Of a stretch of DNA of 64,000 nt, positions 1 to 64,000 are shown piece by piece. The notes below the pieces were generated by a model. The model searched no databases, was not told where the DNA came from, and worked only from the letters and a program-made list of their open reading frames with translations. The DNA lies in contig DATGHU010000044.1 of NCBI GenBank assembly GCA_035307765.1, positions 1 through 64,000 of the forward strand. Direction: 5' to 3'. This stretch comes from a bacterium (GTDB lineage: Bacteria; Sysuimicrobiota; Sysuimicrobiia; Sysuimicrobiales; Segetimicrobiaceae). Every line of letters begins with the position of its first letter. Position 1 is the first letter of the stretch. The translations under genes and the position numbers were made by a program.

Positions 1-141
1 CTGCTGCCAGCGTTCCTTCAACCGCACGATCGAGGTCGGGCTCAGGGGCGCGGCCTCTCCGAGGAGGCCGCGCAGGGCCGGCTCAAAGTCGCCGGTGGCC
101 AGCCCTTGCAGATACAGCTCCGGCAGCAGGGCGCGGATGGC
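1..141 (-). pseudogene. IS256/mutator-type transposase remnant, distal part
   Basis: Read on the minus strand this stretch stays open and encodes a peptide containing ALLPELYLQGLATGDFEPAL and, further on, LSPTSIVRLKERWQQ. That pattern is typical of the central part of IS256/mutator-family transposases. The reading frame joins exactly to 2352-2420 if the IS21 element and one copy of its target duplication are removed, so both pieces come from one gene split by IS21. The gene runs off the left edge and its N-terminal part is missing, so it was probably already decayed. Family assignment rests on about 45 residues. Confidence 0.55.
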
Positions 142-218
142 TGTTAGCGATTGCGGTAAACTGACCCTGATCGATGATTGAAAACTGACCCACCCCCCCA
201 GAGCAGAGGAGGTGGGAG

Positions 219-2283
<2,065 letters not shown>

Positions 2284-2351
2284 ACAGTACCAAGGGGGGT
2301 GGGTCAATTTTCGATCATCGGAGGAGGGTCAGATTTCAGGCATCGTTGACA

Positions 2352-2420
2352 GATGGCGTCGCTGGACCGCTGGTAGCGTGGTGGTACCCTGGCATCGGCG
2401 TACTCCTTTCCCCTCCCCGG
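2352..2420 (-). pseudogene. IS256-type transposase remnant, proximal part
   Basis: The minus-strand frame from the TGA at 2421-2423 reads through YADARVPPRYQRSSDAI and continues in frame with 1-135 once the IS21 insertion is removed. There is no in-frame start after the stop, so the transposase had lost its N-terminal part before IS21 landed. The rest of the interval to the next gene (2424-2513) shows nothing I recognise. Confidence 0.45.
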
Positions 2421-2513
2421 TCAGGGAGGTTCCGGTGTGTGATCCCTTGGAAAGGGTACGCCGCTTGAATTTACACACCTTTTGATCCTAGCTCGATGCG
2501 AAATCCGGATGAC

Positions 2514-2960
2514 TCAGTTGGGTAGTTGGAAGAGCTCGACGGTGATTCCATCGGGGTCTAACGCGTACACGCTGCAACCACCTCTATTCGGCCCAGCGAA
2601 AATCTTGACTGGGGCTGAACGGAAATGAACACCCTTCGAGGCTAGCTCTTTGTACAATGCTGGCAAATCCTTTACCGAAAGAGCAATATGTGCACTACCA
2701 GGATTGTTTGTACGCATATCAGCTGATGCACCTCTCGGGGTAACGTATTCGAAGAGCTCCAAGATGTGAGTCGAACCGGGAATGTGTAAGTGAACTGCGA
2801 TGACTTTGCACTGCGGAAAGCCCACGATGTCACGGAAGTACTCCTCAGTGATCTCCCTACGCCAAAGAACCTCGCACCCCAGGAGCCTTTCATAGAAATC
2901 AAGAGAGCGCTCGATATTAGATACAGTGAAGCTCGTGTGGTGGATACCAGTGACTCTCAC
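2514..2960 (-). CDS. VOC-superfamily (glyoxalase/dioxygenase-like) protein
   Basis: A 148-aa protein with the two beta-alpha-beta-beta-beta repeats of the vicinal oxygen chelate fold. The four expected metal ligands are visible: His in GIHHTSF near the N-terminus, Glu in ILELFEY, His in AHIALSV and Glu in ITVELFQ near the C-terminus. The substrate cannot be read from sequence; the family includes glyoxalase I, methylmalonyl-CoA epimerase, extradiol dioxygenases and antibiotic-binding proteins. GTG 2960 is chosen because GAGGGGG lies 7 nt upstream; a longer GTG start at 2984 has no such site. It is the last gene of the co-directional catabolic cluster, 311 bp after the ABC ATPase. Confidence 0.85.
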   Translation of the reverse strand: MRVTGIHHTSFTVSNIERSLDFYERLLGCEVLWRREITEEYFRDIVGFPQCKVIAVHLHIPGSTHILELFEYVTPRGASADMRTNNPGSAHIALSVKDLPALYKELASKGVHFRSAPVKIFAGPNRGGCSVYALDPDGITVELFQLPN

Positions 2961-3271
2961 GGAATTTCCCCCTCGTTGAAGCACCGCAACGTAGCAACGC
3001 TCAAATCAGACCATCCGTCGTTTGACCAGATAAGTCAATTGCCTGAGTGCATTCGCTCCCCCCGTCCTGGGAACGAGCCCAATGAGCAACGCTACCACTC
3101 TAAGTTGCCCATCAGCCGCCAGAGTCGTCTGGCAGCGATCTCAGCGGACCATTCCGTGCAACCCCTCTAGCGGCCAGGCCCGCTCGATTCCGCCACCTCC
3201 GAGCATAGATACGTCTCATTGCATGGGTCTCGCGCGCCCGTTGCCTGAGGGTCATCGCATATCCAATCGGA
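2961..3271. other. Intergenic, no gene seen
   Basis: The 311 bp between the fused ABC ATPase and the VOC gene. Short open frames on both strands have no family pattern or good ribosome binding site. I see no terminator with a T-tract and no repeat. Confidence 0.5.
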
Positions 3272-5185
3272 TTACACTGTGTCCCGCGTGGCATCTCCAG
3301 CCGTGGGAAGGGGATCCACGTCAACTCTTGGAACGGCAGCAAGCAGGGCTTGAGTGTATGGGTGAAAGGGGGGTGAGAATACTTCCTCCGTCTGTCCAAC
3401 ATCACACAATTCGCCATGGTACAGTACCGCGATGCGGTGGGCTAAGGAACGCACGACTGCCATATCGTGAGAGATGAATAGATACGAAATCCCTCGTTCA
3501 GCCTGTAGAGTTCGAAGCAGATCAAGGATGTCCGCTTGCACGGACACATCAAGTGCAGAAAGGACCTCATCGCACAAGAGAACTGTCGGTTCAGCCGCTA
3601 GTGCTCTGGCGATAGCCACACGCTGGCGCTCCCCGCCCGATAATTCATCCGGGAACCGTCTCGCGTAGGACGTCGGCAGGCGAACGTCTTCCAGTAAACG
3701 CGCTACCCTTTTCCGGTAGGAGCCGCCACGCGATTTAAAATATAACGTTAAGGGGCGGCCAATGATATCCTCTATGCAGCGGCGTGGATTAAGAGATGCA
3801 TCCGGATTCTGTAGCACTAACTGCATTTTACGGAGTAGCGCCAGAGACCTCCCCGCAACTGTTGCAGGTAACCTCTTCCCTTCGAACTTCAGAATGCCAC
3901 TCAAGGGGGGGACTAAACCAACGCAAGCGCGGGCTATCGTTGACTTACCACTCCCGGATTCGCCCACCAAGGCCAGCGTCTCACCAGCCCGCAACTCGAA
4001 AGACACGTTTCGGACCACAAGACTCATCTCCCGCTGCGCCAACGAGATGATTGGATGCCGGCCATAGCTGCAGTTCAGCCCTGTCACCTCAAGCACCGGA
4101 TCTGCTTTAGAAACAGTCGACACACACGCGTCAGTATCAACGGTCTTAGGCACACTTACACTGCTGGTTATTACCTTCCAACGACAACACGCGACCCGAT
4201 GCTCACTGGTGATTCCATCCAAAGCTTGAGCGTCGCTGTAACAGCGTCCTTCGGCATACTCGCAGCGAGGAGCGAACCGGCAACCAACTGGCAACGACTC
4301 GCGTTGGAGAATACCACGCAACAGGATTCTTTTCTGCGGTCGAGCACCGTCGATAAGTGGCAGAGAGGCGATCAGGCCTTGTGTATAAGGATGACGAGGA
4401 TGGCGGAATAGCTCGTCAGTCGATGATTCTTCCACGAGTTCTCCTGCATACATAACGCCCACCCGGTCACAGATCATAGAAAGAACGGCGAGGTTATGGG
4501 TGACGTATACCATTGATAACTGATGCTCAGACCGAAGACGGATCAGTAGCTCCACTATCTGTGCTTGCGTGGTTACATCGAGCCCTGTAGTCGGCTCATC
4601 AAGCACGACTAGTTGAGGATCACAAGCCAAGGCCATCGCAATCATCACGCGTTGCTGTTGTCCACCGCTAAGTTCGTGTGGAAAGCGTTGCGCAATGCTC
4701 TTGGGTTGGGGGAGTCTAGTCTGCGCAAATAGCTCAAGCGCTCGCTCATGCCTCTCTTTCCGGGAAGCCCCACGAGCATGGGCTTTCATGAGCTCGCATA
4801 TCTGATCGCCCACTCGCAGTCCTGGGCTTAGCGCCGTTGCCGGGTTTTGTGGAACTATGCTAATATCCTTACCTCGTATCCGCTGTAACGCTCGGTCTTG
4901 AAGCGACAGGATGTCACGCCCGAGAAATTGCACCTTACCTGCCCGGACTCGGCTACTCGGCCGATGATACCCCAGTAGGCAATAGGCGGTAGTGGACTTC
5001 CCGCAACCTGATTCACCTACCAAGCCATAGGCTTCCCCCCGACGCACTACGAACGAGACGTGATTGACGACATTCCACCATACCCTGTCCCGTAGGAAAT
5101 CTACGGTCAACCCCTCGACGGCTAGAAGTGTCTGCGATCCGTGGGTCGAAATCGCTCCCCCCCTTGACGCCTCAAAGAGGCCCAC
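3272..5185 (-). CDS. Fused double ABC ATPase of an oligopeptide-type importer (DppD-DppF fusion)
   Basis: A 637-aa protein with two complete ABC cassettes that would energise the permeases encoded just upstream. Cassette 1 has Walker A GESGCGKST (57-65), signature ELSGGQQQR (171-179) and Walker B LVVLDEP. It ends with the oligopeptide-transporter tail GCRFAPRCEYAEGRCY (about 301-316). Cassette 2 has Walker A GESGSGKST (408-416), signature ELSGGERQR (about 513-521) and LLCDEVLSALD. DppD and DppF are normally separate proteins; fused versions exist but are less common. GTG 5185 overlaps the upstream permease stop by 14 bp, implying coupled translation. The transported substrate may be a peptide, a glycoside or another solute. 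Confidence 0.92.
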   Translation of the reverse strand: MGLFEASRGGAISTHGSQTLLAVEGLTVDFLRDRVWWNVVNHVSFVVRRGEAYGLVGESGCGKSTTAYCLLGYHRPSSRVRAGKVQFLGRDILSLQDRALQRIRGKDISIVPQNPATALSPGLRVGDQICELMKAHARGASRKERHERALELFAQTRLPQPKSIAQRFPHELSGGQQQRVMIAMALACDPQLVVLDEPTTGLDVTTQAQIVELLIRLRSEHQLSMVYVTHNLAVLSMICDRVGVMYAGELVEESSTDELFRHPRHPYTQGLIASLPLIDGARPQKRILLRGILQRESLPVGCRFAPRCEYAEGRCYSDAQALDGITSEHRVACCRWKVITSSVSVPKTVDTDACVSTVSKADPVLEVTGLNCSYGRHPIISLAQREMSLVVRNVSFELRAGETLALVGESGSGKSTIARACVGLVPPLSGILKFEGKRLPATVAGRSLALLRKMQLVLQNPDASLNPRRCIEDIIGRPLTLYFKSRGGSYRKRVARLLEDVRLPTSYARRFPDELSGGERQRVAIARALAAEPTVLLCDEVLSALDVSVQADILDLLRTLQAERGISYLFISHDMAVVRSLAHRIAVLYHGELCDVGQTEEVFSPPFHPYTQALLAAVPRVDVDPLPTAGDATRDTV

Positions 5186-6065
5186 GTGAGGTATTCCTCC
5201 CCAAGATTCGGGCTAGGCCATCAGCTAATGAATTTAGTCCAATCACAAGGAGTGCCAGCGCACACGCTGGAGCCAGCACTACCTCAGGTGCGGCGGCAAA
5301 CCCTATGCGGTTCTCACTAATCATCAATCCCCATTCTGGGGATGGCGGTTTGGCACCGAATCCAAGGAACCCCAAAGAGCCGATCAAAATCGGTGCATAG
5401 CCAGCTCTCACTCCAAATTCGACGAGCAGAATTCCGGACACGTTCGGCGCAAGTTCACGAACGATGATCGACCAAATTGATTCACCACGTGCTCGTGCGA
5501 CGATCACAAAGTCACGCGTGGCCAAGTCCAGGGCCGACGCACGTATCACTCGCGTCATCCGGGGTACATAGACGAGAACGACGACCCCGACTAGTAGGAG
5601 CCCGCTCCCGCCCAGTTCCGGACCCGCGGCAGTTATAATCAGGAGTGCAAATATCAGAACTGGTATACTAATAAGGACGTCAAAGATCCGCATCAACGCT
5701 TCGTCGAACCACCCCCCCACGTAGCCACAGAAGAGACCGAGAGGACCGGCAATCAAGACGCTGAAAAGCGTGCTGATTAAAGCAAGGGCTAGATCTACTC
5801 GAGCGCCGTACACAACCCGGCTGAGTACATCCCGGCCCAGCAAGTCAGTGCCGAACAGATGCTGGGGTGTGGGATGCGAGAAGGGCGGGTTCAAGCCCGT
5901 GAGTGTCGGACTGTACGGAGCCCAAAAAGGACCTGTGAGTGCACCAACCAGGAAAAGCAAGAGGATTGCCACGCCGACCCACAGACTAGATAACAGACGT
6001 TGCCGAGTTGTCGCTCGTTCATGAATTGAAGGAGATACAACCAGAGCCGACCTGGACTTTGACAC
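5172..6065 (-). CDS. ABC importer permease, DppC type
   Basis: A 297-aa inner-membrane permease of the binding-protein-dependent transport family. An N-terminal membrane helix (about 28-48) is followed by the HPTPQHLFGTDLLGRDVLSR segment typical of DppC/OppC, then five further hydrophobic segments. The EAA-type loop that contacts the ATPase is in the ARARGESIWSIIVRELAPN region. The GTG start at 6065 overlaps the stop of the DppB-type gene by one base (TAGTG). It forms the membrane heterodimer with that protein. Confidence 0.93.
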   Translation of the reverse strand: MSKSRSALVVSPSIHERATTRQRLLSSLWVGVAILLLFLVGALTGPFWAPYSPTLTGLNPPFSHPTPQHLFGTDLLGRDVLSRVVYGARVDLALALISTLFSVLIAGPLGLFCGYVGGWFDEALMRIFDVLISIPVLIFALLIITAAGPELGGSGLLLVGVVVLVYVPRMTRVIRASALDLATRDFVIVARARGESIWSIIVRELAPNVSGILLVEFGVRAGYAPILIGSLGFLGFGAKPPSPEWGLMISENRIGFAAAPEVVLAPACALALLVIGLNSLADGLARILGRNTSRGPL

Positions 6066-7012
6066 TACAACGCCCCTATTCGCGGGTTTGACAACACAGC
6101 GCCGAGATCAGCCACTAAGTTGCCCAGAATGTACACGAGCGACACTAGTAGGATAGCAGCTTCGACCACCGGGACATCGCGCAGCGAAATCGAATCAACA
6201 AGCAGGCTCCCGATGCCAGGGATCGCGAAAAGATTTTCTACCACCACGACCCCACCAATGACATAGGCCATATTGAGCGCTGTGATGTTAAGCGCAGGGC
6301 CGAGCGCATTGGGTAAGATGTGCCTAAGTAGGATCTTTTGCGCCGGGAGACCATTCAAAACCGCCATACGAACGTACTCTGAGTCCAGTACCTCGATTAA
6401 ATTATCGCGCAACATTCGGATCGGGTATGCTGCCATTCGCACAGTTAAGGTTATCGCGGGGAGTGCGGCAATCCACAGGAATTCGATCGGGTTCTTAGCT
6501 TGGTCGATCAGCGACATGGCGGGAAACCAAGGCACATGGAGGACAAAAATAACAATGAGAAGAGTACCAAACACGAACTCGGGAAGAGAAAAGGCAAGTA
6601 AGGTGGCAGTGGACACAAGCAAGTCAATGGTTTGCCCATGGAACACCGCGCCGAGAACTGCGAAGACAATTGTTACGGGCAAATAGAGTGTGAAAGCATA
6701 AATAGAGAGCAGCAGAGTTATCCGAAGCCGAGGCATAATGACGCTAGCAACGTCGCGCTGATTTACGAAAGAGCGGCCAAAGTCTCCATGAACCGCACGT
6801 TCGAGCCATTCAACATAGCGGATAGGGGCAGGTACGTCGAGGTGAAGACGGTCTCGAAATACCCTACGTTGCTCAGGAGAGCTCATTTGTCCCAAAACAC
6901 GCACGGCAACGTCTCCGGGTAGGACTTCTACGGTGGCAAAAATCACCGCTGAAACCGCTAGCAACGTTAACGCTGCGGTTCCTACTCGTGTCAAAATTAA
7001 TTTGAGAATCAT
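6065..7012 (-). CDS. ABC importer permease, DppB type
   Basis: A 315-aa permease with six predicted membrane helices: one near the N-terminus, then a large periplasmic region ending in the family pattern HGDFGRSFVNQRDVASVI, then five helices. The cytoplasmic EAA loop (NGLPAQKILLRHILPNALGP) should dock onto the fused ATPase. It lies 106 bp downstream of the binding-protein gene and is coupled to the DppC-type gene. ATG 7012 follows GGAAAACCT. Confidence 0.93.
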   Translation of the reverse strand: MILKLILTRVGTAALTLLAVSAVIFATVEVLPGDVAVRVLGQMSSPEQRRVFRDRLHLDVPAPIRYVEWLERAVHGDFGRSFVNQRDVASVIMPRLRITLLLSIYAFTLYLPVTIVFAVLGAVFHGQTIDLLVSTATLLAFSLPEFVFGTLLIVIFVLHVPWFPAMSLIDQAKNPIEFLWIAALPAITLTVRMAAYPIRMLRDNLIEVLDSEYVRMAVLNGLPAQKILLRHILPNALGPALNITALNMAYVIGGVVVVENLFAIPGIGSLLVDSISLRDVPVVEAAILLVSLVYILGNLVADLGAVLSNPRIGAL

Positions 7013-7118
7013 AGGTTTTCCAATAGTCGTAGGAATTGGCTAATGCCACAACTACGAGCAAAACACAGGAAGTAGGGGCAACTGCTACCCCGCAATCCGA
7101 TTTCCCGAACTGTGCATA

Positions 7119-8657
7119 TCAATTGCAATGAATCTTTCGCAAATCCACTCGAATTGCCTGGGCATGGGGGACATAGCCGTCGCACGCCGCGCGCGTCGCC
7201 GCGACGACATTGACGAAGACGGGCATGATGACTCCTCCATCTTCAGTGAGCATCCTTGCAGCTTTGCCGTATAATGCGAGCCGCTGGGTGGGATCAGCCG
7301 TCTTACTAGCTTGATCAAGGATGGTATCGTACTCTGGTCGCTTCCAATGAGTCTCATTGATCGGCGAAGTAGAACGGTAGGCAAGAGCAAGGGCGTCACC
7401 CGGAGGACGAGAGGCCCAGGTGGAGGTAATAAATGGTTGCTTGAGCCATACAGTATCAGCCCACTCGCTAGACGGTCCAACTATAACGTTTACCTCGACC
7501 CCCGCCTGCAACGCCATCTCCTTAAACAACTGTGCAAACGCGACGACACCTGGTCGAATCTCCGCAGCAAAGAGATCGATCTTCAACGGCTTCGATGGTC
7601 CGTAACCCGCTTCATTTAGCAACTGCTTAGCTCCGTCTATATCCGCTCCAGGTTGTTTCTTCCGCCATGCGGCGGTAGACGTGGGAGGGATCGGATTATC
7701 GTCTCCAATGATGCCGTGCCCCAACACGATAGTGTCCAGGATCTTCTTCCGGTTCACGATCATTTTCAAAGCTCGCCGAACACGCACATCGTTGAAGGGT
7801 GGAGTGTCTACCCACATCGATAGCGACATCACGTAAGCTGGACCTGAGGACTCCACCAGCTTAATCCGCTTATCGGCTACCAATGCCCCGATAGCGCTGA
7901 AGACGACACCTTCTGATACATCGATCTGGCCAGACAGAAGCGCCGCATCCCGAGTAGTGGGATCAGGAATTTCATAGATCTCCAGGCACTGTGCCATTGG
8001 TAAGCCGTGCTCCCAATAATTGGGGTTCCTGATCAAGCGGTGAATTTGCTGGCCGGGTGCGAAACCCTCGGGAATGAAGGGACCCGTCCCAACTCCCTTG
8101 AGCTTGATGGTCTCTGTCGTCGCGCCCTTCTCAACGATCCACGTATTCTTTGTCGTGATGGCACTGGGAAATTCTACTGCTGGCTGGTCCAATTTAAATC
8201 TTACTGTATACTTATCCAGAGCAGTTATGCTGCTATTCTTGAGAAAAGCTAAGCTTGGCGTAGCTTCGGACCCAGTTGCCGGATCTAGGAGGCGCTCGAA
8301 TGTCCAAACTACGTCGTCGGCAACCAATTCCTTCCCATCGCTAAACTTCACGCCTCTGCGGAGATTGAACGTCCACTCTTTGGCATCGGCGGTTGATCGC
8401 CAAGATTCTGCTAACTCAGGGTGAACTCGAAGGCTCGAGTCCATGTCTAAAAGTCGGTTGTAGATCGCATCTACCAAGACAACATTCTCACCACTAAGTT
8501 GGTTGGCCGGGTCGAGTGTAACCTTTTCACCTCCCGGGAAGTTGCCGCCAAATTTCACACAGGAAACGGGAGGGCTGGCAGGAGCTGACGAGGAAAAGAT
8601 CGGAAGGACCAAGAGGGGAACTAGCAGTAACGTCAGGGCGCGCCTCAAAATTGTCAT
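7119..8657 (-). CDS. ABC importer solute-binding protein, family 5 (SBP_bac_5)
   Basis: A 512-aa extracytoplasmic binding protein. A signal peptide with a long hydrophobic core (LTLLLVPLLVLPIFSSSAPA) precedes the mature domain. Family 5 features include TLDPANQLSGENVVLVDAIY, LAESWRSTADAKEWTFNLR and VKFSDGKELVADDVVWTFER, which begin the first lobe. There is no lipobox Cys at the predicted cleavage site, so the protein is probably soluble in a periplasm or anchored in another way. ATG 8657 follows GGGAGGGAG. Family 5 proteins bind di- and oligopeptides, but also opines, glycosides and metal chelates, so the ligand is open; the neighbouring sulfatase and sugar-acid type enzymes favour a carbohydrate-like ligand. 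Confidence 0.93.
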   Translation of the reverse strand: MTILRRALTLLLVPLLVLPIFSSSAPASPPVSCVKFGGNFPGGEKVTLDPANQLSGENVVLVDAIYNRLLDMDSSLRVHPELAESWRSTADAKEWTFNLRRGVKFSDGKELVADDVVWTFERLLDPATGSEATPSLAFLKNSSITALDKYTVRFKLDQPAVEFPSAITTKNTWIVEKGATTETIKLKGVGTGPFIPEGFAPGQQIHRLIRNPNYWEHGLPMAQCLEIYEIPDPTTRDAALLSGQIDVSEGVVFSAIGALVADKRIKLVESSGPAYVMSLSMWVDTPPFNDVRVRRALKMIVNRKKILDTIVLGHGIIGDDNPIPPTSTAAWRKKQPGADIDGAKQLLNEAGYGPSKPLKIDLFAAEIRPGVVAFAQLFKEMALQAGVEVNVIVGPSSEWADTVWLKQPFITSTWASRPPGDALALAYRSTSPINETHWKRPEYDTILDQASKTADPTQRLALYGKAARMLTEDGGVIMPVFVNVVAATRAACDGYVPHAQAIRVDLRKIHCN

Positions 8658-8985
8658 GAATCTCCCTCCCTCTCTCTAATCGCCTACATCAACCGCCTAC
8701 GTCTTCCGCAATCCATTCAGCAACAACACCGATTAACAGAGCCGTGTTTACTTGGAAAGCCCCTATGTTCGGCTTGTCCCGCCCTCATCGCGCACCAAAG
8801 GCCCTACTTGAGTAAATGAAATTCGTTGAGGGTGTGGGAAGCTCTGGCATTATTTCGAAGCTTCGGGTGTGCGCGGTACCAGAAGAAGCGGGGAGACGGA
8901 GCTCGATATTAAGTAACGTCGCGCCAACCCGCAGTACCTTAAACATGGGAATGGCCTCCTTCGCACGGCGTTTGCCACTAACTCA
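8658..8985. other. Intergenic, possible separate promoter region
   Basis: The 328 bp between the sulfatase and the binding-protein gene, the largest gap in this otherwise tight minus-strand cluster. Transcription of the importer could restart here, but I cannot pick a convincing -35/-10 pair. No gene, repeat or RNA was recognised. Confidence 0.4.
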
Positions 8986-10401
8986 TCAACCAATAGGGCC
9001 GAGTTCGAATGTTGAGTGTACTCCAGAAATCTCCGCGTAGCCCGACCGTAGGTGCGCCAAGGGCAGCGGATCCTCAGTCTGAATAAGTAGATTCGCCAGT
9101 TTCTCGATCAGGGCGCTTCGTCGGCGTTCATAATCCGGATGGTCATACAGGTTGTTCAACTCAAGGGGATCGACAGCAATGTGATACAGCTCTCCGTATG
9201 ACCTCCCCGGATAGAAGATCAGCTTCCAGTGGAAATCGCGCACCATCTTGAGATCCATTACCTCGCTAAAAACAGCGTCCCGCCACGGGACTGCTTCTTG
9301 TTTCAGAATAGATCTCAAGCTCCTGCCTTGAACCCCCGTTGGAATTACGATACCTGCGAAATCGAGAAACGTAGGCATAACGTCAGTCACCTGGCACAGG
9401 TGCGAAACAACCTTGCCACTTGCTAATTCTTTCGGATAGCGAACTATCATCGGGACGCGGATCAAGTGATCATACAGCATGCGTCCCTTCCAAAGCATCC
9501 CTCTGTGGCCGAGAAGATCTCCATGATCGCTAGCGAACACAATCACGGTCTCGTCTAGAAGACCCCGATCCTTGAGAGAATCCATGATCCGGCCAACTTC
9601 GCGATCGACTAAGCTGATTGTGCCGTAGTAATAGGCAATGATTTTTCGCATGTGGTCTTCGGTAAGCTGATGGAAAGATCGGCTAGCCGACGCGACACGT
9701 TGCTCGGGTATTCGTGAGGTCTGGTTGAAATGAAAATCTTGGGGCAACGGCATCATCTTTGGATCATACATAGTGGCAAATGGCTGAGGCGGATCAAATG
9801 GAAAATGCGGGTTCACGAACGAGACCCATACAAAAAATGGCGCGGTTACCTGACTTAGGACGCGTACGGCATTCTGTCCAATGTACGTGTCTATGTAATC
9901 ATCATCAGACAGCGGGGAAACAGCGGCCCCAAAATCATCGTCGTTGTTCCAACGCTTGACATGCTGGTAGTAGAGTTGACGCTTCCCAATGCGGGAAAGG
10001 TGCTGTCGGTATTCATCGTCACCGGTGAAAAGCTTCCCTTCAACAAACACCCTATTCTGAAACCCGTGTGATTCCGTGGTGGGTTCGAAGTGCATCTTCC
10101 CGACCGCCCACGTACTATATTCAGACTGACTCAGTAGCGTTTGTAGGGTGACCTCTCGGGCGTCGAGATCATACCAATTCCATCTCACCCCATGAACATG
10201 CGGGTATCGTCCAGTGGCTAATGTGGCCCTCGACGGTTGGCAAACGGGACTCTGCGAGAAGTAGTGCTCGAGCAATACCCCCTCAGCTGCCAATCGGTCG
10301 ATGTTAGGCGTCTTAATGACGGGATTGCCGTAGCAACCCAGTGCGTCAAAACGAAGCTCATCGCACATGATAAGGAGCAAGTTCGGTCGGTCCTGACCCA
10401 T
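8986..10401 (-). CDS. Type I sulfatase (alkaline phosphatase superfamily)
   Basis: A 471-aa enzyme predicted to hydrolyse a sulfate ester. Metal-binding Asp residues are in CDELRFDALGCYGN near the N-terminus. The sulfatase signature CQPSR is at 54-58; its Cys54 would be oxidised to formylglycine. The second metal-site segment FASDHGDLLGHRGMLWKG is present. The layout (PNLLLIMCDE, TPNIDRLA) is that of choline-sulfatase and polysaccharide sulfatases. There is no signal peptide, so it probably acts inside the cell on imported substrate. No formylglycine-generating enzyme or anSME is in the window, so maturation must be encoded elsewhere. ATG 10401 follows GGAGGTCTC. Aryl- or alkyl-sulfatase, or a phosphonate hydrolase of the same superfamily, remain possible. 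Confidence 0.92.
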   Translation of the reverse strand: MGQDRPNLLLIMCDELRFDALGCYGNPVIKTPNIDRLAAEGVLLEHYFSQSPVCQPSRATLATGRYPHVHGVRWNWYDLDAREVTLQTLLSQSEYSTWAVGKMHFEPTTESHGFQNRVFVEGKLFTGDDEYRQHLSRIGKRQLYYQHVKRWNNDDDFGAAVSPLSDDDYIDTYIGQNAVRVLSQVTAPFFVWVSFVNPHFPFDPPQPFATMYDPKMMPLPQDFHFNQTSRIPEQRVASASRSFHQLTEDHMRKIIAYYYGTISLVDREVGRIMDSLKDRGLLDETVIVFASDHGDLLGHRGMLWKGRMLYDHLIRVPMIVRYPKELASGKVVSHLCQVTDVMPTFLDFAGIVIPTGVQGRSLRSILKQEAVPWRDAVFSEVMDLKMVRDFHWKLIFYPGRSYGELYHIAVDPLELNNLYDHPDYERRRSALIEKLANLLIQTEDPLPLAHLRSGYAEISGVHSTFELGPIG

Positions 10402-10601
10402 GAGACCTCCTCTTCGTGCTATTCCTCCCCACTAAAGACTGCGCCTAAAGAGCTCCAAGAGAGTCTTCCGTCCGGCGTGGGGATGTGAGGTGTGTTGGCC
10501 GATCGTCGGCATTACACATCGATTTCACTACTACGCCAAACGCTGCATTCAAATCCATTCCGAGCCTTCTTTCCCCGCGCCCCTTCATTTTGAGCAACAC
10601 C

Positions 10602-11960
10602 TTACCCCTTGGACAAATGCCCAACTGTCGCTAGCACCCGGTCGACGAACTCTCCAGAGAGACCGCTGTAGGTTGATGGGTCGAGTGCGATTCGGATCCG
10701 CTCCAGGGACAGGTGAGCTCTCACTTCCTGATCGTCTCCTAGGATCATCTCGAGGGAACGACCAGACTCTACAGCAGTCATTGCGGCACGGTAGATAATG
10801 CCGTGCGCTCGCTGTCGCCCCACAGTAGGCGCAAGGGCCATCAGAACTGCTTCCGAACCGATAAGGCCTTTAGTAAGATTTAGGTTGAGGATCATGCGAT
10901 CGGACCGCACGATGAGGTTGCGCAGTAGTGCAATCGCTTGATGCAATGCCCCACCAGCAAGGATACAAGCCTCCGGAATAACCTCCCACTCCACATGCCA
11001 AGGTCCCGTTGCACGTTCGTGATCGGGGTGCATTGCAGTGTACATGAGCGCTGCATCGTGTGCTACAATCGCACCTAACGCCATCAACACTTCACAGGTA
11101 ATGGGATTGCGCTTTTGTGGCATGGTGGATGATCCACCTCTGCCTTCCACGTACCCCTCTTCTACTTCACTGACCTCAGTCTTCTGCAGGAGGGCAATTT
11201 CCTGACCAATCTTTGCTATCGTCCCGGAGATTAGCGCCAGCAGAGTTACGAACTCCACGAATACGTCTCGTGCTACATGCCAAGCGATACTCGGCACTCC
11301 AAGACCGAGTTCCCTCATCATTTCTCTCTGCACTACCAAGCCCTGGGCGCCCAGCGACGCAAGCGTGCCTGCTGCGCCAGCAAATTGCCCGACAAACAGG
11401 CGGGCCGCAATTGATTGCAACCGCTCCCGATGCCGAGCCAGTTCTGCGATCCATACCGCGACCTTAAAGCCAAAGGTGATGGGTAACGCGTGCTGCCCAT
11501 GGGTGCGGCCGGCCATGAGGGTATCTCGGTATCGCTTTGCAAGGTCCGCCGCTATATCGATTAGGAACTGAAGATCGCGGGTAAGAATGCCATGGACACG
11601 TCGCAACTGCAACACCACTGCTGTATCCATAATATCTTGCGTGGTGGCCCCCCAATGTACATACTCGCCAGCCCCCTTCTCACACTGCGCGGCGAGAATC
11701 CGGATCAGGGGGAGAATCGGATATCCGACCACTTCAGTTTGCCGTCCTAGCGCCTCGAAGTCGATACTCTCGATCCGGGCCTTGCAGGCGATCTCTTCTG
11801 CTGCCCACAAGGGGATGACGTCTGCGACAGCTCCCGCGCGCGCCAATGCGACTTCAACGTCAAGCCACGTCTGAACGAGTGACCGGTCCGTAAAGATGTC
11901 GCGCATCTCGGTGGTCCCAAACATGTCCCGGTAGATACGCGAATCTAGCAAGTGACTCAT
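10602..11960 (-). CDS. Fumarase/aspartase-superfamily lyase (adenylosuccinate lyase / carboxymuconate cycloisomerase-like)
   Basis: A protein of about 452 aa with the superfamily signature GGSSTMPQKRNP (the mobile catalytic loop), plus the upstream conserved HWGATTQDIMDTA and GRTHGQHALPITFG regions. These define the adenylosuccinate lyase / 3-carboxy-cis,cis-muconate cycloisomerase branch. The reaction is likely elimination of a carboxylated leaving group or an intramolecular version of it. Because it sits between a TPP dehydrogenase E1 pair and a sulfatase, with no purine genes nearby, a catabolic role is more likely than purine synthesis. ATG 11960 is preferred; a TTG at 11975 would overlap the preceding stop. 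Confidence 0.85.
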   Translation of the reverse strand: MSHLLDSRIYRDMFGTTEMRDIFTDRSLVQTWLDVEVALARAGAVADVIPLWAAEEIACKARIESIDFEALGRQTEVVGYPILPLIRILAAQCEKGAGEYVHWGATTQDIMDTAVVLQLRRVHGILTRDLQFLIDIAADLAKRYRDTLMAGRTHGQHALPITFGFKVAVWIAELARHRERLQSIAARLFVGQFAGAAGTLASLGAQGLVVQREMMRELGLGVPSIAWHVARDVFVEFVTLLALISGTIAKIGQEIALLQKTEVSEVEEGYVEGRGGSSTMPQKRNPITCEVLMALGAIVAHDAALMYTAMHPDHERATGPWHVEWEVIPEACILAGGALHQAIALLRNLIVRSDRMILNLNLTKGLIGSEAVLMALAPTVGRQRAHGIIYRAAMTAVESGRSLEMILGDDQEVRAHLSLERIRIALDPSTYSGLSGEFVDRVLATVGHLSKG

Positions 11961-11971
11961 CTGATCGCCAG

Positions 11972-12991
11972 TCAATTCATTACGGCGCGAAGGGCCGCCG
12001 CGATGGTAGTAGCGGAGGGGAGCGCTGCGACCTCTAGAGGTCGGCTGAAGGGGAGAGGTACATCGAGACCCGCCACCCGACGGATCGGAGCGTCTAGGTC
12101 GAAGAAGGCATGCTCACCGATAAGCGCGGCCAATTCGGACCCAAATCCGCCAGTACGCACCGCCTCGTGAGCAATCACAACGCGCCCAGTTTTCCTCACA
12201 CTCGCTAGAAGCGTGTCTAGGTCGAGTGGGTTCAGCGTGCGTAGTTCGATTACCTCGGTCTCGATGCCATCTGCCGCAACTTGTTCGGCGGCTTCCAGAG
12301 CCGGAATGAAGGTCCGCGAGTAGGTGACCAGGGTTACGTGCCCACCGCCACGAAGGATTCGAGCGTAGCCGAATGGGACGGTATAAACCCCTGCGGAGAC
12401 CGGGCCCTTAGTAAAATATAGTGCCTTGTGTTCGAGGAACACAACCGGGTCTGCTTCCTGCGCGGCCTGCAATAACAACCCCTTGGCATCGGCTGGAGTC
12501 GCGGGCACCACGACCCGCCAGCCAGGCGTGTGGCAGAAAAATGTTTCCAAACATTGCGAATGCTGCGAGCCTTTCCCGCCTCCACTCCCCTGTTGCGTCC
12601 GGACGATAATTGGGATATTTGTACGATTACCAGATATATATCGTAGTTTAGGGATTTGATTGAAGAGCATATCGGCCGCGACAAATGCAAAATCGACGAA
12701 CATCAGTTCCACGATAGGGCGAAAGCCACACTGGGCAAGGCCCAGCGCCGCGCCCAGGAATCCAGCTTCTGATATCGGCGTGTCGCGCACACGCTCTACA
12801 CCAAACTCTTCAAGAAGCCCTCGGGTTACGGTGTAGACGCCACCGTGGTGGCCTATGTCTTCACCGAGGAGGACGATCATAGGATCGCGGCGCATTGCTT
12901 CCCGCAAACCTTCGTTTATGGCTTCGGCGTATGTTATTGTTCGAACCGCCGTATCCGGGGGGTGCGGAGCGCGCGCGCTAGGCGTAGACAC
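11972..12991 (-). CDS. 2-oxo acid / acetoin dehydrogenase E1 beta subunit
   Basis: A protein of about 339 aa, the transketolase-like Pyr plus C-terminal half of a heterotetrameric TPP-dependent E1. Recognisable segments are TITYAEAINEGLREAMRRDP, LGEDIGHHGGVYTVTRGL, RVRDTPISEAGFLGAALGLA and EVIELRTLNPLD. It pairs with the alpha subunit encoded immediately upstream to decarboxylate a 2-oxo acid or cleave acetoin. GTG 12991 lies 9 nt after GGAGGAGG and overlaps the alpha stop by 14 bp, so the subunits are translationally coupled. No E2 acyltransferase or E3 gene follows, unlike standard complexes. Confidence 0.93.
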   Translation of the reverse strand: MSTPSARAPHPPDTAVRTITYAEAINEGLREAMRRDPMIVLLGEDIGHHGGVYTVTRGLLEEFGVERVRDTPISEAGFLGAALGLAQCGFRPIVELMFVDFAFVAADMLFNQIPKLRYISGNRTNIPIIVRTQQGSGGGKGSQHSQCLETFFCHTPGWRVVVPATPADAKGLLLQAAQEADPVVFLEHKALYFTKGPVSAGVYTVPFGYARILRGGGHVTLVTYSRTFIPALEAAEQVAADGIETEVIELRTLNPLDLDTLLASVRKTGRVVIAHEAVRTGGFGSELAALIGEHAFFDLDAPIRRVAGLDVPLPFSRPLEVAALPSATTIAAALRAVMN

Positions 12992-13928
12992 CGACCATAA
13001 CCTCCTCCGGCGCTGGTTCGGGACTCTGTCGTGCGAACATAACGGCATCATCGATTTCCACTTCCACTGCCGCCTCTATAGCATAGATCTCAATCTCCGG
13101 CGCGCCTTGCGATAACAGCCGCTGTCGGGCGATCACGAGGGGATCACGTTTCCGCCAGATTTCGAGCTCCCCGATCGGTCGATAGGATCCAGTATCCCCG
13201 TACATGTGCCCGCAAAATCGGTAGGTTTGCGCCTCGATAAGGATCGGCCCACCTCCCTGCCGCGTACGAGTTACGGCCTCAGCGGTCACCAGATACACGG
13301 CCTCGACGTCATTGCCGTCGACGACGACACCAGGAACGCCGTGGGAGGCGCCCCGCTGCGCAACAGGCACGCGGGTCGTCTTCGTGAACGGCGTCATCTC
13401 AGCGTATTGGTTGTTCTCACAGAAGAAGATGCAGGGAACATTCCACACCGTGGCGAGGTTTAGGGCCTCGTGGAAAACGCCCTGATTTGTGGCTCCCTCT
13501 CCAAAGAATGTGAGCACAACATGCTTACTCCCCTCGAGGCGGGCCGCGAGAGCTGCGCCCACTGCAATTGGTGGCCCTGCCGCGACGATCGACTTGGCCC
13601 CAAGATGGCCCACGCCGACGTCTGTGAAGTGCATCGAGCCTCCGCGGCCTCGACAACAACCTGCTTGCCGACCGTAAAGTTCTGCCATGCACGCCCGGGT
13701 TGACACGCCCTTCGCGAGAGCGGCCCCGTGTCCACGGTAGGTGCACACAATGCGATCATCCGCCAGGAGCGCGGCGCAGGCGCCGGCCGCGGTGCCCTCC
13801 TGCCCGATGCAAAGATGCAACGACCCGTAGATTTCCCCGCGCGCATACAGCGTCTCGCAGCGTTCCTCGAAGCGACGGACGAGAACCATTGTACGGTACA
13901 AGTCGGTCAAAGTTGGTTTGGGCGGCAT
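12978..13928 (-). CDS. 2-oxo acid / acetoin dehydrogenase E1 alpha subunit
   Basis: A 316-aa protein with the TPP-binding pattern GEGATNQG ... EALNLATVW ... FFCENN (GDG varied to GEG). Other family segments are RRFEERCETLYARGEIYG, LHLCIGQEGTAAGACAAL and the phosphorylation-loop-like YRFCGHMYGDTGSYR. ATG 13928 is chosen: GAGG lies 8 nt upstream and it fits the N-terminus of homologues (PTLTDLYRTMVLVRRFEE). An in-frame ATG at 13970 with AGGAGG 13 nt upstream would add 14 residues. First gene of the minus-strand cluster, divergent from the LacI-type regulator. A palindromic site (13943-13952) just upstream of the chosen start suggests repression by that regulator. Confidence 0.92.
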   Translation of the reverse strand: MPPKPTLTDLYRTMVLVRRFEERCETLYARGEIYGSLHLCIGQEGTAAGACAALLADDRIVCTYRGHGAALAKGVSTRACMAELYGRQAGCCRGRGGSMHFTDVGVGHLGAKSIVAAGPPIAVGAALAARLEGSKHVVLTFFGEGATNQGVFHEALNLATVWNVPCIFFCENNQYAEMTPFTKTTRVPVAQRGASHGVPGVVVDGNDVEAVYLVTAEAVTRTRQGGGPILIEAQTYRFCGHMYGDTGSYRPIGELEIWRKRDPLVIARQRLLSQGAPEIEIYAIEAAVEVEIDDAVMFARQSPEPAPEEVMVGVYA

Positions 13929-13941
13929 TCGAACATCCTCG

Positions 13942-13956
13942 ACAAACGTTTGCGTA
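13942..13956. promoter_or_regulatory. Candidate LacI-type operator, site 1
   Basis: ACAAACGTTTGCGTA contains the perfect 10-bp palindrome CAAACGTTTG with a central CG, the usual form of LacI/GalR-family operators. It lies 14 nt upstream of the preferred E1 alpha start and has a near-identical partner at 14081-14095. Binding here would block transcription of the minus-strand cluster. Confidence 0.55.
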
Positions 13957-14058
13957 CTTGAATTCCGCATGCTAGCGAAACTTCCTCCTGCCAATCCGCT
14001 GGGTGATAAGGAAATTTGAGAAACTAAAGGAGTATGCGAAGTGTAGACCAAATATATA

Positions 14059-15180
14059 ATGATGATGACGACTGTGCAGAACAAGCGTTTGCGTAAATCT
14101 ACGCTTCGGGACGTTGCCCGATTAGCCCGAGTGGATCCATCGGTTGTATCCCGTGTTTTGAATCAGGACCCAAGGTTGTCAGTCCGGGCTGCGACTCGTA
14201 CGCGCATCCTTGATGCAGCTCGAGGACTTGACTACCAACCGAACGGGCTGGCTCGCGGGCTCCGCCTGCAACGGACTAAGACCCTTGCCATGCTCATTCC
14301 AGATATCACGAATCCCATTTACGCGACGATAATCAGAGGGGCTGAACAAGCAACCCTGGCATATGGGTACAATCTTTTCATCTGCAATACGGGCGATGTC
14401 ACCGAACGCGAGATCGACGCGATTCGATCTGTGGCGGAAAAACGGGTAGACGGAGTGCTGATAGCCACCGCCCGGCACGAAGACGATCTCACGACCACAC
14501 TGAAAACACTCAACCTCCCGTGCGTGCTAGTCAATCGTCGAACGCAGGACGCCGCCTTCTCGGTCACAACAGACGACGCCACTGGAGCCCAATTGGGAGT
14601 AGAATATCTCATTGCTCTGGGCCATAGGCGGATCGCACATATCACTGGAGCACTCAGGACAGACACAGCACAACGACGCTTAGAAGGTTATCGCCGTGCA
14701 CTCCACACCACCAGCCAAAACGAGGAGATGGTCGTCGAAGGAGGTTTTCGGTACAATTCCGGTTTCGCGGCCATGCAGCGACTGCTCTGTTCCGACCCCC
14801 ACCCCACCGCCGTTTTTGTCGCCAACATCGTTGCTGCGTTGGGTGCGCTACGTGCCGTAAAGGGCGCCGGCTTGGCAGTGCCAGCGGATATCTCGATTGT
14901 GGGATTCCATGAGATCCTAGCTGCTGAACAGGTGGGTCCGACAATCACAACAGTGCGTATGCCTCTCGAAGCCATGGGCCGGCAGGCAGCTGACCTTCTA
15001 ATCGGAGTCCTAACAGGCCACGCCCCCCCAACCCGACACATAGTTCTCCAGGGAGCGGAACTACTTGTAGGAGAGTCCACGGCTGCGCTTCCGGTCCCAG
15101 AGCCGCAAGTCGCGCATGCCCAATTGGACGGGGGAGGCGGGCGAGACAGACGCGATGCTAGGGACAATAACTATGACTAA
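14059..15180 (+). CDS. LacI/GalR-family transcriptional regulator
   Basis: A 373-aa repressor-type regulator. The N-terminal LacI helix-turn-helix and hinge are STLRDVARLARVDPSVVSRV and GLDYQPNGLARGL. The periplasmic-binding-protein-like effector domain starts at KTLAMLIPDITNPIYATIIR and includes GHRRIAHITG and ADISIVGFHEI. Effectors of this family are usually sugars, sugar acids or their breakdown products. The last 25 or so residues, rich in Gly, Arg and Asp, extend beyond the usual end. Divergent from the E1-lyase-sulfatase-importer cluster and followed after 27 bp by an enolase-superfamily gene, so it probably controls both. Three in-frame ATGs (14059, 14062, 14065) make the start uncertain by two residues. 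Confidence 0.95.
   Translation: MMMTTVQNKRLRKSTLRDVARLARVDPSVVSRVLNQDPRLSVRAATRTRILDAARGLDYQPNGLARGLRLQRTKTLAMLIPDITNPIYATIIRGAEQATLAYGYNLFICNTGDVTEREIDAIRSVAEKRVDGVLIATARHEDDLTTTLKTLNLPCVLVNRRTQDAAFSVTTDDATGAQLGVEYLIALGHRRIAHITGALRTDTAQRRLEGYRRALHTTSQNEEMVVEGGFRYNSGFAAMQRLLCSDPHPTAVFVANIVAALGALRAVKGAGLAVPADISIVGFHEILAAEQVGPTITTVRMPLEAMGRQAADLLIGVLTGHAPPTRHIVLQGAELLVGESTAALPVPEPQVAHAQLDGGGGRDRRDARDNNYD
14081..14095. promoter_or_regulatory. Candidate LacI-type operator, site 2 (inside the regulator's 5' coding end)
   Basis: ACAAGCGTTTGCGTA matches site 1 at 14 of 15 positions and has the same orientation. The sites are centred about 139 bp apart. It overlaps codons 8-12 of the regulator gene, where autoregulatory or loop-forming operators are common. 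It could be partly constrained by coding (K-R-L-R), so support is weaker than for site 1. Confidence 0.45.
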
Positions 15181-15207
15181 AGTGAGCCCAGGTCGCTGGA
15201 GCAAGAT

Positions 15208-16404
15208 ATGAAGATAACGAAGATCGAAGTTTTTGTACTTGGTGACCCTCCCCCAATCGCAGGCGAGGAGGTCTTTTCCATGCCATCCCCCGGGGCATGG
15301 GGAGTCCGAATTCAAGGACTGCCGTTTGTCCGCATCCATACGGACGAAGGCATCACGGGTATCTCAGAAATTTTTTCCGTGCCGCCCGGTGTTGCCAAGT
15401 CTGTCCTCGATGGACCGAATTCGTTCCTCGGCCGCCATCTCATGGGTGAGGATCCCATACCCCCCGAGCGTCTCTGGGCTCACTTGTACAACACCGTCTT
15501 ACACAGCAATCGTCGGGGATGGGAACTCATTTGTATCGGTGCAATCGACGTTGCCATTTGGGATATCTTCGGTAAGGTGCTCAAACGACCGGTGTACCAG
15601 TTGTTGGGTGGGGCAGAGCGTGCCAGCCATCAGGTGTTGCGGGATGTGGAAGAAAAGCGTGAAGTTGTTCCGTACTGCACAATCATCTCGCGCGATTGGG
15701 ACAGAGATAGCGTCTTGACACAGCAGATTGATAAATTGGTTTATCTGCGCGACTTGGGCTTCAGAGGGATAAAGATCGAGCCCATGCGATCGACGCCCGA
15801 GACCATTATAGAACTGACCCGCAGAGCGCGCGAAGCATTAGGGCCTCAGGGAATTCTGTGTGTTGATGTTGGATGCCTCTGGAACGATGTCGGCATGGCC
15901 CTTGAGGTTATCGATCGTCTCGGGGAGTTCGGGTTGTTTTTCTTTGAAACCCCCTTTCCTCCCGAGTCCCTGAATGCCTACGCACGGCTCACTTCTAAAT
16001 GCCGAGTTCGAATTGCCGCAGGCGAGCATACAGTCTCTCGTTGGGAGTTCCTCGCGCTAATGGATGTTGGTGGCATTCAGGTGGTTCAACCCTATATCAC
16101 AACTGTCGGTGGATTCACCGAAGCCAGGCGGGTGCTTGAAATGGCGCTACCGCGAGGAGTGCTCGTTATCCCTGGCGGGTGGGGCACCCAAGTATTGGGC
16201 GCTGCAACAGTGCATTTTTCTGCCATGTCTCCCATCACACCTATTTTTGAGTACACGCCTGCTGAGATCTACAGCTCGCCTCTTCGCAAGGCGATTCAGG
16301 ATTGCGGCTTTACCGTCGTCAACGGCGCCATCGGCTTCCCCACCGCACCAGGTCTGGGCATAGACCTTCCGGAGGATCTCGTTCAACATTTTCGTGTTGC
16401 TTGA
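15208..16404 (+). CDS. Enolase-superfamily (mandelate racemase/muconate lactonizing type) dehydratase
   Basis: A 398-aa enzyme with an N-terminal capping domain and a C-terminal barrel. The catalytic Lys region is GIKIEP. The Mg2+ ligands are in VDVGCLW (Asp), FFETPFPPE (Glu) and AAGEHTV (Glu). These enzymes abstract the proton alpha to a carboxylate, most often dehydrating sugar acids. The specificity (galactonate, mannonate, fuconate or similar) cannot be told from motifs. It follows the LacI-type gene by 27 bp on the same strand, so the two are probably cotranscribed. ATG 15208 follows GGAGCAAGAT. Confidence 0.93.
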   Translation: MKITKIEVFVLGDPPPIAGEEVFSMPSPGAWGVRIQGLPFVRIHTDEGITGISEIFSVPPGVAKSVLDGPNSFLGRHLMGEDPIPPERLWAHLYNTVLHSNRRGWELICIGAIDVAIWDIFGKVLKRPVYQLLGGAERASHQVLRDVEEKREVVPYCTIISRDWDRDSVLTQQIDKLVYLRDLGFRGIKIEPMRSTPETIIELTRRAREALGPQGILCVDVGCLWNDVGMALEVIDRLGEFGLFFFETPFPPESLNAYARLTSKCRVRIAAGEHTVSRWEFLALMDVGGIQVVQPYITTVGGFTEARRVLEMALPRGVLVIPGGWGTQVLGAATVHFSAMSPITPIFEYTPAEIYSSPLRKAIQDCGFTVVNGAIGFPTAPGLGIDLPEDLVQHFRVA

Positions 16405-16449
16405 CCTGAGGCATCACGATTCCATCCGGGAAGGCGTCGGGGCCACGAA

Positions 16450-16474
16450 GCCTTCGCCCCCCGGGCGAAAGCCC
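16450..16474 (+). terminator. GC-rich hairpin after the enolase-superfamily gene
   Basis: About 45 nt after the stop lies TTCGCCC-ccc-GGGCGAA (16453-16469), which can also fold as GGGC-GAAA-GCCC with a GNRA tetraloop (16463-16474). There is no T-tract on the plus strand, so it is not a classical intrinsic terminator; it may stop or stabilise the 3' end in another way. Confidence 0.3.
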
Positions 16475-16569
16475 TCAAAAATATGAAAACACCTCATAAA
16501 GGGACGTCTCGATGGAGGGCGTACTGTACCCGCCCACAAGAGCGACAAGAACGCATGCACAACCGCATA

Positions 16570-17125
16570 AAGGTGGAGACATCCCATAGAGATCCCCCGG
16601 GTCTATGCCCGCTGATACTGGGAGGAATTAAGAACCACGGTGGGGATAGGGGGGAATAGCTACGAGATACGGATCAGGCAAATATACCCCCATAGTACTC
16701 TTATGGCAAGGGGACCCAGGTTCAGCGCAAGAACTGCTTCCCCTGACACCCGCGTTGGAGCGGTGGCTGGGAAGGCCGTGAAGGAGCATGGAGGGGTCAT
16801 CCTCAGGGCGTTGGGCATGGTCGGTCCTGCCGCACCTTGGAGGGTTCTCGACAGAAGGGGACCAGCTTTTGTTGACATCGTGGCCACAGAAACACGGTGG
16901 GAGGCATTTTGGCGACTAACCCGGACGCGAGCGTCACGGGCGTCACGCCTGACGCCGAAAACGACGGGCCCTATGCTGCCGATGACGATCAGCAACAAGT
17001 CGTGACGATCGGATGACGCCCGGCGCAGTGGTGACGCCCGGGTTCCTACCCCGTTAGCCACCTCGAGCAACTGGGCGCGGTGCGGTTCTGCACCGGCGTC
17101 CCAAACGGACTGGAAACGAACACCG
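16570..17125 (+). repeat. Dispersed repeat cluster 1 (elements B, A, C, D)
   Basis: A non-coding stretch with four short elements that recur in the window. B (16570-16611) matches 26853-26894, including AAGGTGGAGACATCCCATA. A (about 16641-16717, with GGATCAGGCAAATATACCCC) matches 27111-27198, 28971-29050 and 29121-29215. C (17013-17054, ATGACGCCCGGCGCAG then GGTGACGCCCGGGTT) matches 26989-27031. D (about 17076-17125, with CAAACGGAC) matches 27056-27103 and 29070-29118. Order here is B-A-C-D; in the 27-kb cluster it is B-C-D-A. Open frames running through the block do not follow the repeats and are not called genes. The rest of 16475-17430 holds nothing else I recognise. Confidence 0.75.
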
Positions 17126-17430
17126 GGTCGCCGCCGACCCAAGGAACCAGTTGGAGTTCTTGACAGCAGTCCGTCGAATTAGTCCAGCGGGGGAACGAAT
17201 TGACTGGCATGTTGCTGTCGAAACGGTCTCTATCTCTCGCTCTAGCCAGTGTGCCGTTTCAAGAATCCCAAAGTCTTCTGATTGAATTCATCCCTCCCTC
17301 CCAGGTGAGAAGTCACCTCCGGACTCACGGTTGCGGGAGCATAGGAAGATGACGCAGGCAGCCTTCGAGACGACAAGGGCCGACTGTTGGAGAGTCAGAC
17401 CCCGGAGCGAGTTCAGCAACGGAAGGACCG

Positions 17431-17569
17431 CGCGTTTGCAGGCGTTTGCAGAACGGGGATCCGGGAGGGCACCCTCTCGAGACAGTCTCTTCTGTGAGCC
17501 GTGTCCTGTGCGGTTTTCCGTGGTGGACCGTGCAGGACTCGAACCCGCGACGCCCGGGTTAAAAGCCCG
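17431..17569 (+). repeat. Putative attachment site attL: tRNA-Lys 3' fragment with downstream flank
   Basis: This 139-bp segment is repeated colinearly at 49395-49533. The first 20 bp (CGCGTTTGCAGGCGTTTGCA) and the last 65 bp (17505-17569) are identical except for one base; the middle is diverged at equal length. The last 46 bp or so are the 3' part of tRNA-Lys(TTT) on the minus strand, from the anticodon arm to CCA. The rest of the tRNA is absent, and one acceptor base is changed (GGTCC for GGCCC). This is the expected scar of a tyrosine-integrase element that enters the 3' end of a tRNA gene. Confidence 0.85.
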
Positions 17570-17744
17570 CACATATGATTGTCGCTCAGTACCGTCATGT
17601 GTCGCCGAATACGATCCTGTGCGGCTCTTGACCGTACGGATTGCCACCGAGTGACATTCCGTGATGCCCCGTGTCAAACCGCGCGTTTGCAAGACGTTAG
17701 CAAGTGCCGCGCGATCTGTTGCGACCCAGTGGTCGCCCTCATGA

Positions 17745-17945
17745 CTACCCAAAGCCTGCTTTGGTCGCTGAAATATCAGTGCCACTGCCAGCCACCCGAA
17801 GCGGGGTCTGTTTGAATATGGCCGCAACATGGTCCGGATCTCTCGACAAAGCCTTCAAATCACCGGACGGTGCCACAATCTCCAGCAATCGGCTGACTCC
17901 GCTTCCCTTGGTGTGAAAGGTATGGACACTGCCCTTTGGGATGCA
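17745..17945 (-). pseudogene. Cupin-domain protein remnant
   Basis: A minus-strand frame ending at TAG 17745-17747 reads LPAGHFVCIPKGSVHTFHT and later LLEIVAPSGDLKALSRD. That is the second conserved cupin motif (PKGxxHxF) and a typical C-terminal half. Upstream the frame is lost near 17945; continuation in another frame (LRFPLALIVRASGPRLEAL) suggests the N-terminal part lies at about 17950-18080 after a frameshift. No start or intact full frame exists. Lies just inside the island's left end; 17570-17744 shows no gene. Confidence 0.6.
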
Positions 17946-18251
17946 GACGAAGTGCCCCGCCGGTAGCCGCTGGCTCCGATTCCACGAATAGGTTCGGCCT
18001 TACCCATCAGCGCCTCGAGTCTAGGTCCGCTCGCGCGGACGATCAACGCGAGAGGAAACCGAAGCAAGTTCGGAGCGGCCCACGCCGTCCGATCGGGCGA
18101 GGCAGGACAACGACTCTCGTCATCGAACCGCCCTGCGGCGACACCATGAACGAGGGACGTGGGGATGGCGATGAAGACCACTCGCGTGGCGCCGTGAGCA
18201 TGAACGGGTGACGCCACCGCGATGATCTTCAGGGGAACAGAGGCAAATCTA

Positions 18252-19109
18252 CTAAGGGAGTTCTAGTGTCTCATTCGGCCTCGGAGGCGCTCCGAGCAGA
18301 AATCGTTGCTCAATATCACTGGTTTTCAAAATCTCTTCTCTTATCGAGTGAAGTATTTCGGCTTTCGATGTTACAAACTCCGCTGACGTAATGAGGGACA
18401 AACTACGAGGGCGGGGAAGATTTACTTGATAGTCTGCCTTGATTCGGCCCGGGCGAGCGGTCATTAAAACAACCCTGTCGGAGAGGAGCAAAGCCTCGTC
18501 AACATCGTGCGTAATGAAGAGGACCGTGGACCTGTCTGCCTCCCATATATGGAGTAAGAGTTCCTGCATAATCAAACGCGTTTGAGCATCGAGAGCCCCA
18601 AATGGCTCGTCCATCAAGAGAAGTGTCGGGCGATTTATCAACACACGAGCCAACGCGACTCTGTGCTGCATACCGCCTGACAGCTCGTATACCTTATGGT
18701 GCTCGAATCCTTGCAAACCCACAGCCTCTAGGTAGGCTTTCGCAAGTCTTTGGGTCTCGCGTCTGTCTCGACGTTGCATCCTCGGACCGAACGTAACGTT
18801 GCCAGTGACATCAAACCATGGGAACAACGCCGGACGTTGAAACACCACTCCGCATGTCTGGCTCGGACCGACCACCGGTATGTCATTTACCCTGATCTGT
18901 CCGGACGATGGGGAGTCAAGCCCAGCGACCAGGCGGAGCAACGTTGACTTCCCACAACCGGAAGGGCCTACTAAACTAACAAATTGGCCAGGTCTAATGG
19001 ACATGGAGACATCGATCAGTGCAGGAAGTTCTTGACCGCGAACACGAAACTGCTTCGCGACAGACTCGATCTCAACAGGAATGCCTTGCCTCAGGCTATT
19101 GGTCACCAC
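18252..19109 (-). CDS. ABC importer ATPase, taurine/sulfonate/nitrate type
   Basis: A 285-aa ATPase with Walker A GPSGCGKST, Q-loop VVFQRPALFPWFDVTGNV, signature ELSGGMQHR, Walker B LLLMDEPFGALD and switch His in FITHDVDEAL. The ALFPW and DEPFGALD style is that of SsuB/TauB/NrtD. Last gene of a four-gene importer (binding protein, two permeases, ATPase). GTG 19109 overlaps the stop of the preceding permease by 7 bp and follows GAGAGGACA. The final 40 residues are longer than in SsuB and unrecognised. The substrate is probably an alkyl sulfonate or another small organic anion. Confidence 0.92.
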   Translation of the reverse strand: MVTNSLRQGIPVEIESVAKQFRVRGQELPALIDVSMSIRPGQFVSLVGPSGCGKSTLLRLVAGLDSPSSGQIRVNDIPVVGPSQTCGVVFQRPALFPWFDVTGNVTFGPRMQRRDRRETQRLAKAYLEAVGLQGFEHHKVYELSGGMQHRVALARVLINRPTLLLMDEPFGALDAQTRLIMQELLLHIWEADRSTVLFITHDVDEALLLSDRVVLMTARPGRIKADYQVNLPRPRSLSLITSAEFVTSKAEILHSIREEILKTSDIEQRFLLGAPPRPNETLELP

Positions 19110-19966
19110 TGTCCTCTCACATGAGCGCGCCAGCCCCCTGTTAACGCCTCTGACCCTAAAACAATACAGTAATCCATCAGGGCTGCGATGACGGCGATCA
19201 TGATGACGCCAACAAACACGACATCCGTCCTACTATGTTTGAGTGCGCTCCATATCATCCAACCGAGGCCACTCTCGGCAGCAACTAGTTCTGCGCCCAT
19301 CATCGCGGTCCACGACACTGCCAGCAGGACACGAGACCCCGCTAGCAGATCAGGAAGCGCCGCGGGAAAACGCACATGGACAAATAGCCCGGCCCCACGA
19401 GACCCCAGCATACGCGCAGATTCCTCCAGTTCAATAGGTAGCGCGTTCATCGCAGCGTCAGTGTAGATCGTCATAGCCGGGAAGACCGCGATGAAGAGGA
19501 GAGCGATCTTTGATCCCTCGCCCACGCCAAGGGTCAGGAGTAGCAGCGTAATGAATGCAAATGCAGGAATGGGTCGGAGAAAAGAAAACAGAGGATCAAC
19601 AAGCACATGAACCCGCGGTAGAAATTTCAAGAGAATCCCAAAAAGCAGTCCACACGCTACTCCTAGTCCAAATCCTGCTAAGACACGAAAACATGTGATC
19701 GAAGCGTGGCCCAGTAACGTATCCGGGCCATACGGTTGCCCAAGTAACGTGAAGGCGGTGTAGTATACAAGACCAGGAGACGGAAGAGTCTCAGGCGGTA
19801 CGAGTCCTCGCGAGGTTAAAAACCACCACACCCCCAGGAGAGCAAGCAAGCTTGAGAGCGTTGGTCCAAGAGTAGTGACAAGACGTCTCAGAGTTTGTTC
19901 CAAAGTTGTCAGGTGCCTTCGGGTTTGAGCCTTCTGGTCAAAGGAATCAGAAAATTGATCCCCCAT
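19103..19966 (-). CDS. ABC importer permease (TauC/SsuC type), second copy
   Basis: A 287-aa inner-membrane permease with six hydrophobic segments and the EAA-type loop (IELEESARMLGSRGAGLFVH) preceding the last helices. It has a long charged N-terminal extension compared with SsuC. ATG 19966 is chosen because it forms TAATG with the upstream permease stop and has GGAG 9 nt before it; a start at 19981 would overlap more. Paired with the neighbouring permease it can form a heterodimeric channel, whereas most SsuC/TauC systems use one permease gene. Confidence 0.9.
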   Translation of the reverse strand: MGDQFSDSFDQKAQTRRHLTTLEQTLRRLVTTLGPTLSSLLALLGVWWFLTSRGLVPPETLPSPGLVYYTAFTLLGQPYGPDTLLGHASITCFRVLAGFGLGVACGLLFGILLKFLPRVHVLVDPLFSFLRPIPAFAFITLLLLTLGVGEGSKIALLFIAVFPAMTIYTDAAMNALPIELEESARMLGSRGAGLFVHVRFPAALPDLLAGSRVLLAVSWTAMMGAELVAAESGLGWMIWSALKHSRTDVVFVGVIMIAVIAALMDYCIVLGSEALTGGWRAHVRGQW

Positions 19967-20754
19967 TATCGAATTCTCCATGCTGCTACGGGATGTTGCG
20001 CAATGGCAAGAAGCCTATCAGTAACACCGCCTATGATTCCTAGCAATATTAATCCCGCCACCGTCTGATCGGTTCTCATGTAGTCTGCAGATTGGAGAAC
20101 TATGACTCCGATGCCCGCAGACGCCGCGACAAATTCGGCCGCTATTACGCAAGTCCAGGATTGCGCCAATGCGACCCGGGCTCCGTCAAGAATCTGGGGT
20201 AGAGCGGCGGGTAGCGTGATGTTGATCAATACTTGCATCCAATTAGCTCCAAGTGCCCGACCGGCGTCGCGATACACAGGAGGTACTCGTAGTACTCCAT
20301 CCGTTGTGCTGAGCGCTAGAATTGTTGAGGCGCCCACAAACACGATTAGAACTTTCGCGATTTCGCCTATCCCAAACCAAACTATGAGGACTGCGACGTA
20401 TGCAAACGCAGGCAGCGGTCTCATGAGAGCGATGAAAGGCGTAATTGCGCGTTGCATGACGGGAGAGTAGCCCATGAGGAACCCGAAGGGGACTCCTACT
20501 ACGAAACCCAAGAGATACCCACTCAATATACGGACCATACTCACCAGTATGTGAGTAGAAAGTGGAGTATTGCTGAAGCCCACAGCGGCTAACTGTACGA
20601 GAGCAATCCAAACAGCATAGGGCGATGGGAAAAGAGCTGTGGGCAGTTTCAAAGTCGCGACCAGTATCTGCCACACAGCGATGAAGCCAACAATGATGAG
20701 GGAATTGGAAGCAACTCTCGGCCATATTGTCGAGAGCCGGATGCTCCCGCTCAC
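19966..20754 (-). CDS. ABC importer permease (TauC/SsuC type), first copy
   Basis: A 262-aa permease with typical SsuC/TauC sequence: LPTALFPSPYAVWIALVQL near the N-terminus, membrane helices, and the ATPase-docking loop RDAGRALGANWMQVLINITL. GTG 20754 lies 9 nt after GGAGG. The stop overlaps the next permease start by one base (TAATG). It is separated from the binding-protein gene by 481 bp with a strong stem-loop. Confidence 0.92.
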   Translation of the reverse strand: MSGSIRLSTIWPRVASNSLIIVGFIAVWQILVATLKLPTALFPSPYAVWIALVQLAAVGFSNTPLSTHILVSMVRILSGYLLGFVVGVPFGFLMGYSPVMQRAITPFIALMRPLPAFAYVAVLIVWFGIGEIAKVLIVFVGASTILALSTTDGVLRVPPVYRDAGRALGANWMQVLINITLPAALPQILDGARVALAQSWTCVIAAEFVAASAGIGVIVLQSADYMRTDQTVAGLILLGIIGGVTDRLLAIAQHPVAAWRIR

Positions 20755-21235
20755 ACCAAATTACCTCCTCGGTAGCTCTCGGGCCTGCATGTGTGAAACA
20801 GGCGGCTCACTCACCCGTCCCTTTCGTAGCGATGCCAAACGGGCACAGCGAAGAAATCGCACATTCTACTCATGTCGCAAAGGCAAGAGGTCGTGCGAGA
20901 CTCGGGGTTTGACTAGAACGGCTACGTGAGAGGTGTAAGATCATGACTGAGCGCGGCGGGGTTGGGGTCTTTTAACAATAGGCAAGTTAGCTTGAACACG
21001 AGCAAGCACCTTCAAAGTCCGCGATCGGGGGAAAGTCATTTCGCAAAACCACGAATTAGGCTGGCAACCCACTCCCCAGGCACACCTGAAGATCAGCCCA
21101 ATCCTCCGACACACAATCCTCGTGCCCTCGCCTTCGCTTTTCTTATCATTCTAAACCGGAAGGAGATGGGCTCACCCTATTGCGATCCACCACAAAAAAG
21201 TGATGTGGATCGCTGACACATTCGGGCTTTTCTAA
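20755..21235. other. Gap between binding protein and permease genes
   Basis: 481 bp without a recognisable gene on either strand. Its only clear signal is the inverted repeat at 21182-21213 next to the binding-protein stop. The gap is long for an importer operon, so the permease-ATPase part may have its own promoter. Confidence 0.45.
21182..21213 (-). terminator. Stem-loop after the binding-protein gene
   Basis: A perfect 9-bp inverted repeat (GCGATCCAC / GTGGATCGC) encloses a 14-nt loop that can pair further (CAC/GTG) around a run of six T on the minus strand. It begins 23 nt after the SBP stop. Such structures between binding protein and permease genes commonly reduce downstream expression or protect the upstream mRNA. 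There is no T-tract after the stem, so full termination is doubtful. Confidence 0.55.
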
Positions 21236-22288
21236 TCATCGCACCCCTGCAACTTCATTTACAAAAGTAGGGTCACCAACAGCAGCTGGATTCCAATTGG
21301 GTGCCAATTGAGCTTTGCTCAGCCTTCCCAATTCCACAGCAAAATCTACTGTTAGTTTCATTGCAGATGTCACGCCAGACTTCCCCACAGTGGATGGGGT
21401 ACCCAACCAAGCTGCTTTTGACTGTTGCGCTGCTGTTGGATGTGAGCCCAGGGTTGCCTGTATCTTCGCCTGCTCTACAGAAATATTGAGTGCCTTTGCT
21501 AAGGCCGCATACGCCGGCTGCGGTTGATCATACAAAAAGTGAGTGGCACGATCCATGCCCTGCACAAATTTCATAGCTGCGTCCTTATGAGTCTTTAGCC
21601 AGGAATCTGCGCCAACGCACGAATCAAATGTGCCTAAATGGTAACGCTCAGCTACTTGATCGCTAGTTATTAGAATTTTCGCCCCAGAGTCCTGAACCTG
21701 AGTCAGCCAAGGGTTGGAAAGGTAGACACCATCAAGGTCCCCCCGCTTATATGCCGCAGCGATATCCTGTTGGGGACCATCGAGAACTTGAACATCCTTG
21801 AGCGCGATCTTGTTGGCTCTGAGGGCGGCCACTAGTGAGAAATACATCGTAGACCCCACTATGGTCCCAATTTTCTTGCCTGGGAGATCCGCGAATGCTT
21901 TGATGCGTTGTGGATTTACAGCCAGGGCCTCTGCAGCATTCTCGTTTATCCAGATGATTCTAATGGGAATCCCTTGGGCCGCTGAAAGCGCCGCGGGAGG
22001 AGATCCCACTTCACAGGCGAGATCTATGGAATGCGATGCTATGGCCGTAATCATATCGTGACCTGAGGCCATCGGCTTCCAGGTCACCGGCACTTTGCCG
22101 AATGCCTGCTCAAGCCAGCCTTCCTCTTTGAGAATTGCAGTGGGGTTAGGATTCTCACCCCAGGCGACCACTAATCGGTTTACGGAGAGTTGGGCGAGAG
22201 CGTTGTTTGTCTGTCCCATCATCATGCTAATGGCAAGCGTCGGCATCATGATAAACCATAGCGCAAGAGCTAAAATTCGTGACTTCAT
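21236..22288 (-). CDS. ABC importer solute-binding protein, TauA/SsuA type
   Basis: A 350-aa binding protein. Signal peptide about 1-33 (ILALALWFIMMPTLAISMMM core, cleavage near NALAQ). The mature part follows the taurine/alkanesulfonate pattern: VVAWGENPNPTAILKEEGWL, SGHDMITAIASHSIDLACEV and GIPIRIIWI. The two-lobe NMT1/SsuA fold is also used for nitrate, thiamine precursors and aromatic carboxylates, so the ligand is only probably a sulfonate. First gene of the importer. ATG 22288. Confidence 0.92.
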   Translation of the reverse strand: MKSRILALALWFIMMPTLAISMMMGQTNNALAQLSVNRLVVAWGENPNPTAILKEEGWLEQAFGKVPVTWKPMASGHDMITAIASHSIDLACEVGSPPAALSAAQGIPIRIIWINENAAEALAVNPQRIKAFADLPGKKIGTIVGSTMYFSLVAALRANKIALKDVQVLDGPQQDIAAAYKRGDLDGVYLSNPWLTQVQDSGAKILITSDQVAERYHLGTFDSCVGADSWLKTHKDAAMKFVQGMDRATHFLYDQPQPAYAALAKALNISVEQAKIQATLGSHPTAAQQSKAAWLGTPSTVGKSGVTSAMKLTVDFAVELGRLSKAQLAPNWNPAAVGDPTFVNEVAGVR

Positions 22289-22776
22289 CTACCGCCCCCC
22301 CCCTTTGTTCCAAGCGACAGTACCCCTGCCGATTCGGAAGACCATCTTTACGGTGCGAGGATTCGTTTCGTGGGAGTTGAGTTCCTCCTAGTCTGCTAAC
22401 CGTTCAAATCCCAATTTGGATGCTTATGATACCCATGGAACGCCTGCGCTGGGATGCCCTTAGTTCGAGGCACCTTCCCTGATTCTACACATCTGGTAGG
22501 CGTTATATTTGGAACTCGGGCATTTACTGAATAGGAGAGAAGCGTCTCCGGCCAAGGGAGATACTGTGATTTTTCAACACTGGTGGAACGCCGGCGCGGT
22601 TCGCTTACCACGAAGAACTGCATACTCATTTTGCTGCGGCTCATTGAAAGTCCTCAAAACCTGGTCGAACTTTTCGAGCGATCTCTGCAGCACTTAGACG
22701 ACCGCTTATATCAAGACTAGCCAAGACCAGGCCTGGCCTTCGGTAGCGTCCACGTGTGCGGGTGCGTTCATTGTTC
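22289..22776. other. Intergenic, no gene seen
   Basis: The 488 bp between the MBL hydrolase stop and the binding-protein start, both on the minus strand. It should hold the importer promoter, but no convincing -35/-10 pair or known riboswitch pattern was found. Short open frames have no family pattern. Confidence 0.4.
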
Positions 22777-23742
22777 TCATAAATGATGACGCCAAGCCTG
22801 AGGGCGAGTTCGCCCTTCTTCCCGAACGATTTCCCCTCTTGTCTCAAACTCATGCAAGTGTCCAAGAACTGAACGTGCAAATCCAGGAAGGCAGCTTGGA
22901 GGCCACGGTCCTAGGGACTCGCGCAGTTCTTCAGAAATACTTAGGAGAGTCCATGGCCCGGACTTCCGCATTATGGCAGTCGCGACGGCTTCCTCCACAC
23001 GGAGGACGAAGCCTCGGCTGACAGCAAGTAATTCTGCAATTGCTTCTCCCGACAGGATCGGGAGGTGACCGGTTAGAACAACTCGCGGGGACAGTTTTTC
23101 AAGTTTGGCTAGAGTCTGTAGGTATTGTGAGGGGGCATAATAGGACGGGGGAATTACGACCCGCCCATCGCGGTTACGCAAACCGTCACCAAGCGCAGCG
23201 TCTCCTATCAGTGCAACACCCGACACCGTGTCGTATAGCCCCAAATGGCCGAGCGTATGTCCCGGGAGATGCAAGACATGTAACTGTCGATCTGGTCCCA
23301 CTCCCAGGGAACAGCCCTCCCCGAGCCACAAAGAAACAGGCACCCGGGCGCCCAATTGTCCACGCAAACGTTGCTCGGTTAGCGAGTCGTAAGAAATATT
23401 GTGCGATGGCTTGAGTTGCCCATAGCGCTCTGTAAGTACCCGCTGGGGATCTGAGACCCATGCGGCATCTGGTTCGTGCGCTGCTACTAGCGCGGAGGTT
23501 CGCTCGAGTACAGCACTCGTACCACCAAAGTGATCCGTATCAGCATGTGTGATAAATATCAAGCGTATCGTATTAAGGTCAATCCCGCGGGAAGCAAGAT
23601 AGGGCCAGATTGCCTCCACTGGCGTTCTTGCTTCACCAGCGTCGACTAATACGCAGATATCACCGGATATGAGATAGCAACATAGCAATCGCCCATCTGA
23701 GGTAGTGGTTTCGATTCGGTGAATTCCCGCTACCACTTCCAC
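22777..23742 (-). CDS. Metallo-beta-lactamase-fold hydrolase
   Basis: A 321-aa protein with the binuclear metal site of the MBL fold: ITHADTDHFGG (HxDxDH), LPGHTLGHLGL, IGDAALGD (bridging Asp) and LTGHLPI (last His). It resembles the glyoxalase II / lactonase-like subgroup, with a C-terminal helical extension of about 80 residues (ISEELRESLGPWP onward). The reaction is probably thioester or lactone hydrolysis; the substrate is unknown. GTG 23742 lies 9 nt after GGAG. Same strand as, but 488 bp from, the sulfonate-type importer. Confidence 0.9.
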   Translation of the reverse strand: MEVVAGIHRIETTTSDGRLLCCYLISGDICVLVDAGEARTPVEAIWPYLASRGIDLNTIRLIFITHADTDHFGGTSAVLERTSALVAAHEPDAAWVSDPQRVLTERYGQLKPSHNISYDSLTEQRLRGQLGARVPVSLWLGEGCSLGVGPDRQLHVLHLPGHTLGHLGLYDTVSGVALIGDAALGDGLRNRDGRVVIPPSYYAPSQYLQTLAKLEKLSPRVVLTGHLPILSGEAIAELLAVSRGFVLRVEEAVATAIMRKSGPWTLLSISEELRESLGPWPPSCLPGFARSVLGHLHEFETRGEIVREEGRTRPQAWRHHL

Positions 23743-24588
23743 AAGAAACTACTCCTTTCTTGATGGACGAGTGAAATCGCTTTATATGACGTGCATTGGT
23801 CTAGAGCTCGCTGATTTGGTTCATCCACCCGCTCGCCCGCCGACCTGCGCGTGGATTCGTAATGTTGGTTATTGGTACTATTCTTACTGCTTTCACTCAA
23901 GGTCGACCTGTTGGACATATCGCTTCAAAGGGATATAGTGCTTCGAGGAGCAATCTCACAAATCGCTCGTGGGACGGGAGCCATCTTTAACTTGTCTAGC
24001 AGTCATAACGGGGGGTTCTGGATTTCCCTGTCGCGAACGCTGGACCAGCACATGGATGGTCCGATAAAACGCCCTCCTATAGCTTCGTAGTGAATTCGAA
24101 TGAACTCCTAATCTGCGCTCGCATCGCGAGGAGGGATTTTCCAGGAGGCCTGCCCTAGTGAATTGGGTCGTCACCTTGATCATGTTACATCGAGTGTCAA
24201 AGAATTAGTCGGGTATGATTTTATTCCAATCGCGCTGTTCGCGTCAAATAAATGAGGTTTAGGATTCATCTGTGACAACTAAGCTGAAGGAGTTCCGCGC
24301 AGCCATTCGGATGGTGTTTACCCGTTGAGCCCCCCGTGCAGCCGAAGGCGCTCAAGGTGACTTCAAGCCTAGTTTCGGATTTCGATTGGGCCGAAAAGAA
24401 TTGAGCTTGGTCGTTAGGATGGGCAAGCGATTGAATGCTCCAATACTCGTAGCAACTGCAAAAATATTCGATTGTAGCGGCCGCAGGATACTGAGAGAAA
24501 GGTGCAGGAATTAATACTTGGAGCGCAAAGCCGAGTTCATAGGCCTGAATATGCGGCGAACCGATTAGGGAGGGAGGTGCATTCAGAA
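23743..24588. other. Long gap, no gene supported
   Basis: 846 bp between the divergent MBL and SDR genes, AT-richer than the surroundings. A GTG at 24271 could start an 18-residue peptide (VTTKLKEFRAAIRMVFTR) that resembles the beginning of a longer protein and stops at once; this may be a relic. Otherwise nothing was recognised. Promoters for both flanking genes are expected here. Confidence 0.4.
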
Positions 24589-25338
24589 ATGCGATTGACA
24601 GGAAAGATAGCCGCGCTTACAGGAGCGGCCAGTAATGGTATTGGCCGAGCGATAGCGGTGGCATTCGCTAGAGAGGGGGCGGATGTGGCGGTCCTCGATA
24701 TCAAACCTGCCAATGAGACTTTGGCCCTCGTTGATGCGGGGGGCCGCCGATCTTTGGGGATACAAGTGGATATTGGTCAGCCGGACCGGGTTGAGGCCGC
24801 GTTTGAAAAGGTAACTGCGACACTTGGCCCGATCGATGTGTTAGTTAACGCAGCCGCCATTATCCATCGCAAGCCATTTTTCGGTCTGACGCTTGAAGAT
24901 TGGGACAGCGTGCACGCCATTAACCTAAGAGCCTACTTCGTAACATGTCAGTGGGTCGCAAAAGACATGGCACGGCGAGGTAAAGGTGGTAGCATCATCA
25001 ACATCGCCTCTATCGGTGGTTTGATCGCTACTCGTGAGCAGACTCATTACTGCGCTGCGAAGGGCGGCGTGATTATGCTGACACGCTGTATGGCTATTGA
25101 GCTGGCCTCATTAGGGATTCGCGTAAATGCCATTTCCCCTGGCACTATAGAAACCGACATAAATCGAAACTTACTTGCTAACATGGAGTTCCGGGCTATG
25201 CGAACCGACCCTATTCCCCTGGGTCGGGTGGGACAGCCCAATGAGGTAGCGGGGGCGGCGGTGCTGCTGGCTTCGGAAGAGGGCAGCTTCATGACGGGCA
25301 CAAATGTAATTGTCGACGGAGGGAAGACAGCATTCTGA
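24589..25338 (+). CDS. Short-chain dehydrogenase/reductase
   Basis: A 249-aa classical SDR. The cofactor motif TGAASNGIG is at 11-19, Asp38 in VLDIK suggests NAD(H) preference, then NAAA, catalytic Ser in NIASIGG and YCAAK. The C-terminal GSFMTGTNVIVDGG is standard. Probably oxidises a sugar, sugar acid or polyol. ATG 24589 is preferred (AGGGAGG 11 nt upstream, homologue length); an upstream in-frame ATG at 24502 would add 29 unusual residues. It precedes an enolase-superfamily gene on the same strand by 244 bp, a pairing typical of sugar-acid catabolism. Confidence 0.92.
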   Translation: MRLTGKIAALTGAASNGIGRAIAVAFAREGADVAVLDIKPANETLALVDAGGRRSLGIQVDIGQPDRVEAAFEKVTATLGPIDVLVNAAAIIHRKPFFGLTLEDWDSVHAINLRAYFVTCQWVAKDMARRGKGGSIINIASIGGLIATREQTHYCAAKGGVIMLTRCMAIELASLGIRVNAISPGTIETDINRNLLANMEFRAMRTDPIPLGRVGQPNEVAGAAVLLASEEGSFMTGTNVIVDGGKTAF

Positions 25339-25582
25339 GAATCCATCCATAATTTGCTAGGTTCCTTGATCTCCCGCCGAGATCGTTAAATGTGCACTTG
25401 AATACACGGTCAGAACGCGATAACGAAGAATCGGGGTTATTCTGAAGGGGGCAACATGCTGTGCCAACCTATTCAGTTGACGTGCTCTGCTTGGGGCGCA
25501 GCCACTATCCTACTCGGTCACGACCCTGAGGTTTTGGACCGCTTCCCCTGACGGTCACGCCCTACTGCACAAGGAGCAATAA

Positions 25583-26692
25583 GTGTCGACCCAGATTTCG
25601 TCGGCTGAAGCAATCATCCTGAAAGTCGGTCAGCGTGGCGATTGGCTCATAGTACTGTTACATACGGCGAATGGAATGGTGGGCCTTGGCGAGGCTTCTC
25701 AGAGCACCAATGATCAGGCGACGTCTGCTTGCGTCTATGAGTTTGGCCGAGTACTCCAAAATCGCAAAATCGAAAATATCCCCTCAATCGTCGAGGAATT
25801 GCGGGCTTCGGCGCACGATCATTTTGCTGCTGTAGCTTTGAGTGGTATCGAGCAAGCCTTATGGGACGTCGCTGGGCAAGTTGCAGGGCTCCCATTGGCG
25901 GAGCTCTTGGGCGGTAGCCATCATCCCGAAGTAAGTGTGTATGCTAACATCAACCGTGGGACGGTTGATCGTAGTCCGGACGGATTCGCTGCAAGCGCCA
26001 AGCGGGCGGTACATGCGGGCTTTCGGGCAATCAAGTGTAGCCCTTTTGATGGCGTTGAATTCACCAGCTGTCGGGAGCCAGGAGCTTGGGCAAAGATAGC
26101 TCTGGGGATTGAACGCGCAAGTGCTGTTCGTGATGCGATCGGAACCGAAGTGGAACTAATGGTAGACTGCCTCTATAGATTTGACGGACTTTTAGCGTTG
26201 CAAGTTGCGACTGCTCTGAAACCATTGCGCTTAGCTTGGCTTGAGGATCCCGTCATGTGTGATGACCTCGATGGACTTCGGCTTGTTCGAACTCGTGCGG
26301 ATATCCCCCTCGCCACAGGCGAGCAATTGCACCAAGCACGCTCATATTGGCCATTGTTGCGCGAACACCTTGTCGATTATTTGTTGCCTGATGTTAAACA
26401 TTGTGGCGGTGTAGGGTCCATGCTTGAAATTGGACATGCAGCGAGCATAGCGGGGATAGGCATAGCTCCGCACAATCCTAGCGGCCCCATTAGTACGTTA
26501 GTAAGCGCGCATATCTTAGCGACAATGTCAAATGCCGTCTGGCTGGAATTTGCTACAGCGGAAGTGTCGTGGCGCGCCGAGCTCCTCGAACCGCAAGAGC
26601 GGACAAGTAAGGAAGGTGCCATGCGGATTCCCCATACGCCTGGACTGGGGGCGCGATTGAATGCTGCCGTCGTGGAAGCCCACCGCAAATGA
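25583..26692 (+). CDS. Enolase-superfamily (mandelate racemase/dehydratase) enzyme, second copy
   Basis: A 369-aa enzyme. The capping domain ends near LSGIEQALWDVAGQVAGLPL. Barrel residues include AIKCSPF (KxS in place of the usual KxK), LMVDCLYRFD (first Mg ligand), LAWLEDPV (second), LATGEQLH (third) and the catalytic His of APHNPSGPIST. The HNPSGP segment resembles galactonate and related dehydratases. GTG 25583 follows AAGGAGCAATAA. Distinct from the enzyme at 15208, so the locus may process more than one sugar acid or both epimers. Confidence 0.92.
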   Translation: MSTQISSAEAIILKVGQRGDWLIVLLHTANGMVGLGEASQSTNDQATSACVYEFGRVLQNRKIENIPSIVEELRASAHDHFAAVALSGIEQALWDVAGQVAGLPLAELLGGSHHPEVSVYANINRGTVDRSPDGFAASAKRAVHAGFRAIKCSPFDGVEFTSCREPGAWAKIALGIERASAVRDAIGTEVELMVDCLYRFDGLLALQVATALKPLRLAWLEDPVMCDDLDGLRLVRTRADIPLATGEQLHQARSYWPLLREHLVDYLLPDVKHCGGVGSMLEIGHAASIAGIGIAPHNPSGPISTLVSAHILATMSNAVWLEFATAEVSWRAELLEPQERTSKEGAMRIPHTPGLGARLNAAVVEAHRK

Positions 26693-26852
26693 AATCTACA
26701 CCTATGCGTGGGGAAATCATGGTCCGGCTTGTGGGTTGGTTTCCCTAGTTGGGTATTTTCCCGGGATTCAACACTCGCTCGGGGCAGGGTGGATGCCGGA
26801 GGAGACAAGCCCAGACGCGGCATCTCACGCCTAATCTCCGACACACCACATG

Positions 26853-27198
26853 AAGGTGGAGACATCCCATAAAGATCCCCGGGATCCATGCCCGTCGCGT
26901 AGTAGAACCTGACGGCGGGCGTCACGCCGCCAAGGACGCCCGAAGTCGTCTCTTGCCGGTGACGATCGAGCCATACGATGACGATCAAATGACGCCCGGC
27001 GCAGAAGGTGACGCCCGGGTTGCCACCCCGTGGATCAATCGAGGGACCGCGCTGGATGCAGGTCCGCGTCGGCATTGCAAACGGGATGCAAACGGACGAG
27101 GAAACAGGAGATGGGGGGAGCAGACATGAGACACGATCACGAAAATATACGCCATATAGTACCCCTAATTCTGGGTCCCCTGCCAGGGCGACAAAACG
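26853..27198 (+). repeat. Dispersed repeat cluster 2 (elements B, C, D, A)
   Basis: Second copy of the repeat set: B 26853-26894, C 26989-27031, D about 27056-27103, A about 27111-27198. Between B and C lies GACGGCGGGCGTCACGCCGC and several GACGATC/TGACG repeats. These resemble in style the low-complexity DNA near the 3' end of the helicase/primase gene at about 45660-45830, so C may descend from such a gene tail. No frame is conserved through the whole cluster. The rest of 26693-27351 shows no gene. Confidence 0.75.
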
Positions 27199-27351
27199 TT
27201 CCGGGGTCACCGGGCATATTCTTCCGCGAAGCAGCAGGCGGAATTCTCCAACGGAAGGTGCTGAGGACCCCATGGGGGAATTTCCCGCTGGTCGCCTCAC
27301 GAACGAACCGCCCGCCGAGGCCGATCGCGGGTTCCTTTGGGGGATCGAACC

Positions 27352-28698
27352 GTGAGCCCTAACGAGAATCCAATCAAGCACCTCGTTGTCCTGATGATGG
27401 AAAATCGGTCGTTTGACCATTATCTTGGTAGCCTCACGCTCGAAGGCCGAACGGATATTGAGGGACTGCCTAACCCCCTGCCGGTCGTAAAGAACCGAGC
27501 TGGGCAAGAAGTCCAAAGCTGGCAGATGGATGCGGGGTCCCCTCCAGTGCTCGAAGTTCCCGACCCGCCGCATGGATGGAAGAACGCCCACGCGGATTGG
27601 AATGACGGTAAGAATGACGGATTTGTGCTGCAGTACGAGTCACAGTACGAGGGCCACATCCCCGCTGTCGACATCCGAATCCCGATGGGCTTCTATACGA
27701 GAAAGACCCTGCCTGTGCTCTACGCGCTGGCGGATCAGTTCACCATCTGTGATCATTGGTTCGGATCCGTCCTGAGCTCCACGTGGCCAAATCGCAAATA
27801 CCTCCATTCCGGGAAACGTGATCAGGACAACGACACCCAAACAGTCCCGCCGTTTCCAGGCTTCGAGACGGTCCCAGTGTACAATGTGCTGGAGGATCGC
27901 CCCAATCCCGATGTACCCGGCGGTCGGCTCACGTGGAAGTGCTACTTTACCGACCTTCCCTTCCTGGCATTCTGGTACAAGTTTGCCGCATACCATGCCG
28001 TCACAAACTTCACCCACGTCGCCGAATTCGTGACCGACTGCCGTGAAGACCGCCTCCCCACGGTCAGCATCATCGATCCTGCGTTCAGCCTGGCCGACGA
28101 TCATCCCGCTCACAACCCCCGGCTTGGGGAAAAATTCATCGGGCTGATCGTGGATGCGCTCACACACAGCGAGAGCTGGCGCACAAGCGCACTCGTCATC
28201 CTCTATGATGAAAATGGAGGGTTCTATGACCATATCGCGCCGCCGGCGGCCTTCGAACCGCCACCCACCGACGACACGCCACTGGGCTTCCGTGTCCCTG
28301 CCCTCGTCATCAGTCCTTACCCGAAAGGGCCATCGTGCCACACCGTATTTGATCACACGGCCATTATAAAGAGCATTAACACACGCTGGAACGTCCCGTT
28401 GGGTGCCGACTTCGGACCGCGATGGAAACTGATGCCGGATATCTGGAGCGAGTGCTTCAACTTTGCGAAGAATCCGCTGCCGATGGGGACCTACACAGGA
28501 GACCCGATCACCGATCTGACATGGGGGACCGGCATTCACGATCGGATCACCAAACCGGCTGATATCCTCGAGGGATTCTTCGAGCGAATCTTCGTCCTTC
28601 CCGAGCTCAAAGCGCTCGACCGTCGTGCCCAGGTCTTCGATACGCTCACTGCCCTTGAGCAGTCCGTGATCAGCCTCAAGCGAATCATCACAGGCTAG
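27352..28698 (+). CDS. Phosphoesterase family protein (phospholipase C / acid phosphatase type)
   Basis: A 448-aa member of the bacterial phosphoesterase family that includes non-haemolytic phospholipase C and AcpA. Signature segments: MMENRSFDHYLG near the N-terminus (metal ligand and nucleophile region), DHWFGSVLSSTWPNR, and YDENGGFYDHIAPP with the later metal ligands. Expected to hydrolyse phosphodiesters or phosphomonoesters. No Tat or Sec signal is present, although family members are usually exported, so this one looks cytoplasmic. GTG 27352 is preferred, with GGGGG about 9 nt upstream; a TTG at 27337 is the alternative. It stands alone between repeat clusters, so it looks like island cargo. 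Confidence 0.92.
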   Translation: MSPNENPIKHLVVLMMENRSFDHYLGSLTLEGRTDIEGLPNPLPVVKNRAGQEVQSWQMDAGSPPVLEVPDPPHGWKNAHADWNDGKNDGFVLQYESQYEGHIPAVDIRIPMGFYTRKTLPVLYALADQFTICDHWFGSVLSSTWPNRKYLHSGKRDQDNDTQTVPPFPGFETVPVYNVLEDRPNPDVPGGRLTWKCYFTDLPFLAFWYKFAAYHAVTNFTHVAEFVTDCREDRLPTVSIIDPAFSLADDHPAHNPRLGEKFIGLIVDALTHSESWRTSALVILYDENGGFYDHIAPPAAFEPPPTDDTPLGFRVPALVISPYPKGPSCHTVFDHTAIIKSINTRWNVPLGADFGPRWKLMPDIWSECFNFAKNPLPMGTYTGDPITDLTWGTGIHDRITKPADILEGFFERIFVLPELKALDRRAQVFDTLTALEQSVISLKRIITG

Positions 28699-28742
28699 CA
28701 TTCCCTCGGACAGTCCCTTCTCGACAAGAACCTCAGGGCGCA

Positions 28743-28910
28743 TTGGTGGAGTTGGTGGCGACCTACGCGTTCGATCTCCGCGGGCGCATCAAAGTGGAGC
28801 CCAAAGAGAAGTTCAAGGAGAGGCTGCGCCGGTCGCCAGACCGTGCCGATGCCCTCGCGCCCGTCGGCCCAGTGCTACCGGGAGGGGAGTTGCGCATCTC
28901 GTGGTTCTGA
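28743..28910 (+). pseudogene. Phage terminase large subunit, C-terminal remnant
   Basis: A 55-codon open stretch ending at TGA 28908-28910 reads FDLRGRIKVEPKEKFKERLR then RSPDRADALAPVG. This matches the very end of terminase large subunits (G-R-I-K-V-E-x-K-E ... R-S-P-D-x-A-D-A-L), the last part of the nuclease domain. No upstream ATPase part and no start remain. It shows that phage DNA has been in this spot, next to the repeat elements. Confidence 0.65.
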
Positions 28911-28970
28911 GGGTAGCAGTAGGAGGCCGCGTTGGGGATCATCCATGGCTTGGATGCAGTGCCTGGAGAG

Positions 28971-29215
28971 GGGATGGGGAAGTAGACATGAGCTACGAAT
29001 CAGGCAAATATACCCCTATATTCCTGGGGACCCAACGGGCGATAAAAACGCCATCTAGCGACCGCACTGGAGCGATTTCGCGTCGGCCTTGCAAGCGGGC
29101 CACAAACGGACGAGGAAACTGGGAGGTAGGGGGATAGACATGAGATACGAATCGGGCAAATACACCCCATATGGCACCCCTATACTCCTAGGGACCCACG
29201 GGGCGACGAAAACGC
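28971..29215 (+). repeat. Tandem repeat cluster 3 (A-D-A)
   Basis: Two A elements (28971-29050 and 29121-29215) with a D element (about 29070-29118) between them. Each A contains a GGGG-rich site, then ATG (28988 and 29140) and a short similar peptide, MSYESGKYTP or MRYESGKYTP, continuing to LGT..A.KT. The second A has a 12-nt in-frame insertion relative to the first. It may be a mobile non-coding repeat or a family of tiny genes; sequence alone does not settle this. No other gene is seen in 28699-29455 apart from the terminase remnant. Confidence 0.7.
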
Positions 29216-29455
29216 GGATGTCAAGACAACGACATCATTGCTGACCCGGTTTCGGGACGAGAAGGCGAGTTACCTTCGGACCCTTGGGACTTGTCGAAGG
29301 GTTGCACCTTGTCAGGCCCCGAGCGGCTTTTGATGGCTCCGTGATCACAAGTTCTCCGCTCAATGCTGCAGGAGGCGGGTTCTCGCGATGGGTGTTAAGG
29401 GCTAGTTTGCAACACATACCCGAGATTCTTAGCGCGTGACCAAATCGGGGTAGCC

Positions 29456-30292
29456 ATGCGATACATTACCATGTCCGGCTTGCTGGTTCTCCTGCTCCTG
29501 ACCCCCATGCGCATCGCCTCGGGGCAGTCCCCTGTTTCGGATCATAGCGAGTACGCCAGTATCGTCGGCCTCATCCCGTTCGATCGGTCAGGACATGGCA
29601 GTTTTCCCGCGACTGGCTTTGTCGTGTCGTCGGAGGGACTTGTCCTCACGGCGGCTCACGCCGTGTACCGGCTCGCTCAGAAACCGACGCATTATCGGCT
29701 AGTGGTTATCTGGGTCAACTTTCAGGGAGAGCGGGAGTATTTCCTCGGGACCGTCGTCTGCTCGCAGCCCTTGCCCTACGACCCCGAGAAGGCCGGGCCT
29801 ATCTCCGCGTATACGAAGGACCTCGCCGTGGTTCAGATTGAACCGGTGCCATTGGAGCCGGTGCCATTTTGGCCGCGCTGGCCGCAGGAGATTTCCCTCC
29901 CCCTTCCCGGCGGGCTACAGTACAGTTATGTGGCCCATACGGACGCGCTTCCAGCCTTCGCCCCCATTCGGCTCGCCAACTACAATCCCCACGTGGGGGA
30001 ACGTATCCACGTACCGGGGTACAGCCATATCTCGCCGATCCCTGGGCTATTTACGGGAAAAGGGAGCGTCGAGCAGACATTTACTGGGGCCGATGGGTCG
30101 CCACTGTTCGGGATGTTCTACTCTAACCCTCCCCGGCCAGGGGCGAGTGGCAGCCCGGTTATCGACGATTCAGACGGTACGGTCGTGGGACTCCTCGCGT
30201 GGGGGGCCAAGAGCCCCGGCGACGATCAGACTCGCGGTGGGGGAGTGTCGAACGCCGCGCTCCACCATCCGTGCGGAGGTGAGACTTTGTGA
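29456..30292 (+). CDS. Secreted trypsin-like serine protease
   Basis: A 278-aa protein with a Sec signal peptide (about 1-23, SGLLVLLLLTPMRIASGQ). The chymotrypsin-fold catalytic triad is visible: His in LTAAHAV, Asp in KDLAVVQI and Ser in GASGSPVID. The GxSGSP form is that of bacterial trypsin-like/HtrA-type proteases. No PDZ domain follows. The C-terminus is short (AALHHPCGGETL) and may be trimmed relative to homologues. It stands alone between repeats and the convergent AddA-like gene. Confidence 0.85.
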   Translation: MRYITMSGLLVLLLLTPMRIASGQSPVSDHSEYASIVGLIPFDRSGHGSFPATGFVVSSEGLVLTAAHAVYRLAQKPTHYRLVVIWVNFQGEREYFLGTVVCSQPLPYDPEKAGPISAYTKDLAVVQIEPVPLEPVPFWPRWPQEISLPLPGGLQYSYVAHTDALPAFAPIRLANYNPHVGERIHVPGYSHISPIPGLFTGKGSVEQTFTGADGSPLFGMFYSNPPRPGASGSPVIDDSDGTVVGLLAWGAKSPGDDQTRGGGVSNAALHHPCGGETL

Positions 30293-30507
30293 CCGTCTCG
30301 ACGCAGATCTCGTGTCTTAAACTAACTCGATTGTCTTGCATAAGGATGGGGAGTGGTTTTCTGCTAACCTCTCCTGCGCGTTTTTGAGCAGCCCAATACA
30401 CACGGCAGCTGCCGCGGTCCCCTCTCAACCCCAGCAGTTTTCTCATCGGTCTTCTCGCATGGATTCCCAATGCGGCGTAATGAGCTTACAAAACCTTGCG
30501 CCTCTGC

Positions 30508-33500
30508 CTATTTACTGACATGGCGTCCGCCTATATCGCAAAGAAAGATCAATTTCCCATTCGCTTTCTTTGATCCAGCGTGCGCCACCACATCGACGTA
30601 CTCTTTCAGTTGGGTCGAGTAGACGGCCTCAAGTGCCTTTGTGTCTGCTGTCCCAGTGGCATCGGTCTTAAAGTCGAGAACGGTCACACCGCCGGTGTCT
30701 TCCAGGATCATATCGATGGCGCCCTCGATCGTCCCTTTTGGATCGGACTTCGCGAAAGGAACTTCTCGCCACAAACGACCAGAAACGGTGGCACGAACTG
30801 TATCCATAGCCAAGGCCGCCTGTACCAATTCAACCGCACGGCGGCGAATAGAGGCACCCAGGTCCTGCTGATCCGCGAAGTACCTGACGAAGCCCTCGAC
30901 CAAGTCTGCTCGGGAGGCCGGGAGATTCGCCAGGACGGCGTGAACCAGTGTCCCCAGTGCTCGCCCACCGGGTTCGGACTCGAGAGAGGCACCCTTGCGC
31001 TGCAGCGCTTTGAGGGCTTTGTGATCCGCTAGACCGGAAGGGTTCCGCACGGGATCTGCAGTGCCCGCTGCCCCGACGGTGACCTCGCGTGCGTGGAGCC
31101 AGGCCTGACGTGCCCGAGCCACCGCTTCCCCTTCGGGCGTGGGACCGTCCGCAAGGCTTAGCCGGATTGGTGGCGGGTCAGTTGGAACCTTGGGGATCTG
31201 CTCGCCATCGACCAACAACCATCCGTTGTCCGCCCTTCCGAACTTCGGAACTGCGGGGATGAGGAGGCAAAGATCCTCCTGTATGCTGCCCTTCCCAGGC
31301 TTTGGAAACACGGGCAGGACGAGGGCGTTCTTCGCTCGAGTCATGGCGACGTACAACACCCGAAGGCGCTCCGCGGCCTCGCGGTTCGCATGATGGACCT
31401 TCAGCGTCTCGTACTCGCACGTCCGGATCGGCCACTCCTCAACCTTGCCCACGAGGGCAGCGTATACGCTGCCTGTGTGTTGTACAAGCAGATGCTCGGC
31501 GCCGCCCCCAGGGCCGCGCCCCAGGTCAGGAATGACCACGATCGGGAACTCCAGTCCTTTGGCGGCGTGAATCGACATGATCCGCACGACGTTATCGCCC
31601 TCTTCGACCGTCGGCGATTCGGCCTCGTCCACCGCCTGTTCTTCCATGTCCTTCAACCAGTGGACGAACGCGCGGAACGTGAGAATCCCGCTCTCCTCGA
31701 GTGCCCGGGCCAGCGTCACCACCTTCGTGAGGTTGGCGGCTCGCTGCTCCCCCTGCGGCATGAGCAAGAATGTCGGAAGCGCTTGGGTGCGGGCGATGAC
31801 CATCTCCACCGTCTGCGGGACGCTCAGCTGCAACCTGGCCTCGTGTAGCTCGCGGAGGGCCGCATATGCGGCCTTGACACTTTCGGGACTCTGGACACTG
31901 GGGGACCGGTAGTCAAGAGCACCTCCCTGTCCCACAACAAAGTCATAGATTTCTCGGTCCGAGCAGCCGAAGATGGGCGACCGAAGCGCACCCCACACCG
32001 CCACGGGATCGGTCGGGTGCTCTACTGCGTGCAGGACATTGAGCAGCCACCCAACCTCCTCACGCTTGTAGAATGTGCGACTGCTCGTCACTCGGTAGGG
32101 AACACCGTAGCGCTTCAAAGCCTCCTCGTAGATAGGTACGTCACTCATCCCGCGAAAGAGCATCGCCACGTCTCCGTACCGGGAGGCTCGGCGGTCGCCT
32201 GCGACCCTCCACGTCTGGCCTTCGATGCTGTGGCGTAGGAACGCGGCGAGGACTTCTGCCTCTCTTTGACGGAGGGTGGCGGCGTCCACGTCCTCTCCAG
32301 CCGGCGGTCCCGGGTAGAGAAGCGTCAACGTAGATGAATCGTCGAACGATTTCGTTGCTGGGGCGGGGTGCAAGGCGACGTATTCCGGCTGATACGCCCC
32401 GTCGTCGGGCGACCGCATCCTCCCCTGGAAGGTTTCATTGACGGCTGTCAGGATCGGCTCGACCGACCGGAAGTTGGTGGTGACGTATAGGAGGACGCCC
32501 GAATTCATGAGAACCGCCTTCGCCCGCTGATACGTTTCGATGTCGGCGCGACGAAACGCATAGATGGATTGCTTGGGGTCGCCTACGATGAACAACTTCC
32601 CTGGCCGTAGCCGCACCTGATCCCATGACCGTGCCCGAGGGCCATCCTCGGCCAGGAAGAAGACGATCTCGGCCTGAAGCGGGTCCGTATCCTGGAACTC
32701 ATCGACTAGAATGGCGTCGAAGCGCTTTTGAAAGTACGCTCGCACGTCGGAGCGCGCGCGGAGGAGGTCGCGTGCGATCAACAGGAGGTCGTCGAAATCG
32801 AGGAGCCCTTCGCGTGCCTTTAGCGTTTGGTACTCAACGACGTAGCCACGGAGCCAGTTGACCGCCCCGGCAGCCAGGTAATGCGCGTGTGCGGCCTGCA
32901 GTTCTTCGAGCTTGTCCTGAAGCGGCTCAAGGCGCCGCCTAACCTCGACCAGCGCTCCTCGAGCCCAGTTCTGCTGATTCCCGCCTACCGTGAGCTTCAA
33001 GCCGCTCAGAATTCCACGGCGGACCTCAGCTGGGCCAAGCCGGGCAAGGACATCCAGACGCTGTCCTAGCCGTTCCAGCTGGGCCACCGCTTTGTCGGCA
33101 TGGTCCAAACAGTCAGTCCCGATCCTCGCGATGCAGGACCGAATCTTGGGCTCTGCCGAGGCGAGCCAGGGTATAGGATCCTGGGGAACCGGCCCACGAT
33201 CCAGGGCCTCACTCACCACATCCCGGTACCGCAGGACCGCATCCGCGAGGGCGCGCAGGGGCTTCAGCGAAATGCCGAACTCGATTACCTCGCGCAGCGC
33301 CCCGTGCTCGTTATCCTTCTGCCGCTCCAGCCAGCGGTCCCAGGCCTGCGTCCGCAGGAGGGACGCGGTCAGTTCGTCTGCAACCGTGAATGCGGGGTCC
33401 ACTCCGGCTTCGACTGGCCGCTCCCGAAGTAGGTCGGCTGCAAACGCGTGGATCGTTGAGACGGGGGCGATCTCGAGGTCCTCCAGCGCCGTCCGGAACC

Positions 33501-33768
33501 GGTCGGCCGCGTGGCTGGAGGCGGCCTCCAAGTGCGATTGGATCCGTTGCCGGATCCGGATCCGCAGCTCGGCGGCAGCTTTCTCCGTGAACGTGATCGC
33601 GACGATATCGCGCAGGCGAGCTTTCCCGGATTCCACGAGCGCCTCGATGCGATCGACCAGGAGGTGCGTCTTCCCGGTCCCGGCCCCGGCCTCGACGATA
33701 AAGGTCTGATCCAGCTCCGTCCGGACCCTCCGACGGGCCTTTGCGTCGGGCAGCATCCGTGCCGTCAT
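30508..33768 (-). CDS. addA: AddA-like UvrD-family helicase-nuclease
   Basis: A 1086-aa protein. The SF1 helicase motifs are in order: Walker A EAGAGTGKTH (26-35), DFDDLLLIARDLL, motif II ILVDEFQDTDP, FIVGDPKQSIYAFRRADI, motif V SIHAAKGLEFPIVVIPD and motif VI VLYVAMTRAKNALV. The C-terminal RecB-type nuclease has GTLVHAVL, GAIDMILED and VLDFKTD, with the catalytic D and K retained. With the AddB-like partner it should unwind and degrade double-stranded DNA ends. ATG 33768 overlaps the addB stop (ATGA). Last gene of a five-gene operon. It could be the housekeeping AddAB, but its place in the operon suggests joint work with the upstream genes. Confidence 0.9.
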   Translation of the reverse strand: MTARMLPDAKARRRVRTELDQTFIVEAGAGTGKTHLLVDRIEALVESGKARLRDIVAITFTEKAAAELRIRIRQRIQSHLEAASSHAADRFRTALEDLEIAPVSTIHAFAADLLRERPVEAGVDPAFTVADELTASLLRTQAWDRWLERQKDNEHGALREVIEFGISLKPLRALADAVLRYRDVVSEALDRGPVPQDPIPWLASAEPKIRSCIARIGTDCLDHADKAVAQLERLGQRLDVLARLGPAEVRRGILSGLKLTVGGNQQNWARGALVEVRRRLEPLQDKLEELQAAHAHYLAAGAVNWLRGYVVEYQTLKAREGLLDFDDLLLIARDLLRARSDVRAYFQKRFDAILVDEFQDTDPLQAEIVFFLAEDGPRARSWDQVRLRPGKLFIVGDPKQSIYAFRRADIETYQRAKAVLMNSGVLLYVTTNFRSVEPILTAVNETFQGRMRSPDDGAYQPEYVALHPAPATKSFDDSSTLTLLYPGPPAGEDVDAATLRQREAEVLAAFLRHSIEGQTWRVAGDRRASRYGDVAMLFRGMSDVPIYEEALKRYGVPYRVTSSRTFYKREEVGWLLNVLHAVEHPTDPVAVWGALRSPIFGCSDREIYDFVVGQGGALDYRSPSVQSPESVKAAYAALRELHEARLQLSVPQTVEMVIARTQALPTFLLMPQGEQRAANLTKVVTLARALEESGILTFRAFVHWLKDMEEQAVDEAESPTVEEGDNVVRIMSIHAAKGLEFPIVVIPDLGRGPGGGAEHLLVQHTGSVYAALVGKVEEWPIRTCEYETLKVHHANREAAERLRVLYVAMTRAKNALVLPVFPKPGKGSIQEDLCLLIPAVPKFGRADNGWLLVDGEQIPKVPTDPPPIRLSLADGPTPEGEAVARARQAWLHAREVTVGAAGTADPVRNPSGLADHKALKALQRKGASLESEPGGRALGTLVHAVLANLPASRADLVEGFVRYFADQQDLGASIRRRAVELVQAALAMDTVRATVSGRLWREVPFAKSDPKGTIEGAIDMILEDTGGVTVLDFKTDATGTADTKALEAVYSTQLKEYVDVVAHAGSKKANGKLIFLCDIGGRHVSK

Positions 33769-36700
33769 TCGATTTCCCACATTCTCGTGATGGCGGCGAT
33801 GGCTGGGTCGGCCCGTTTCCGTTCGGCGAGCCGGGCCCGCCCATGGCCGCAGGCTGACTGAAAGGAACACCACTTGCAGTTCTCTCCGCTCTTCCCGGGG
33901 TGCTGCGGGAACGTGCCTTCAGCAATCCCATCGGACATCGTCTTGAGCATGGTCGCGAACTCCGCAGATCGGCGGTCGAAGGCTTTGCGGGTGAAGCGGA
34001 CTTGTTTGAACCCGCCCTTCGCAGTCGCATAGTAGTAGAGGGCCTCGGTCGTCCGGGCCGCCACGCCGTTGTGGGCAAGCATCGCATCCGCCGCTTGGAG
34101 GTAGATCGGGAGCTGAAGGCTCTGGCCTCCTCGAAATCTGTTGTCCTTCTCCTCGTAGGCGGCTCCGGTCTTGTAGTCGATCACCCGCGCGCTCCCCGCC
34201 GGGCTCACGTCGATGCGGTCGACATAACCCGTCAGTCGAAGCGTCCCGCCATCGGTCGGGAGCTCCAGAGGGTGCGGCATCGACCCCGGAGGCGCCGTCG
34301 CCCACGAAGGCGTCGGGCCGAACCTGGCTTCGAAGTATGCGGGAACGTACCCAGTTTCATCGGTGCATTCGAATCCCACAAACCCTTCGAGGTCCGTCAG
34401 GATCCGGGCCTGTTCCACGTCCCACATGAACGGGTAACCCACGGCACCGCTCTTCTCGAACTCTTGGAATAGCTGAGCCGCGATCGCGTGCAGACGTTCC
34501 CGATATTCCTTGATGCATGAAGTGCGCATCGGCACGAGATCATCCTTCACCAGCCCGGAGAGAAACTGGTCGAGGATATCGTGGATGAGCGAGCCGCGGT
34601 CGAGTGGGCTGATCGTCTCCACCGCTTCCGGCTCATCGATCTCGAACACGCGGAGGATCCGCTCGCCGAAGAACTTGAACGGACACAGTCCGTAGGTCTC
34701 CATCTGGGTCGCCGCCATGGTCTGCGGCAGGAGGACGGGGATCCCCAGTACCCCGTCAAATTCCGTGAACCGGGGGCGCCCCCACCGACTCCCTTCGGCC
34801 CGTGTCCCGCGTGCCATAGCCGCGAACCCGGGAAGACCGTTCAGTGAGGCAGTCTCGCTAGAGGTTAGCGCGCGGGAGACCGTGGCCAAGTCCCATTCAC
34901 TCGAGTTCAGCGGGGCGTCGTCGCGGGCCAGTCGGCCAGCGGGGATCCGGTCGGTCAGGGTACCCAGCTCGTCATAGCCTGTCGGCTGACCCGTCACCGC
35001 CTCGGCCACCCGCAGCAGGTAATGGGACGGAACGCGGACTTGGCCGGTCGCTGCATCCAGCCGCGGGAACGTAAACACCACTTGCGCCTCGGCCGCCGCC
35101 AGCGCGTGCCGGAAGGAGAATCGCTCTTCGACGGCACGATCCGCCCGGACCGCGAGCGCCCTGCCATGTCGGGTGTTTAGGGCCTCCCGCTCCTGGTCGA
35201 GCAAAATGGGATCCTGTTTGGCGACGGGGGGGAACGACCGCTCGACCATCCCGGGGATGAGGACCAGCTTATAGGGCAACCCGGTGGCGCTGCTCAATGA
35301 CGAGACGACCACCCGTCCGGTTCGGTAAACATCGCTCGGCGGCAGCCGCTCGGCGAGCAGATCCTCAAGCAGTCTAGCAAAGTTGTCAAACGTGACCTCT
35401 TCGTCCGCCACGTTCCGGCGCGCCAGGACGGCCAGTGCCTTCACGACGCCGCGATCTTGGCCGGTCAGGGTGGCCACCGAGAGGAGGGCCCGAAGCAGGT
35501 CGCCCATCAACTCTCCGATCGCGCCGCGGGGCGGAATTCCCTCCAGTCGTTTGAGCAAGATGTTGATCACGTGCTCGAAGGCGCGGAGCGACTTGGCGTT
35601 CCGGTCGAGTTGGGCCAAGCGCGGATCATCCGGCCCTGCGGTCCCGCGTCGCAGGCGACCGACGCGAGACTCGACCCGCCGGCGCATGGCCGAGACCCGG
35701 CTCTTCCATTGCTCGCGTCCCCCCACGATTCCGGCCTCCCGGCTGTAGCGGTCCCAATCCGCGGGCGAAGCCTCGGGGGGTCCCCCAAGCAACTGAACTC
35801 GCAGAGGGGCGGACCCAAGAAACTCCATCACATCCGCCCGTGGGTAGTCGCCGCGCCGGATCCGGACCAACAGTTGGAGAAGACGCCCCGCCGGCGTATT
35901 GTTCATGGGAATCCCGTCGAGAAAGACGTGCGGGATCCCAGCCGCCGCAAACACGTCCCGGAGGGTCCGTTCGTAGACCCCGGGCTGACGGAGTAGGACG
36001 GCGACGTCGGAGAACGAGGCGCCGGGCGTCGCAGCATAAGCGAGGACGTGGCGAGCCACTTCCTGGATTTCCGGAGCCGCGCCGGGCGCGGAGACGATCC
36101 CGACGTCGCAAGAAACGGGCAAGCCCCCGGATCTGTCGTTGAAGACCTCGTGGGCCAGAGCCTTTGGGCCCGAGACGATCGGGGCACCGGGGCTCGCCGG
36201 CGTGGCAAACCCCTTCGACCTCAACCAATCGAGCAGTGGCTGCGTGTATCCACCGACATCCTCTGGGATAAATGCATACCCGGGACGGTCCGCCACACAC
36301 GCTTCAAAGAGGGTGCGCTCCAGGTGGTTAAGGTCGGAGAATCCGTAAAGACAAACAGCGAGCGCCGAACCTAGCGATGAGCTCGACCGGGCCGCTTGGG
36401 AGGCGATGGCCAAGCACTCGCTCGTGTCAAAGTAGCCTGCCTCCGCCTGCAGGCGTTCAACTTCGCGGTAGATCGCCGCGACTTCCTCGAGCTTCTTCGA
36501 GCGCATTGCCCCGGAGAACTCCTCGAGCCGATCGGGCGTGACGCCGGCCTTCTTGAGATCGGTCAGGGTGATAAGAACGGCGCGAGGGGTGCCGGGCGAT
36601 TCCCGAATGGGGGCGAAGTAGCCATCGGACGTCACCTTGGCGTTAATGGCCTTGCGCGCAATCAGGAACGCTCCAAGGGGCGACACAGGAATGCGCCCTG

Positions 36701-36941
36701 ATGCCACAAGGGCCTCGAGTCCAACAGATTCCGCGAAATCCGGAAAGGTCTGGAACCGCACATTGAAGCACACGCCATGACGTTGGGCCAACAGCCGCAT
36801 GAGGTGCCGACCGAGGACATGCGTGGGCACGAGCACAACGATGGAGCCTAGCGGATCGCGCCGGCGAATGGCGGCGACAGCCTCGGAGAACGCATCCTCG
36901 AGGTGGGGCTGGAAGGTACCGACGTAGTAAGTTTGCGTCAA
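33765..36941 (-). CDS. addB: AddB-like helicase-nuclease subunit with iron-sulfur nuclease domain
   Basis: A 1058-aa protein. The N-terminus is a degenerate helicase core (GSIVVLVPTHVLGRHLMRLL) as in AddB/RexB. The C-terminal PD-(D/E)XK domain shows RGSLIHDIL, LTGYVDRIDV and VIDYKTGAAYEEKDN, with catalytic D and K. Cys in MQMETYGLCPF-like context (ATQMETYGLCPFKFF) and CKWCSFQSACG supply the four Cys expected for the 4Fe-4S staple of AddB nucleases. ATG 36941 lies 16 bp after the SNF2-type gene. With AddA it would make a dual-nuclease end-processing machine. Confidence 0.9.
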   Translation of the reverse strand: MTQTYYVGTFQPHLEDAFSEAVAAIRRRDPLGSIVVLVPTHVLGRHLMRLLAQRHGVCFNVRFQTFPDFAESVGLEALVASGRIPVSPLGAFLIARKAINAKVTSDGYFAPIRESPGTPRAVLITLTDLKKAGVTPDRLEEFSGAMRSKKLEEVAAIYREVERLQAEAGYFDTSECLAIASQAARSSSSLGSALAVCLYGFSDLNHLERTLFEACVADRPGYAFIPEDVGGYTQPLLDWLRSKGFATPASPGAPIVSGPKALAHEVFNDRSGGLPVSCDVGIVSAPGAAPEIQEVARHVLAYAATPGASFSDVAVLLRQPGVYERTLRDVFAAAGIPHVFLDGIPMNNTPAGRLLQLLVRIRRGDYPRADVMEFLGSAPLRVQLLGGPPEASPADWDRYSREAGIVGGREQWKSRVSAMRRRVESRVGRLRRGTAGPDDPRLAQLDRNAKSLRAFEHVINILLKRLEGIPPRGAIGELMGDLLRALLSVATLTGQDRGVVKALAVLARRNVADEEVTFDNFARLLEDLLAERLPPSDVYRTGRVVVSSLSSATGLPYKLVLIPGMVERSFPPVAKQDPILLDQEREALNTRHGRALAVRADRAVEERFSFRHALAAAEAQVVFTFPRLDAATGQVRVPSHYLLRVAEAVTGQPTGYDELGTLTDRIPAGRLARDDAPLNSSEWDLATVSRALTSSETASLNGLPGFAAMARGTRAEGSRWGRPRFTEFDGVLGIPVLLPQTMAATQMETYGLCPFKFFGERILRVFEIDEPEAVETISPLDRGSLIHDILDQFLSGLVKDDLVPMRTSCIKEYRERLHAIAAQLFQEFEKSGAVGYPFMWDVEQARILTDLEGFVGFECTDETGYVPAYFEARFGPTPSWATAPPGSMPHPLELPTDGGTLRLTGYVDRIDVSPAGSARVIDYKTGAAYEEKDNRFRGGQSLQLPIYLQAADAMLAHNGVAARTTEALYYYATAKGGFKQVRFTRKAFDRRSAEFATMLKTMSDGIAEGTFPQHPGKSGENCKWCSFQSACGHGRARLAERKRADPAIAAITRMWEIE

Positions 36942-36957
36942 TATAGTGAGCCTGTCG

Positions 36958-39900
36958 CTAGATCTCTGGCGGACTCAGATCTATTCGTAGATTGCTCAGG
37001 GCCCGTGCAACTTCGGGTTCGGGCGAGCGAGACGTGAGATAGGCGAGCAAATCTTCCTGCCGCGGCTGGCCGAAGACCATGCGGTAAAGGGTCAGAGCCC
37101 GCCGGAGAGCAGCCAAACGGTTGAGATCCCGGCTCATCGCCAAGGCGGGGACGTGTCGTTCGATCTTTGCTCCACCGTCAATCTGGTACACCCAAAATGG
37201 CACGAGGTCCGAAACGCCCTCAGCGCGATCGCGGCTGCCCTGCTCAAATGCCGAATCCCAGGGATCGTTGCACCCTGTTGAGAGCGCTGAGGCCCCGTAA
37301 CGCAAAGCGAGGTTCCTGCGAACAGCATGGCCCTTGTACCGATGGATCCGGCCTTCGCGTTGCTCGAGGTCTACCGGATTGGAAGGGAGATTCCAGTGCA
37401 CAACTGCGTGGCAGTAGGGGTGGAAATCGAGGCCTTCCTGCCCGATAGATGTGGTGGCGACCACAAAGGGCCAAAAAGGCGAATTAAAGGCAGCTCGGAC
37501 CTGGTCCTTGCGTGTGACCTCGGCTCCGCCGTCTGCATCGTCATCTCCGAACCGCATGGCAAACCGGGCGCGCATGCCTTGGTCCTCGATCGCGATGGCG
37601 TGCGAATCATTGTTCACAACGATTTCGTCAACCCGCGTCGTCGATGCGCGCAGACCGAGCGCGAAGTCCATGGCGCCAGAAACGGCTGCGGACACCTCAT
37701 CGGGTTTTTTGTCGAAGAGGCCCAGCATCTCTCGCAGCATATGGGCAAACTCGTCGAGCGTCGCTTGAAGGCCGCCGTTCACACAGTAGTCCAGCACTCG
37801 GCGCCAGTAGGGCTCCTCGGGGTTCATTCCGCGAATCAACGCCATGACCTCAGGGAGGTTGAACAGGCTTCGGAACGCCCAGGCCACCTGTCCGGCGTGA
37901 TTCCGTAGCCAGTCTTCCGGAAACCGTGCCGGGCCTCCTGCGATGCGCGCGAGCGCGCGCATCGCGGCGACAGCCGGCCCCGCTAGCGCCATCTCGGCGA
38001 GGACGCTCACCAGATCATCAGGAGGGCGCCCTAGTGGCGGGCGGTCCGCAACAAGGTCTCTAGCCCGTTTCACGTGCTCAGCCCAAATCGTATCTTCGCT
38101 CTGGTCCCGACGCGATTCCCCGGCGCTCGACCAAATCCAGTCCAGATTGCCTTGCGAAAGCCACCTGCGCGCAGCGGCGGGTTCAGTCAGAACATCGAGC
38201 AGAATCGGTGCGGCCCAGTACCACGTTTCGTCCACCGGCCCCGTGCCGCCGAGGGTCGCCCCGATCGCGGGCAATAGCCCCTCCAGGCGGCTCCCGACCC
38301 ACTTGAGCATCTCCGAAATGAGCGGCGCCGCCCCGTCCGCGCCTCGTTCGCGGAAGAACTCGAGCGGGTCTCCCAACCGACCCAGCGCCATGCTCGGGTA
38401 GATGAGCCCCAGCACGGGCATCCCTGTGAGACGCCCTTCGCTGTCGCGCGCGAATCTGAGCAGCGGACTCCGGCGTCGCCGCGCCTCGACGGTGTTCTCC
38501 AGCACCGTATCAGCCCCCGAGGTCATCATCAAGCGCTCAGACTCGTAGCTCAGAATCGCCGCGATCACCTTGGGCGCCACCAGCCACGATGAGAACACTA
38601 ACCGTTTTGTGAAGCGCTCCAGCACCTGATCATCAAACGGCCCACCGAGCCGATAGTAAGGCAAGGAGGGCGGAATCCACAACAAACGCCACGCCCCATT
38701 CCTCACCGTCTCGGTCAACATGCCCCTCAGTCTCGCGTTGCCAGGATCGATTTCCCCATAGGCCCGGATGGCGGGCCAGGGCAGCAGGAGCGATCCTGCA
38801 CCCGAAAGCGCGGCCTCGAGCGCGCTGTGCTCGTTCGGATCTCCGACGGCCTCTTTTAACGCGCGCTTGAGATCATAGTTGTCCATGAAGTTCAAGAGGT
38901 AGGGCGCCGACTTCCAATACTCGAGGGTACCGTTCGTCTCGAGCAAGCGGGCGACCCTCTGCAACGCCACGAAGGCCTCGAGGTCCTGAGGCTCGAGGGT
39001 AACTCCCAGCATCGGGGCCTCAACGAGCATTCCGTTACGATCCTCGGAGGCGGCGAGCCGCTCGGTCCGTAGCATCACGCTTCGCAGATGGAACTCCAGT
39101 TGATGCTTGAGCTCCACGAGCCGGCCAGTCCCACCGCCGTCCAGCCTGAAGAGTTCACGGCGGTACTCCTTGAGGAGCCCCGCTAGCGCAGCTTTCTTGG
39201 TTTCGTCGCCAAGCAGAAACCCGAGGGTCCGTACAAAATCGTTATAGTGATCGTCCTCGCTCATCTCGGAGGAGGTTGTGTACATTCGGTAGGGGGTTGC
39301 CGACAGTAACAGGACGCGCGCGGTTGAAACGTCATCCGCGTACTCGAACAAACGACGGGCAAGCTGGCTCGCCTCATCGTCCCCGTCGAGCAAGTGCTTG
39401 AATCGCTGGAACTCGTCCAGGATGATGAGATCCGGCTGAAGCGCCTGAAGGCAGGTTGCGGCCAGGAGACTCCGCAACTCGCCAATTAGCCGGCTACGGT
39501 CGGTGGCGTCCTCTTGCGGGATGTTCTTCTTATCCTTGCTGAACCGGGTGCAGAGGTCATCAAACCGCGACCGCAGGTCGGGTTGGCCCTTCTGCTGATC
39601 GGAGGCGATTTGCCGCCCAACCGCGAGAACAAACTCCTCGGCCAGAGATTTATCGATCTCTCGGCTGTCGCGGAAATAGCGCACCCGGTCCCTGAAATTC
39701 CCAGTCTGGACGTGGCCCCGTAGGACGTTCAGTGGGCCTGTTCCGCGCAGATCCCAAGCCTCGCTGAGCAGCCAGTACAGCAGCGCGCGCTCTTCGGCCG
39801 TTCCCAAGTTCGACTTTAAGCTGAACGACGTGCCCGGCGTGAAGGACACGAAGTTCACCGAGTTGGTCTTCAAGTCTCGTAGGGTGATGGGGAGCAGCGT

Positions 39901-40221
39901 AATCCGTGAAGCTAAGGGGAGGTCCTCCTGGCCGGTCACGTTTAAGCGGTTAATGTTTTGCCGCGCGATTTCCGCGCTCGAGCAAATGTACACGATATCG
40001 ATACGGGGAACCCGCCCCCACAGATGGTCGATCGCCTTGGCGATCACGCCGCGCGCGACCAATGTCTTGCCCAGGCCGACCTCATCCGCCAACAGGAAGC
40101 GGCGGGGGGAGTCAACGTCGAGGAAGAGCCTGCGGAAGACATACTCGACCGACCGGCGCTGGAAATCCTTGAGGCCGCTGAGGACGGTGGGGACGTCAGG
40201 GCGTCGGGCCGGCGTACTCAT
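36958..40221 (-). CDS. Large SNF2/SF2-type helicase of a defence-like operon
   Basis: A 1087-aa protein. The N-terminal ATPase half has motif I ADEVGLGKT (45-53), motif Ia-like IVYICSSAEIARQN, motif II LIILDEFQRF and motif III LLLSATPYRMYT. The C-terminal half ends with TTSIGQEGLDFHPYCHAVVH and motif VI EQREGRIHRYKGH. Between them is a very long insertion of about 500 residues without recognised motifs. This layout is that of SF2 translocases in restriction and phage-defence systems rather than chromatin remodellers. The start overlaps the PLD gene stop by 26 bp. Probably the DNA-moving motor for the PLD-family and AddAB-like nucleases around it (inference). Confidence 0.9.
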   Translation of the reverse strand: MSTPARRPDVPTVLSGLKDFQRRSVEYVFRRLFLDVDSPRRFLLADEVGLGKTLVARGVIAKAIDHLWGRVPRIDIVYICSSAEIARQNINRLNVTGQEDLPLASRITLLPITLRDLKTNSVNFVSFTPGTSFSLKSNLGTAEERALLYWLLSEAWDLRGTGPLNVLRGHVQTGNFRDRVRYFRDSREIDKSLAEEFVLAVGRQIASDQQKGQPDLRSRFDDLCTRFSKDKKNIPQEDATDRSRLIGELRSLLAATCLQALQPDLIILDEFQRFKHLLDGDDEASQLARRLFEYADDVSTARVLLLSATPYRMYTTSSEMSEDDHYNDFVRTLGFLLGDETKKAALAGLLKEYRRELFRLDGGGTGRLVELKHQLEFHLRSVMLRTERLAASEDRNGMLVEAPMLGVTLEPQDLEAFVALQRVARLLETNGTLEYWKSAPYLLNFMDNYDLKRALKEAVGDPNEHSALEAALSGAGSLLLPWPAIRAYGEIDPGNARLRGMLTETVRNGAWRLLWIPPSLPYYRLGGPFDDQVLERFTKRLVFSSWLVAPKVIAAILSYESERLMMTSGADTVLENTVEARRRRSPLLRFARDSEGRLTGMPVLGLIYPSMALGRLGDPLEFFRERGADGAAPLISEMLKWVGSRLEGLLPAIGATLGGTGPVDETWYWAAPILLDVLTEPAAARRWLSQGNLDWIWSSAGESRRDQSEDTIWAEHVKRARDLVADRPPLGRPPDDLVSVLAEMALAGPAVAAMRALARIAGGPARFPEDWLRNHAGQVAWAFRSLFNLPEVMALIRGMNPEEPYWRRVLDYCVNGGLQATLDEFAHMLREMLGLFDKKPDEVSAAVSGAMDFALGLRASTTRVDEIVVNNDSHAIAIEDQGMRARFAMRFGDDDADGGAEVTRKDQVRAAFNSPFWPFVVATTSIGQEGLDFHPYCHAVVHWNLPSNPVDLEQREGRIHRYKGHAVRRNLALRYGASALSTGCNDPWDSAFEQGSRDRAEGVSDLVPFWVYQIDGGAKIERHVPALAMSRDLNRLAALRRALTLYRMVFGQPRQEDLLAYLTSRSPEPEVARALSNLRIDLSPPEI

Positions 40222-42073
40222 CCTTCAGCCTCTGCCGCGCAGTCCAGATCGGTTGCCAGACGGAGTTAAACCCGGGGGGGAGGAGGGCCTCCCCCTCGGG
40301 CGATTTCCGCAGATCGTCTATGAGGCGAGCGACTTCGTCCAGCTTTGCCGGGTTGCGGTCGAGCGTGCTGACTAGGACCTCGAAAAGTGCCGACCCATCC
40401 TCGGGCCCGAACAAGCCCTTAGTCCCCGGACCCTGACCGTTTCCGGAGAACAGCGCGTCTCTCGCCTCAATCTCGTCTTCCGAAAGAAGGAGAAAAAGGA
40501 AGCGCAGGACGCGGTCAGGGTCCCGGAGCAGTGAACGGAGGATTCTGTCCCGCCGATCCGCCGGGGCCCCTTCGATGGGCAGGTTCAGGACGAATCGGAC
40601 GGCTCCCGGCACGCCATCGACCGTCCCGGCGATCTCGAAGGCCAGGAACGACGTTAGAGCTTCAAACGACAGCAGCCCGAAGTCCGCCAGGAGGCCGGTC
40701 CCAGCGGACAGCGATAACGCAGCGACGTCCTCCTTGAGCGTGATGGGCCAGCATCGGATGTCAAGGTCAGACGGCAGGTTCACCGCTTCCGCACCCCGGC
40801 CGAAGAGTCCGAGCCGGATCTGCTCTGGGCCATCGCCTGGGTCAACCCGAAGATACAGGGGCGCCGAGGCTACGGCCCGCCGCGCCAGCTCGAGGTGGCG
40901 TTCAAGTTGTTCCGAGATCGGCTCGGCGCCGGGCGCCTGATTCCCTGGCTCGAAGAGCTGGAGAAGACCGGCAAAGGGTACTGATTCATCCCCTCCGAGT
41001 ACCGCATCCACGCCGCACCGGCTCTTGGCCCCAACGAGTTCAATGAGAAACTCCACGTTCGCGCCAAAGGCCCGCTCGGTGGCATTGGCCGAACCGACCC
41101 ACACCCGGGCATCCCATCCCGCGTCGGCGACGTACAACTTCGCGTGAAGACCCGAGAGGGAACGCTCGCCTCCCGCATTGGTCTCTTCGTCGATCTCGTT
41201 GGGAGCATCGGCCGAAGGATTCATGAAGAATACGCGCTCGAACTGCCCGAGCGCGGCAGGATCATCCAGCGCCTCCAGGCTCTCCAACCTGGAGACAAGG
41301 ACGTGCTTGTCACCGTCCTTCGCGAGGCGAGAGAGAAGTCGTGGCGACAAAAAGGGTGAAATCACGAGCATGCGGTCGATGCGGCCCACAAACGGCCAGC
41401 GGCGCGCACCATCGATGCCAAGCGGCCAGAAGGTTATGGCCGCGAACCCGTCTGGGAGATCGAAGCGGACGCGACGCACCTCGTCCTGGAGGCGGTCGAC
41501 ATCTCGCTGAATCCTGTCGGGAATGGGCCGACGGATGGCCAAGCCCGGCAACGCCGCAAAGAAATCACCGAGCGGGTGGTTGTCGGCGAACGCGTTCCGC
41601 CGTTGTGCGAGTTCGCCGTTCAGGACCAAGATTGTGTCCCATGAGCGATCAAAGGTGAGGTTTCTCGTCAGACATACTAACCGGTAGAATACCCGCCCAT
41701 CCGGGGCGGTGAAGCGAAGGGCCCAGATTTTTGGATGGAACACACCTTGGGGATTCGGCGGCACGACCTGTACGATGGAATCTTCAAGATACCCGAACAG
41801 CGTCTCATGCCGCTTAGGGATCGCGATGCCACCGGCATGGCAGAAGATGCTGACATGCTCCGCGTGACGCCGCAGGGCCTCAAGCATTGCCAGCGGGTCC
41901 GCGACCGGGCGTCCCTCCTCATCCCCCAAATCGAAGAGGGTGAACGCCAGAGGTGCGGTCAATGCGGCAAGCAGATCGAGAGAGTAGGTGGTGCCGATAG
42001 CGCAGTCGAGCGTGTGGCCTTCCGGAGGGCGTAACGCCTCCAGCAACAGGCGCCGGTCCTGCGGATCAAGCAT
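40196..42073 (-). CDS. Phospholipase D-family protein with two HxK motifs
   Basis: A 625-aa protein. Motif 1 is GVFHPKIWALRF followed by LTRNLTFDRSWD (H-x-K then N). Motif 2 is LSGLHAKLYVAD followed by WVGSANATERAFGANVEF (H-x-K, then N and E). Two such motifs make one active site in PLD-fold nucleases and lipases; beside DNA helicases the nuclease role is more likely. The C-terminal 250 residues are unrecognised. ATG 42073 is chosen because it overlaps the DUF6361 stop by 8 bp; an upstream frame to 42169 has no support. Similar helicase plus PLD pairs occur in DISARM and other restriction-like systems. Confidence 0.88.
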   Translation of the reverse strand: MLDPQDRRLLLEALRPPEGHTLDCAIGTTYSLDLLAALTAPLAFTLFDLGDEEGRPVADPLAMLEALRRHAEHVSIFCHAGGIAIPKRHETLFGYLEDSIVQVVPPNPQGVFHPKIWALRFTAPDGRVFYRLVCLTRNLTFDRSWDTILVLNGELAQRRNAFADNHPLGDFFAALPGLAIRRPIPDRIQRDVDRLQDEVRRVRFDLPDGFAAITFWPLGIDGARRWPFVGRIDRMLVISPFLSPRLLSRLAKDGDKHVLVSRLESLEALDDPAALGQFERVFFMNPSADAPNEIDEETNAGGERSLSGLHAKLYVADAGWDARVWVGSANATERAFGANVEFLIELVGAKSRCGVDAVLGGDESVPFAGLLQLFEPGNQAPGAEPISEQLERHLELARRAVASAPLYLRVDPGDGPEQIRLGLFGRGAEAVNLPSDLDIRCWPITLKEDVAALSLSAGTGLLADFGLLSFEALTSFLAFEIAGTVDGVPGAVRFVLNLPIEGAPADRRDRILRSLLRDPDRVLRFLFLLLSEDEIEARDALFSGNGQGPGTKGLFGPEDGSALFEVLVSTLDRNPAKLDEVARLIDDLRKSPEGEALLPPGFNSVWQPIWTARQRLKDEYAGPTP

Positions 42074-43298
42074 CCGGCTCCTCGCGCTCCACGGCCCGGA
42101 GAATGTCGAGCACCATGGTCTGGGCGATGGGCCAACGATACGAAAGCTGCGCAGTACCAGCTTCGCCATTCCAGAGTTCCCGCGCGCGGAAATTATCCAG
42201 CCGAGCCAGCGCTCGCTTCAAGACGACCTCTCGGTCGTGAATCAATTGACGGGCGCGCTGATTCGCCCCGATGCGGGGGGCCTCTGGGGACAATGCCATC
42301 CCTAACCACGTGTCGATGAACGATTTCGTCGTGATGGGGATGTGCCCGCTGCCCGAGTGAGCTATCCCCCAGAACCCGCGCTGGTCCCATCTCGTCAGGG
42401 CATCCTTACGAGCTTCTAGCAGAGCCGCCCAGGATCGCAACCGCTCTTGGTAATCTGCAATCGTCTCACGATGCCCGCCCAGCTCCGCCAACATGAGGTT
42501 ATAGAGGAGGGCCGTACCCCAGATCGACTCGGAAAAGTTCCGCGCGTGTGCCAGCTGATCTCGGATGCGGACGGGGAATTCCCCAACCTGGGGGTGCTCC
42601 CAAGGAAAGTCCACTGGCTGCCAGATGCGTCCGTGGTCGACGAGAAACGCAAGCAACGTCCCCTGAAGGCACGAGAGAATGCGTTCACGAAGGTACTCCG
42701 CCTCCGGCCGTTTGAGGTTAAACGATGCGACTGTCGGAAACCCACCTGGCGCAGATGGAATTCCTAAATGCCAGTTGGGTCGAACCGCACCCTCAGCCCG
42801 CTCGCCATCATCATCGCGGGTCCCGTTGGAAGTCGTTCCGGGATACCGCTCGATCAACCGCTGGTACTGTTCCTGAGATCCGGGAAACAGCCGGATGCCC
42901 CAGACCCCCAGCCCCTGCCAGTAGATATTGCTCGCTAACCGCTTGAGCGATGACCGCGCCTGAATGCCGATTGTTCCATCGTGGTCGGTAGATTTGGCCA
43001 GGACATCGATGAGTGCGGTTTCCTCACGCCGTGCCTTCGCAGCAATCTCGCGCGAGGAGATATGGCGCCGTTCCAAGTCTAAGTACATCCACGGGATGAA
43101 CAGGAAATACCGGGCTCGACGTTGGAGGGTGCTCGTTCCCGGGAAAAAGATGTCAGCGAACGCATCACGCACGGTCCCAATACCCAATTCGTCGCGGGTA
43201 TCTCGCTCAGCAAACACACCGATCACGTCGAGCATCTTCCGGCGCTCGTGCTCCGAGTAGTCCAACCAACCTATAAAGGATGCCGCTAAGTCGGACAC
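42066..43298 (-). CDS. DUF6361 family protein
   Basis: A 410-aa protein opening with FIGWLDYSEHERRKMLDVIG, ELGIGTVRDAFADIFFPGTS and RRARYFLFIPWMYLDLERR, the pattern I recognise as DUF6361. No catalytic motif of a known enzyme is visible. The family has no described biochemical role that I know of. GTG 43298 lies 5 nt after GGGGA; TTG 43301 is an alternative. First gene of the five-gene operon, so it could be a sensor or adaptor that recruits the PLD and helicase proteins (inference from position only). Confidence 0.82.
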   Translation of the reverse strand: MSDLAASFIGWLDYSEHERRKMLDVIGVFAERDTRDELGIGTVRDAFADIFFPGTSTLQRRARYFLFIPWMYLDLERRHISSREIAAKARREETALIDVLAKSTDHDGTIGIQARSSLKRLASNIYWQGLGVWGIRLFPGSQEQYQRLIERYPGTTSNGTRDDDGERAEGAVRPNWHLGIPSAPGGFPTVASFNLKRPEAEYLRERILSCLQGTLLAFLVDHGRIWQPVDFPWEHPQVGEFPVRIRDQLAHARNFSESIWGTALLYNLMLAELGGHRETIADYQERLRSWAALLEARKDALTRWDQRGFWGIAHSGSGHIPITTKSFIDTWLGMALSPEAPRIGANQRARQLIHDREVVLKRALARLDNFRARELWNGEAGTAQLSYRWPIAQTMVLDILRAVEREEPDA

Positions 43299-43839
43299 CA
43301 ACGTCCCCTAGTCGCTAGGCTTGTTCGTACACCGCCTGCTGCAGAGAAGCCAACGACAGGCGGTTCTATTCGCGGGCGAGTATGCGGCCAAACGTTATCG
43401 ACCTCTCGGCGGAATCAACATATCTAACTGATGCCTTCTCCTCAAAGGAGCCGGCCAATTTCGGGAACGTTTCGCGAGTGAGTTACCTAGCGGTGACTCC
43501 CCGCCATCCCATGGCGCGCGTCCGTCTGTTGCATCGAAGGCTATCTCCTTTAGTGCCCATAGAATGGGAGGCATTAGACATTCCTCAAGCATGTTCGTAG
43601 CTAGGCAAATGAAGAATCTGGGACCAAAGCCTCGCGTCCAAGGCCAGGCGCTCGACAAGGAAAGTATAAACTACCAGAAACTTTATTCGATCAAATGAAG
43701 ATGCGGATGTGATCCAGCGAGGACCCTATTGAGGATCAGTGTGGAGAACGTGCTCAGGACGACTGGCCATCTGAGATCGCGCTGAGTAAGATATGGCACC
43801 AATCGGCCAGCGCGAAAGGACAAGTTAGAGAACGTTGTG
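43299..43839. other. Upstream region of the defence-like operon, no gene supported
   Basis: 541 bp between the DUF6361 gene and the nuclease pseudogene. A 72-codon plus-strand frame from 43382 has no family pattern or ribosome binding site. The minus-strand operon promoter must lie here; the only clear structure is the inverted repeat at 43332-43373. Confidence 0.4.
43332..43373 (-). promoter_or_regulatory. Inverted repeat upstream of the five-gene operon
   Basis: A perfect 7-bp inverted repeat CCGCCTG/CAGGCGG separated by 28 nt, starting 34 bp before the GTG of the DUF6361 gene. It could be a leader hairpin or a protein-binding site. Such a short stem with a long spacer can arise by chance in GC-rich DNA. 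Confidence 0.25.
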
Positions 43840-44323
43840 TCAGGCCCTGTGACGAAGGATGAGTTTGATCCGCCGCTCCTTCCAAAGCTTCTGCGTCAGC
43901 TTCCGCGTTTTATCGTAGCACTTCTTGGCGGGCGAACCTTGTGTAGGGATGCCGCATCGAGAAGATTAGCGATTGCCCGAGGGACCGCTGTAGGCCTCCG
44001 GGTAGCGAGTCGGCGCCACGTGGTTTCCGCAACTTGGCGAATTTCAGTTCGATCAGCACACGCCCAATTCTCTCGTGACAGACAAAGATATCGTCGCTAG
44101 CATAGCGCCCCAGAATTGCTACGTGCTGAAGGCTCTTGGACTTGCCCCAGTTGGGGTTCCCATGATAGTAGAGCACATCATAGAGATCGGCGTCGAGGAG
44201 ATTCAGCTTCGAACGCACGTAGCGCTGGACATAAGGAACAAGCGCTTTCTCATGGGCCGCTTCGCCCTTGATGCGCTCAGGTAAAGGTGCCCTCTCAATG
44301 ACGCGAGCGAGGCCGAGGGCCAC
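43840..44323 (-). pseudogene. PD-(D/E)XK-like nuclease, frameshifted near its C-terminus
   Basis: Minus-strand reading gives AHEKALVPYVQRYVRSKLNL, DLYDVLYYHGNPNWGKSKSL, VCHERIGRVLIELKFAK and QRSLGQSLIFSMRHPYT. This is a short nuclease-like family seen near integrases, with the E-x-K of a PD-(D/E)XK core in IELKFAK. Near 43920 the frame shifts: the expected end (KTRKLTQKLWKERRIKLILR) is in the next frame, stopping at 43840. So the gene is a recent pseudogene or carries an assembly indel. Its 5' end runs head-on into the helicase/primase gene, overlapping about 26 bp, which looks like a rearrangement junction. Confidence 0.65.
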
Positions 44324-46085
44324 CGCGTACGCTACGGTCGGAGTTGGGGACCATCGAGAGACCTGGGCGGTAAAATCGCTCGGATTCCGGCTCTGGCTGA
44401 GGCGGGGTTACTACCGCGAGTATCAGACGGCACCGGGGAGCCAAGCCATAGTGGACGCTGTGGGCACGCTCGAGGCCCGGGCGTGGGTGGATGGCCCCGA
44501 ACGCCTCGTGTACACGCGCGTCGGGGAGCACGGCGGCGCCGTTTACGTGGACCTCGTGAACGGAGGGTGGGAGACCGTCGAGATCACATCGACAGACTGG
44601 CGCGTCGTTCCCGACCCACCGGTAATGTTCCGCAGGGCACGGGGCATGAGAGCCCTCGCGACCCCCGTCCCCGGCGGCAGTCTGAACGCCTTACGCCAAT
44701 TCGTCAACGTGGCCGACGATCGCAATTGGATGTTGATCGTGGGGTGGCTCCTGGGGGCGGCGTGGCCAAGCGGCCCGTACCCGATCCTGGTCCTCCACGG
44801 GGAGCAGGGGTCAGCCAAATCCACCACCGCCCGCGTGCTGCGCGCCCTCCTCGACCCGAACGCGGTCCCGCTCCGGAGTGAATCCCGCGAGGACCGCGAC
44901 CTGATGATCGCCGCAACGAACAGTTGGATCGTCAATCTGGACAACCTGTCCCGCCTCTCTGGGCGGATGTCCGACGCGCTGTGCCGCCTGGCTACCGGCG
45001 GCGGGTTCGCCACTCGCGAGCTTTACACTGACGCCGAGGAAGCTTTGTTCGAGGCGCAACGGCCGGTCATCCTCAACGGGATCGAAGAGCTGGCGACCCG
45101 GAGCGACCTGCTGGACCGCTCGATTATCGTGTACCTCCCTACCATCCCGGACGAACGTCGGAGGGCCGAGACGGAGTTCTGGCGCGAGTTCGAGGCGGCC
45201 CGGCCCTCGATCCAGGGGGCGTTGTACGATGCGGTTTCCGCCACCCTGCGGGCACTCCCAGGGGTGGCGCTCGAAGCAATGCCCCGAATGGCCGACTTCG
45301 CTTGCCGCGTGGTGGCGGCTGAGCCGGCCCTCGGATGGCCGACAGGTGCGTTCCTCGCCGCGTACGCAGAGAACCGGGAAGCGGCAAACGAGCTCCCGCT
45401 CGAGGCGTCCCCGGTGGCGGAGGCGATGCGGACCTTCGCCGAACAGCAGAGCGAGTGGGCGGGGACGGCGACCGAGCTCCTCGAGAGGCTCCAGAAACTC
45501 GTCGACGAGGCCGTCACCCGCCAGAAGGGGTGGCCCAAGGCCGCTCACGCCCTCTCCAACACCCTTGGCCGCCTGGCCCCGAACCTCCGCGCGGTCGGCG
45601 TGAGCGTGGCGTTCTCCCGGGCAGCCCGCAGGCGGTCGATCACCGTGCGGAAGATCGCGGAAGAGAGCGTCACGAGCGTCACCCCAGCCATGGCGGCCCA
45701 AACGCCCGTTGCCCGCGATGACGATCGAAACGGAGCCGTGACGAGGGGGGAGGCGGGCGTGACGCCGCCCACACCTGGACAGTCACCGCCCCGGAAGCCG
45801 CGGAGTGACGCTCGTGACGATAATGACGCTTCCTTGCCGCTGTTCACTAATCGGGATATCCCCGAGGCTTCGTGCGAAGATCCGCAGCAGGCGAGGCCCT
45901 GCCACTGGTGCAAGGGCACGCGATACTGGCGGTCTCGGAACAGCTCTACGTTGATCTGCGCTATTTGCCATCCGCCCGCGCGTGCCAGCCTCGTGGCGGA
46001 GTGGGTCGATGTATCGGTTAAGGGCATGCCGGCTCAGGGTGGATCCGACGTGCCGACGGGAGAGCAAGATGACGAGGGATGCTAG
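44298..46085 (+). CDS. Phage/plasmid-type helicase-primase fragment (D5-like ATPase)
   Basis: A 595-aa protein. Walker A is GEQGSAKST (168-176), followed by IVNLDNLSRLSGRMSDALCR and FATRELYTDAEEALFEAQRP, the core of a family of phage/integrative-element ATPases. The N-terminus starts directly in a conserved segment (YATVGVGDHRETWAVKSLGF), so an upstream part, perhaps a primase-polymerase domain, is missing. The C-terminal part is a low-complexity linker (TSVTPAMAAQTPVARDDDR...) and a zinc ribbon CHWC...CAIC. ATG 44298 is chosen; ATG 44271 is possible. It overlaps the excisionase-like gene by 17 bp. Likely replication helicase of the integrated element. Confidence 0.85.
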   Translation: MTRARPRATAYATVGVGDHRETWAVKSLGFRLWLRRGYYREYQTAPGSQAIVDAVGTLEARAWVDGPERLVYTRVGEHGGAVYVDLVNGGWETVEITSTDWRVVPDPPVMFRRARGMRALATPVPGGSLNALRQFVNVADDRNWMLIVGWLLGAAWPSGPYPILVLHGEQGSAKSTTARVLRALLDPNAVPLRSESREDRDLMIAATNSWIVNLDNLSRLSGRMSDALCRLATGGGFATRELYTDAEEALFEAQRPVILNGIEELATRSDLLDRSIIVYLPTIPDERRRAETEFWREFEAARPSIQGALYDAVSATLRALPGVALEAMPRMADFACRVVAAEPALGWPTGAFLAAYAENREAANELPLEASPVAEAMRTFAEQQSEWAGTATELLERLQKLVDEAVTRQKGWPKAAHALSNTLGRLAPNLRAVGVSVAFSRAARRRSITVRKIAEESVTSVTPAMAAQTPVARDDDRNGAVTRGEAGVTPPTPGQSPPRKPRSDARDDNDASLPLFTNRDIPEASCEDPQQARPCHWCKGTRYWRSRNSSTLICAICHPPARASLVAEWVDVSVKGMPAQGGSDVPTGEQDDEGC

Positions 46086-46296
46086 TGAGCCTCTGCTGAT
46101 CAAGGTCGCGGAGGCCGCAAGGATCATTGGCATATCGCCGCGGCGGCTGTACGATCTCGCGGCGCGAGGAGCTCTCCCTCCCGGTATGGCCATCCGATTC
46201 GGTCGGTCGGTGCGCGTGTCCCGGCCCCGACTTCTTGCCTGGCTAGGGAGAGAATCCAAAGACGAAGGCCCCGTGACCAGGGGACCGGAGAGCTAG
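46069..46296 (+). CDS. Excisionase-like helix-turn-helix protein
   Basis: A 75-aa protein with a MerR/Xis-type winged helix: LLIKVAEAARIIGISPRRLY then VRVSRPRLLAWLG. Such proteins help the integrase remove the element or regulate it. ATG 46069 overlaps the helicase gene end. It lies 247 bp before the integrase gene, a normal place for xis. No other gene is supported in the gap 46297-46543. Confidence 0.85.
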   Translation: MTRDASEPLLIKVAEAARIIGISPRRLYDLAARGALPPGMAIRFGRSVRVSRPRLLAWLGRESKDEGPVTRGPES

Positions 46297-46543
46297 CCGG
46301 CGCGGCCACCTAGGCCCCCCTCCTCTCCACCTCCAAGGCCTGAAACCTGTTGGCAAACTGCCGAAAGGACCGGGGGCCGCAGCGCGGGCATTGGCTGGAC
46401 CGGGACGATGGACTGGCTACAAAGATCTGCGGTCTTCGGAATGGAGGAATCTTGTGCGAGCCTATCGCGCCGTGGTTTTTTGGGAATGGAAAGGGTGGTT
46501 TGGATTGGGGGACACCGTTGACCGCCTTCGCTGCCGGTGACGC

Positions 46544-47674
46544 GTGAGGGGCCACATCCGCAAACGCGGAAACTCTTGGGCCGTGGTCGTGTACCTCGGC
46601 CAGGACCCGGCGACCGGCAGGGCTCGGCGGAAGTGGTACACGTACCCGACCCGGGGGGAGGCGCAGGCCCAGCTCTCCCACATCCTGACCCAGCTCCACG
46701 GCGGCGGGGCTTTGCCCTCAACGAAGCTCCGGACCGGGGAGTACCTGGAGAAGTGGCTGCACGACTACGCAGGGGGCGCCGTCGCGCCCACCACGTTCGC
46801 GCGGTACCAGGAAATCGTGAGCCTGCACTTGACGTCCGCCCTCGGGTTCATTCCGTTGCAGAAGCTCTCGCCCCAGGCGATCCAGGGCTACTTTACGGCG
46901 AAACTTGCGTCCGGTCTCTCGTCGACGACCGTGCGCCACCACGCGACGCTCCTTCACGGGGCGCTGCGACACGCGGTGAAGTGGGGGCTGCTGGCCAGGA
47001 ACCCCGCGGACATGGTGGACCCGCCGCGCCGATGCCGCTCGGAGATCCGGGTGCTGGACGAGGAGCAGGTGCGATTGTTCCTCGCGGAAGCAAGGAGATC
47101 GTCAGTGCACTACCGTCTATACTTGGCCGCCCTCACGACCGGGATGCGGCAAGGCGAACTCCTCGGGTTGCGATGGAGGGATGTGGATCTAAGCCTCGGC
47201 GTAGCATCGGTCCAGCAAACGTTCTACCGCCTGGGGAAGCGGATGCTCTTCAAGGAGCCCAAGACCGCGACCGCCCGGCGCACCGTCGCCCTGCTCTCGG
47301 TCCTGGTGCAGGAGCTCCTGAGCCTCCGGGGCGAGCAGCGCGTACGTCACGGTGCGCTCGGCGATGCCTACAAGGACCGCGATCTCGTTTTCTGCCAGCC
47401 CGACGGACGCCCGCTCCACGCAAACAATATCGCCCGACGAGACCTCAGGCGCGTGCTCAAGAAGGCCAAGTTGCCCACCATTCGGTTCCACGACCTCCGC
47501 CACTGCCATGCCACCCTTTTGCTCCGCCAGGGCATCCACCCGAAGGTGGTCCAAGAGCGGCTCGGTCACAGTTCACCCGCGTTTACGCTGCACGTGTACA
47601 GTCACGTTCTGCCCGGGATGCAAGAGGAGGTTGTGAGGCGCCTGGATCAGGCACTCCGCGAAAAGCCAGAGTGA
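46544..47674 (+). CDS. Tyrosine site-specific integrase
   Basis: A 376-aa phage-type integrase. N-terminal arm-binding (AP2-like) part about 1-60, SAM-like core-binding domain about 62-155, catalytic domain after 165. Catalytic residues: Arg202 in GMRQGELLGLRW, His316 and Arg319 in HDLRH, His342 in GHSS, Tyr352 in HVYSHV. GTG 46544. It lies 1.8 kb from the intact tRNA-Lys and the 139-bp direct repeat, the likely target. The full set of catalytic residues suggests the element may still be able to move. Confidence 0.95.
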   Translation: MRGHIRKRGNSWAVVVYLGQDPATGRARRKWYTYPTRGEAQAQLSHILTQLHGGGALPSTKLRTGEYLEKWLHDYAGGAVAPTTFARYQEIVSLHLTSALGFIPLQKLSPQAIQGYFTAKLASGLSSTTVRHHATLLHGALRHAVKWGLLARNPADMVDPPRRCRSEIRVLDEEQVRLFLAEARRSSVHYRLYLAALTTGMRQGELLGLRWRDVDLSLGVASVQQTFYRLGKRMLFKEPKTATARRTVALLSVLVQELLSLRGEQRVRHGALGDAYKDRDLVFCQPDGRPLHANNIARRDLRRVLKKAKLPTIRFHDLRHCHATLLLRQGIHPKVVQERLGHSSPAFTLHVYSHVLPGMQEEVVRRLDQALREKPE

Positions 47675-47738
47675 GAAGACTGACCAACCACCAGCCTAAG
47701 AGCACGAAGTTGGGAGCAGATGATGGGAGGCGATCGAG

Positions 47739-48047
47739 ATGAAGATTGATGCCGCAGAACGGGAAACGGTTATCCAGTGGTCCGATGCCGACCAGGGAAT
47801 CGCGCACGTCTACAGCTGTCAGGGTCCCATGATGCGGAAGCTGGCGAAGCATCCTCGGGCCAAGCTCGTGGAGACGCACAGGGATGATACCGAGAAGGTC
47901 ACGGCGATGGAATTCGAGCTGCCCCTTGAGTGCGTTCACATCCGCAGGGGTCGCCGGCGGGTGACGGACACCCAGCGGGAGGCGGCGAGGCAAAACGCTG
48001 CCAAGGCGAGATCGAAGCGCGCTTCTCCCGTCGTTTCTCTTGTCTAG
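47739..48047 (+). CDS. Small integrase-associated protein of unknown function
   Basis: A 102-aa protein, charged, with no membrane segment or known domain. Sequence runs from MKIDAAERETVIQWSDADQG to a basic tail (REAARQNAAKARSKRAS). ATG 47739 has GGGAGG 9 nt upstream and the gene follows the integrase on the same strand by 64 bp. The basic tail suggests nucleic acid binding. Not recognised beyond its repeated association with such modules (my recollection, not tested). Confidence 0.65.
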   Translation: MKIDAAERETVIQWSDADQGIAHVYSCQGPMMRKLAKHPRAKLVETHRDDTEKVTAMEFELPLECVHIRRGRRRVTDTQREAARQNAAKARSKRASPVVSLV

Positions 48048-48237
48048 AAAGGCCCGAGTACGGAAAGCGAGCGGGGTGCCAAGAGACCGACCCGCCGTTT
48101 CATGCCTCCCTGAACTGTCGGGTCCGAGAGGCTGAGAATACCAAAGGGACGAGCCGGGTTAAAAGAGGCATTGTTTAGGAGCCCCTGCTATTTTGGAAGT
48201 CCACCAAGGTCCCAAATGGTCTCAAGGATGAGCGAAA

Positions 48238-49263
48238 TCAGCTGCCGGCTGGCTTATGGGCGAGCAGATCCCGCAGAAGCGTTTCGATCTCTGCGAAATT
48301 GGCGGCATCGGGAATGTCGATGGCGGCGCACGGCCCATTGTAGAAGTCCTGAACCGGCTGCGAGAGTGATGCGACAGCGTGTATTTTGATCAGATCACGG
48401 ATGCGTACTTCGGGCAGCATCGCGATGAAGCGCACCTTCTTCTTCCGGATCTTGAGGAACGCCACATTCGTTGGGGCTTTGATGGAAATGTAATATTTCT
48501 GCGGATTGAAGATGACGCTTCCGTCGATGAGCGTCGCAGCTTGCTTGATCTTCGCGTAAACGTCTCTGATCGATTGCGGCACGTCTTCAAGATGGAATTG
48601 CTCACTGTAGGGGCCCTGCTCCCCGCTTCCTTCGTCATTAGGCGCTTCTTCCGTCTCTGCGTACTGCAATGTCTCGACATCCGGGGAGACGGAGTATGCG
48701 ACGTCGTTACCACTCATGTACTTTCTGACCTCGAGGCACTTGACCATCTTCCCCCATGTGTCAGTATAAGTCGCCATGATCTCAGGGAGCTCAGCAATGC
48801 CGCCATCGGTGACCAAGAGAATATTCTGGCTCGTCTCGATGATGTCGCTCAAGAACTTGTAGATCTCTGTGTGCCCTATGTACTTTCGGAATTCCGACTT
48901 CAGCTGGGGGTCGCTGTCGACGACCGAGAAGAGCTTATCCACGAGGCGCTTCTGAAGCCCTGTGTTCTTGAAAAAGGCAAAGAACTTCGTGATCTGTGGG
49001 AAAATGTGATCGTAGAATCCATGCCGCGACAACTCGACCTCGACGATGTAAAATTGCGGGTCGGTAGGGTCTTTGAAATCGAAGAAGAAACCATCTGGGA
49101 CCGTGGCACCTAAGGTTTTGGATTCGATCTTCTTCTTGGCATCGATGTAGATTGTGGCCTTACCGAAGAGGACGCTGGAAGAGTCGCGGATATCCTCTTC
49201 GAAGTCCTTCTCGACGCCATACTTGTTCAGGTCGAACCTACGTCCGCTCGCGATAATCGTCAT
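48238..49263 (-). CDS. PD-(D/E)XK-like nuclease with C-terminal DUF5655 domain
   Basis: A 341-aa protein. The N-terminal half has PDGFFFDF (Asp57) and FYIVEVELSRHGFYDHIFPQ (Glu75, Glu77), the D...ExE pattern of a restriction-like fold as in DUF91/DUF4268 relatives. The C-terminal 110 residues (VYAKIKQAATLIDGSVIFNP, KYYISIKAPTNVAFLKIRKK) match DUF5655. Probably a stand-alone nuclease or modified-DNA-cleaving factor. ATG 49263 follows a G-rich site, and TATAAT lies 79 bp upstream. It sits between integrase and tRNA, the usual cargo spot at an island edge. Confidence 0.78.
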   Translation of the reverse strand: MTIIASGRRFDLNKYGVEKDFEEDIRDSSSVLFGKATIYIDAKKKIESKTLGATVPDGFFFDFKDPTDPQFYIVEVELSRHGFYDHIFPQITKFFAFFKNTGLQKRLVDKLFSVVDSDPQLKSEFRKYIGHTEIYKFLSDIIETSQNILLVTDGGIAELPEIMATYTDTWGKMVKCLEVRKYMSGNDVAYSVSPDVETLQYAETEEAPNDEGSGEQGPYSEQFHLEDVPQSIRDVYAKIKQAATLIDGSVIFNPQKYYISIKAPTNVAFLKIRKKKVRFIAMLPEVRIRDLIKIHAVASLSQPVQDFYNGPCAAIDIPDAANFAEIETLLRDLLAHKPAGS

Positions 49264-49341
49264 GCGCCCCCCCCCACCTGCGGCCTGCGATGTCGGTGCG
49301 TAACGATTATTCTCGATTCTGGATGATGCTATCTGGCCCTT

Positions 49342-49347
49342 ATTATA
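49342..49347 (-). promoter_or_regulatory. Possible -10 box of the DUF5655 nuclease gene
   Basis: The minus strand reads TATAAT, a perfect sigma-70 -10 hexamer, 79 bp before the nuclease start. No good -35 lies at 16-18 bp spacing, so the call is tentative. Confidence 0.3.
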
Positions 49348-49394
49348 GCTGCGCCGTACGTCGAGAGTGATGGCCTCGCAGAGGAAAGGAGTCT

Positions 49395-49533
49395 CGCGTT
49401 TGCAGGCGTTTGCAAAACAGGCTGCTCGGAGGACCCCTCTCGGGGGGACAACCTTCTGGAAGCCGCGTCCTGTGCGGTTTTCCGTGGTGGGCCGTGCAGG
49501 ACTCGAACCCGCGACGCCCGGGTTAAAAGCCCG
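49395..49533 (+). repeat. Putative attachment site attR overlapping the intact tRNA-Lys
   Basis: Colinear 139-bp repeat of 17431-17569. Its last 46 bp form the 3' part of the complete tRNA gene (anticodon stem to acceptor). The 19 bp beyond the CCA end that also match (CCTGTGCGGTTTTCCG region) extend identity past the tRNA. Because the tRNA 5' end lies to the right, the integrated element extends leftward from here. Confidence 0.85.
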
Positions 49534-49560
49534 GCGCTCTACCCACTGAGCTAACGGCCC
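49485..49560 (-). tRNA. tRNA-Lys (anticodon TTT)
   Basis: A full cloverleaf on the minus strand: acceptor GGGCCGT/ACGGCCC, D arm GCTC...GAGC, anticodon arm CCGGG-CTTTTAA-CCCGG with anticodon TTT, T arm GCGGG-TTCGAGT-CCTGC, discriminator A and an encoded CCA (49485-49487). All stems pair, with one G-T wobble in the T arm. Serves as integration target of the island to its left. Confidence 0.97.
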
Positions 49561-49716
49561 ACACTCGGCATTTTAGCATATGGCACAAGCGGTCGCTCCA
49601 TACGAGGTCCTTGACGCGATGCCCCGCGTCAACTATTTCGAGCATTTCCAATTAAGACCAATTCCAGCGGCTTCGGAACGAGACGGAAGGAAAAGCAGGT
49701 AAGAGGTGTGGTCGAT

Positions 49717-50064
49717 CTAGCTACGCCGGCGAATCCTCGCAACGCGGCGCGCATCCTCCCATAATCGACGGGCCTCGTCCACGAGGCGTCCGTGGATCCA
49801 GACCTCCCAAGTGCCAGCGATCTGTGACAACAGAACGATCGCGTTCAATTCTTCGCGGGTGCGAATCTTCTGGCGCTCTCCGCCACCATCGACGAAATAC
49901 TCGACCTCAGCTTCGTCCCTCCATTCAAGTTGGGCGTAGTTCCAGGGTCCGGCGAATGGAATCCTTCGGACGTGGATTAAACCGGCATGGATAGTAACAG
50001 GAAAGAACCGGTCGGGCAGTTTGAACCCGGCAGTAGAATCTCGATCTGAGAAAGTTGGCTGCAT
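49717..50064 (-). CDS. Hypothetical protein
   Basis: A 115-aa protein without a recognised domain. It has a charged C-terminus (RRLWEDARRVARIRRRS) and segments such as AQLEWRDEAEVEYFVDGGGE that look like ordinary globular protein. ATG 50064 has only a weak upstream site. It is just outside the island, next to the tRNA. Codon use looks coding, but the call rests on that alone. Confidence 0.5.
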   Translation of the reverse strand: MQPTFSDRDSTAGFKLPDRFFPVTIHAGLIHVRRIPFAGPWNYAQLEWRDEAEVEYFVDGGGERQKIRTREELNAIVLLSQIAGTWEVWIHGRLVDEARRLWEDARRVARIRRRS

Positions 50065-50619
50065 TCAAGGCCCCGATGATAGGAGGAAATGTAACTATCA
50101 TTTACATTACCGCTTGCTAAAAACCAGGACTATCATCCAGATGATGGATTCCTCCCTCATCCCATCGGCTATAACCAGGATCACCAGCCACCAACGTGGG
50201 AGCGGCGATACCACTGCGGAGCGCAAGGCATTGGAAGGTGTCCAATGAAGGCCGCCGATCCGGTCCCCAGACCGCGTTGTCTGCTGCAAGGCTTGGCAGG
50301 GAATGGTTATTGAGCGATACACTGCTGGGCGGCGGGTCGGCTCACTCCGAACCCCCGCTTCGCACCGGTGATTCCCACCGTTTTGATTTCGGCGCGGCGA
50401 CTTCTTGGGAAGGCGGGCCCCAGCCATCTTCGGGTTGGCAAGCATAAATTGAAGAACCGGAAGAGAAGCCACCACTTCATCATCCAGAGGTGATGGGGAA
50501 CTCGTGCCGCCGAGGGGATCTCCGGAGGCAACGCGAACAGTGATGACGCTCCGCTTCGATCGGCGCGCGCAGGCCTCGGGCCGTCCGGTGGCCGTCTATC
50601 ACGTAGATCGGAGGACGTG
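50065..50619. other. Gap between accessory and core DNA, no gene seen
   Basis: 555 bp between the hypothetical gene and the SDR. A 122-codon minus-strand frame (50107-50475) has no family pattern and an unusual composition, so it is not called. No tRNA, repeat or terminator was recognised. Confidence 0.4.
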
Positions 50620-51408
50620 ATGCCAGAACACGGATGGGCGTTGATCCTAGGAGCCAGCAGCGGCTTCGGGGAAGCGGCGAGCCTGGAGTTCGCTCGAAGC
50701 GGCTTTGACATCATCGGCGTCCACCTCGACCGCAAAGCCACGCAGGCCCACGTCGAGCAAGTGATTAACGGCATCCTCACCACGGGCCGTCGAGCACTGT
50801 TCTTCAACGTGAATGCCGCTGACCCGGAGCGCCGGGAGGAAGTGCTGTTTCGCGCGGCCGAAGAGATCGGTCCGTCGGGTACGGTGGCAGTGCTCCTCCA
50901 CTCCCTCGCCTTCGGGAATCTCCGCCCGTACACCGCCGATTCCCCCCAAGAAGCGATCACCCCAGCCCAGATGGACATGACCCTCAGCGTGATGGCGCAC
51001 AGCCTGGTCTATTGGGTGCAGGACCTCGTTCACCGAAGCCTGATGCGCAAGGGGGGGAAGATCTTTGCCATGACGAGCGCGGGCGGAAGCCGGGTGCTGC
51101 CGAACTACGGGGCGGTTTCCGCGGCCAAGGCGGCGCTCGAATCGCACATTCGCCAACTAGCGATGGAGCTGGCCTCCCGCGGGATCACGATCAATGCGGT
51201 TCGGGCGGGGGTCACCGACACGCCAGCGCTGCGCAAGATCCCCGGGCACGAGGCGATCGTCGACGCCGCTCTCCGCCGGAACCCCTCCGGGAGGCTCACC
51301 ACTCCGAGCGATGTGGCGCGCGCGCTCGCCGCCCTCTGTCGCCCTGGAACGGAGTGGATCACCGGGAACGTCATCGGGATCGACGGCGGGGAAGACATCA
51401 TCGGTTGA
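50620..51408 (+). CDS. Enoyl-ACP reductase-like SDR (FabI/FabL type)
   Basis: A 262-aa SDR with NAD(P)-binding motif GASSGFGEA near the N-terminus and HSLAFGNL in place of the usual NNAG. The active site is YGAVSAAK, a Y-x6-K spacing diagnostic of the enoyl-ACP reductase branch rather than the Y-x3-K of classical SDRs. Likely reduces trans-2-enoyl-ACP in fatty acid synthesis. ATG 50620 is preferred, with GGAGG 5 nt upstream; GTG 50617 is adjacent. Convergent with the citrate synthase gene. Confidence 0.88.
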   Translation: MPEHGWALILGASSGFGEAASLEFARSGFDIIGVHLDRKATQAHVEQVINGILTTGRRALFFNVNAADPERREEVLFRAAEEIGPSGTVAVLLHSLAFGNLRPYTADSPQEAITPAQMDMTLSVMAHSLVYWVQDLVHRSLMRKGGKIFAMTSAGGSRVLPNYGAVSAAKAALESHIRQLAMELASRGITINAVRAGVTDTPALRKIPGHEAIVDAALRRNPSGRLTTPSDVARALAALCRPGTEWITGNVIGIDGGEDIIG

Positions 51409-51517
51409 CCCCCGACGACCTCATCACGTTGTCGCCCCCGGTGGAGGGTTCTGAGCTGGCAGATCGTTCCGGGGGAGACTTCCTCGATGTTGCGGACGGA
51501 TTTCCGCTCGGGCTAAT

Positions 51518-52693
51518 TTAGGTTCGCTGGTCGATCGGCACAAACGTCCGGTTGGTCGGCCCCACGTATTCCGCGCGCGGGCGGATCAGCCGGTTGTCGG
51601 CGTACTGCTCCAGTACGTGGGCCGACCAGCCGCTGATCCGGCTCACCGCGAAAACCGGGGTGAACAGTTCGAGCGGGATGCCCAGCGCGTAATAGGTCGA
51701 CGCCGAATAGAAGTCGACGTTCGCATGTAGGTGTTTTTCGCGCAGAATGTACTGCTCGATCTCCCGCGACATCTCAAACCATTGGGGCTGGCCGTGCTGG
51801 CGGCAGAGGGTCTCGGACATGCGGCGCAGATGCGTGGCGCGGGGGTCCTCGGTTTTGTACACCCGGTGGCCAAACCCGGGAACCTTCTGCTTCGCCGCCA
51901 GCATCGCCGCCACGGTGGGAACCGCCTCCGCCGGTCGACCGATCTTCAAGAGGAGCCGCATCACCGCCTCGTTGGCCCCGCCGTGCAGCGGGCCCTTCAG
52001 CGTGCCGATGGCGGAGGTGATGGCGGAGTGCATGTCGGCTAGGGTCGCGGCGGTGACCCGGGCTGAAAACGTGCTCGCGTTGAGCTCGTGGTCAGCATGC
52101 AGCACGAGCGCGATGTCGACGGCGTGCACGCTCTCCAGGTCCGCCGGCTTCCCGCCAAGCATATAGAGAAAGTTCGCCGCGTGGGTAAGTTGGGGGTCGG
52201 GGGGCACCGGAGCGCTCCCCGCGCGGAGGCGTCCGATCGCCGCAACGATCGTGCCGATCTGCGCGGTCAGGCGGATCGACTTCCGCACGTTGGCGTCGGG
52301 CGAGTGATCTTTGGAGTCCGGATCGTAGAGCCCGAGGGTTGAGACCGCGCTGCGCAGAACGTCCATCGGGAGCGCGTCGCGCGGAGACGTCCGCAGCATC
52401 TCCAGCACGGCACCAGGCAGTGCCCGCGCCTGAGCGAGATCCCGATTGAGCCGGTCGAGCTGAGTGCGGGTGGGGAGCTCTCCGTGCCAGAGGAGGTATG
52501 CCACCTCTTCGAAACTCGCGTGCTGGGCGAGATCGTGGATATCGTACCCTTGGTAGATCAGCCGTCCCTGGATGCCGTCCACGAAGCAGATGCGGCTCTC
52601 CGAAACGACGATCCCCTCGAGACCCTCCGCGACCTGAACTGAACCTGCCGATCCCTGCTGCACGGACCCCTGCCTCCCTGTTCGACCGATCAC
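51518..52693 (-). CDS. gltA: Citrate synthase
   Basis: A 391-aa citrate synthase of the short bacterial type that condenses acetyl-CoA and oxaloacetate. Active-site His are in LHADHELNASTF and GPLHGGANE, then VPGFGHRVYK, and Asp in HANVDFYSASTYY. The N-terminal RICFVDGIQGRLIYQGYDI is the family entry motif. It could also act on propionyl-CoA (2-methylcitrate synthase); no prp genes are nearby. GTG 52693 with a weak site. A transposon begins 51 bp upstream and may separate the gene from its original promoter. Confidence 0.93.
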   Translation of the reverse strand: MIGRTGRQGSVQQGSAGSVQVAEGLEGIVVSESRICFVDGIQGRLIYQGYDIHDLAQHASFEEVAYLLWHGELPTRTQLDRLNRDLAQARALPGAVLEMLRTSPRDALPMDVLRSAVSTLGLYDPDSKDHSPDANVRKSIRLTAQIGTIVAAIGRLRAGSAPVPPDPQLTHAANFLYMLGGKPADLESVHAVDIALVLHADHELNASTFSARVTAATLADMHSAITSAIGTLKGPLHGGANEAVMRLLLKIGRPAEAVPTVAAMLAAKQKVPGFGHRVYKTEDPRATHLRRMSETLCRQHGQPQWFEMSREIEQYILREKHLHANVDFYSASTYYALGIPLELFTPVFAVSRISGWSAHVLEQYADNRLIRPRAEYVGPTNRTFVPIDQRT

Positions 52694-52744
52694 GCTCTAC
52701 CTACACCCTAGGCGCCGATCCCGCCGCTTGTCAATGCCTCGTGT

Positions 52745-54115
52745 TGCCTCAAAAGTCCTCGTCACCGAAGTAGGGGGTGATGCCTCATACTGGGGGTTAC
52801 CCCGCGTGCGGCCTTGATGCCCTCGTGGGTCTCTTTTACGGGGTGGCCGCGCGTCCATGCGTCGCTGTCTCGCCCTCAAGAGGCTCATGGGGCGGTCCTC
52901 CTGCCGTCCGCGAGGGTCCAGAGGTTATCGAGGCGAGTTTGAAGATCCGCACGCAACCGGAGTGGGTTGAGCTGCTGATACTGAGCGGTGAGCGCGGCGC
53001 TGCCTGCTGGGCTGAGGACGCCGCTGGCGAGCACCCGGCGGTAGGGCGTCTGCGCGCGATCGTAGCGTGTGATTACGCGGGCGCCGTGGCGTTCTTTGGA
53101 CACCAATTTGCGGAGGGATTGAAAGAAGTTCACGTACAGCCGTAGCAATTCGTGCACGGCCTTCAGCGCGGCGAACGCGGCACGGCTGGCGTAGCGCTCG
53201 TAGCCGATGTACCGGCGCAGCACGGCGCCGTTGCGTTGCTCGGCATACGCCTGGTCGTTCTTGCGATAGGGTCGGCCGCGGGTGAAGGTGATGCGCTCCC
53301 CACGACACCACGGCACGAGGATCTGGTTGAGGCACTCCCCGCCGTTGTCGGTAGGCAGGCTGAGCAGGGGCATGGGCAGGGCCTGACGGGCGAAGTGCAC
53401 GGCGCTGCCCACGCGCTTGTGGCCCTTGCCCCAGACGGCCTGCCGCTCGGTCCAGCCGGTGGCGACGTCGATGGCGAGGAGCGAGGTGAGATAGAAGCCG
53501 GATTCGCTTTCCCCGCAGTGCGCGAGCAGATCGGCCTGCAAGTGGCCGGGGGGCACATGGGTCCACTCCCCGAAGGTCCGGAGCGGGACTTGGGCCCGCA
53601 GGGCGGTGAGGCTCGGGCTGGTCGTCGCGAGGCCGTGGCGCCGGTACAGCCGGCGCACGGGGCGCAAGAGCCGATCGATGGTGGCCGGGCTGATCCGCAG
53701 CAGGGCGATGCGGTGCTCAGCCGGGAGCGTCACCTCGTCATGCCGCTCCAGGGCCTCGAGCAGTGCCGGCAGAAAGGGCGCCAAGCGCTTGGAGCAGAGA
53801 TAGTCGCTGGCTTCCCACACCTGTTCCAACGCCGGCCGCAAGGTGCGCTGATACTCTCGGGGGCGGCCGGCCCGGCGGCGCGGGCGTTTGGGGGAGTGTC
53901 GCAGCAGACGGATCGCCACCTTGCGGTCCCGTTTGGTGACCCGGCAAAACTCATCCAAGAGACGACTCTTGTCGCGACGTGAGGCGAGGCGATCGCGCGG
54001 ACGAAGGGATGCGGCGTATTCGCGTACACTGAGAGGACCCACGTTGCCTCCTGGGCGCCGGTGACCCGCATTTTGAGGCAACAGGTCTCTCTTCGGTGTC
54101 GATAATTTTGAGGCA
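52745..54115 (-). mobile_element. DD(35)E insertion sequence with complex inverted ends
   Basis: A 1.37-kb element holding one transposase gene. Ends are imperfect inverted repeats of about 50 bp. Left: TGCCTCAAAA at 52745 and a second TGCCTCA about 35 bp inside, with CACCGAAG between. Right, reverse complement: TGCCTCAAAA at 54115, CACCGAAG, then TTGCCTCAAAATGCGG inside. So each end carries two copies of a TGCCTCA motif. Flanks CCTCGTG (52737-52743) and CTTCGTG (54116-54122) may be a mutated target duplication. The exact family is uncertain; an ISNCY-like group is my best guess. Confidence 0.8.
52885..54042 (-). CDS. Transposase with integrase catalytic core
   Basis: A 385-aa protein. An N-terminal helical DNA-binding part (SRLLDEFCRVTKRDRKVAIR) is followed by an rve-type core with Asp171 (HLQADLLAHCG), Asp232 (PTDNGGE) and Glu268 (AYAEQRNG), a DD(35)E spacing. 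All three residues are present, so it may be active. GTG 54042 has AGGAGG 4 nt upstream. A TTG at 54081 would place the start inside the terminal repeat. Confidence 0.88.
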   Translation of the reverse strand: MGPLSVREYAASLRPRDRLASRRDKSRLLDEFCRVTKRDRKVAIRLLRHSPKRPRRRAGRPREYQRTLRPALEQVWEASDYLCSKRLAPFLPALLEALERHDEVTLPAEHRIALLRISPATIDRLLRPVRRLYRRHGLATTSPSLTALRAQVPLRTFGEWTHVPPGHLQADLLAHCGESESGFYLTSLLAIDVATGWTERQAVWGKGHKRVGSAVHFARQALPMPLLSLPTDNGGECLNQILVPWCRGERITFTRGRPYRKNDQAYAEQRNGAVLRRYIGYERYASRAAFAALKAVHELLRLYVNFFQSLRKLVSKERHGARVITRYDRAQTPYRRVLASGVLSPAGSAALTAQYQQLNPLRLRADLQTRLDNLWTLADGRRTAP

Positions 54116-54172
54116 CTTCGTGCCTCGGCCGGCGGCCGCGCGCCTTGCGATCCCTACCGGCCGGCCTTCCCG

Positions 54173-55192
54173 TCAGGCAGGCCTTCCCGCACCCGGCGCG
54201 AAGGCCGGGGCCACCTCTCGGAGGAAGAGATCGAGCTGACCCCGCTGGTCCCAAGAGGTCATCCGGACCGCGATCTCCTCGACACCGGCAGCGAAGTACG
54301 CCTTGAACTGGTCGATGCACTGGGCAGGCGTTCCCACGGCCGTCCATGCTTCCACGAACCCCCGCGAGAAGTTAGCGGTGTAGTACGCGTTGAGGAAACG
54401 CCGGCTCTCATCGAGGGCCTGCTCCCGGTCCGGGTTGATATTGATGTTGTGGTAGAGGACGTTGCCCAGGGGGTTCGGGTCGCGCCCCTCCTCTATGGCC
54501 ATCCGCCGGATGATCGCCCATTGCTCCGCAAAGATCTGCGGGGAAATCTTGTTCGTCATCCAACCATCGGCGAGGCGGGCCACCCGGCGGAACGACCGTT
54601 CCACATTCCGCCCACTGACCGGCTGCCCGACTTTGTAGGTGACGGTCGTGGGATTGCTGGCGATCCAGATCGGGAGTGGGTGCTGCACCGGCCGCGGTTC
54701 GATCGTTACGCCCTCCGCGTGATAGAACCGTCCCTGGTGGGTGACGCGCTCCTCGGTGAACAACCGACGGAGCAGGACGATCCCCTCCTCCAACCGCCCA
54801 ATCCGCTCACTCGAGGTGATTCCCATCGTCAGATGCTCCAGCGCCTGCGCCGCGCTCATCTCGTCCGATCCGCCGAGGCAGGCGATGAGCAGTGCCCGCC
54901 CGTTGCACAGCACATCAAGGCTCGACCACTGCAGCGCGAGCAAGATGGGATGGCGGTGGGCGAAGGTGGACATGCACGCCACCCCCAGCCGGGCACGATG
55001 CGTGCGCCCGGCCAGCCCGCCCAAGAGAACCACCGACTCCAATCGCGGTTTGGCCAGGATGCTGTCGCCGACCCAGAGCGACTGAAACGCGCCCGAGCGG
55101 TCGGCCAGCTCTCCGAGGGCCAACAGCTCATCCGGCGTGATCGTGCCGAGCAGCACGCCTCGGTTGGGAAGGGTGAGGCCGAACGCTCCCAT
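54173..55192 (-). CDS. LLM-class (luciferase-like) flavin-dependent oxidoreductase
   Basis: A 339-aa member of the bacterial luciferase-like fold, probably using FMN or F420. Features: GELADRSGAFQSLWVGDSIL, ARLGVACMSTFAHRHPILLA, SSERIGRLEEGIVLLRRLFT and HPLPIWIASNP. The substrate is unknown; relatives oxidise sulfonates, amines or aromatics. ATG 55192 follows GAGGGAGGAAT. Same strand as trpA, 98 bp downstream of it, with a GC-rich inverted repeat between, so probably a separate unit. The transposon lies just past its stop. Confidence 0.9.
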   Translation of the reverse strand: MGAFGLTLPNRGVLLGTITPDELLALGELADRSGAFQSLWVGDSILAKPRLESVVLLGGLAGRTHRARLGVACMSTFAHRHPILLALQWSSLDVLCNGRALLIACLGGSDEMSAAQALEHLTMGITSSERIGRLEEGIVLLRRLFTEERVTHQGRFYHAEGVTIEPRPVQHPLPIWIASNPTTVTYKVGQPVSGRNVERSFRRVARLADGWMTNKISPQIFAEQWAIIRRMAIEEGRDPNPLGNVLYHNININPDREQALDESRRFLNAYYTANFSRGFVEAWTAVGTPAQCIDQFKAYFAAGVEEIAVRMTSWDQRGQLDLFLREVAPAFAPGAGRPA

Positions 55193-55210
55193 CGATAAAT
55201 TCCTCCCTGA

Positions 55211-55265
55211 GGGCCGCGCCCGCCCCTACCGAGTGTGCGCGGGGGTCGGGGGGGCGGCGCGGCCC
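55211..55265 (-). terminator. Inverted repeat after trpA
   Basis: A perfect 10-bp inverted repeat GGGCCGCGCC (55211-55220) / GGCGCGGCCC (55256-55265) with a 35-nt loop, just after the trpA stop and before the LLM gene start. No T-tract, so termination would need another factor. It could equally affect translation of the LLM gene. Confidence 0.3.
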
Positions 55266-55290
55266 GGCCGACTCCCCGGACCGCTCGATC

Positions 55291-56085
55291 TCACCCTGCC
55301 ACCGCAGCCTTGAGTTCCCGCACAAAGGTGCCGACGGCGTCGAGCTTGGCGGGAGCCTCCTCAATCATCTTGACGATGGCACTGCCGACGATCACCCCGT
55401 CGGCCACCGCCGCCACTTCGTGCGCCTGAGCCGGGCGGCTGATGCCGAACCCGACGCAGATCGGCGTCTGGGTCTGCTCCCGGATTCGCAGCACCAACTC
55501 CCGCACGCCCGCCGGCAGCTCGTCGCGGATGCCGGTGACCCCGGTTCTGGACACGCAGTAAACGAACCCGGTCGACACCGCGGCGACCGCCCGAATGCGC
55601 GCCTCGGTGCTCGTGGGGGCCAGGAGGAAAATTGTCGCCATTTTCTGCCGCCGTGCCGCGGCGATGAGCTCCCCGCCCTCTTCGGGCGGGAGGTCGGCGA
55701 CGATCAGGCCGTCGAGACCCGCCGCCGCCGCGTCCCGGCAGAACGCCTCCAGCCCGTGGCGGAGGATGAGGTTGTAGTAGGTCATGAAGGCGAGCGGCAC
55801 CTGGGTCCGCTCGCGGAGGCGGGCGACCAGGTCCATCGCCGGACGAACTCCCGCACCGCGGGCCATCGCCCGGAGCCCCGCCCGCTGGTTGATGGGGCCG
55901 TCGGCGATCGGATCGCTGAACGGGATCCCCAACTCCACCGCATCGGCCCCCGCGGCCTCCATTATGGCGACGAGCCGTTCGGTCGCGCCGAGATCCGGAT
56001 CCCCCGCCATGACGTAGGGGATGAGCGCCCGACGGCCCTGCGCCTTCAGCGCGGCCAGAGTGTCGATAAGCCGGTTCGCCGTCAC
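55291..56085 (-). CDS. trpA: Tryptophan synthase alpha subunit
   Basis: A 264-aa TIM-barrel enzyme that splits indole-3-glycerol phosphate to indole and glyceraldehyde-3-phosphate. Catalytic Glu is in [16 protein letters not shown]; phosphate-binding loops are [10 protein letters not shown] and [13 protein letters not shown] 56085 overlaps the trpB stop (GTGA), giving coupled synthesis of the two subunits. A longer frame to 56454 overlaps trpB and is not used. Confidence 0.96.
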
Positions 56086-57290
56086 AGAGGGGGCTCCATC
56101 GCCTTGGCGATCGTGTCGACATCCTTGTCGCCGCGCCCGCTGAGACCCAGGACAATGATCTTCTCGCGGCCCAGCCGCGGAACGAGCGTGCGCAGGTAGG
56201 CCACCGCGTGAGCCGGTTCGAGCGCCGGAATGATCCCTTCCGTCCGCGAAAGGAAGTGGAACGCGTCGCGGGCCTCGGCGTCGGTCACCGACACGTATGC
56301 CGCGCGGCCGAGATCTTTGAAGTAGGCGTGCTCGGGGCCGACGCCGGGGTAGTCGAGGCCGGCGGAAATGGAGTGCGTGGGCAGCACCTGGCCGTCCGCG
56401 TTCTGCAGCAGGTAGCTCAGCGCGCCGTGGAGCACCCCAGGGCTTCCGGCACACAGGGTCGCGGCGTGCCGTCCGGTGGCGAGGCCGAGTCCCCCCGCCT
56501 CGACGCCGATGAACGACACCTGCGGGTCATCCTTAAATGGATGAAACAGGCCCATCGAGTTGCTGCCCCCGCCGACGCACGCGACCAGACAATCGGGCAG
56601 CCGCCCCTCCGCCGCCTGCATCTGCGCGCGCGTCTCCCGGCCGATCACGGACTGAAAGTCGCGAACGAGCGTAGGGTACGGATGAGGGCCCACCACCGAC
56701 CCGATGACGTAGAGCGTCGTCTCGACGTTCGTCACCCAGTCCCGCAGCGCTTCATTGATCGCGTCCTTCAGCGTCCGGGTGCCCGAGTCGACCGGAATGA
56801 CCCGAGCCCCCAGCAGCTGCATCCGGAAAACGTTGAGGGCCTGCCGCTCCATGTCCTCCGTGCCCATGTAGACGTCGCAGGGGAGCCCGAACGCGGCCGC
56901 CGCGGTGGCGGTGGCCACGCCGTGCTGGCCCGCCCCGGTCTCGGCGATAATGCGGCGCTTGCCCATGCGGATCGCCAGCAGCACCTGGCCGATCGTGTTG
57001 TTGATCTTGTGGGCCCCGGTGTGGAGGAGATCCTCCCGCTTCAGGTAGATCCGCGCCCCGCCCAGTGCCTCGGTGAGGCGCCGGGCGAAGTACAGTGGGG
57101 TCGGCCGACCGCAAAACGTCGCCAGGTACCGGTTGACCTCGGCGGCAAACGCGGGATCGCGGGCCGCCGCCGCGTACGCCGCCTCCAACTGATCGAGCAC
57201 CGGGATCAGCGTTTCGGGAACGTAGCGTCCCCCGTATGCCCCGAAGCGGCCTCGCGACCGGATCTCGGCGACTGGTCTGGCGGTCATCAT
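56082..57290 (-). CDS. trpB: Tryptophan synthase beta subunit
   Basis: A 402-aa PLP enzyme that joins indole and serine. The PLP Lys is in [29 protein letters not shown] and the phosphate-binding [13 protein letters not shown] are present. Standard TrpB1 length and motifs. ATG 57290 lies after GGAGGTGCG and overlaps the trpF stop (ATGA). Confidence 0.97.
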
Positions 57291-57913
57291 CGCACCTCCG
57301 CAGCATTCCACGCCTGTACTCGAGTGACAAACGCGCGAATCTTGACGGGGTCCTTCCGCCCGTCGGTCTCCACGCCGCTGGCGACGTCCACGGCGTAGGG
57401 GACCGCCGCCCGGATCGCCTCCTCCACGTTCTCCGGGGTGAGCCCGCCGGACAGGATCACCGGCCCGGCCTCCTTCGCCCGGACGGCCAGGGACCAGTCG
57501 AACGTCCGCCCCGTCCCCCCCATCTCCCCGGGCACGTGCGCGTCCAGCAGCAGCGCGGCGGCGCCGAAGCGGGCGAGGCCATCCACGCTCTGAGCGCTGC
57601 GGACCTTCACCCCCTTGATCACCGGGCGGTCAAACTGCCGGCAGAACTCCGGACTCTCCGATCCGTGAAGCTGCAGGGCGTCCAGGCCGCAGAGGGCGGC
57701 GATCGCCCGGATCGTCTCCGGCTCCTCGTCCACGAACACCCCCACCCGTGCCACGAACGGCGGGAGCGCCCGGGCGATCGCTCGGGCGATCTCAGGCGGG
57801 ACGTATCGGCGCCCCGGCCGCCAGAAATTGAGGCCGATCGCATCCGCCCCGGCGTCCACGGCCGCCAGCGCTTCCTCCAGCCCACGGATCCCGCAGATCT
57901 TCACGCGCACCAT
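57287..57913 (-). CDS. trpF: Phosphoribosylanthranilate isomerase
   Basis: A 208-aa TIM barrel performing the Amadori rearrangement of PRA to CdRP. The N-terminal VKICGIRG contains the catalytic Cys. Other segments are [31 protein letters not shown] (catalytic Asp) and [14 protein letters not shown] 57913. Coupled to trpB by ATGA and placed 38 bp after trpS. Confidence 0.96.
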
Positions 57914-57951
57914 CGTCGGAACTCCGTTCCGCCTCTCCCGGCCGCCGGAAC

Positions 57952-59016
57952 CTACGCTTCCTGGCGGACCGCCCGGAAATAATCCATCCCCATGCGCTCC
58001 AGGCACAGGTGCAGCGTCTCCTGGGCCTCCCGGCGTGCCGTCCGGCTGCCGGCGATGATCATCTCCTCCAGCCGTTTCGGCTCCGCGGCAAACGTGGCGC
58101 GCCGGGCTCGGATCGGTTCGAGAAATTCGTTCAGCGCGCGTGCCAGCCGCTTCTTCACCTCGACGTCGCCCACGGTCCCGGCACGGTAGCGCGCCTTGAG
58201 ATCCTCCACCTCCGCTCGGTCCTTGTTGAACGCGTCGTGATAGATAAACACGGGGTTGCCCTCCACGTGGCCGGGATCGGTCGGGTGGATCCGCGTGGGG
58301 TCCGTGAACATCCTGCTCACCTTCCGCTCGACGGTCGCGGCGTCGTCGGAGAGGTAGATCGCGTTGTCGAGGGACTTGCTCATCTTCGCCTGTCCGTCGG
58401 TCCCCACCAGCGTCCCGACCCGCCCGGTGAGGGTTTGGGGCTCCGGAAAGACCGGCCCGTACAGCTCGTTGAACCGGCGGGCGATCTCCCGGGTGACCTC
58501 CAGGTGGCTCGATTGGTCCTTCCCCACCGGCACGACATCGGCCCGCACCATCAAAATGTCGGCGGCCTGCAGCACCGGATACGACAGCAGGCCCAGGGAG
58601 GCGGTCTCGAGCTTCAGATCCCGCATCACCTCCTTGAGGGTCGGGACGCGCTGGAGGCGCGGGACCGCCGTGAGCATGGAAAAAATGAGGTGCAGGACCG
58701 CCACTTCGGGCACGAGCGATTGGAGGTAGATGGTGCTCTTCTGCGGGTCGATCCCGACGCTCAGGTAGTCGAGCACGAGCTCCCGGATGTGGCCGGCCAC
58801 CTCCCGCGTCCGATCCGCGCCGGTCGTCAGCACGTGATAGTCGGCGATCAGGAAGAAGCACTCGTACTCTTCCTGCAGCCGGAGGCGGTTCTCGAGCGAG
58901 CCCACGTAGTGACCAACGTGCAGCCGGCCCGTCGGACGGTCTCCGGTTAGAAGGCGGCCTTTCTTGCGGCCGCCGGGCCGCTCGGCGTGTGTGGCTGTGG
59001 TCTGGGTGCCAGTCAT
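57952..59016 (-). CDS. trpS: Tryptophanyl-tRNA synthetase
   Basis: A 354-aa class I synthetase that charges tRNA-Trp. The HIGH-type motif is HVGH at residues 33-36 ([11 protein letters not shown]) and the KMSKS motif is intact near residue 215 ([15 protein letters not shown]). An N-terminal extension of about 20 polar residues precedes the core. Its position between trpC and trpF is unusual; trpS is normally alone. Linking charging with synthesis of Trp in one transcript would make both respond to the same signal. ATG 59016, 33 bp after trpC. Confidence 0.95.
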
Positions 59017-59049
59017 ATCCCCTCCCGCCGGCCGCTCGGGCCGGCCGCG

Positions 59050-59835
59050 TCATCGCGCGATGCCCAACAACTCCCGCACGCGGGCCGCCGGGTCCGGCGC
59101 TCGCATCAACGCGGTGCCGACGAGCACCGCGTGCATTCCGAGCCGCTCCATCTCCTCGACCTGCGCGCGTGTTTCGATCCCGCTTTCGGCGACGACCGTC
59201 GCCTCCTCCGTGGTGCGGGGACGCAGCCGCCTCGAGACCTCCAGCGAGGTCTCGAGCGTATCGAGGTTGCGGTTGTTGATTCCAACCAGAGAGGCGCGGA
59301 CCGCGCTGGCCCGCTCCAGCTCCACCTCGTCGTGCACCTCGACGAGCGCGGCCATCGCCAGTTCCTCCGCCAGGCTCTGCAACTCCGCAAGCTCCTCCAG
59401 GGACAGGATCGCCGCGATCAAGAGCACCGCGTCCGCGCCGATCGCCCGGGCTTCGTAGACCTGGTACGGGTCCACGACAAAGTCCTTGCGGAGGACCGGG
59501 ATCCCGACCGCCCGGCGGGCCTCCGCCAGGTGCGCGTCCGCTCCGTGGAAGTACCGAGCGTCGGTCAGCACCGAGATCGCCGCGGCCCCCGCCGCCTCGT
59601 ACCCGCGCGCCACCGCGGCCGGATCAAAGCCCGCCCGAATCGTGCCGGCGGACGGCGAAGCCCCTTTCACCTCGGCGATCAGCTGAATCCGCGGCCCCCG
59701 GAGCGCCCGGAGGAATCCCCGGGGCGGCTCGGCGTCCGCCGTCCGCCGGCGCAGATCGTCCAGCGGGATGCGGCGCCGGCGATCCGCCAGTTCTCGGCGC
59801 TTGTGCTCGACGATCGCGCCCAGGGCGCCCGTCAC
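59050..59835 (-). CDS. trpC: Indole-3-glycerol phosphate synthase
   Basis: A 261-aa TIM barrel closing CdRP to indole-3-glycerol phosphate. Signature residues: IAEVKGASPSAG (catalytic Glu and Lys), SVLTDARYFHG, PVLRKDFVVDPYQVYEA and LVGINNRNLDT. It is a single-domain TrpC, not fused to TrpF. ATG 59835, 49 bp after trpD. Confidence 0.96.
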   Translation of the reverse strand: MTGALGAIVEHKRRELADRRRRIPLDDLRRRTADAEPPRGFLRALRGPRIQLIAEVKGASPSAGTIRAGFDPAAVARGYEAAGAAAISVLTDARYFHGADAHLAEARRAVGIPVLRKDFVVDPYQVYEARAIGADAVLLIAAILSLEELAELQSLAEELAMAALVEVHDEVELERASAVRASLVGINNRNLDTLETSLEVSRRLRPRTTEEATVVAESGIETRAQVEEMERLGMHAVLVGTALMRAPDPAARVRELLGIAR

Positions 59836-59884
59836 TCACGCACCCCACGCGCGGGGCGGGGCCGACCGAGTACGCAGAGGAATC

Positions 59885-60901
59885 TCATGCAAACTTGGTC
59901 TTGAGCCGCAGCGCTTCGAGCTTGGCGTACGCGGCGCCCGAATCGATGCTGTGAGCCGCGAGGCCGATCCCGTCCCCGATCGCCTCAGCCAGCCCCGCGG
60001 CGACCAGGGCGACGCCGGCGTTCAGGAGGACAACGTCGCGCCGCGGCCCCCCGTCACCGCGCAGGACGCCGACGCAGATCTCGGCGTTCTCCTGAGAGGA
60101 TCCCCCGAGAAGCGCCTCGAGGGGGGCGCGCCGGAACCCGAACTCCTCGGGGGCGATGGTATAGGTCCGGACGGCGCCGTCCGACACCTCGGACACCTGG
60201 GTGGCCGCGCACAGCGAGATCTCGTCCATCCCGTCCTGGCCGTGCACGACGAACGCCCGGTCGACGCCGAGCGCGGCGTGCACCTGGGCCATCAGCTCGG
60301 TGTGCACCGCGGTGGGGGCGCCCTGCAGGTAGCGGCGCGCACGGGCGGGATTGGTCAGCGGGCCGAGGATGTTGAACACCGTGCGGATGCCGATCTCGCG
60401 GCGCGGGGCGAGCGCGTGCTTGAACGCCGGGTGAAAGTGGGGCGCGAACATGAACCCGAACCCCACCTCCTCCACGCACGCCTGGACCACCTCGGGAGGG
60501 ACTCCCAGGTTGATGCCGAGGGCCTCGAGCACGTCGGCCGCCCCGCACTTGCTGCTCGCCGCCCGGTTGCCGTGCTTGGCGACGTGTCCGCCCGCCCCCG
60601 CGACCACGAACGCCGTGACGGTGGAAATGTTGAACGTATTGAGCCGATCTCCGCCCGTCCCCACGATGTCGACGATGTGGTCGGCCTGGGGAGAGATCAT
60701 GACGGCGTGTTCGCGCATCGCCCGGGCGAACCCCGTGATCTCCTCTACCGTCTCGCCGCGCACCGCCAGCGCGGTAATGAATGAGGCGATTTGGGCCGGG
60801 GTGGCTTCCCCGTCCATGATGATCCCCATCGCCGCATGGGCCTCGGTTTCGGTAAGCGTGTGGTGCGCCGCGACCTTGGCGATCGCCGGTTTGAGCGGCA
60901 T
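59885..60901 (-). CDS. trpD: Anthranilate phosphoribosyltransferase
   Basis: A 338-aa enzyme adding PRPP ribose phosphate to anthranilate. The PRPP motif GTGGDRLNTFNIST is present, with AKHGNRAASSKCGAAD and NILGPLTNPA. A stand-alone trpD, not fused to trpG. ATG 60901 begins 2 bp after the trpG stop. Confidence 0.96.
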   Translation of the reverse strand: MPLKPAIAKVAAHHTLTETEAHAAMGIIMDGEATPAQIASFITALAVRGETVEEITGFARAMREHAVMISPQADHIVDIVGTGGDRLNTFNISTVTAFVVAGAGGHVAKHGNRAASSKCGAADVLEALGINLGVPPEVVQACVEEVGFGFMFAPHFHPAFKHALAPRREIGIRTVFNILGPLTNPARARRYLQGAPTAVHTELMAQVHAALGVDRAFVVHGQDGMDEISLCAATQVSEVSDGAVRTYTIAPEEFGFRRAPLEALLGGSSQENAEICVGVLRGDGGPRRDVVLLNAGVALVAAGLAEAIGDGIGLAAHSIDSGAAYAKLEALRLKTKFA

Positions 60902-60903
60902 CC

Positions 60904-61515
60904 CTATCCCTCCCCCACCCCGGCGGACTGCGCCGGGGCCGCACCGGCCCGGGCGAGCTCCAAAAAGTTCCTCAGCAGCGCGTGGCCGTGCTCGGTCAGG
61001 ACCGACTCGGGGTGGAACTGCACCCCCTCCAGCGGCGCCGCGCGGTGGCGGACGCCCATGACGACGCCGTCTTCCGTGCGGGCCGACACCTCGAGGCAGT
61101 CCGGCAGCCCCGCTTCATCGATGACCAGCGAGTGGTAACGGGTGCCCACCAGCGGGCTCGGCAACCCCCGAAAGATCGTCCGGCCGTCGTGGTGGACCCG
61201 CGAAGTCTTCCCGTGCACGGGCGCGCGGCCGCGCACCACCCGGGCGCCGAGCGCGGCGCCGATGCACTGGTGGCCCAAGCACACCCCCAGGATCGGGATG
61301 CGGCCGATCAGCCGAGCGACCCCGGGCGTGCTTACCCCGGCCTCCGCCGGCGTGCAGGGGCCCGGCGAGATCACGATCGCCTCGGGGGCCAGGGCGACGA
61401 TTTCCTCGACGCTGATCGCGTCGTTCCGAAAGACCTGCGGCGTTTCCCCCAGCTCTCCGAGGTACTGCACCAGGTTGTAGGTGAATGAGTCATAGTTGTC
61501 GATGACCAGGATCAT
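60904..61515 (-). CDS. trpG: Anthranilate synthase component II (glutamine amidotransferase)
   Basis: A 203-aa class I amidotransferase supplying ammonia to TrpE. The nucleophile Cys is in [14 protein letters not shown] and the His-Glu pair in [25 protein letters not shown] forms the oxyanion region. It may also serve p-aminobenzoate synthesis if no separate pabA exists. ATG 61515, 21 bp after trpE. Confidence 0.95.
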
Positions 61516-61536
61516 CGGTTCGCCTCCGGCCCGCCG

Positions 61537-63018
61537 CTACAGCCCTCGCCCCGCCGTCTCGATCGCTCGGATCAGCACCTTGGCCTTATTGATCGTTTCG
61601 TCGTACTCGAAGGCCGGATCAGAGTCGGCGACGATCCCGCCCCCGGCCTGGGCGTAGGCCACGCCGTCCTTGATCGCCAGCGTCCGGATGCCGATGCAGG
61701 TGTCGAGCGCGCCGCCGAACCCCACGTACCCGACCGCCCCGGCATACGGCCCGCGGGCGGTCGGCTCCAGTTCGTCCAGGATCTCCATCGCCCGCACCTT
61801 GGGCGCCCCGCTGACCGTGCCGTGCGGAAACACGGCCCGGAGCACATCGAAGGCGTCCCGTCCGGGACCGAGCCGCCCCTGCACGTTGCTCACAATGTGC
61901 ATGACGTGCGAGTAGCGCTCCACGGTCATCAGCTCCGAGACCCGCACCGTGCCGTATCGCGCGATCCGTCCGACGTCGTTCCGGGTGAGGTCCACCAGCA
62001 TGACGTGCTCCGCCCGCTCCTTCTCATCGCCCAACAGCTCCTCGGCGAGCGCGCGATCCTCGTCCTCGCTGAGACCGCGCCGCCGGGTCCCCGCGATCGG
62101 CCGCATCTCCACCAGATCGCCCTCCAGGCGGACGAGCAGCTCGGGAGACGCGCCGACCAGCGTCGCGCCTCGCCCCTCGAGGAAGAACATGAACGGGGAC
62201 GGATTGATCATCCGCAGCGCCCGGTAGATCGCAAACGGGTCGAGGGCGCCGATCTCCGTCGCGAATCGCTGCGAGAAGACGATCTGGAACGCGTCGCCGG
62301 CGTAAATGTATTCTTTGCATCGTCGAACGGCCGCGATGTACTGCTCGCGGGTCATGTTCGAGCGCACCCGGAGCGACGGCACACCGGTGGAAGCCGGCGG
62401 GGCGGGTAAAGGCCGGTGCAGCCGTTCGAGCCACTCCTCGATCCGGGCACGCGCCCCCCGGTAGGCGCGCTCCGCCCCGTCATCCACGCAGGCGTTCGCG
62501 ACAATCCGGATGCGGTGGCGAAGGTGGTCGAAGATCATCACGGTGTCGGCCAGGGCCAGGCTCATGATCGGGAAGTTGCGGTCGTCGGGGGGGCGGTGCG
62601 GGAGATGCTCGATCGTCCGGATCAGATCATAGCCGAACGAGCCCACGAGCCCGCCGTAAAATCGCGGGAGCGAGGGATCCACGACCGGCCGGTAGCGCGC
62701 CAGCACCGCTCGCGCCGCAACCAGCGGATCCTCCGCCACTCGGCGCGAGCTCCCCCCTTCGACGATCTCCACCCCGGAAGGGTCCGCGGTGAGGGTCAAC
62801 CGCGGCTGAGCGCCGAGGAAGGAGTATCGTGCGACCTTGGCTCCCCCCTCGACGCTCTCGAGGAGGAACGGGTGCGGGAGATCGCGCAGGCGCAGGTACG
62901 CGGAGATCGGCGTCTCCAGATCCGCGATCACCTCGCAGGAGACCGGCACGAGATTGCCCTCGCGCGCCCTGCGGTCGAACTCTTGGGTCCCGGGTTCCAA
63001 CACCAGCGCCTTCGCCAT
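61537..63018 (-). CDS. trpE: Anthranilate synthase component I
   Basis: A 493-aa chorismate-using enzyme. The Trp feedback site LLES is in HPFLLESVEGG. Catalytic-domain segments: PSPFMFFLEG, LVRLEGDLVEMRPIAGTRRR, DLTRNDVGRIARYGTV and HGTVSGAPKVRAMEILDELE. Probably feedback-inhibited by tryptophan. ATG 63018 begins 3 bp after tyrA. Confidence 0.96.
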   Translation of the reverse strand: MAKALVLEPGTQEFDRRAREGNLVPVSCEVIADLETPISAYLRLRDLPHPFLLESVEGGAKVARYSFLGAQPRLTLTADPSGVEIVEGGSSRRVAEDPLVAARAVLARYRPVVDPSLPRFYGGLVGSFGYDLIRTIEHLPHRPPDDRNFPIMSLALADTVMIFDHLRHRIRIVANACVDDGAERAYRGARARIEEWLERLHRPLPAPPASTGVPSLRVRSNMTREQYIAAVRRCKEYIYAGDAFQIVFSQRFATEIGALDPFAIYRALRMINPSPFMFFLEGRGATLVGASPELLVRLEGDLVEMRPIAGTRRRGLSEDEDRALAEELLGDEKERAEHVMLVDLTRNDVGRIARYGTVRVSELMTVERYSHVMHIVSNVQGRLGPGRDAFDVLRAVFPHGTVSGAPKVRAMEILDELEPTARGPYAGAVGYVGFGGALDTCIGIRTLAIKDGVAYAQAGGGIVADSDPAFEYDETINKAKVLIRAIETAGRGL

Positions 63019-63021
63019 CCG

Positions 63022-63888
63022 CTATCCTCTCTCCGGGTCCCCGGCGCTTCCCCCCAACCTGAGCCGCGTCTCCCGGGCGGCCTCGAGGAGGGTGTCCAGG
63101 CGGCGTTCGTCGGCGAGCGCGGCCTCCAGGCGGTCGAGCTCCTGCCGAAAAACGCGCAGCGCTTCCTGGATCGGCGCACGGTTCAGCCGGCAGATCTGGG
63201 CCCACATCGCGACCGGACTCGCCGCCACCCGCGTGGCCCCCCGCAGCGAGGGGCCCGCGGCGGGACCGGCCCCGCCCACGGCGCCCATCAGGGCGGCGGC
63301 AACTAGATAAGGAAGGTGGCTCACCCGCGCCACGGTCCGGTCGTGCTCCTCCGGGCTCATCTCCATCGGGACCGCACCCAGCGCCCTGGCCAACTGAGCC
63401 AAGCGCTCCACGCCCGCGCGCGGCGTCCGCGATGTGGGTGTCAGGAGATAGGCGGTGCCGGCGAACAGCCCGGGCTCCGCCGCGTCGACCCCCCGCCCCT
63501 CGTTGCCGGCCATCGGATGGCCGCCGACAAACGCCACCTCGCCGCGGGTTCCGACGCCCGCCTCGATCCCGGAGACGATCGCCGCCTTGACGCTCGCCAC
63601 GTCAGTGAGCAGAGCGCCCGCCGGGAGGTGCGGCGCCACCCGCCGCGCCATCGGGACGATCTGGTCAGGCGGAACGGCCAGGACGACCAGATCGGCGCCG
63701 TCCACCCCTTCCGCCGGATCGATCGTGCCCCGATCGATCGCCCCGCGCCGGCACGCCTGGCCGATCGTCGCCAGCGACCGGGGCACCCCCACGACCTCGC
63801 GGGCCAGCCCGCGGGCCCGCAGCGCCATCCCGAGCGACCCCCCGATCAGGCCAACCCCGACGATCGCGACCCGGCGGAACGTCTCCAT
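63022..63888 (-). CDS. tyrA: Prephenate/arogenate dehydrogenase
   Basis: A 288-aa Rossmann enzyme of tyrosine synthesis. NAD(P) motif GVGLIGGSLGMALRARG, then AVPPDQIVP, FVGGHPMAG (catalytic His) and HLPYLVAAALMGAVGG. No ACT domain is visible at the C-terminus. It lies 7 bp after the DAHP synthase gene and 3 bp before trpE, so common-pathway, Tyr and Trp genes share one operon. Confidence 0.93.
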   Translation of the reverse strand: METFRRVAIVGVGLIGGSLGMALRARGLAREVVGVPRSLATIGQACRRGAIDRGTIDPAEGVDGADLVVLAVPPDQIVPMARRVAPHLPAGALLTDVASVKAAIVSGIEAGVGTRGEVAFVGGHPMAGNEGRGVDAAEPGLFAGTAYLLTPTSRTPRAGVERLAQLARALGAVPMEMSPEEHDRTVARVSHLPYLVAAALMGAVGGAGPAAGPSLRGATRVAASPVAMWAQICRLNRAPIQEALRVFRQELDRLEAALADERRLDTLLEAARETRLRLGGSAGDPERG

Positions 63889-63895
63889 CCGGCGC

Positions 63896-64000
63896 TCACA
63901 CGCGGCGTCCCACGGCGAGGGCGACCGCGTCCAGCTCCTGCATCATCAGGGCGAAGTTCACGGGGGTCAGCTGCTGCGGCCCGTCGCTGAGCGCCCGGCC
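63896..64000 (-). CDS. 3-deoxy-7-phosphoheptulonate synthase, C-terminal end (partial)
   Basis: The last 34 codons before the TGA at 63896-63898 read GRALSDGPQQLTPVNFALMM then QELDAVALAVGRRV. The ALSDGPQxLTP segment is typical of the end of AroF/AroG-like DAHP synthases of the AroQ-fused or short type. The gene continues beyond the right edge. It would be the first step of the shikimate pathway and the upstream member of this supraoperon. Confidence 0.8.
   Translation of the reverse strand, partial: GRALSDGPQQLTPVNFALMMQELDAVALAVGRRV

What the first reader, a model, noticed from the sequence alone, without database searches (positions are those of the whole stretch)
30508..43298. Five-gene DUF6361-PLD-SNF2-AddB-AddA operon, a candidate undescribed defence system
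Sequence shows five minus-strand genes joined by overlaps of 8, 26 and 4 bp and one 16-bp gap: a DUF6361 protein, a PLD-fold protein with two HxK motifs, a 1087-aa SF2 translocase with a 500-residue insertion, and AddB- and AddA-like proteins each with an intact PD-(D/E)XK nuclease. Known: helicase plus PLD pairs occur in DISARM and other anti-phage systems; AddAB degrades DNA ends. Inference: DUF6361, PLD and SNF2 recognise or cut foreign DNA, and AddAB destroys the ends. The position on a mobile island with other nucleases fits defence. I know no named system with this set.
Basis: partly seen in the sequence, partly recalled or inferred. Interest (0 to 1): 0.88.

Follow-up and report, generated by a model that had tools for sequence, protein, structure and literature searches.

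The report
Azaca anti-phage operon with AddAB nuclease
The first three of these five genes are a known but mechanistically unsolved anti-phage system called Azaca, here in one operon with a two-gene DNA-end-shredding machine (AddAB) that has been joined to Azaca and to other bacterial defence systems several separate times, suggesting a shared DNA-destruction add-on.

Summary
In detail: five same-strand genes, 30508-43298, with the stated overlaps and intact motifs. The reading as an undescribed system is only partly right. PADLOC identifies genes 1-3 as full-length ZacA, ZacB and ZacC (E 1e-127, 9e-182, 0), i.e. Azaca, a named anti-phage system of unknown mechanism. What is not in the standard definition is the AddB-AddA pair. 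It recurs: AddB-AddA directly precedes ZacABC in a Chloroflexota MAG, a Pseudomonadota genome and alphaproteobacterial plasmids, and lies on the opposite strand near ZacABC in two more loci; the window alone has ZacABC-AddB-AddA. These come from at least four AddA lineages, and on plasmids AddBA and ZacABC have re-paired independently. Related AddBA also sits beside Shango, BREX, methylase-helicase and ubiquitin-like modules. Most Azaca loci lack it, and same-genus relatives carry a 66% identical AddAB away from Azaca. The operon lies on a ~32-kb island (tRNA-Lys att repeats, tyrosine integrase) and ZacA is absent from 42 related genomes. Best reading: Azaca plus an accessory AddAB helicase-nuclease; ZacABC engages foreign DNA, AddAB destroys the ends (inferred). 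New variant of a known kind.

The parts
42066..43298 (-). ZacA (DUF6361), 410 aa, GTG start
   Evidence: PADLOC ZacA PDLC03828 E 1.1e-127, residues 8-405 of 411 against 3-395/396; Pfam DUF6361 1.2e-62
40196..42073 (-). ZacB, PLD-fold protein, 625 aa, two H-x-K...N active-site halves
   Evidence: PADLOC ZacB E 8.5e-182; H113/K115/N138 and H310/K312/N330 invariant in 56 homologues; fold matches Tdp1 then SauUSI
36958..40221 (-). ZacC, RapA/SNF2-like SF2 translocase, 1087 aa, with a large insertion between the RecA-like lobes
   Evidence: PADLOC ZacC 1175 bits, E 0, 10-1084 against 6-1016/1019; motifs conserved; RapA is the nearest solved chain
33765..36941 (-). AddB-like subunit with PD-(D/E)XK nuclease and four cysteines
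   Evidence: PDDEXK_1 8e-37, ADDB_N 1.9e-8; TIGR02773 95 bits, cutoff 904; motifs
30508..33768 (-). AddA-like SF1A helicase with C-terminal PD-(D/E)XK nuclease, 1086 aa
   Evidence: UvrD 1e-56, UvrD_C, PDDEXK_1; TIGR02785 328 bits, cutoff 708; motifs
46544..47674 (+). Tyrosine integrase of the island, 376 aa
   Evidence: Phage_integrase 4.5e-26, Phage_int_SAM_3, Arm-DNA-bind
44268..46085 (+). Probable replication ATPase/primase-helicase of the island (VapE-like, weak)
   Evidence: AAA_5 and VapE-like below cutoff; by-eye Walker A GEQGSAKST
49453..49533 (.). Attachment site overlapping the 3' half of tRNA-Lys (tRNA 49485-49560, minus strand)
   Evidence: 81-bp direct repeat, 95% identical to 17489-17569; tRNA
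17489..17569 (.). Second attachment site (duplicated tRNA-Lys 3' half)

Best explanation
The operon is an Azaca anti-phage system (ZacA-ZacB-ZacC) co-expressed with an accessory AddB-AddA helicase-nuclease, on an integrative island. Proposed mechanism: ZacC, a RapA/SNF2-like duplex-DNA translocase, with ZacA as adaptor or recogniser, engages invading DNA; ZacB, a PLD-superfamily enzyme with two HxK...N half-sites in one chain (the arrangement of Tdp1), cuts the DNA or clears blocked ends; AddAB loads on the resulting free ends, unwinds and degrades the DNA. Shown here: identity of ZacABC, intact motifs, operon structure, mobility, recurrent independent linkage to AddBA. Inferred: every enzymatic step, the order of action, and that AddAB contributes to defence rather than only to host repair.
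For: ZacABC full-length matches. Azaca is listed among anti-phage systems with a PLD domain, citing Millman et al. 2022 (PMC10952713), among defence systems with an SF1/SF2 helicase, ZacC (PMC12278908), and as of unknown mechanism (PMC10482375). AddB-AddA adjacent to ZacABC on the same strand in L002, L060, L078-L081, L165-L167 and, with a divergent AddBA, L150; opposite strand nearby in L151/L176 and L177. The AddAB label needs at least 4 changes on the ZacC tree, all forced by starred branches; Zac-linked AddAs fall in separate lineages. Module exchange: Niveispirillum-Mesorhizobium AddA 84% but ZacC 45%; Niveispirillum-Bradyrhizobium ZacC 84% but AddA 69%. Related AddBA next to Shango SngABC (same annotated gene order), BREX-1, multiubiquitin-E1, methylase-helicase. 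Precedent: Druantia III-Zorya II synergy needs RecBCD (PMC13192584).
Against: Most Azaca loci have no AddAB: of 46 surveyed loci with at least 6.5 kb upstream only 11 had an AddA in the fetched stretch, and most of the 11 are alphaproteobacterial plasmid loci, so AddAB is not required for Azaca. The closest relatives of the window AddAB (66-71%) stand alone beside metabolic genes in same-genus genomes. In this genome it is the only AddAB-type pair, so it may serve repair. No activity data. Tdp1 likeness rests on a model of mean pLDDT 73 with TM 0.28-0.41 and no sequence support.
Confidence: 0.6

Rival explanations
1. Co-location without coupling: ZacABC is a complete Azaca, and AddAB is a general DNA-end-repair enzyme of this lineage that happens to lie downstream and serves the host or the island.
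For: 66% identical AddAB stands alone behind an iron-permease-like gene in same-genus relatives; sole AddAB-type pair in the genome; most Azaca loci lack AddAB.
Against: 16-bp and 4-bp junctions on one strand; repeated independent linkage with direct adjacency in distant lineages and two gene orders; module exchange on plasmids. The window AddAB lies within the att-bounded island, not in a conserved chromosomal position.
Confidence: 0.27
2. Guard or licensing model: AddAB is bait or sentinel. Phage end-protection proteins that block RecBCD/AddAB alter its activity, and that state activates or licenses Azaca.
For: Precedent: Gabija acts on DNA from which phage end-binding proteins exclude RecBCD (PMC12407980). 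AddBA recurs beside mechanistically different systems, as expected of a shared hub.
Against: No direct evidence; intact nuclease motifs in both subunits fit an effector at least as well.
Confidence: 0.1
3. One reading: an undescribed five-gene system in which all five proteins are obligatory.
For: The five-gene set is recurrent.
Against: ZacABC is a named three-gene system and occurs without AddAB in most loci; AddBA occurs without Zac beside other systems.
Confidence: 0.03

Closest known systems
Azaca (ZacA-ZacB-ZacC; Millman et al. 2022, cited via PMC10952713)
   Same: All three proteins match PADLOC's models over essentially full length, in order, with overlapping genes.
   Different: AddB and AddA follow in the same operon; PADLOC 2.0.0 shows no Zac model for them.
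AddAB / RexAB helicase-nuclease
   Same: SF1A helicase with C-terminal PD-(D/E)XK; partner with PD-(D/E)XK and cysteine cluster; gene order addB-addA.
   Different: Far below the NCBIfam equivalog cutoffs (328 of 708; 95 of 904 bits); accessory and island-borne rather than a conserved locus.
DISARM (DrmC PLD, DrmD SNF2 helicase)
   Same: A PLD-fold protein and an SNF2-like helicase; weak DrmC and DrmD matches.
   Different: No DrmA, DrmB or methylase in the operon; matches far below family cutoffs.
Shango (SngABC) with AddBA, Sulfitobacter p3SUD7
   Same: A TerB-ATPase-helicase defence operon directly followed by AddB-AddA, the same kind of coupling.
   Different: Different defence core; the plasmid AddA is only about 31% identical to the window's in its helicase region.
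Gabija (GajA-GajB)
   Same: UvrD-type helicase with a nuclease in defence.
   Different: No GajA/OLD protein here; GajB matches reflect only the shared UvrD core.

Membership tests
Azaca | ZacA (DUF6361) full length | tested here: met
   PDLC03828 E 1.1e-127, positions 3-395/396
Azaca | ZacB PLD-fold protein full length | tested here: met
   PDLC03829 E 8.5e-182, positions 1-583/586; both HxK motifs intact
Azaca | ZacC helicase full length | tested here: met
   PDLC03830 1175 bits, positions 6-1016/1019
Azaca | Contiguous ZacA-ZacB-ZacC gene order | tested here: met
   Overlaps of 8 and 26 bp; same order in nearly all homologous loci
Azaca | Protects against phage | not testable with these tools
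   No wet-lab data for this locus
AddAB | AddA: SF1A helicase with C-terminal PD-(D/E)XK; AddB: PD-(D/E)XK with cysteine cluster | tested here: met
AddAB | NCBIfam AddA/AddB equivalog score cutoffs | tested here: not met
   328.5 against 707.65 and 95 against 903.7 bits: AddAB-like, not filed as canonical AddAB
AddAB | Chi-regulated end resection feeding recombination | not testable with these tools
   -
DISARM | DrmA, DrmB and a DNA methyltransferase | tested here: not met
   None among the five proteins or the neighbours scanned
DISARM | DrmC/DrmD matches at curated cutoffs | tested here: not met
   DrmC 22 of 133 bits; DrmD 62.5 of 610 bits
Gabija | GajA OLD-type ATPase-nuclease beside the UvrD helicase | tested here: not met
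   No OLD/TOPRIM match in the operon

The most novel reading that the evidence does not exclude
AddB-AddA is a promiscuous, mobile defence co-module: one interchangeable DNA-end helicase-nuclease repeatedly recruited by helicase-centred systems (Azaca, Shango, BREX, ubiquitin-like, methylase-helicase) to complete destruction of, or to license, their DNA targets. The window is the variant in which Azaca carries it downstream.
Probability: 0.45. Interest if true: 0.72.

Novelty: new variant of a known kind. Interest (0 to 1): 0.5.

Why it matters
Azaca has no published mechanism in the papers found. Repeated independent recruitment of AddAB to it suggests that Azaca leaves or needs DNA ends, which is directly testable. 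If one AddBA module serves many systems, it would explain how different bacterial immune systems share a common DNA-destruction step, in line with the recently reported RecBCD dependence of Druantia-Zorya synergy.

Tried and rejected
ZacD/ZacE models in PADLOC: the next accession, PDLC03831, is BovA. Papers naming ZacA-C: only unrelated hits; Millman 2022 is not held; YprA and BREX surveys do not mention DUF6361 or AddAB. Viral-contig scans for ZacA: nothing; one phage record with a 29% match. ZacA fold: model pLDDT 63, no PDB match with E below 0.001, so no fold claim. ZacB by sequence: only PLDc_2 and SauUSI-type matches; Tdp1 likeness is by fold only. DISARM, Gabija and 'entirely new system' rejected (see membership test). 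The first AddA tree had two rows translated in the wrong frame and is superseded. Clostridium L007 has a ~200-residue nuclease-domain AddA remnant just upstream of ZacA next to transposase-like sequence; not counted as a case.

Full report
OBSERVATION. The five minus-strand genes exist with the junctions stated: overlaps of 8 and 26 bp, a 16-bp gap and a 4-bp overlap. Domains and catalytic motifs are as described: DUF6361; a PLD-fold protein with two HxK motifs; an SF2 translocase with its two motor lobes separated by a large insertion; AddB- and AddA-like proteins each with an intact PD-(D/E)XK motif.

IDENTITY OF GENES 1-3. PADLOC-DB matches them to ZacA (E 1.1e-127), ZacB (8.5e-182) and ZacC (E 0, 1175 bits), each over nearly the whole model. 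That ZacA-ZacB-ZacC make up Azaca is my own knowledge for ZacA and ZacB; PMC12278908 names ZacC as the Azaca helicase. The original paper is not in the library, but PMC10952713 lists Azaca with its PLD-like domain and cites Millman et al. 2022, and PMC10482375 and PMC12926258 list Azaca among systems of unknown mechanism.

ADDAB. The last two genes resemble AddB and AddA but score far below the NCBIfam equivalog cutoffs, and PADLOC has no specific model for them. In the window's genome they are the only AddAB-type pair found; other helicase-nucleases are a PcrA-PD-(D/E)XK fusion next to a Rad50-like gene (C50) and a TM0106/IGHMBP2-type protein (C34). Across 43 genomes of the phylum, ZacA is present only in the window genome. 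AddA of this type is 66-71% identical in two same-genus genomes, 36-39% in two same-family genomes, and not found in others, including a 97% complete same-genus genome (G033, best hit below 50 bits). In the relatives AddB-AddA follows an iron-permease-like gene and lies among metabolic genes, without ZacABC (those gene names are by eye from the translations). The genes flanking the G030 AddAB map to C34 and C40 of the window genome, and the C40 stretch holds no AddAB. Thus the pair is accessory in this lineage.

RECURRENCE. AddB-AddA immediately precedes ZacABC on the same strand in a Chloroflexota MAG (L002) and in alphaproteobacterial plasmids of Bradyrhizobium, Niveispirillum, Mesorhizobium, Rhizobium, Agrobacterium and Shinella. 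A more divergent AddBA precedes ZacABC in a Pseudomonadota genome (L150). AddB-AddA plus a RadD-like helicase converges on a divergent ZacABC in G1029, and AddBA is divergently oriented from a DUF6361-PLD-hypothetical gene set in Sphingomonas NIC1. Of 62 Zac loci, 46 have at least 6.5 kb upstream; 11 of these show an AddA. This is not a simple frequency estimate, since several of the plasmid loci are close relatives. On a ZacC tree of 53 rows the AddAB label needs at least four changes, all forced by starred branches. The window's AddA groups with the stand-alone G030 AddA, apart from L002, L150 and the plasmid AddAs. Identities go both ways: window-L002 have ZacC 56% and AddA 32%; Niveispirillum-Mesorhizobium have ZacC 45% and AddA 84%; Niveispirillum-G1029 AddA is 93% although their ZacCs lie far apart on the tree. 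So AddBA and ZacABC have been joined repeatedly and re-paired. That is the strongest argument for a functional tie.

PROMISCUITY OF ADDBA. The plasmid-type AddBA (60 plasmid records with an AddB match) also lies beside Shango SngA-SngB-SngC, confirmed by PADLOC for Sulfitobacter and with the same annotated gene order in Paracoccus and Methylorubrum; BREX-1; methylase-DEAD helicase; ThiF-JAB; multiubiquitin-ThiF-DUF6527; and an AAA-helicase pair with AbiV nearby.

MOBILITY. An 81-bp direct repeat, 95% identical, copies the 3' half of tRNA-Lys (49453-49533) to 17489-17569. Between them lie a tyrosine integrase at 46544-47674, a VapE-like ATPase, a PDC-S18-like candidate defence gene and the operon. 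This is the anatomy of a ~32-kb integrative island.

MECHANISM. ZacC is RapA/DrmD/DpdE-like, a class that translocates on duplex DNA (established knowledge of SNF2/RapA proteins). ZacB has H113-x-K115...N138 and H310-x-K312...N330 invariant in 56 homologues. The residue in the place of the usual acid after the first HxK is arginine (54/56), and after the second it is E/D in 44/56. Its model's best folds are Tdp1 (E 4e-6 to 2e-5, probability 1.0, TM 0.28-0.41), then SauUSI. A two-half-site, HKN-type PLD enzyme could cut DNA or clear 3'-blocked ends; this is a suggestion, not a finding. AddAB then would degrade the ends. RecBCD dependence of other systems gives precedent (PMC13192584; PMC12407980). 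ZacA remains a helical protein without a detectable relative of solved structure.

CONFIDENCE BY STEP (my judgement). Genes 1-3 are Azaca: 0.97. Island-borne and horizontally acquired: 0.9. AddAB functionally coupled to Azaca here: about 0.65. End-degradation effector as against guard or repair: about 0.5 given coupling. Tdp1-like chemistry of ZacB: about 0.3.

VERDICT. A known system in a recurrent, apparently unmodelled five-gene form. The wider pattern, one AddBA module shared by several defence systems, is the part worth following.

Noticed in passing
window 17489-17569 and 49453-49533: 81-bp tRNA-Lys direct repeats (95%) bounding a ~32-kb island that also carries ABC-transporter, metallo-beta-lactamase-fold, SDR and enolase-like genes besides the defence operon.
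   Followed up: partly
window 48238-49263 (-): 341-aa protein with weak DUF5655 and a match to PADLOC phage-defence candidate PDC-S18 (E 8e-9), at the tRNA end of the island: a possible second defence gene.
   Followed up: no
window 16562-17054, 26845-27136, 28965-29177: Diverged non-coding repeats (families D1, D3, D4, D7, D8, 62-92% identical) about 10-12 kb apart inside and just outside the island; origin unknown.
   Followed up: no
L162:9630-15450 (Mesorhizobium), also L165-L167, L184: UvrD-type protein with an N-terminal ImmA/IrrE-like stretch (by eye), then multiubiquitin, ThiF E1 and DUF6527, repeatedly just upstream of AddB-AddA: a possible separate ubiquitin-like defence module.
   Followed up: partly
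L151:15605-18946, L178:16069-19404, L179:16062-19400: A ~1112-aa ResIII/RadD-like helicase, 85-86% identical in the three loci, follows AddB-AddA, giving an AddB-AddA-helicase trio beside Azaca, BREX-1 and Shango.
   Followed up: partly
L128, L129 (Planctomycetota): ZacC coding sequence appears interrupted or shifted, or separated from ZacB, with an opposite-strand ORF at the gap; could be insertions or decayed copies.
   Followed up: no
phage record MT835621, 13075-14256: A ZacA relative (29% identity) in an unannotated human-gut phage record.
   Followed up: no
L032:5526-12093 (own genome, contig C50): A PcrA-PD-(D/E)XK fusion next to a Rad50-like protein; AddA-query hits of similar size occur across the phylum: possibly its housekeeping end-resection enzyme.
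   Followed up: partly
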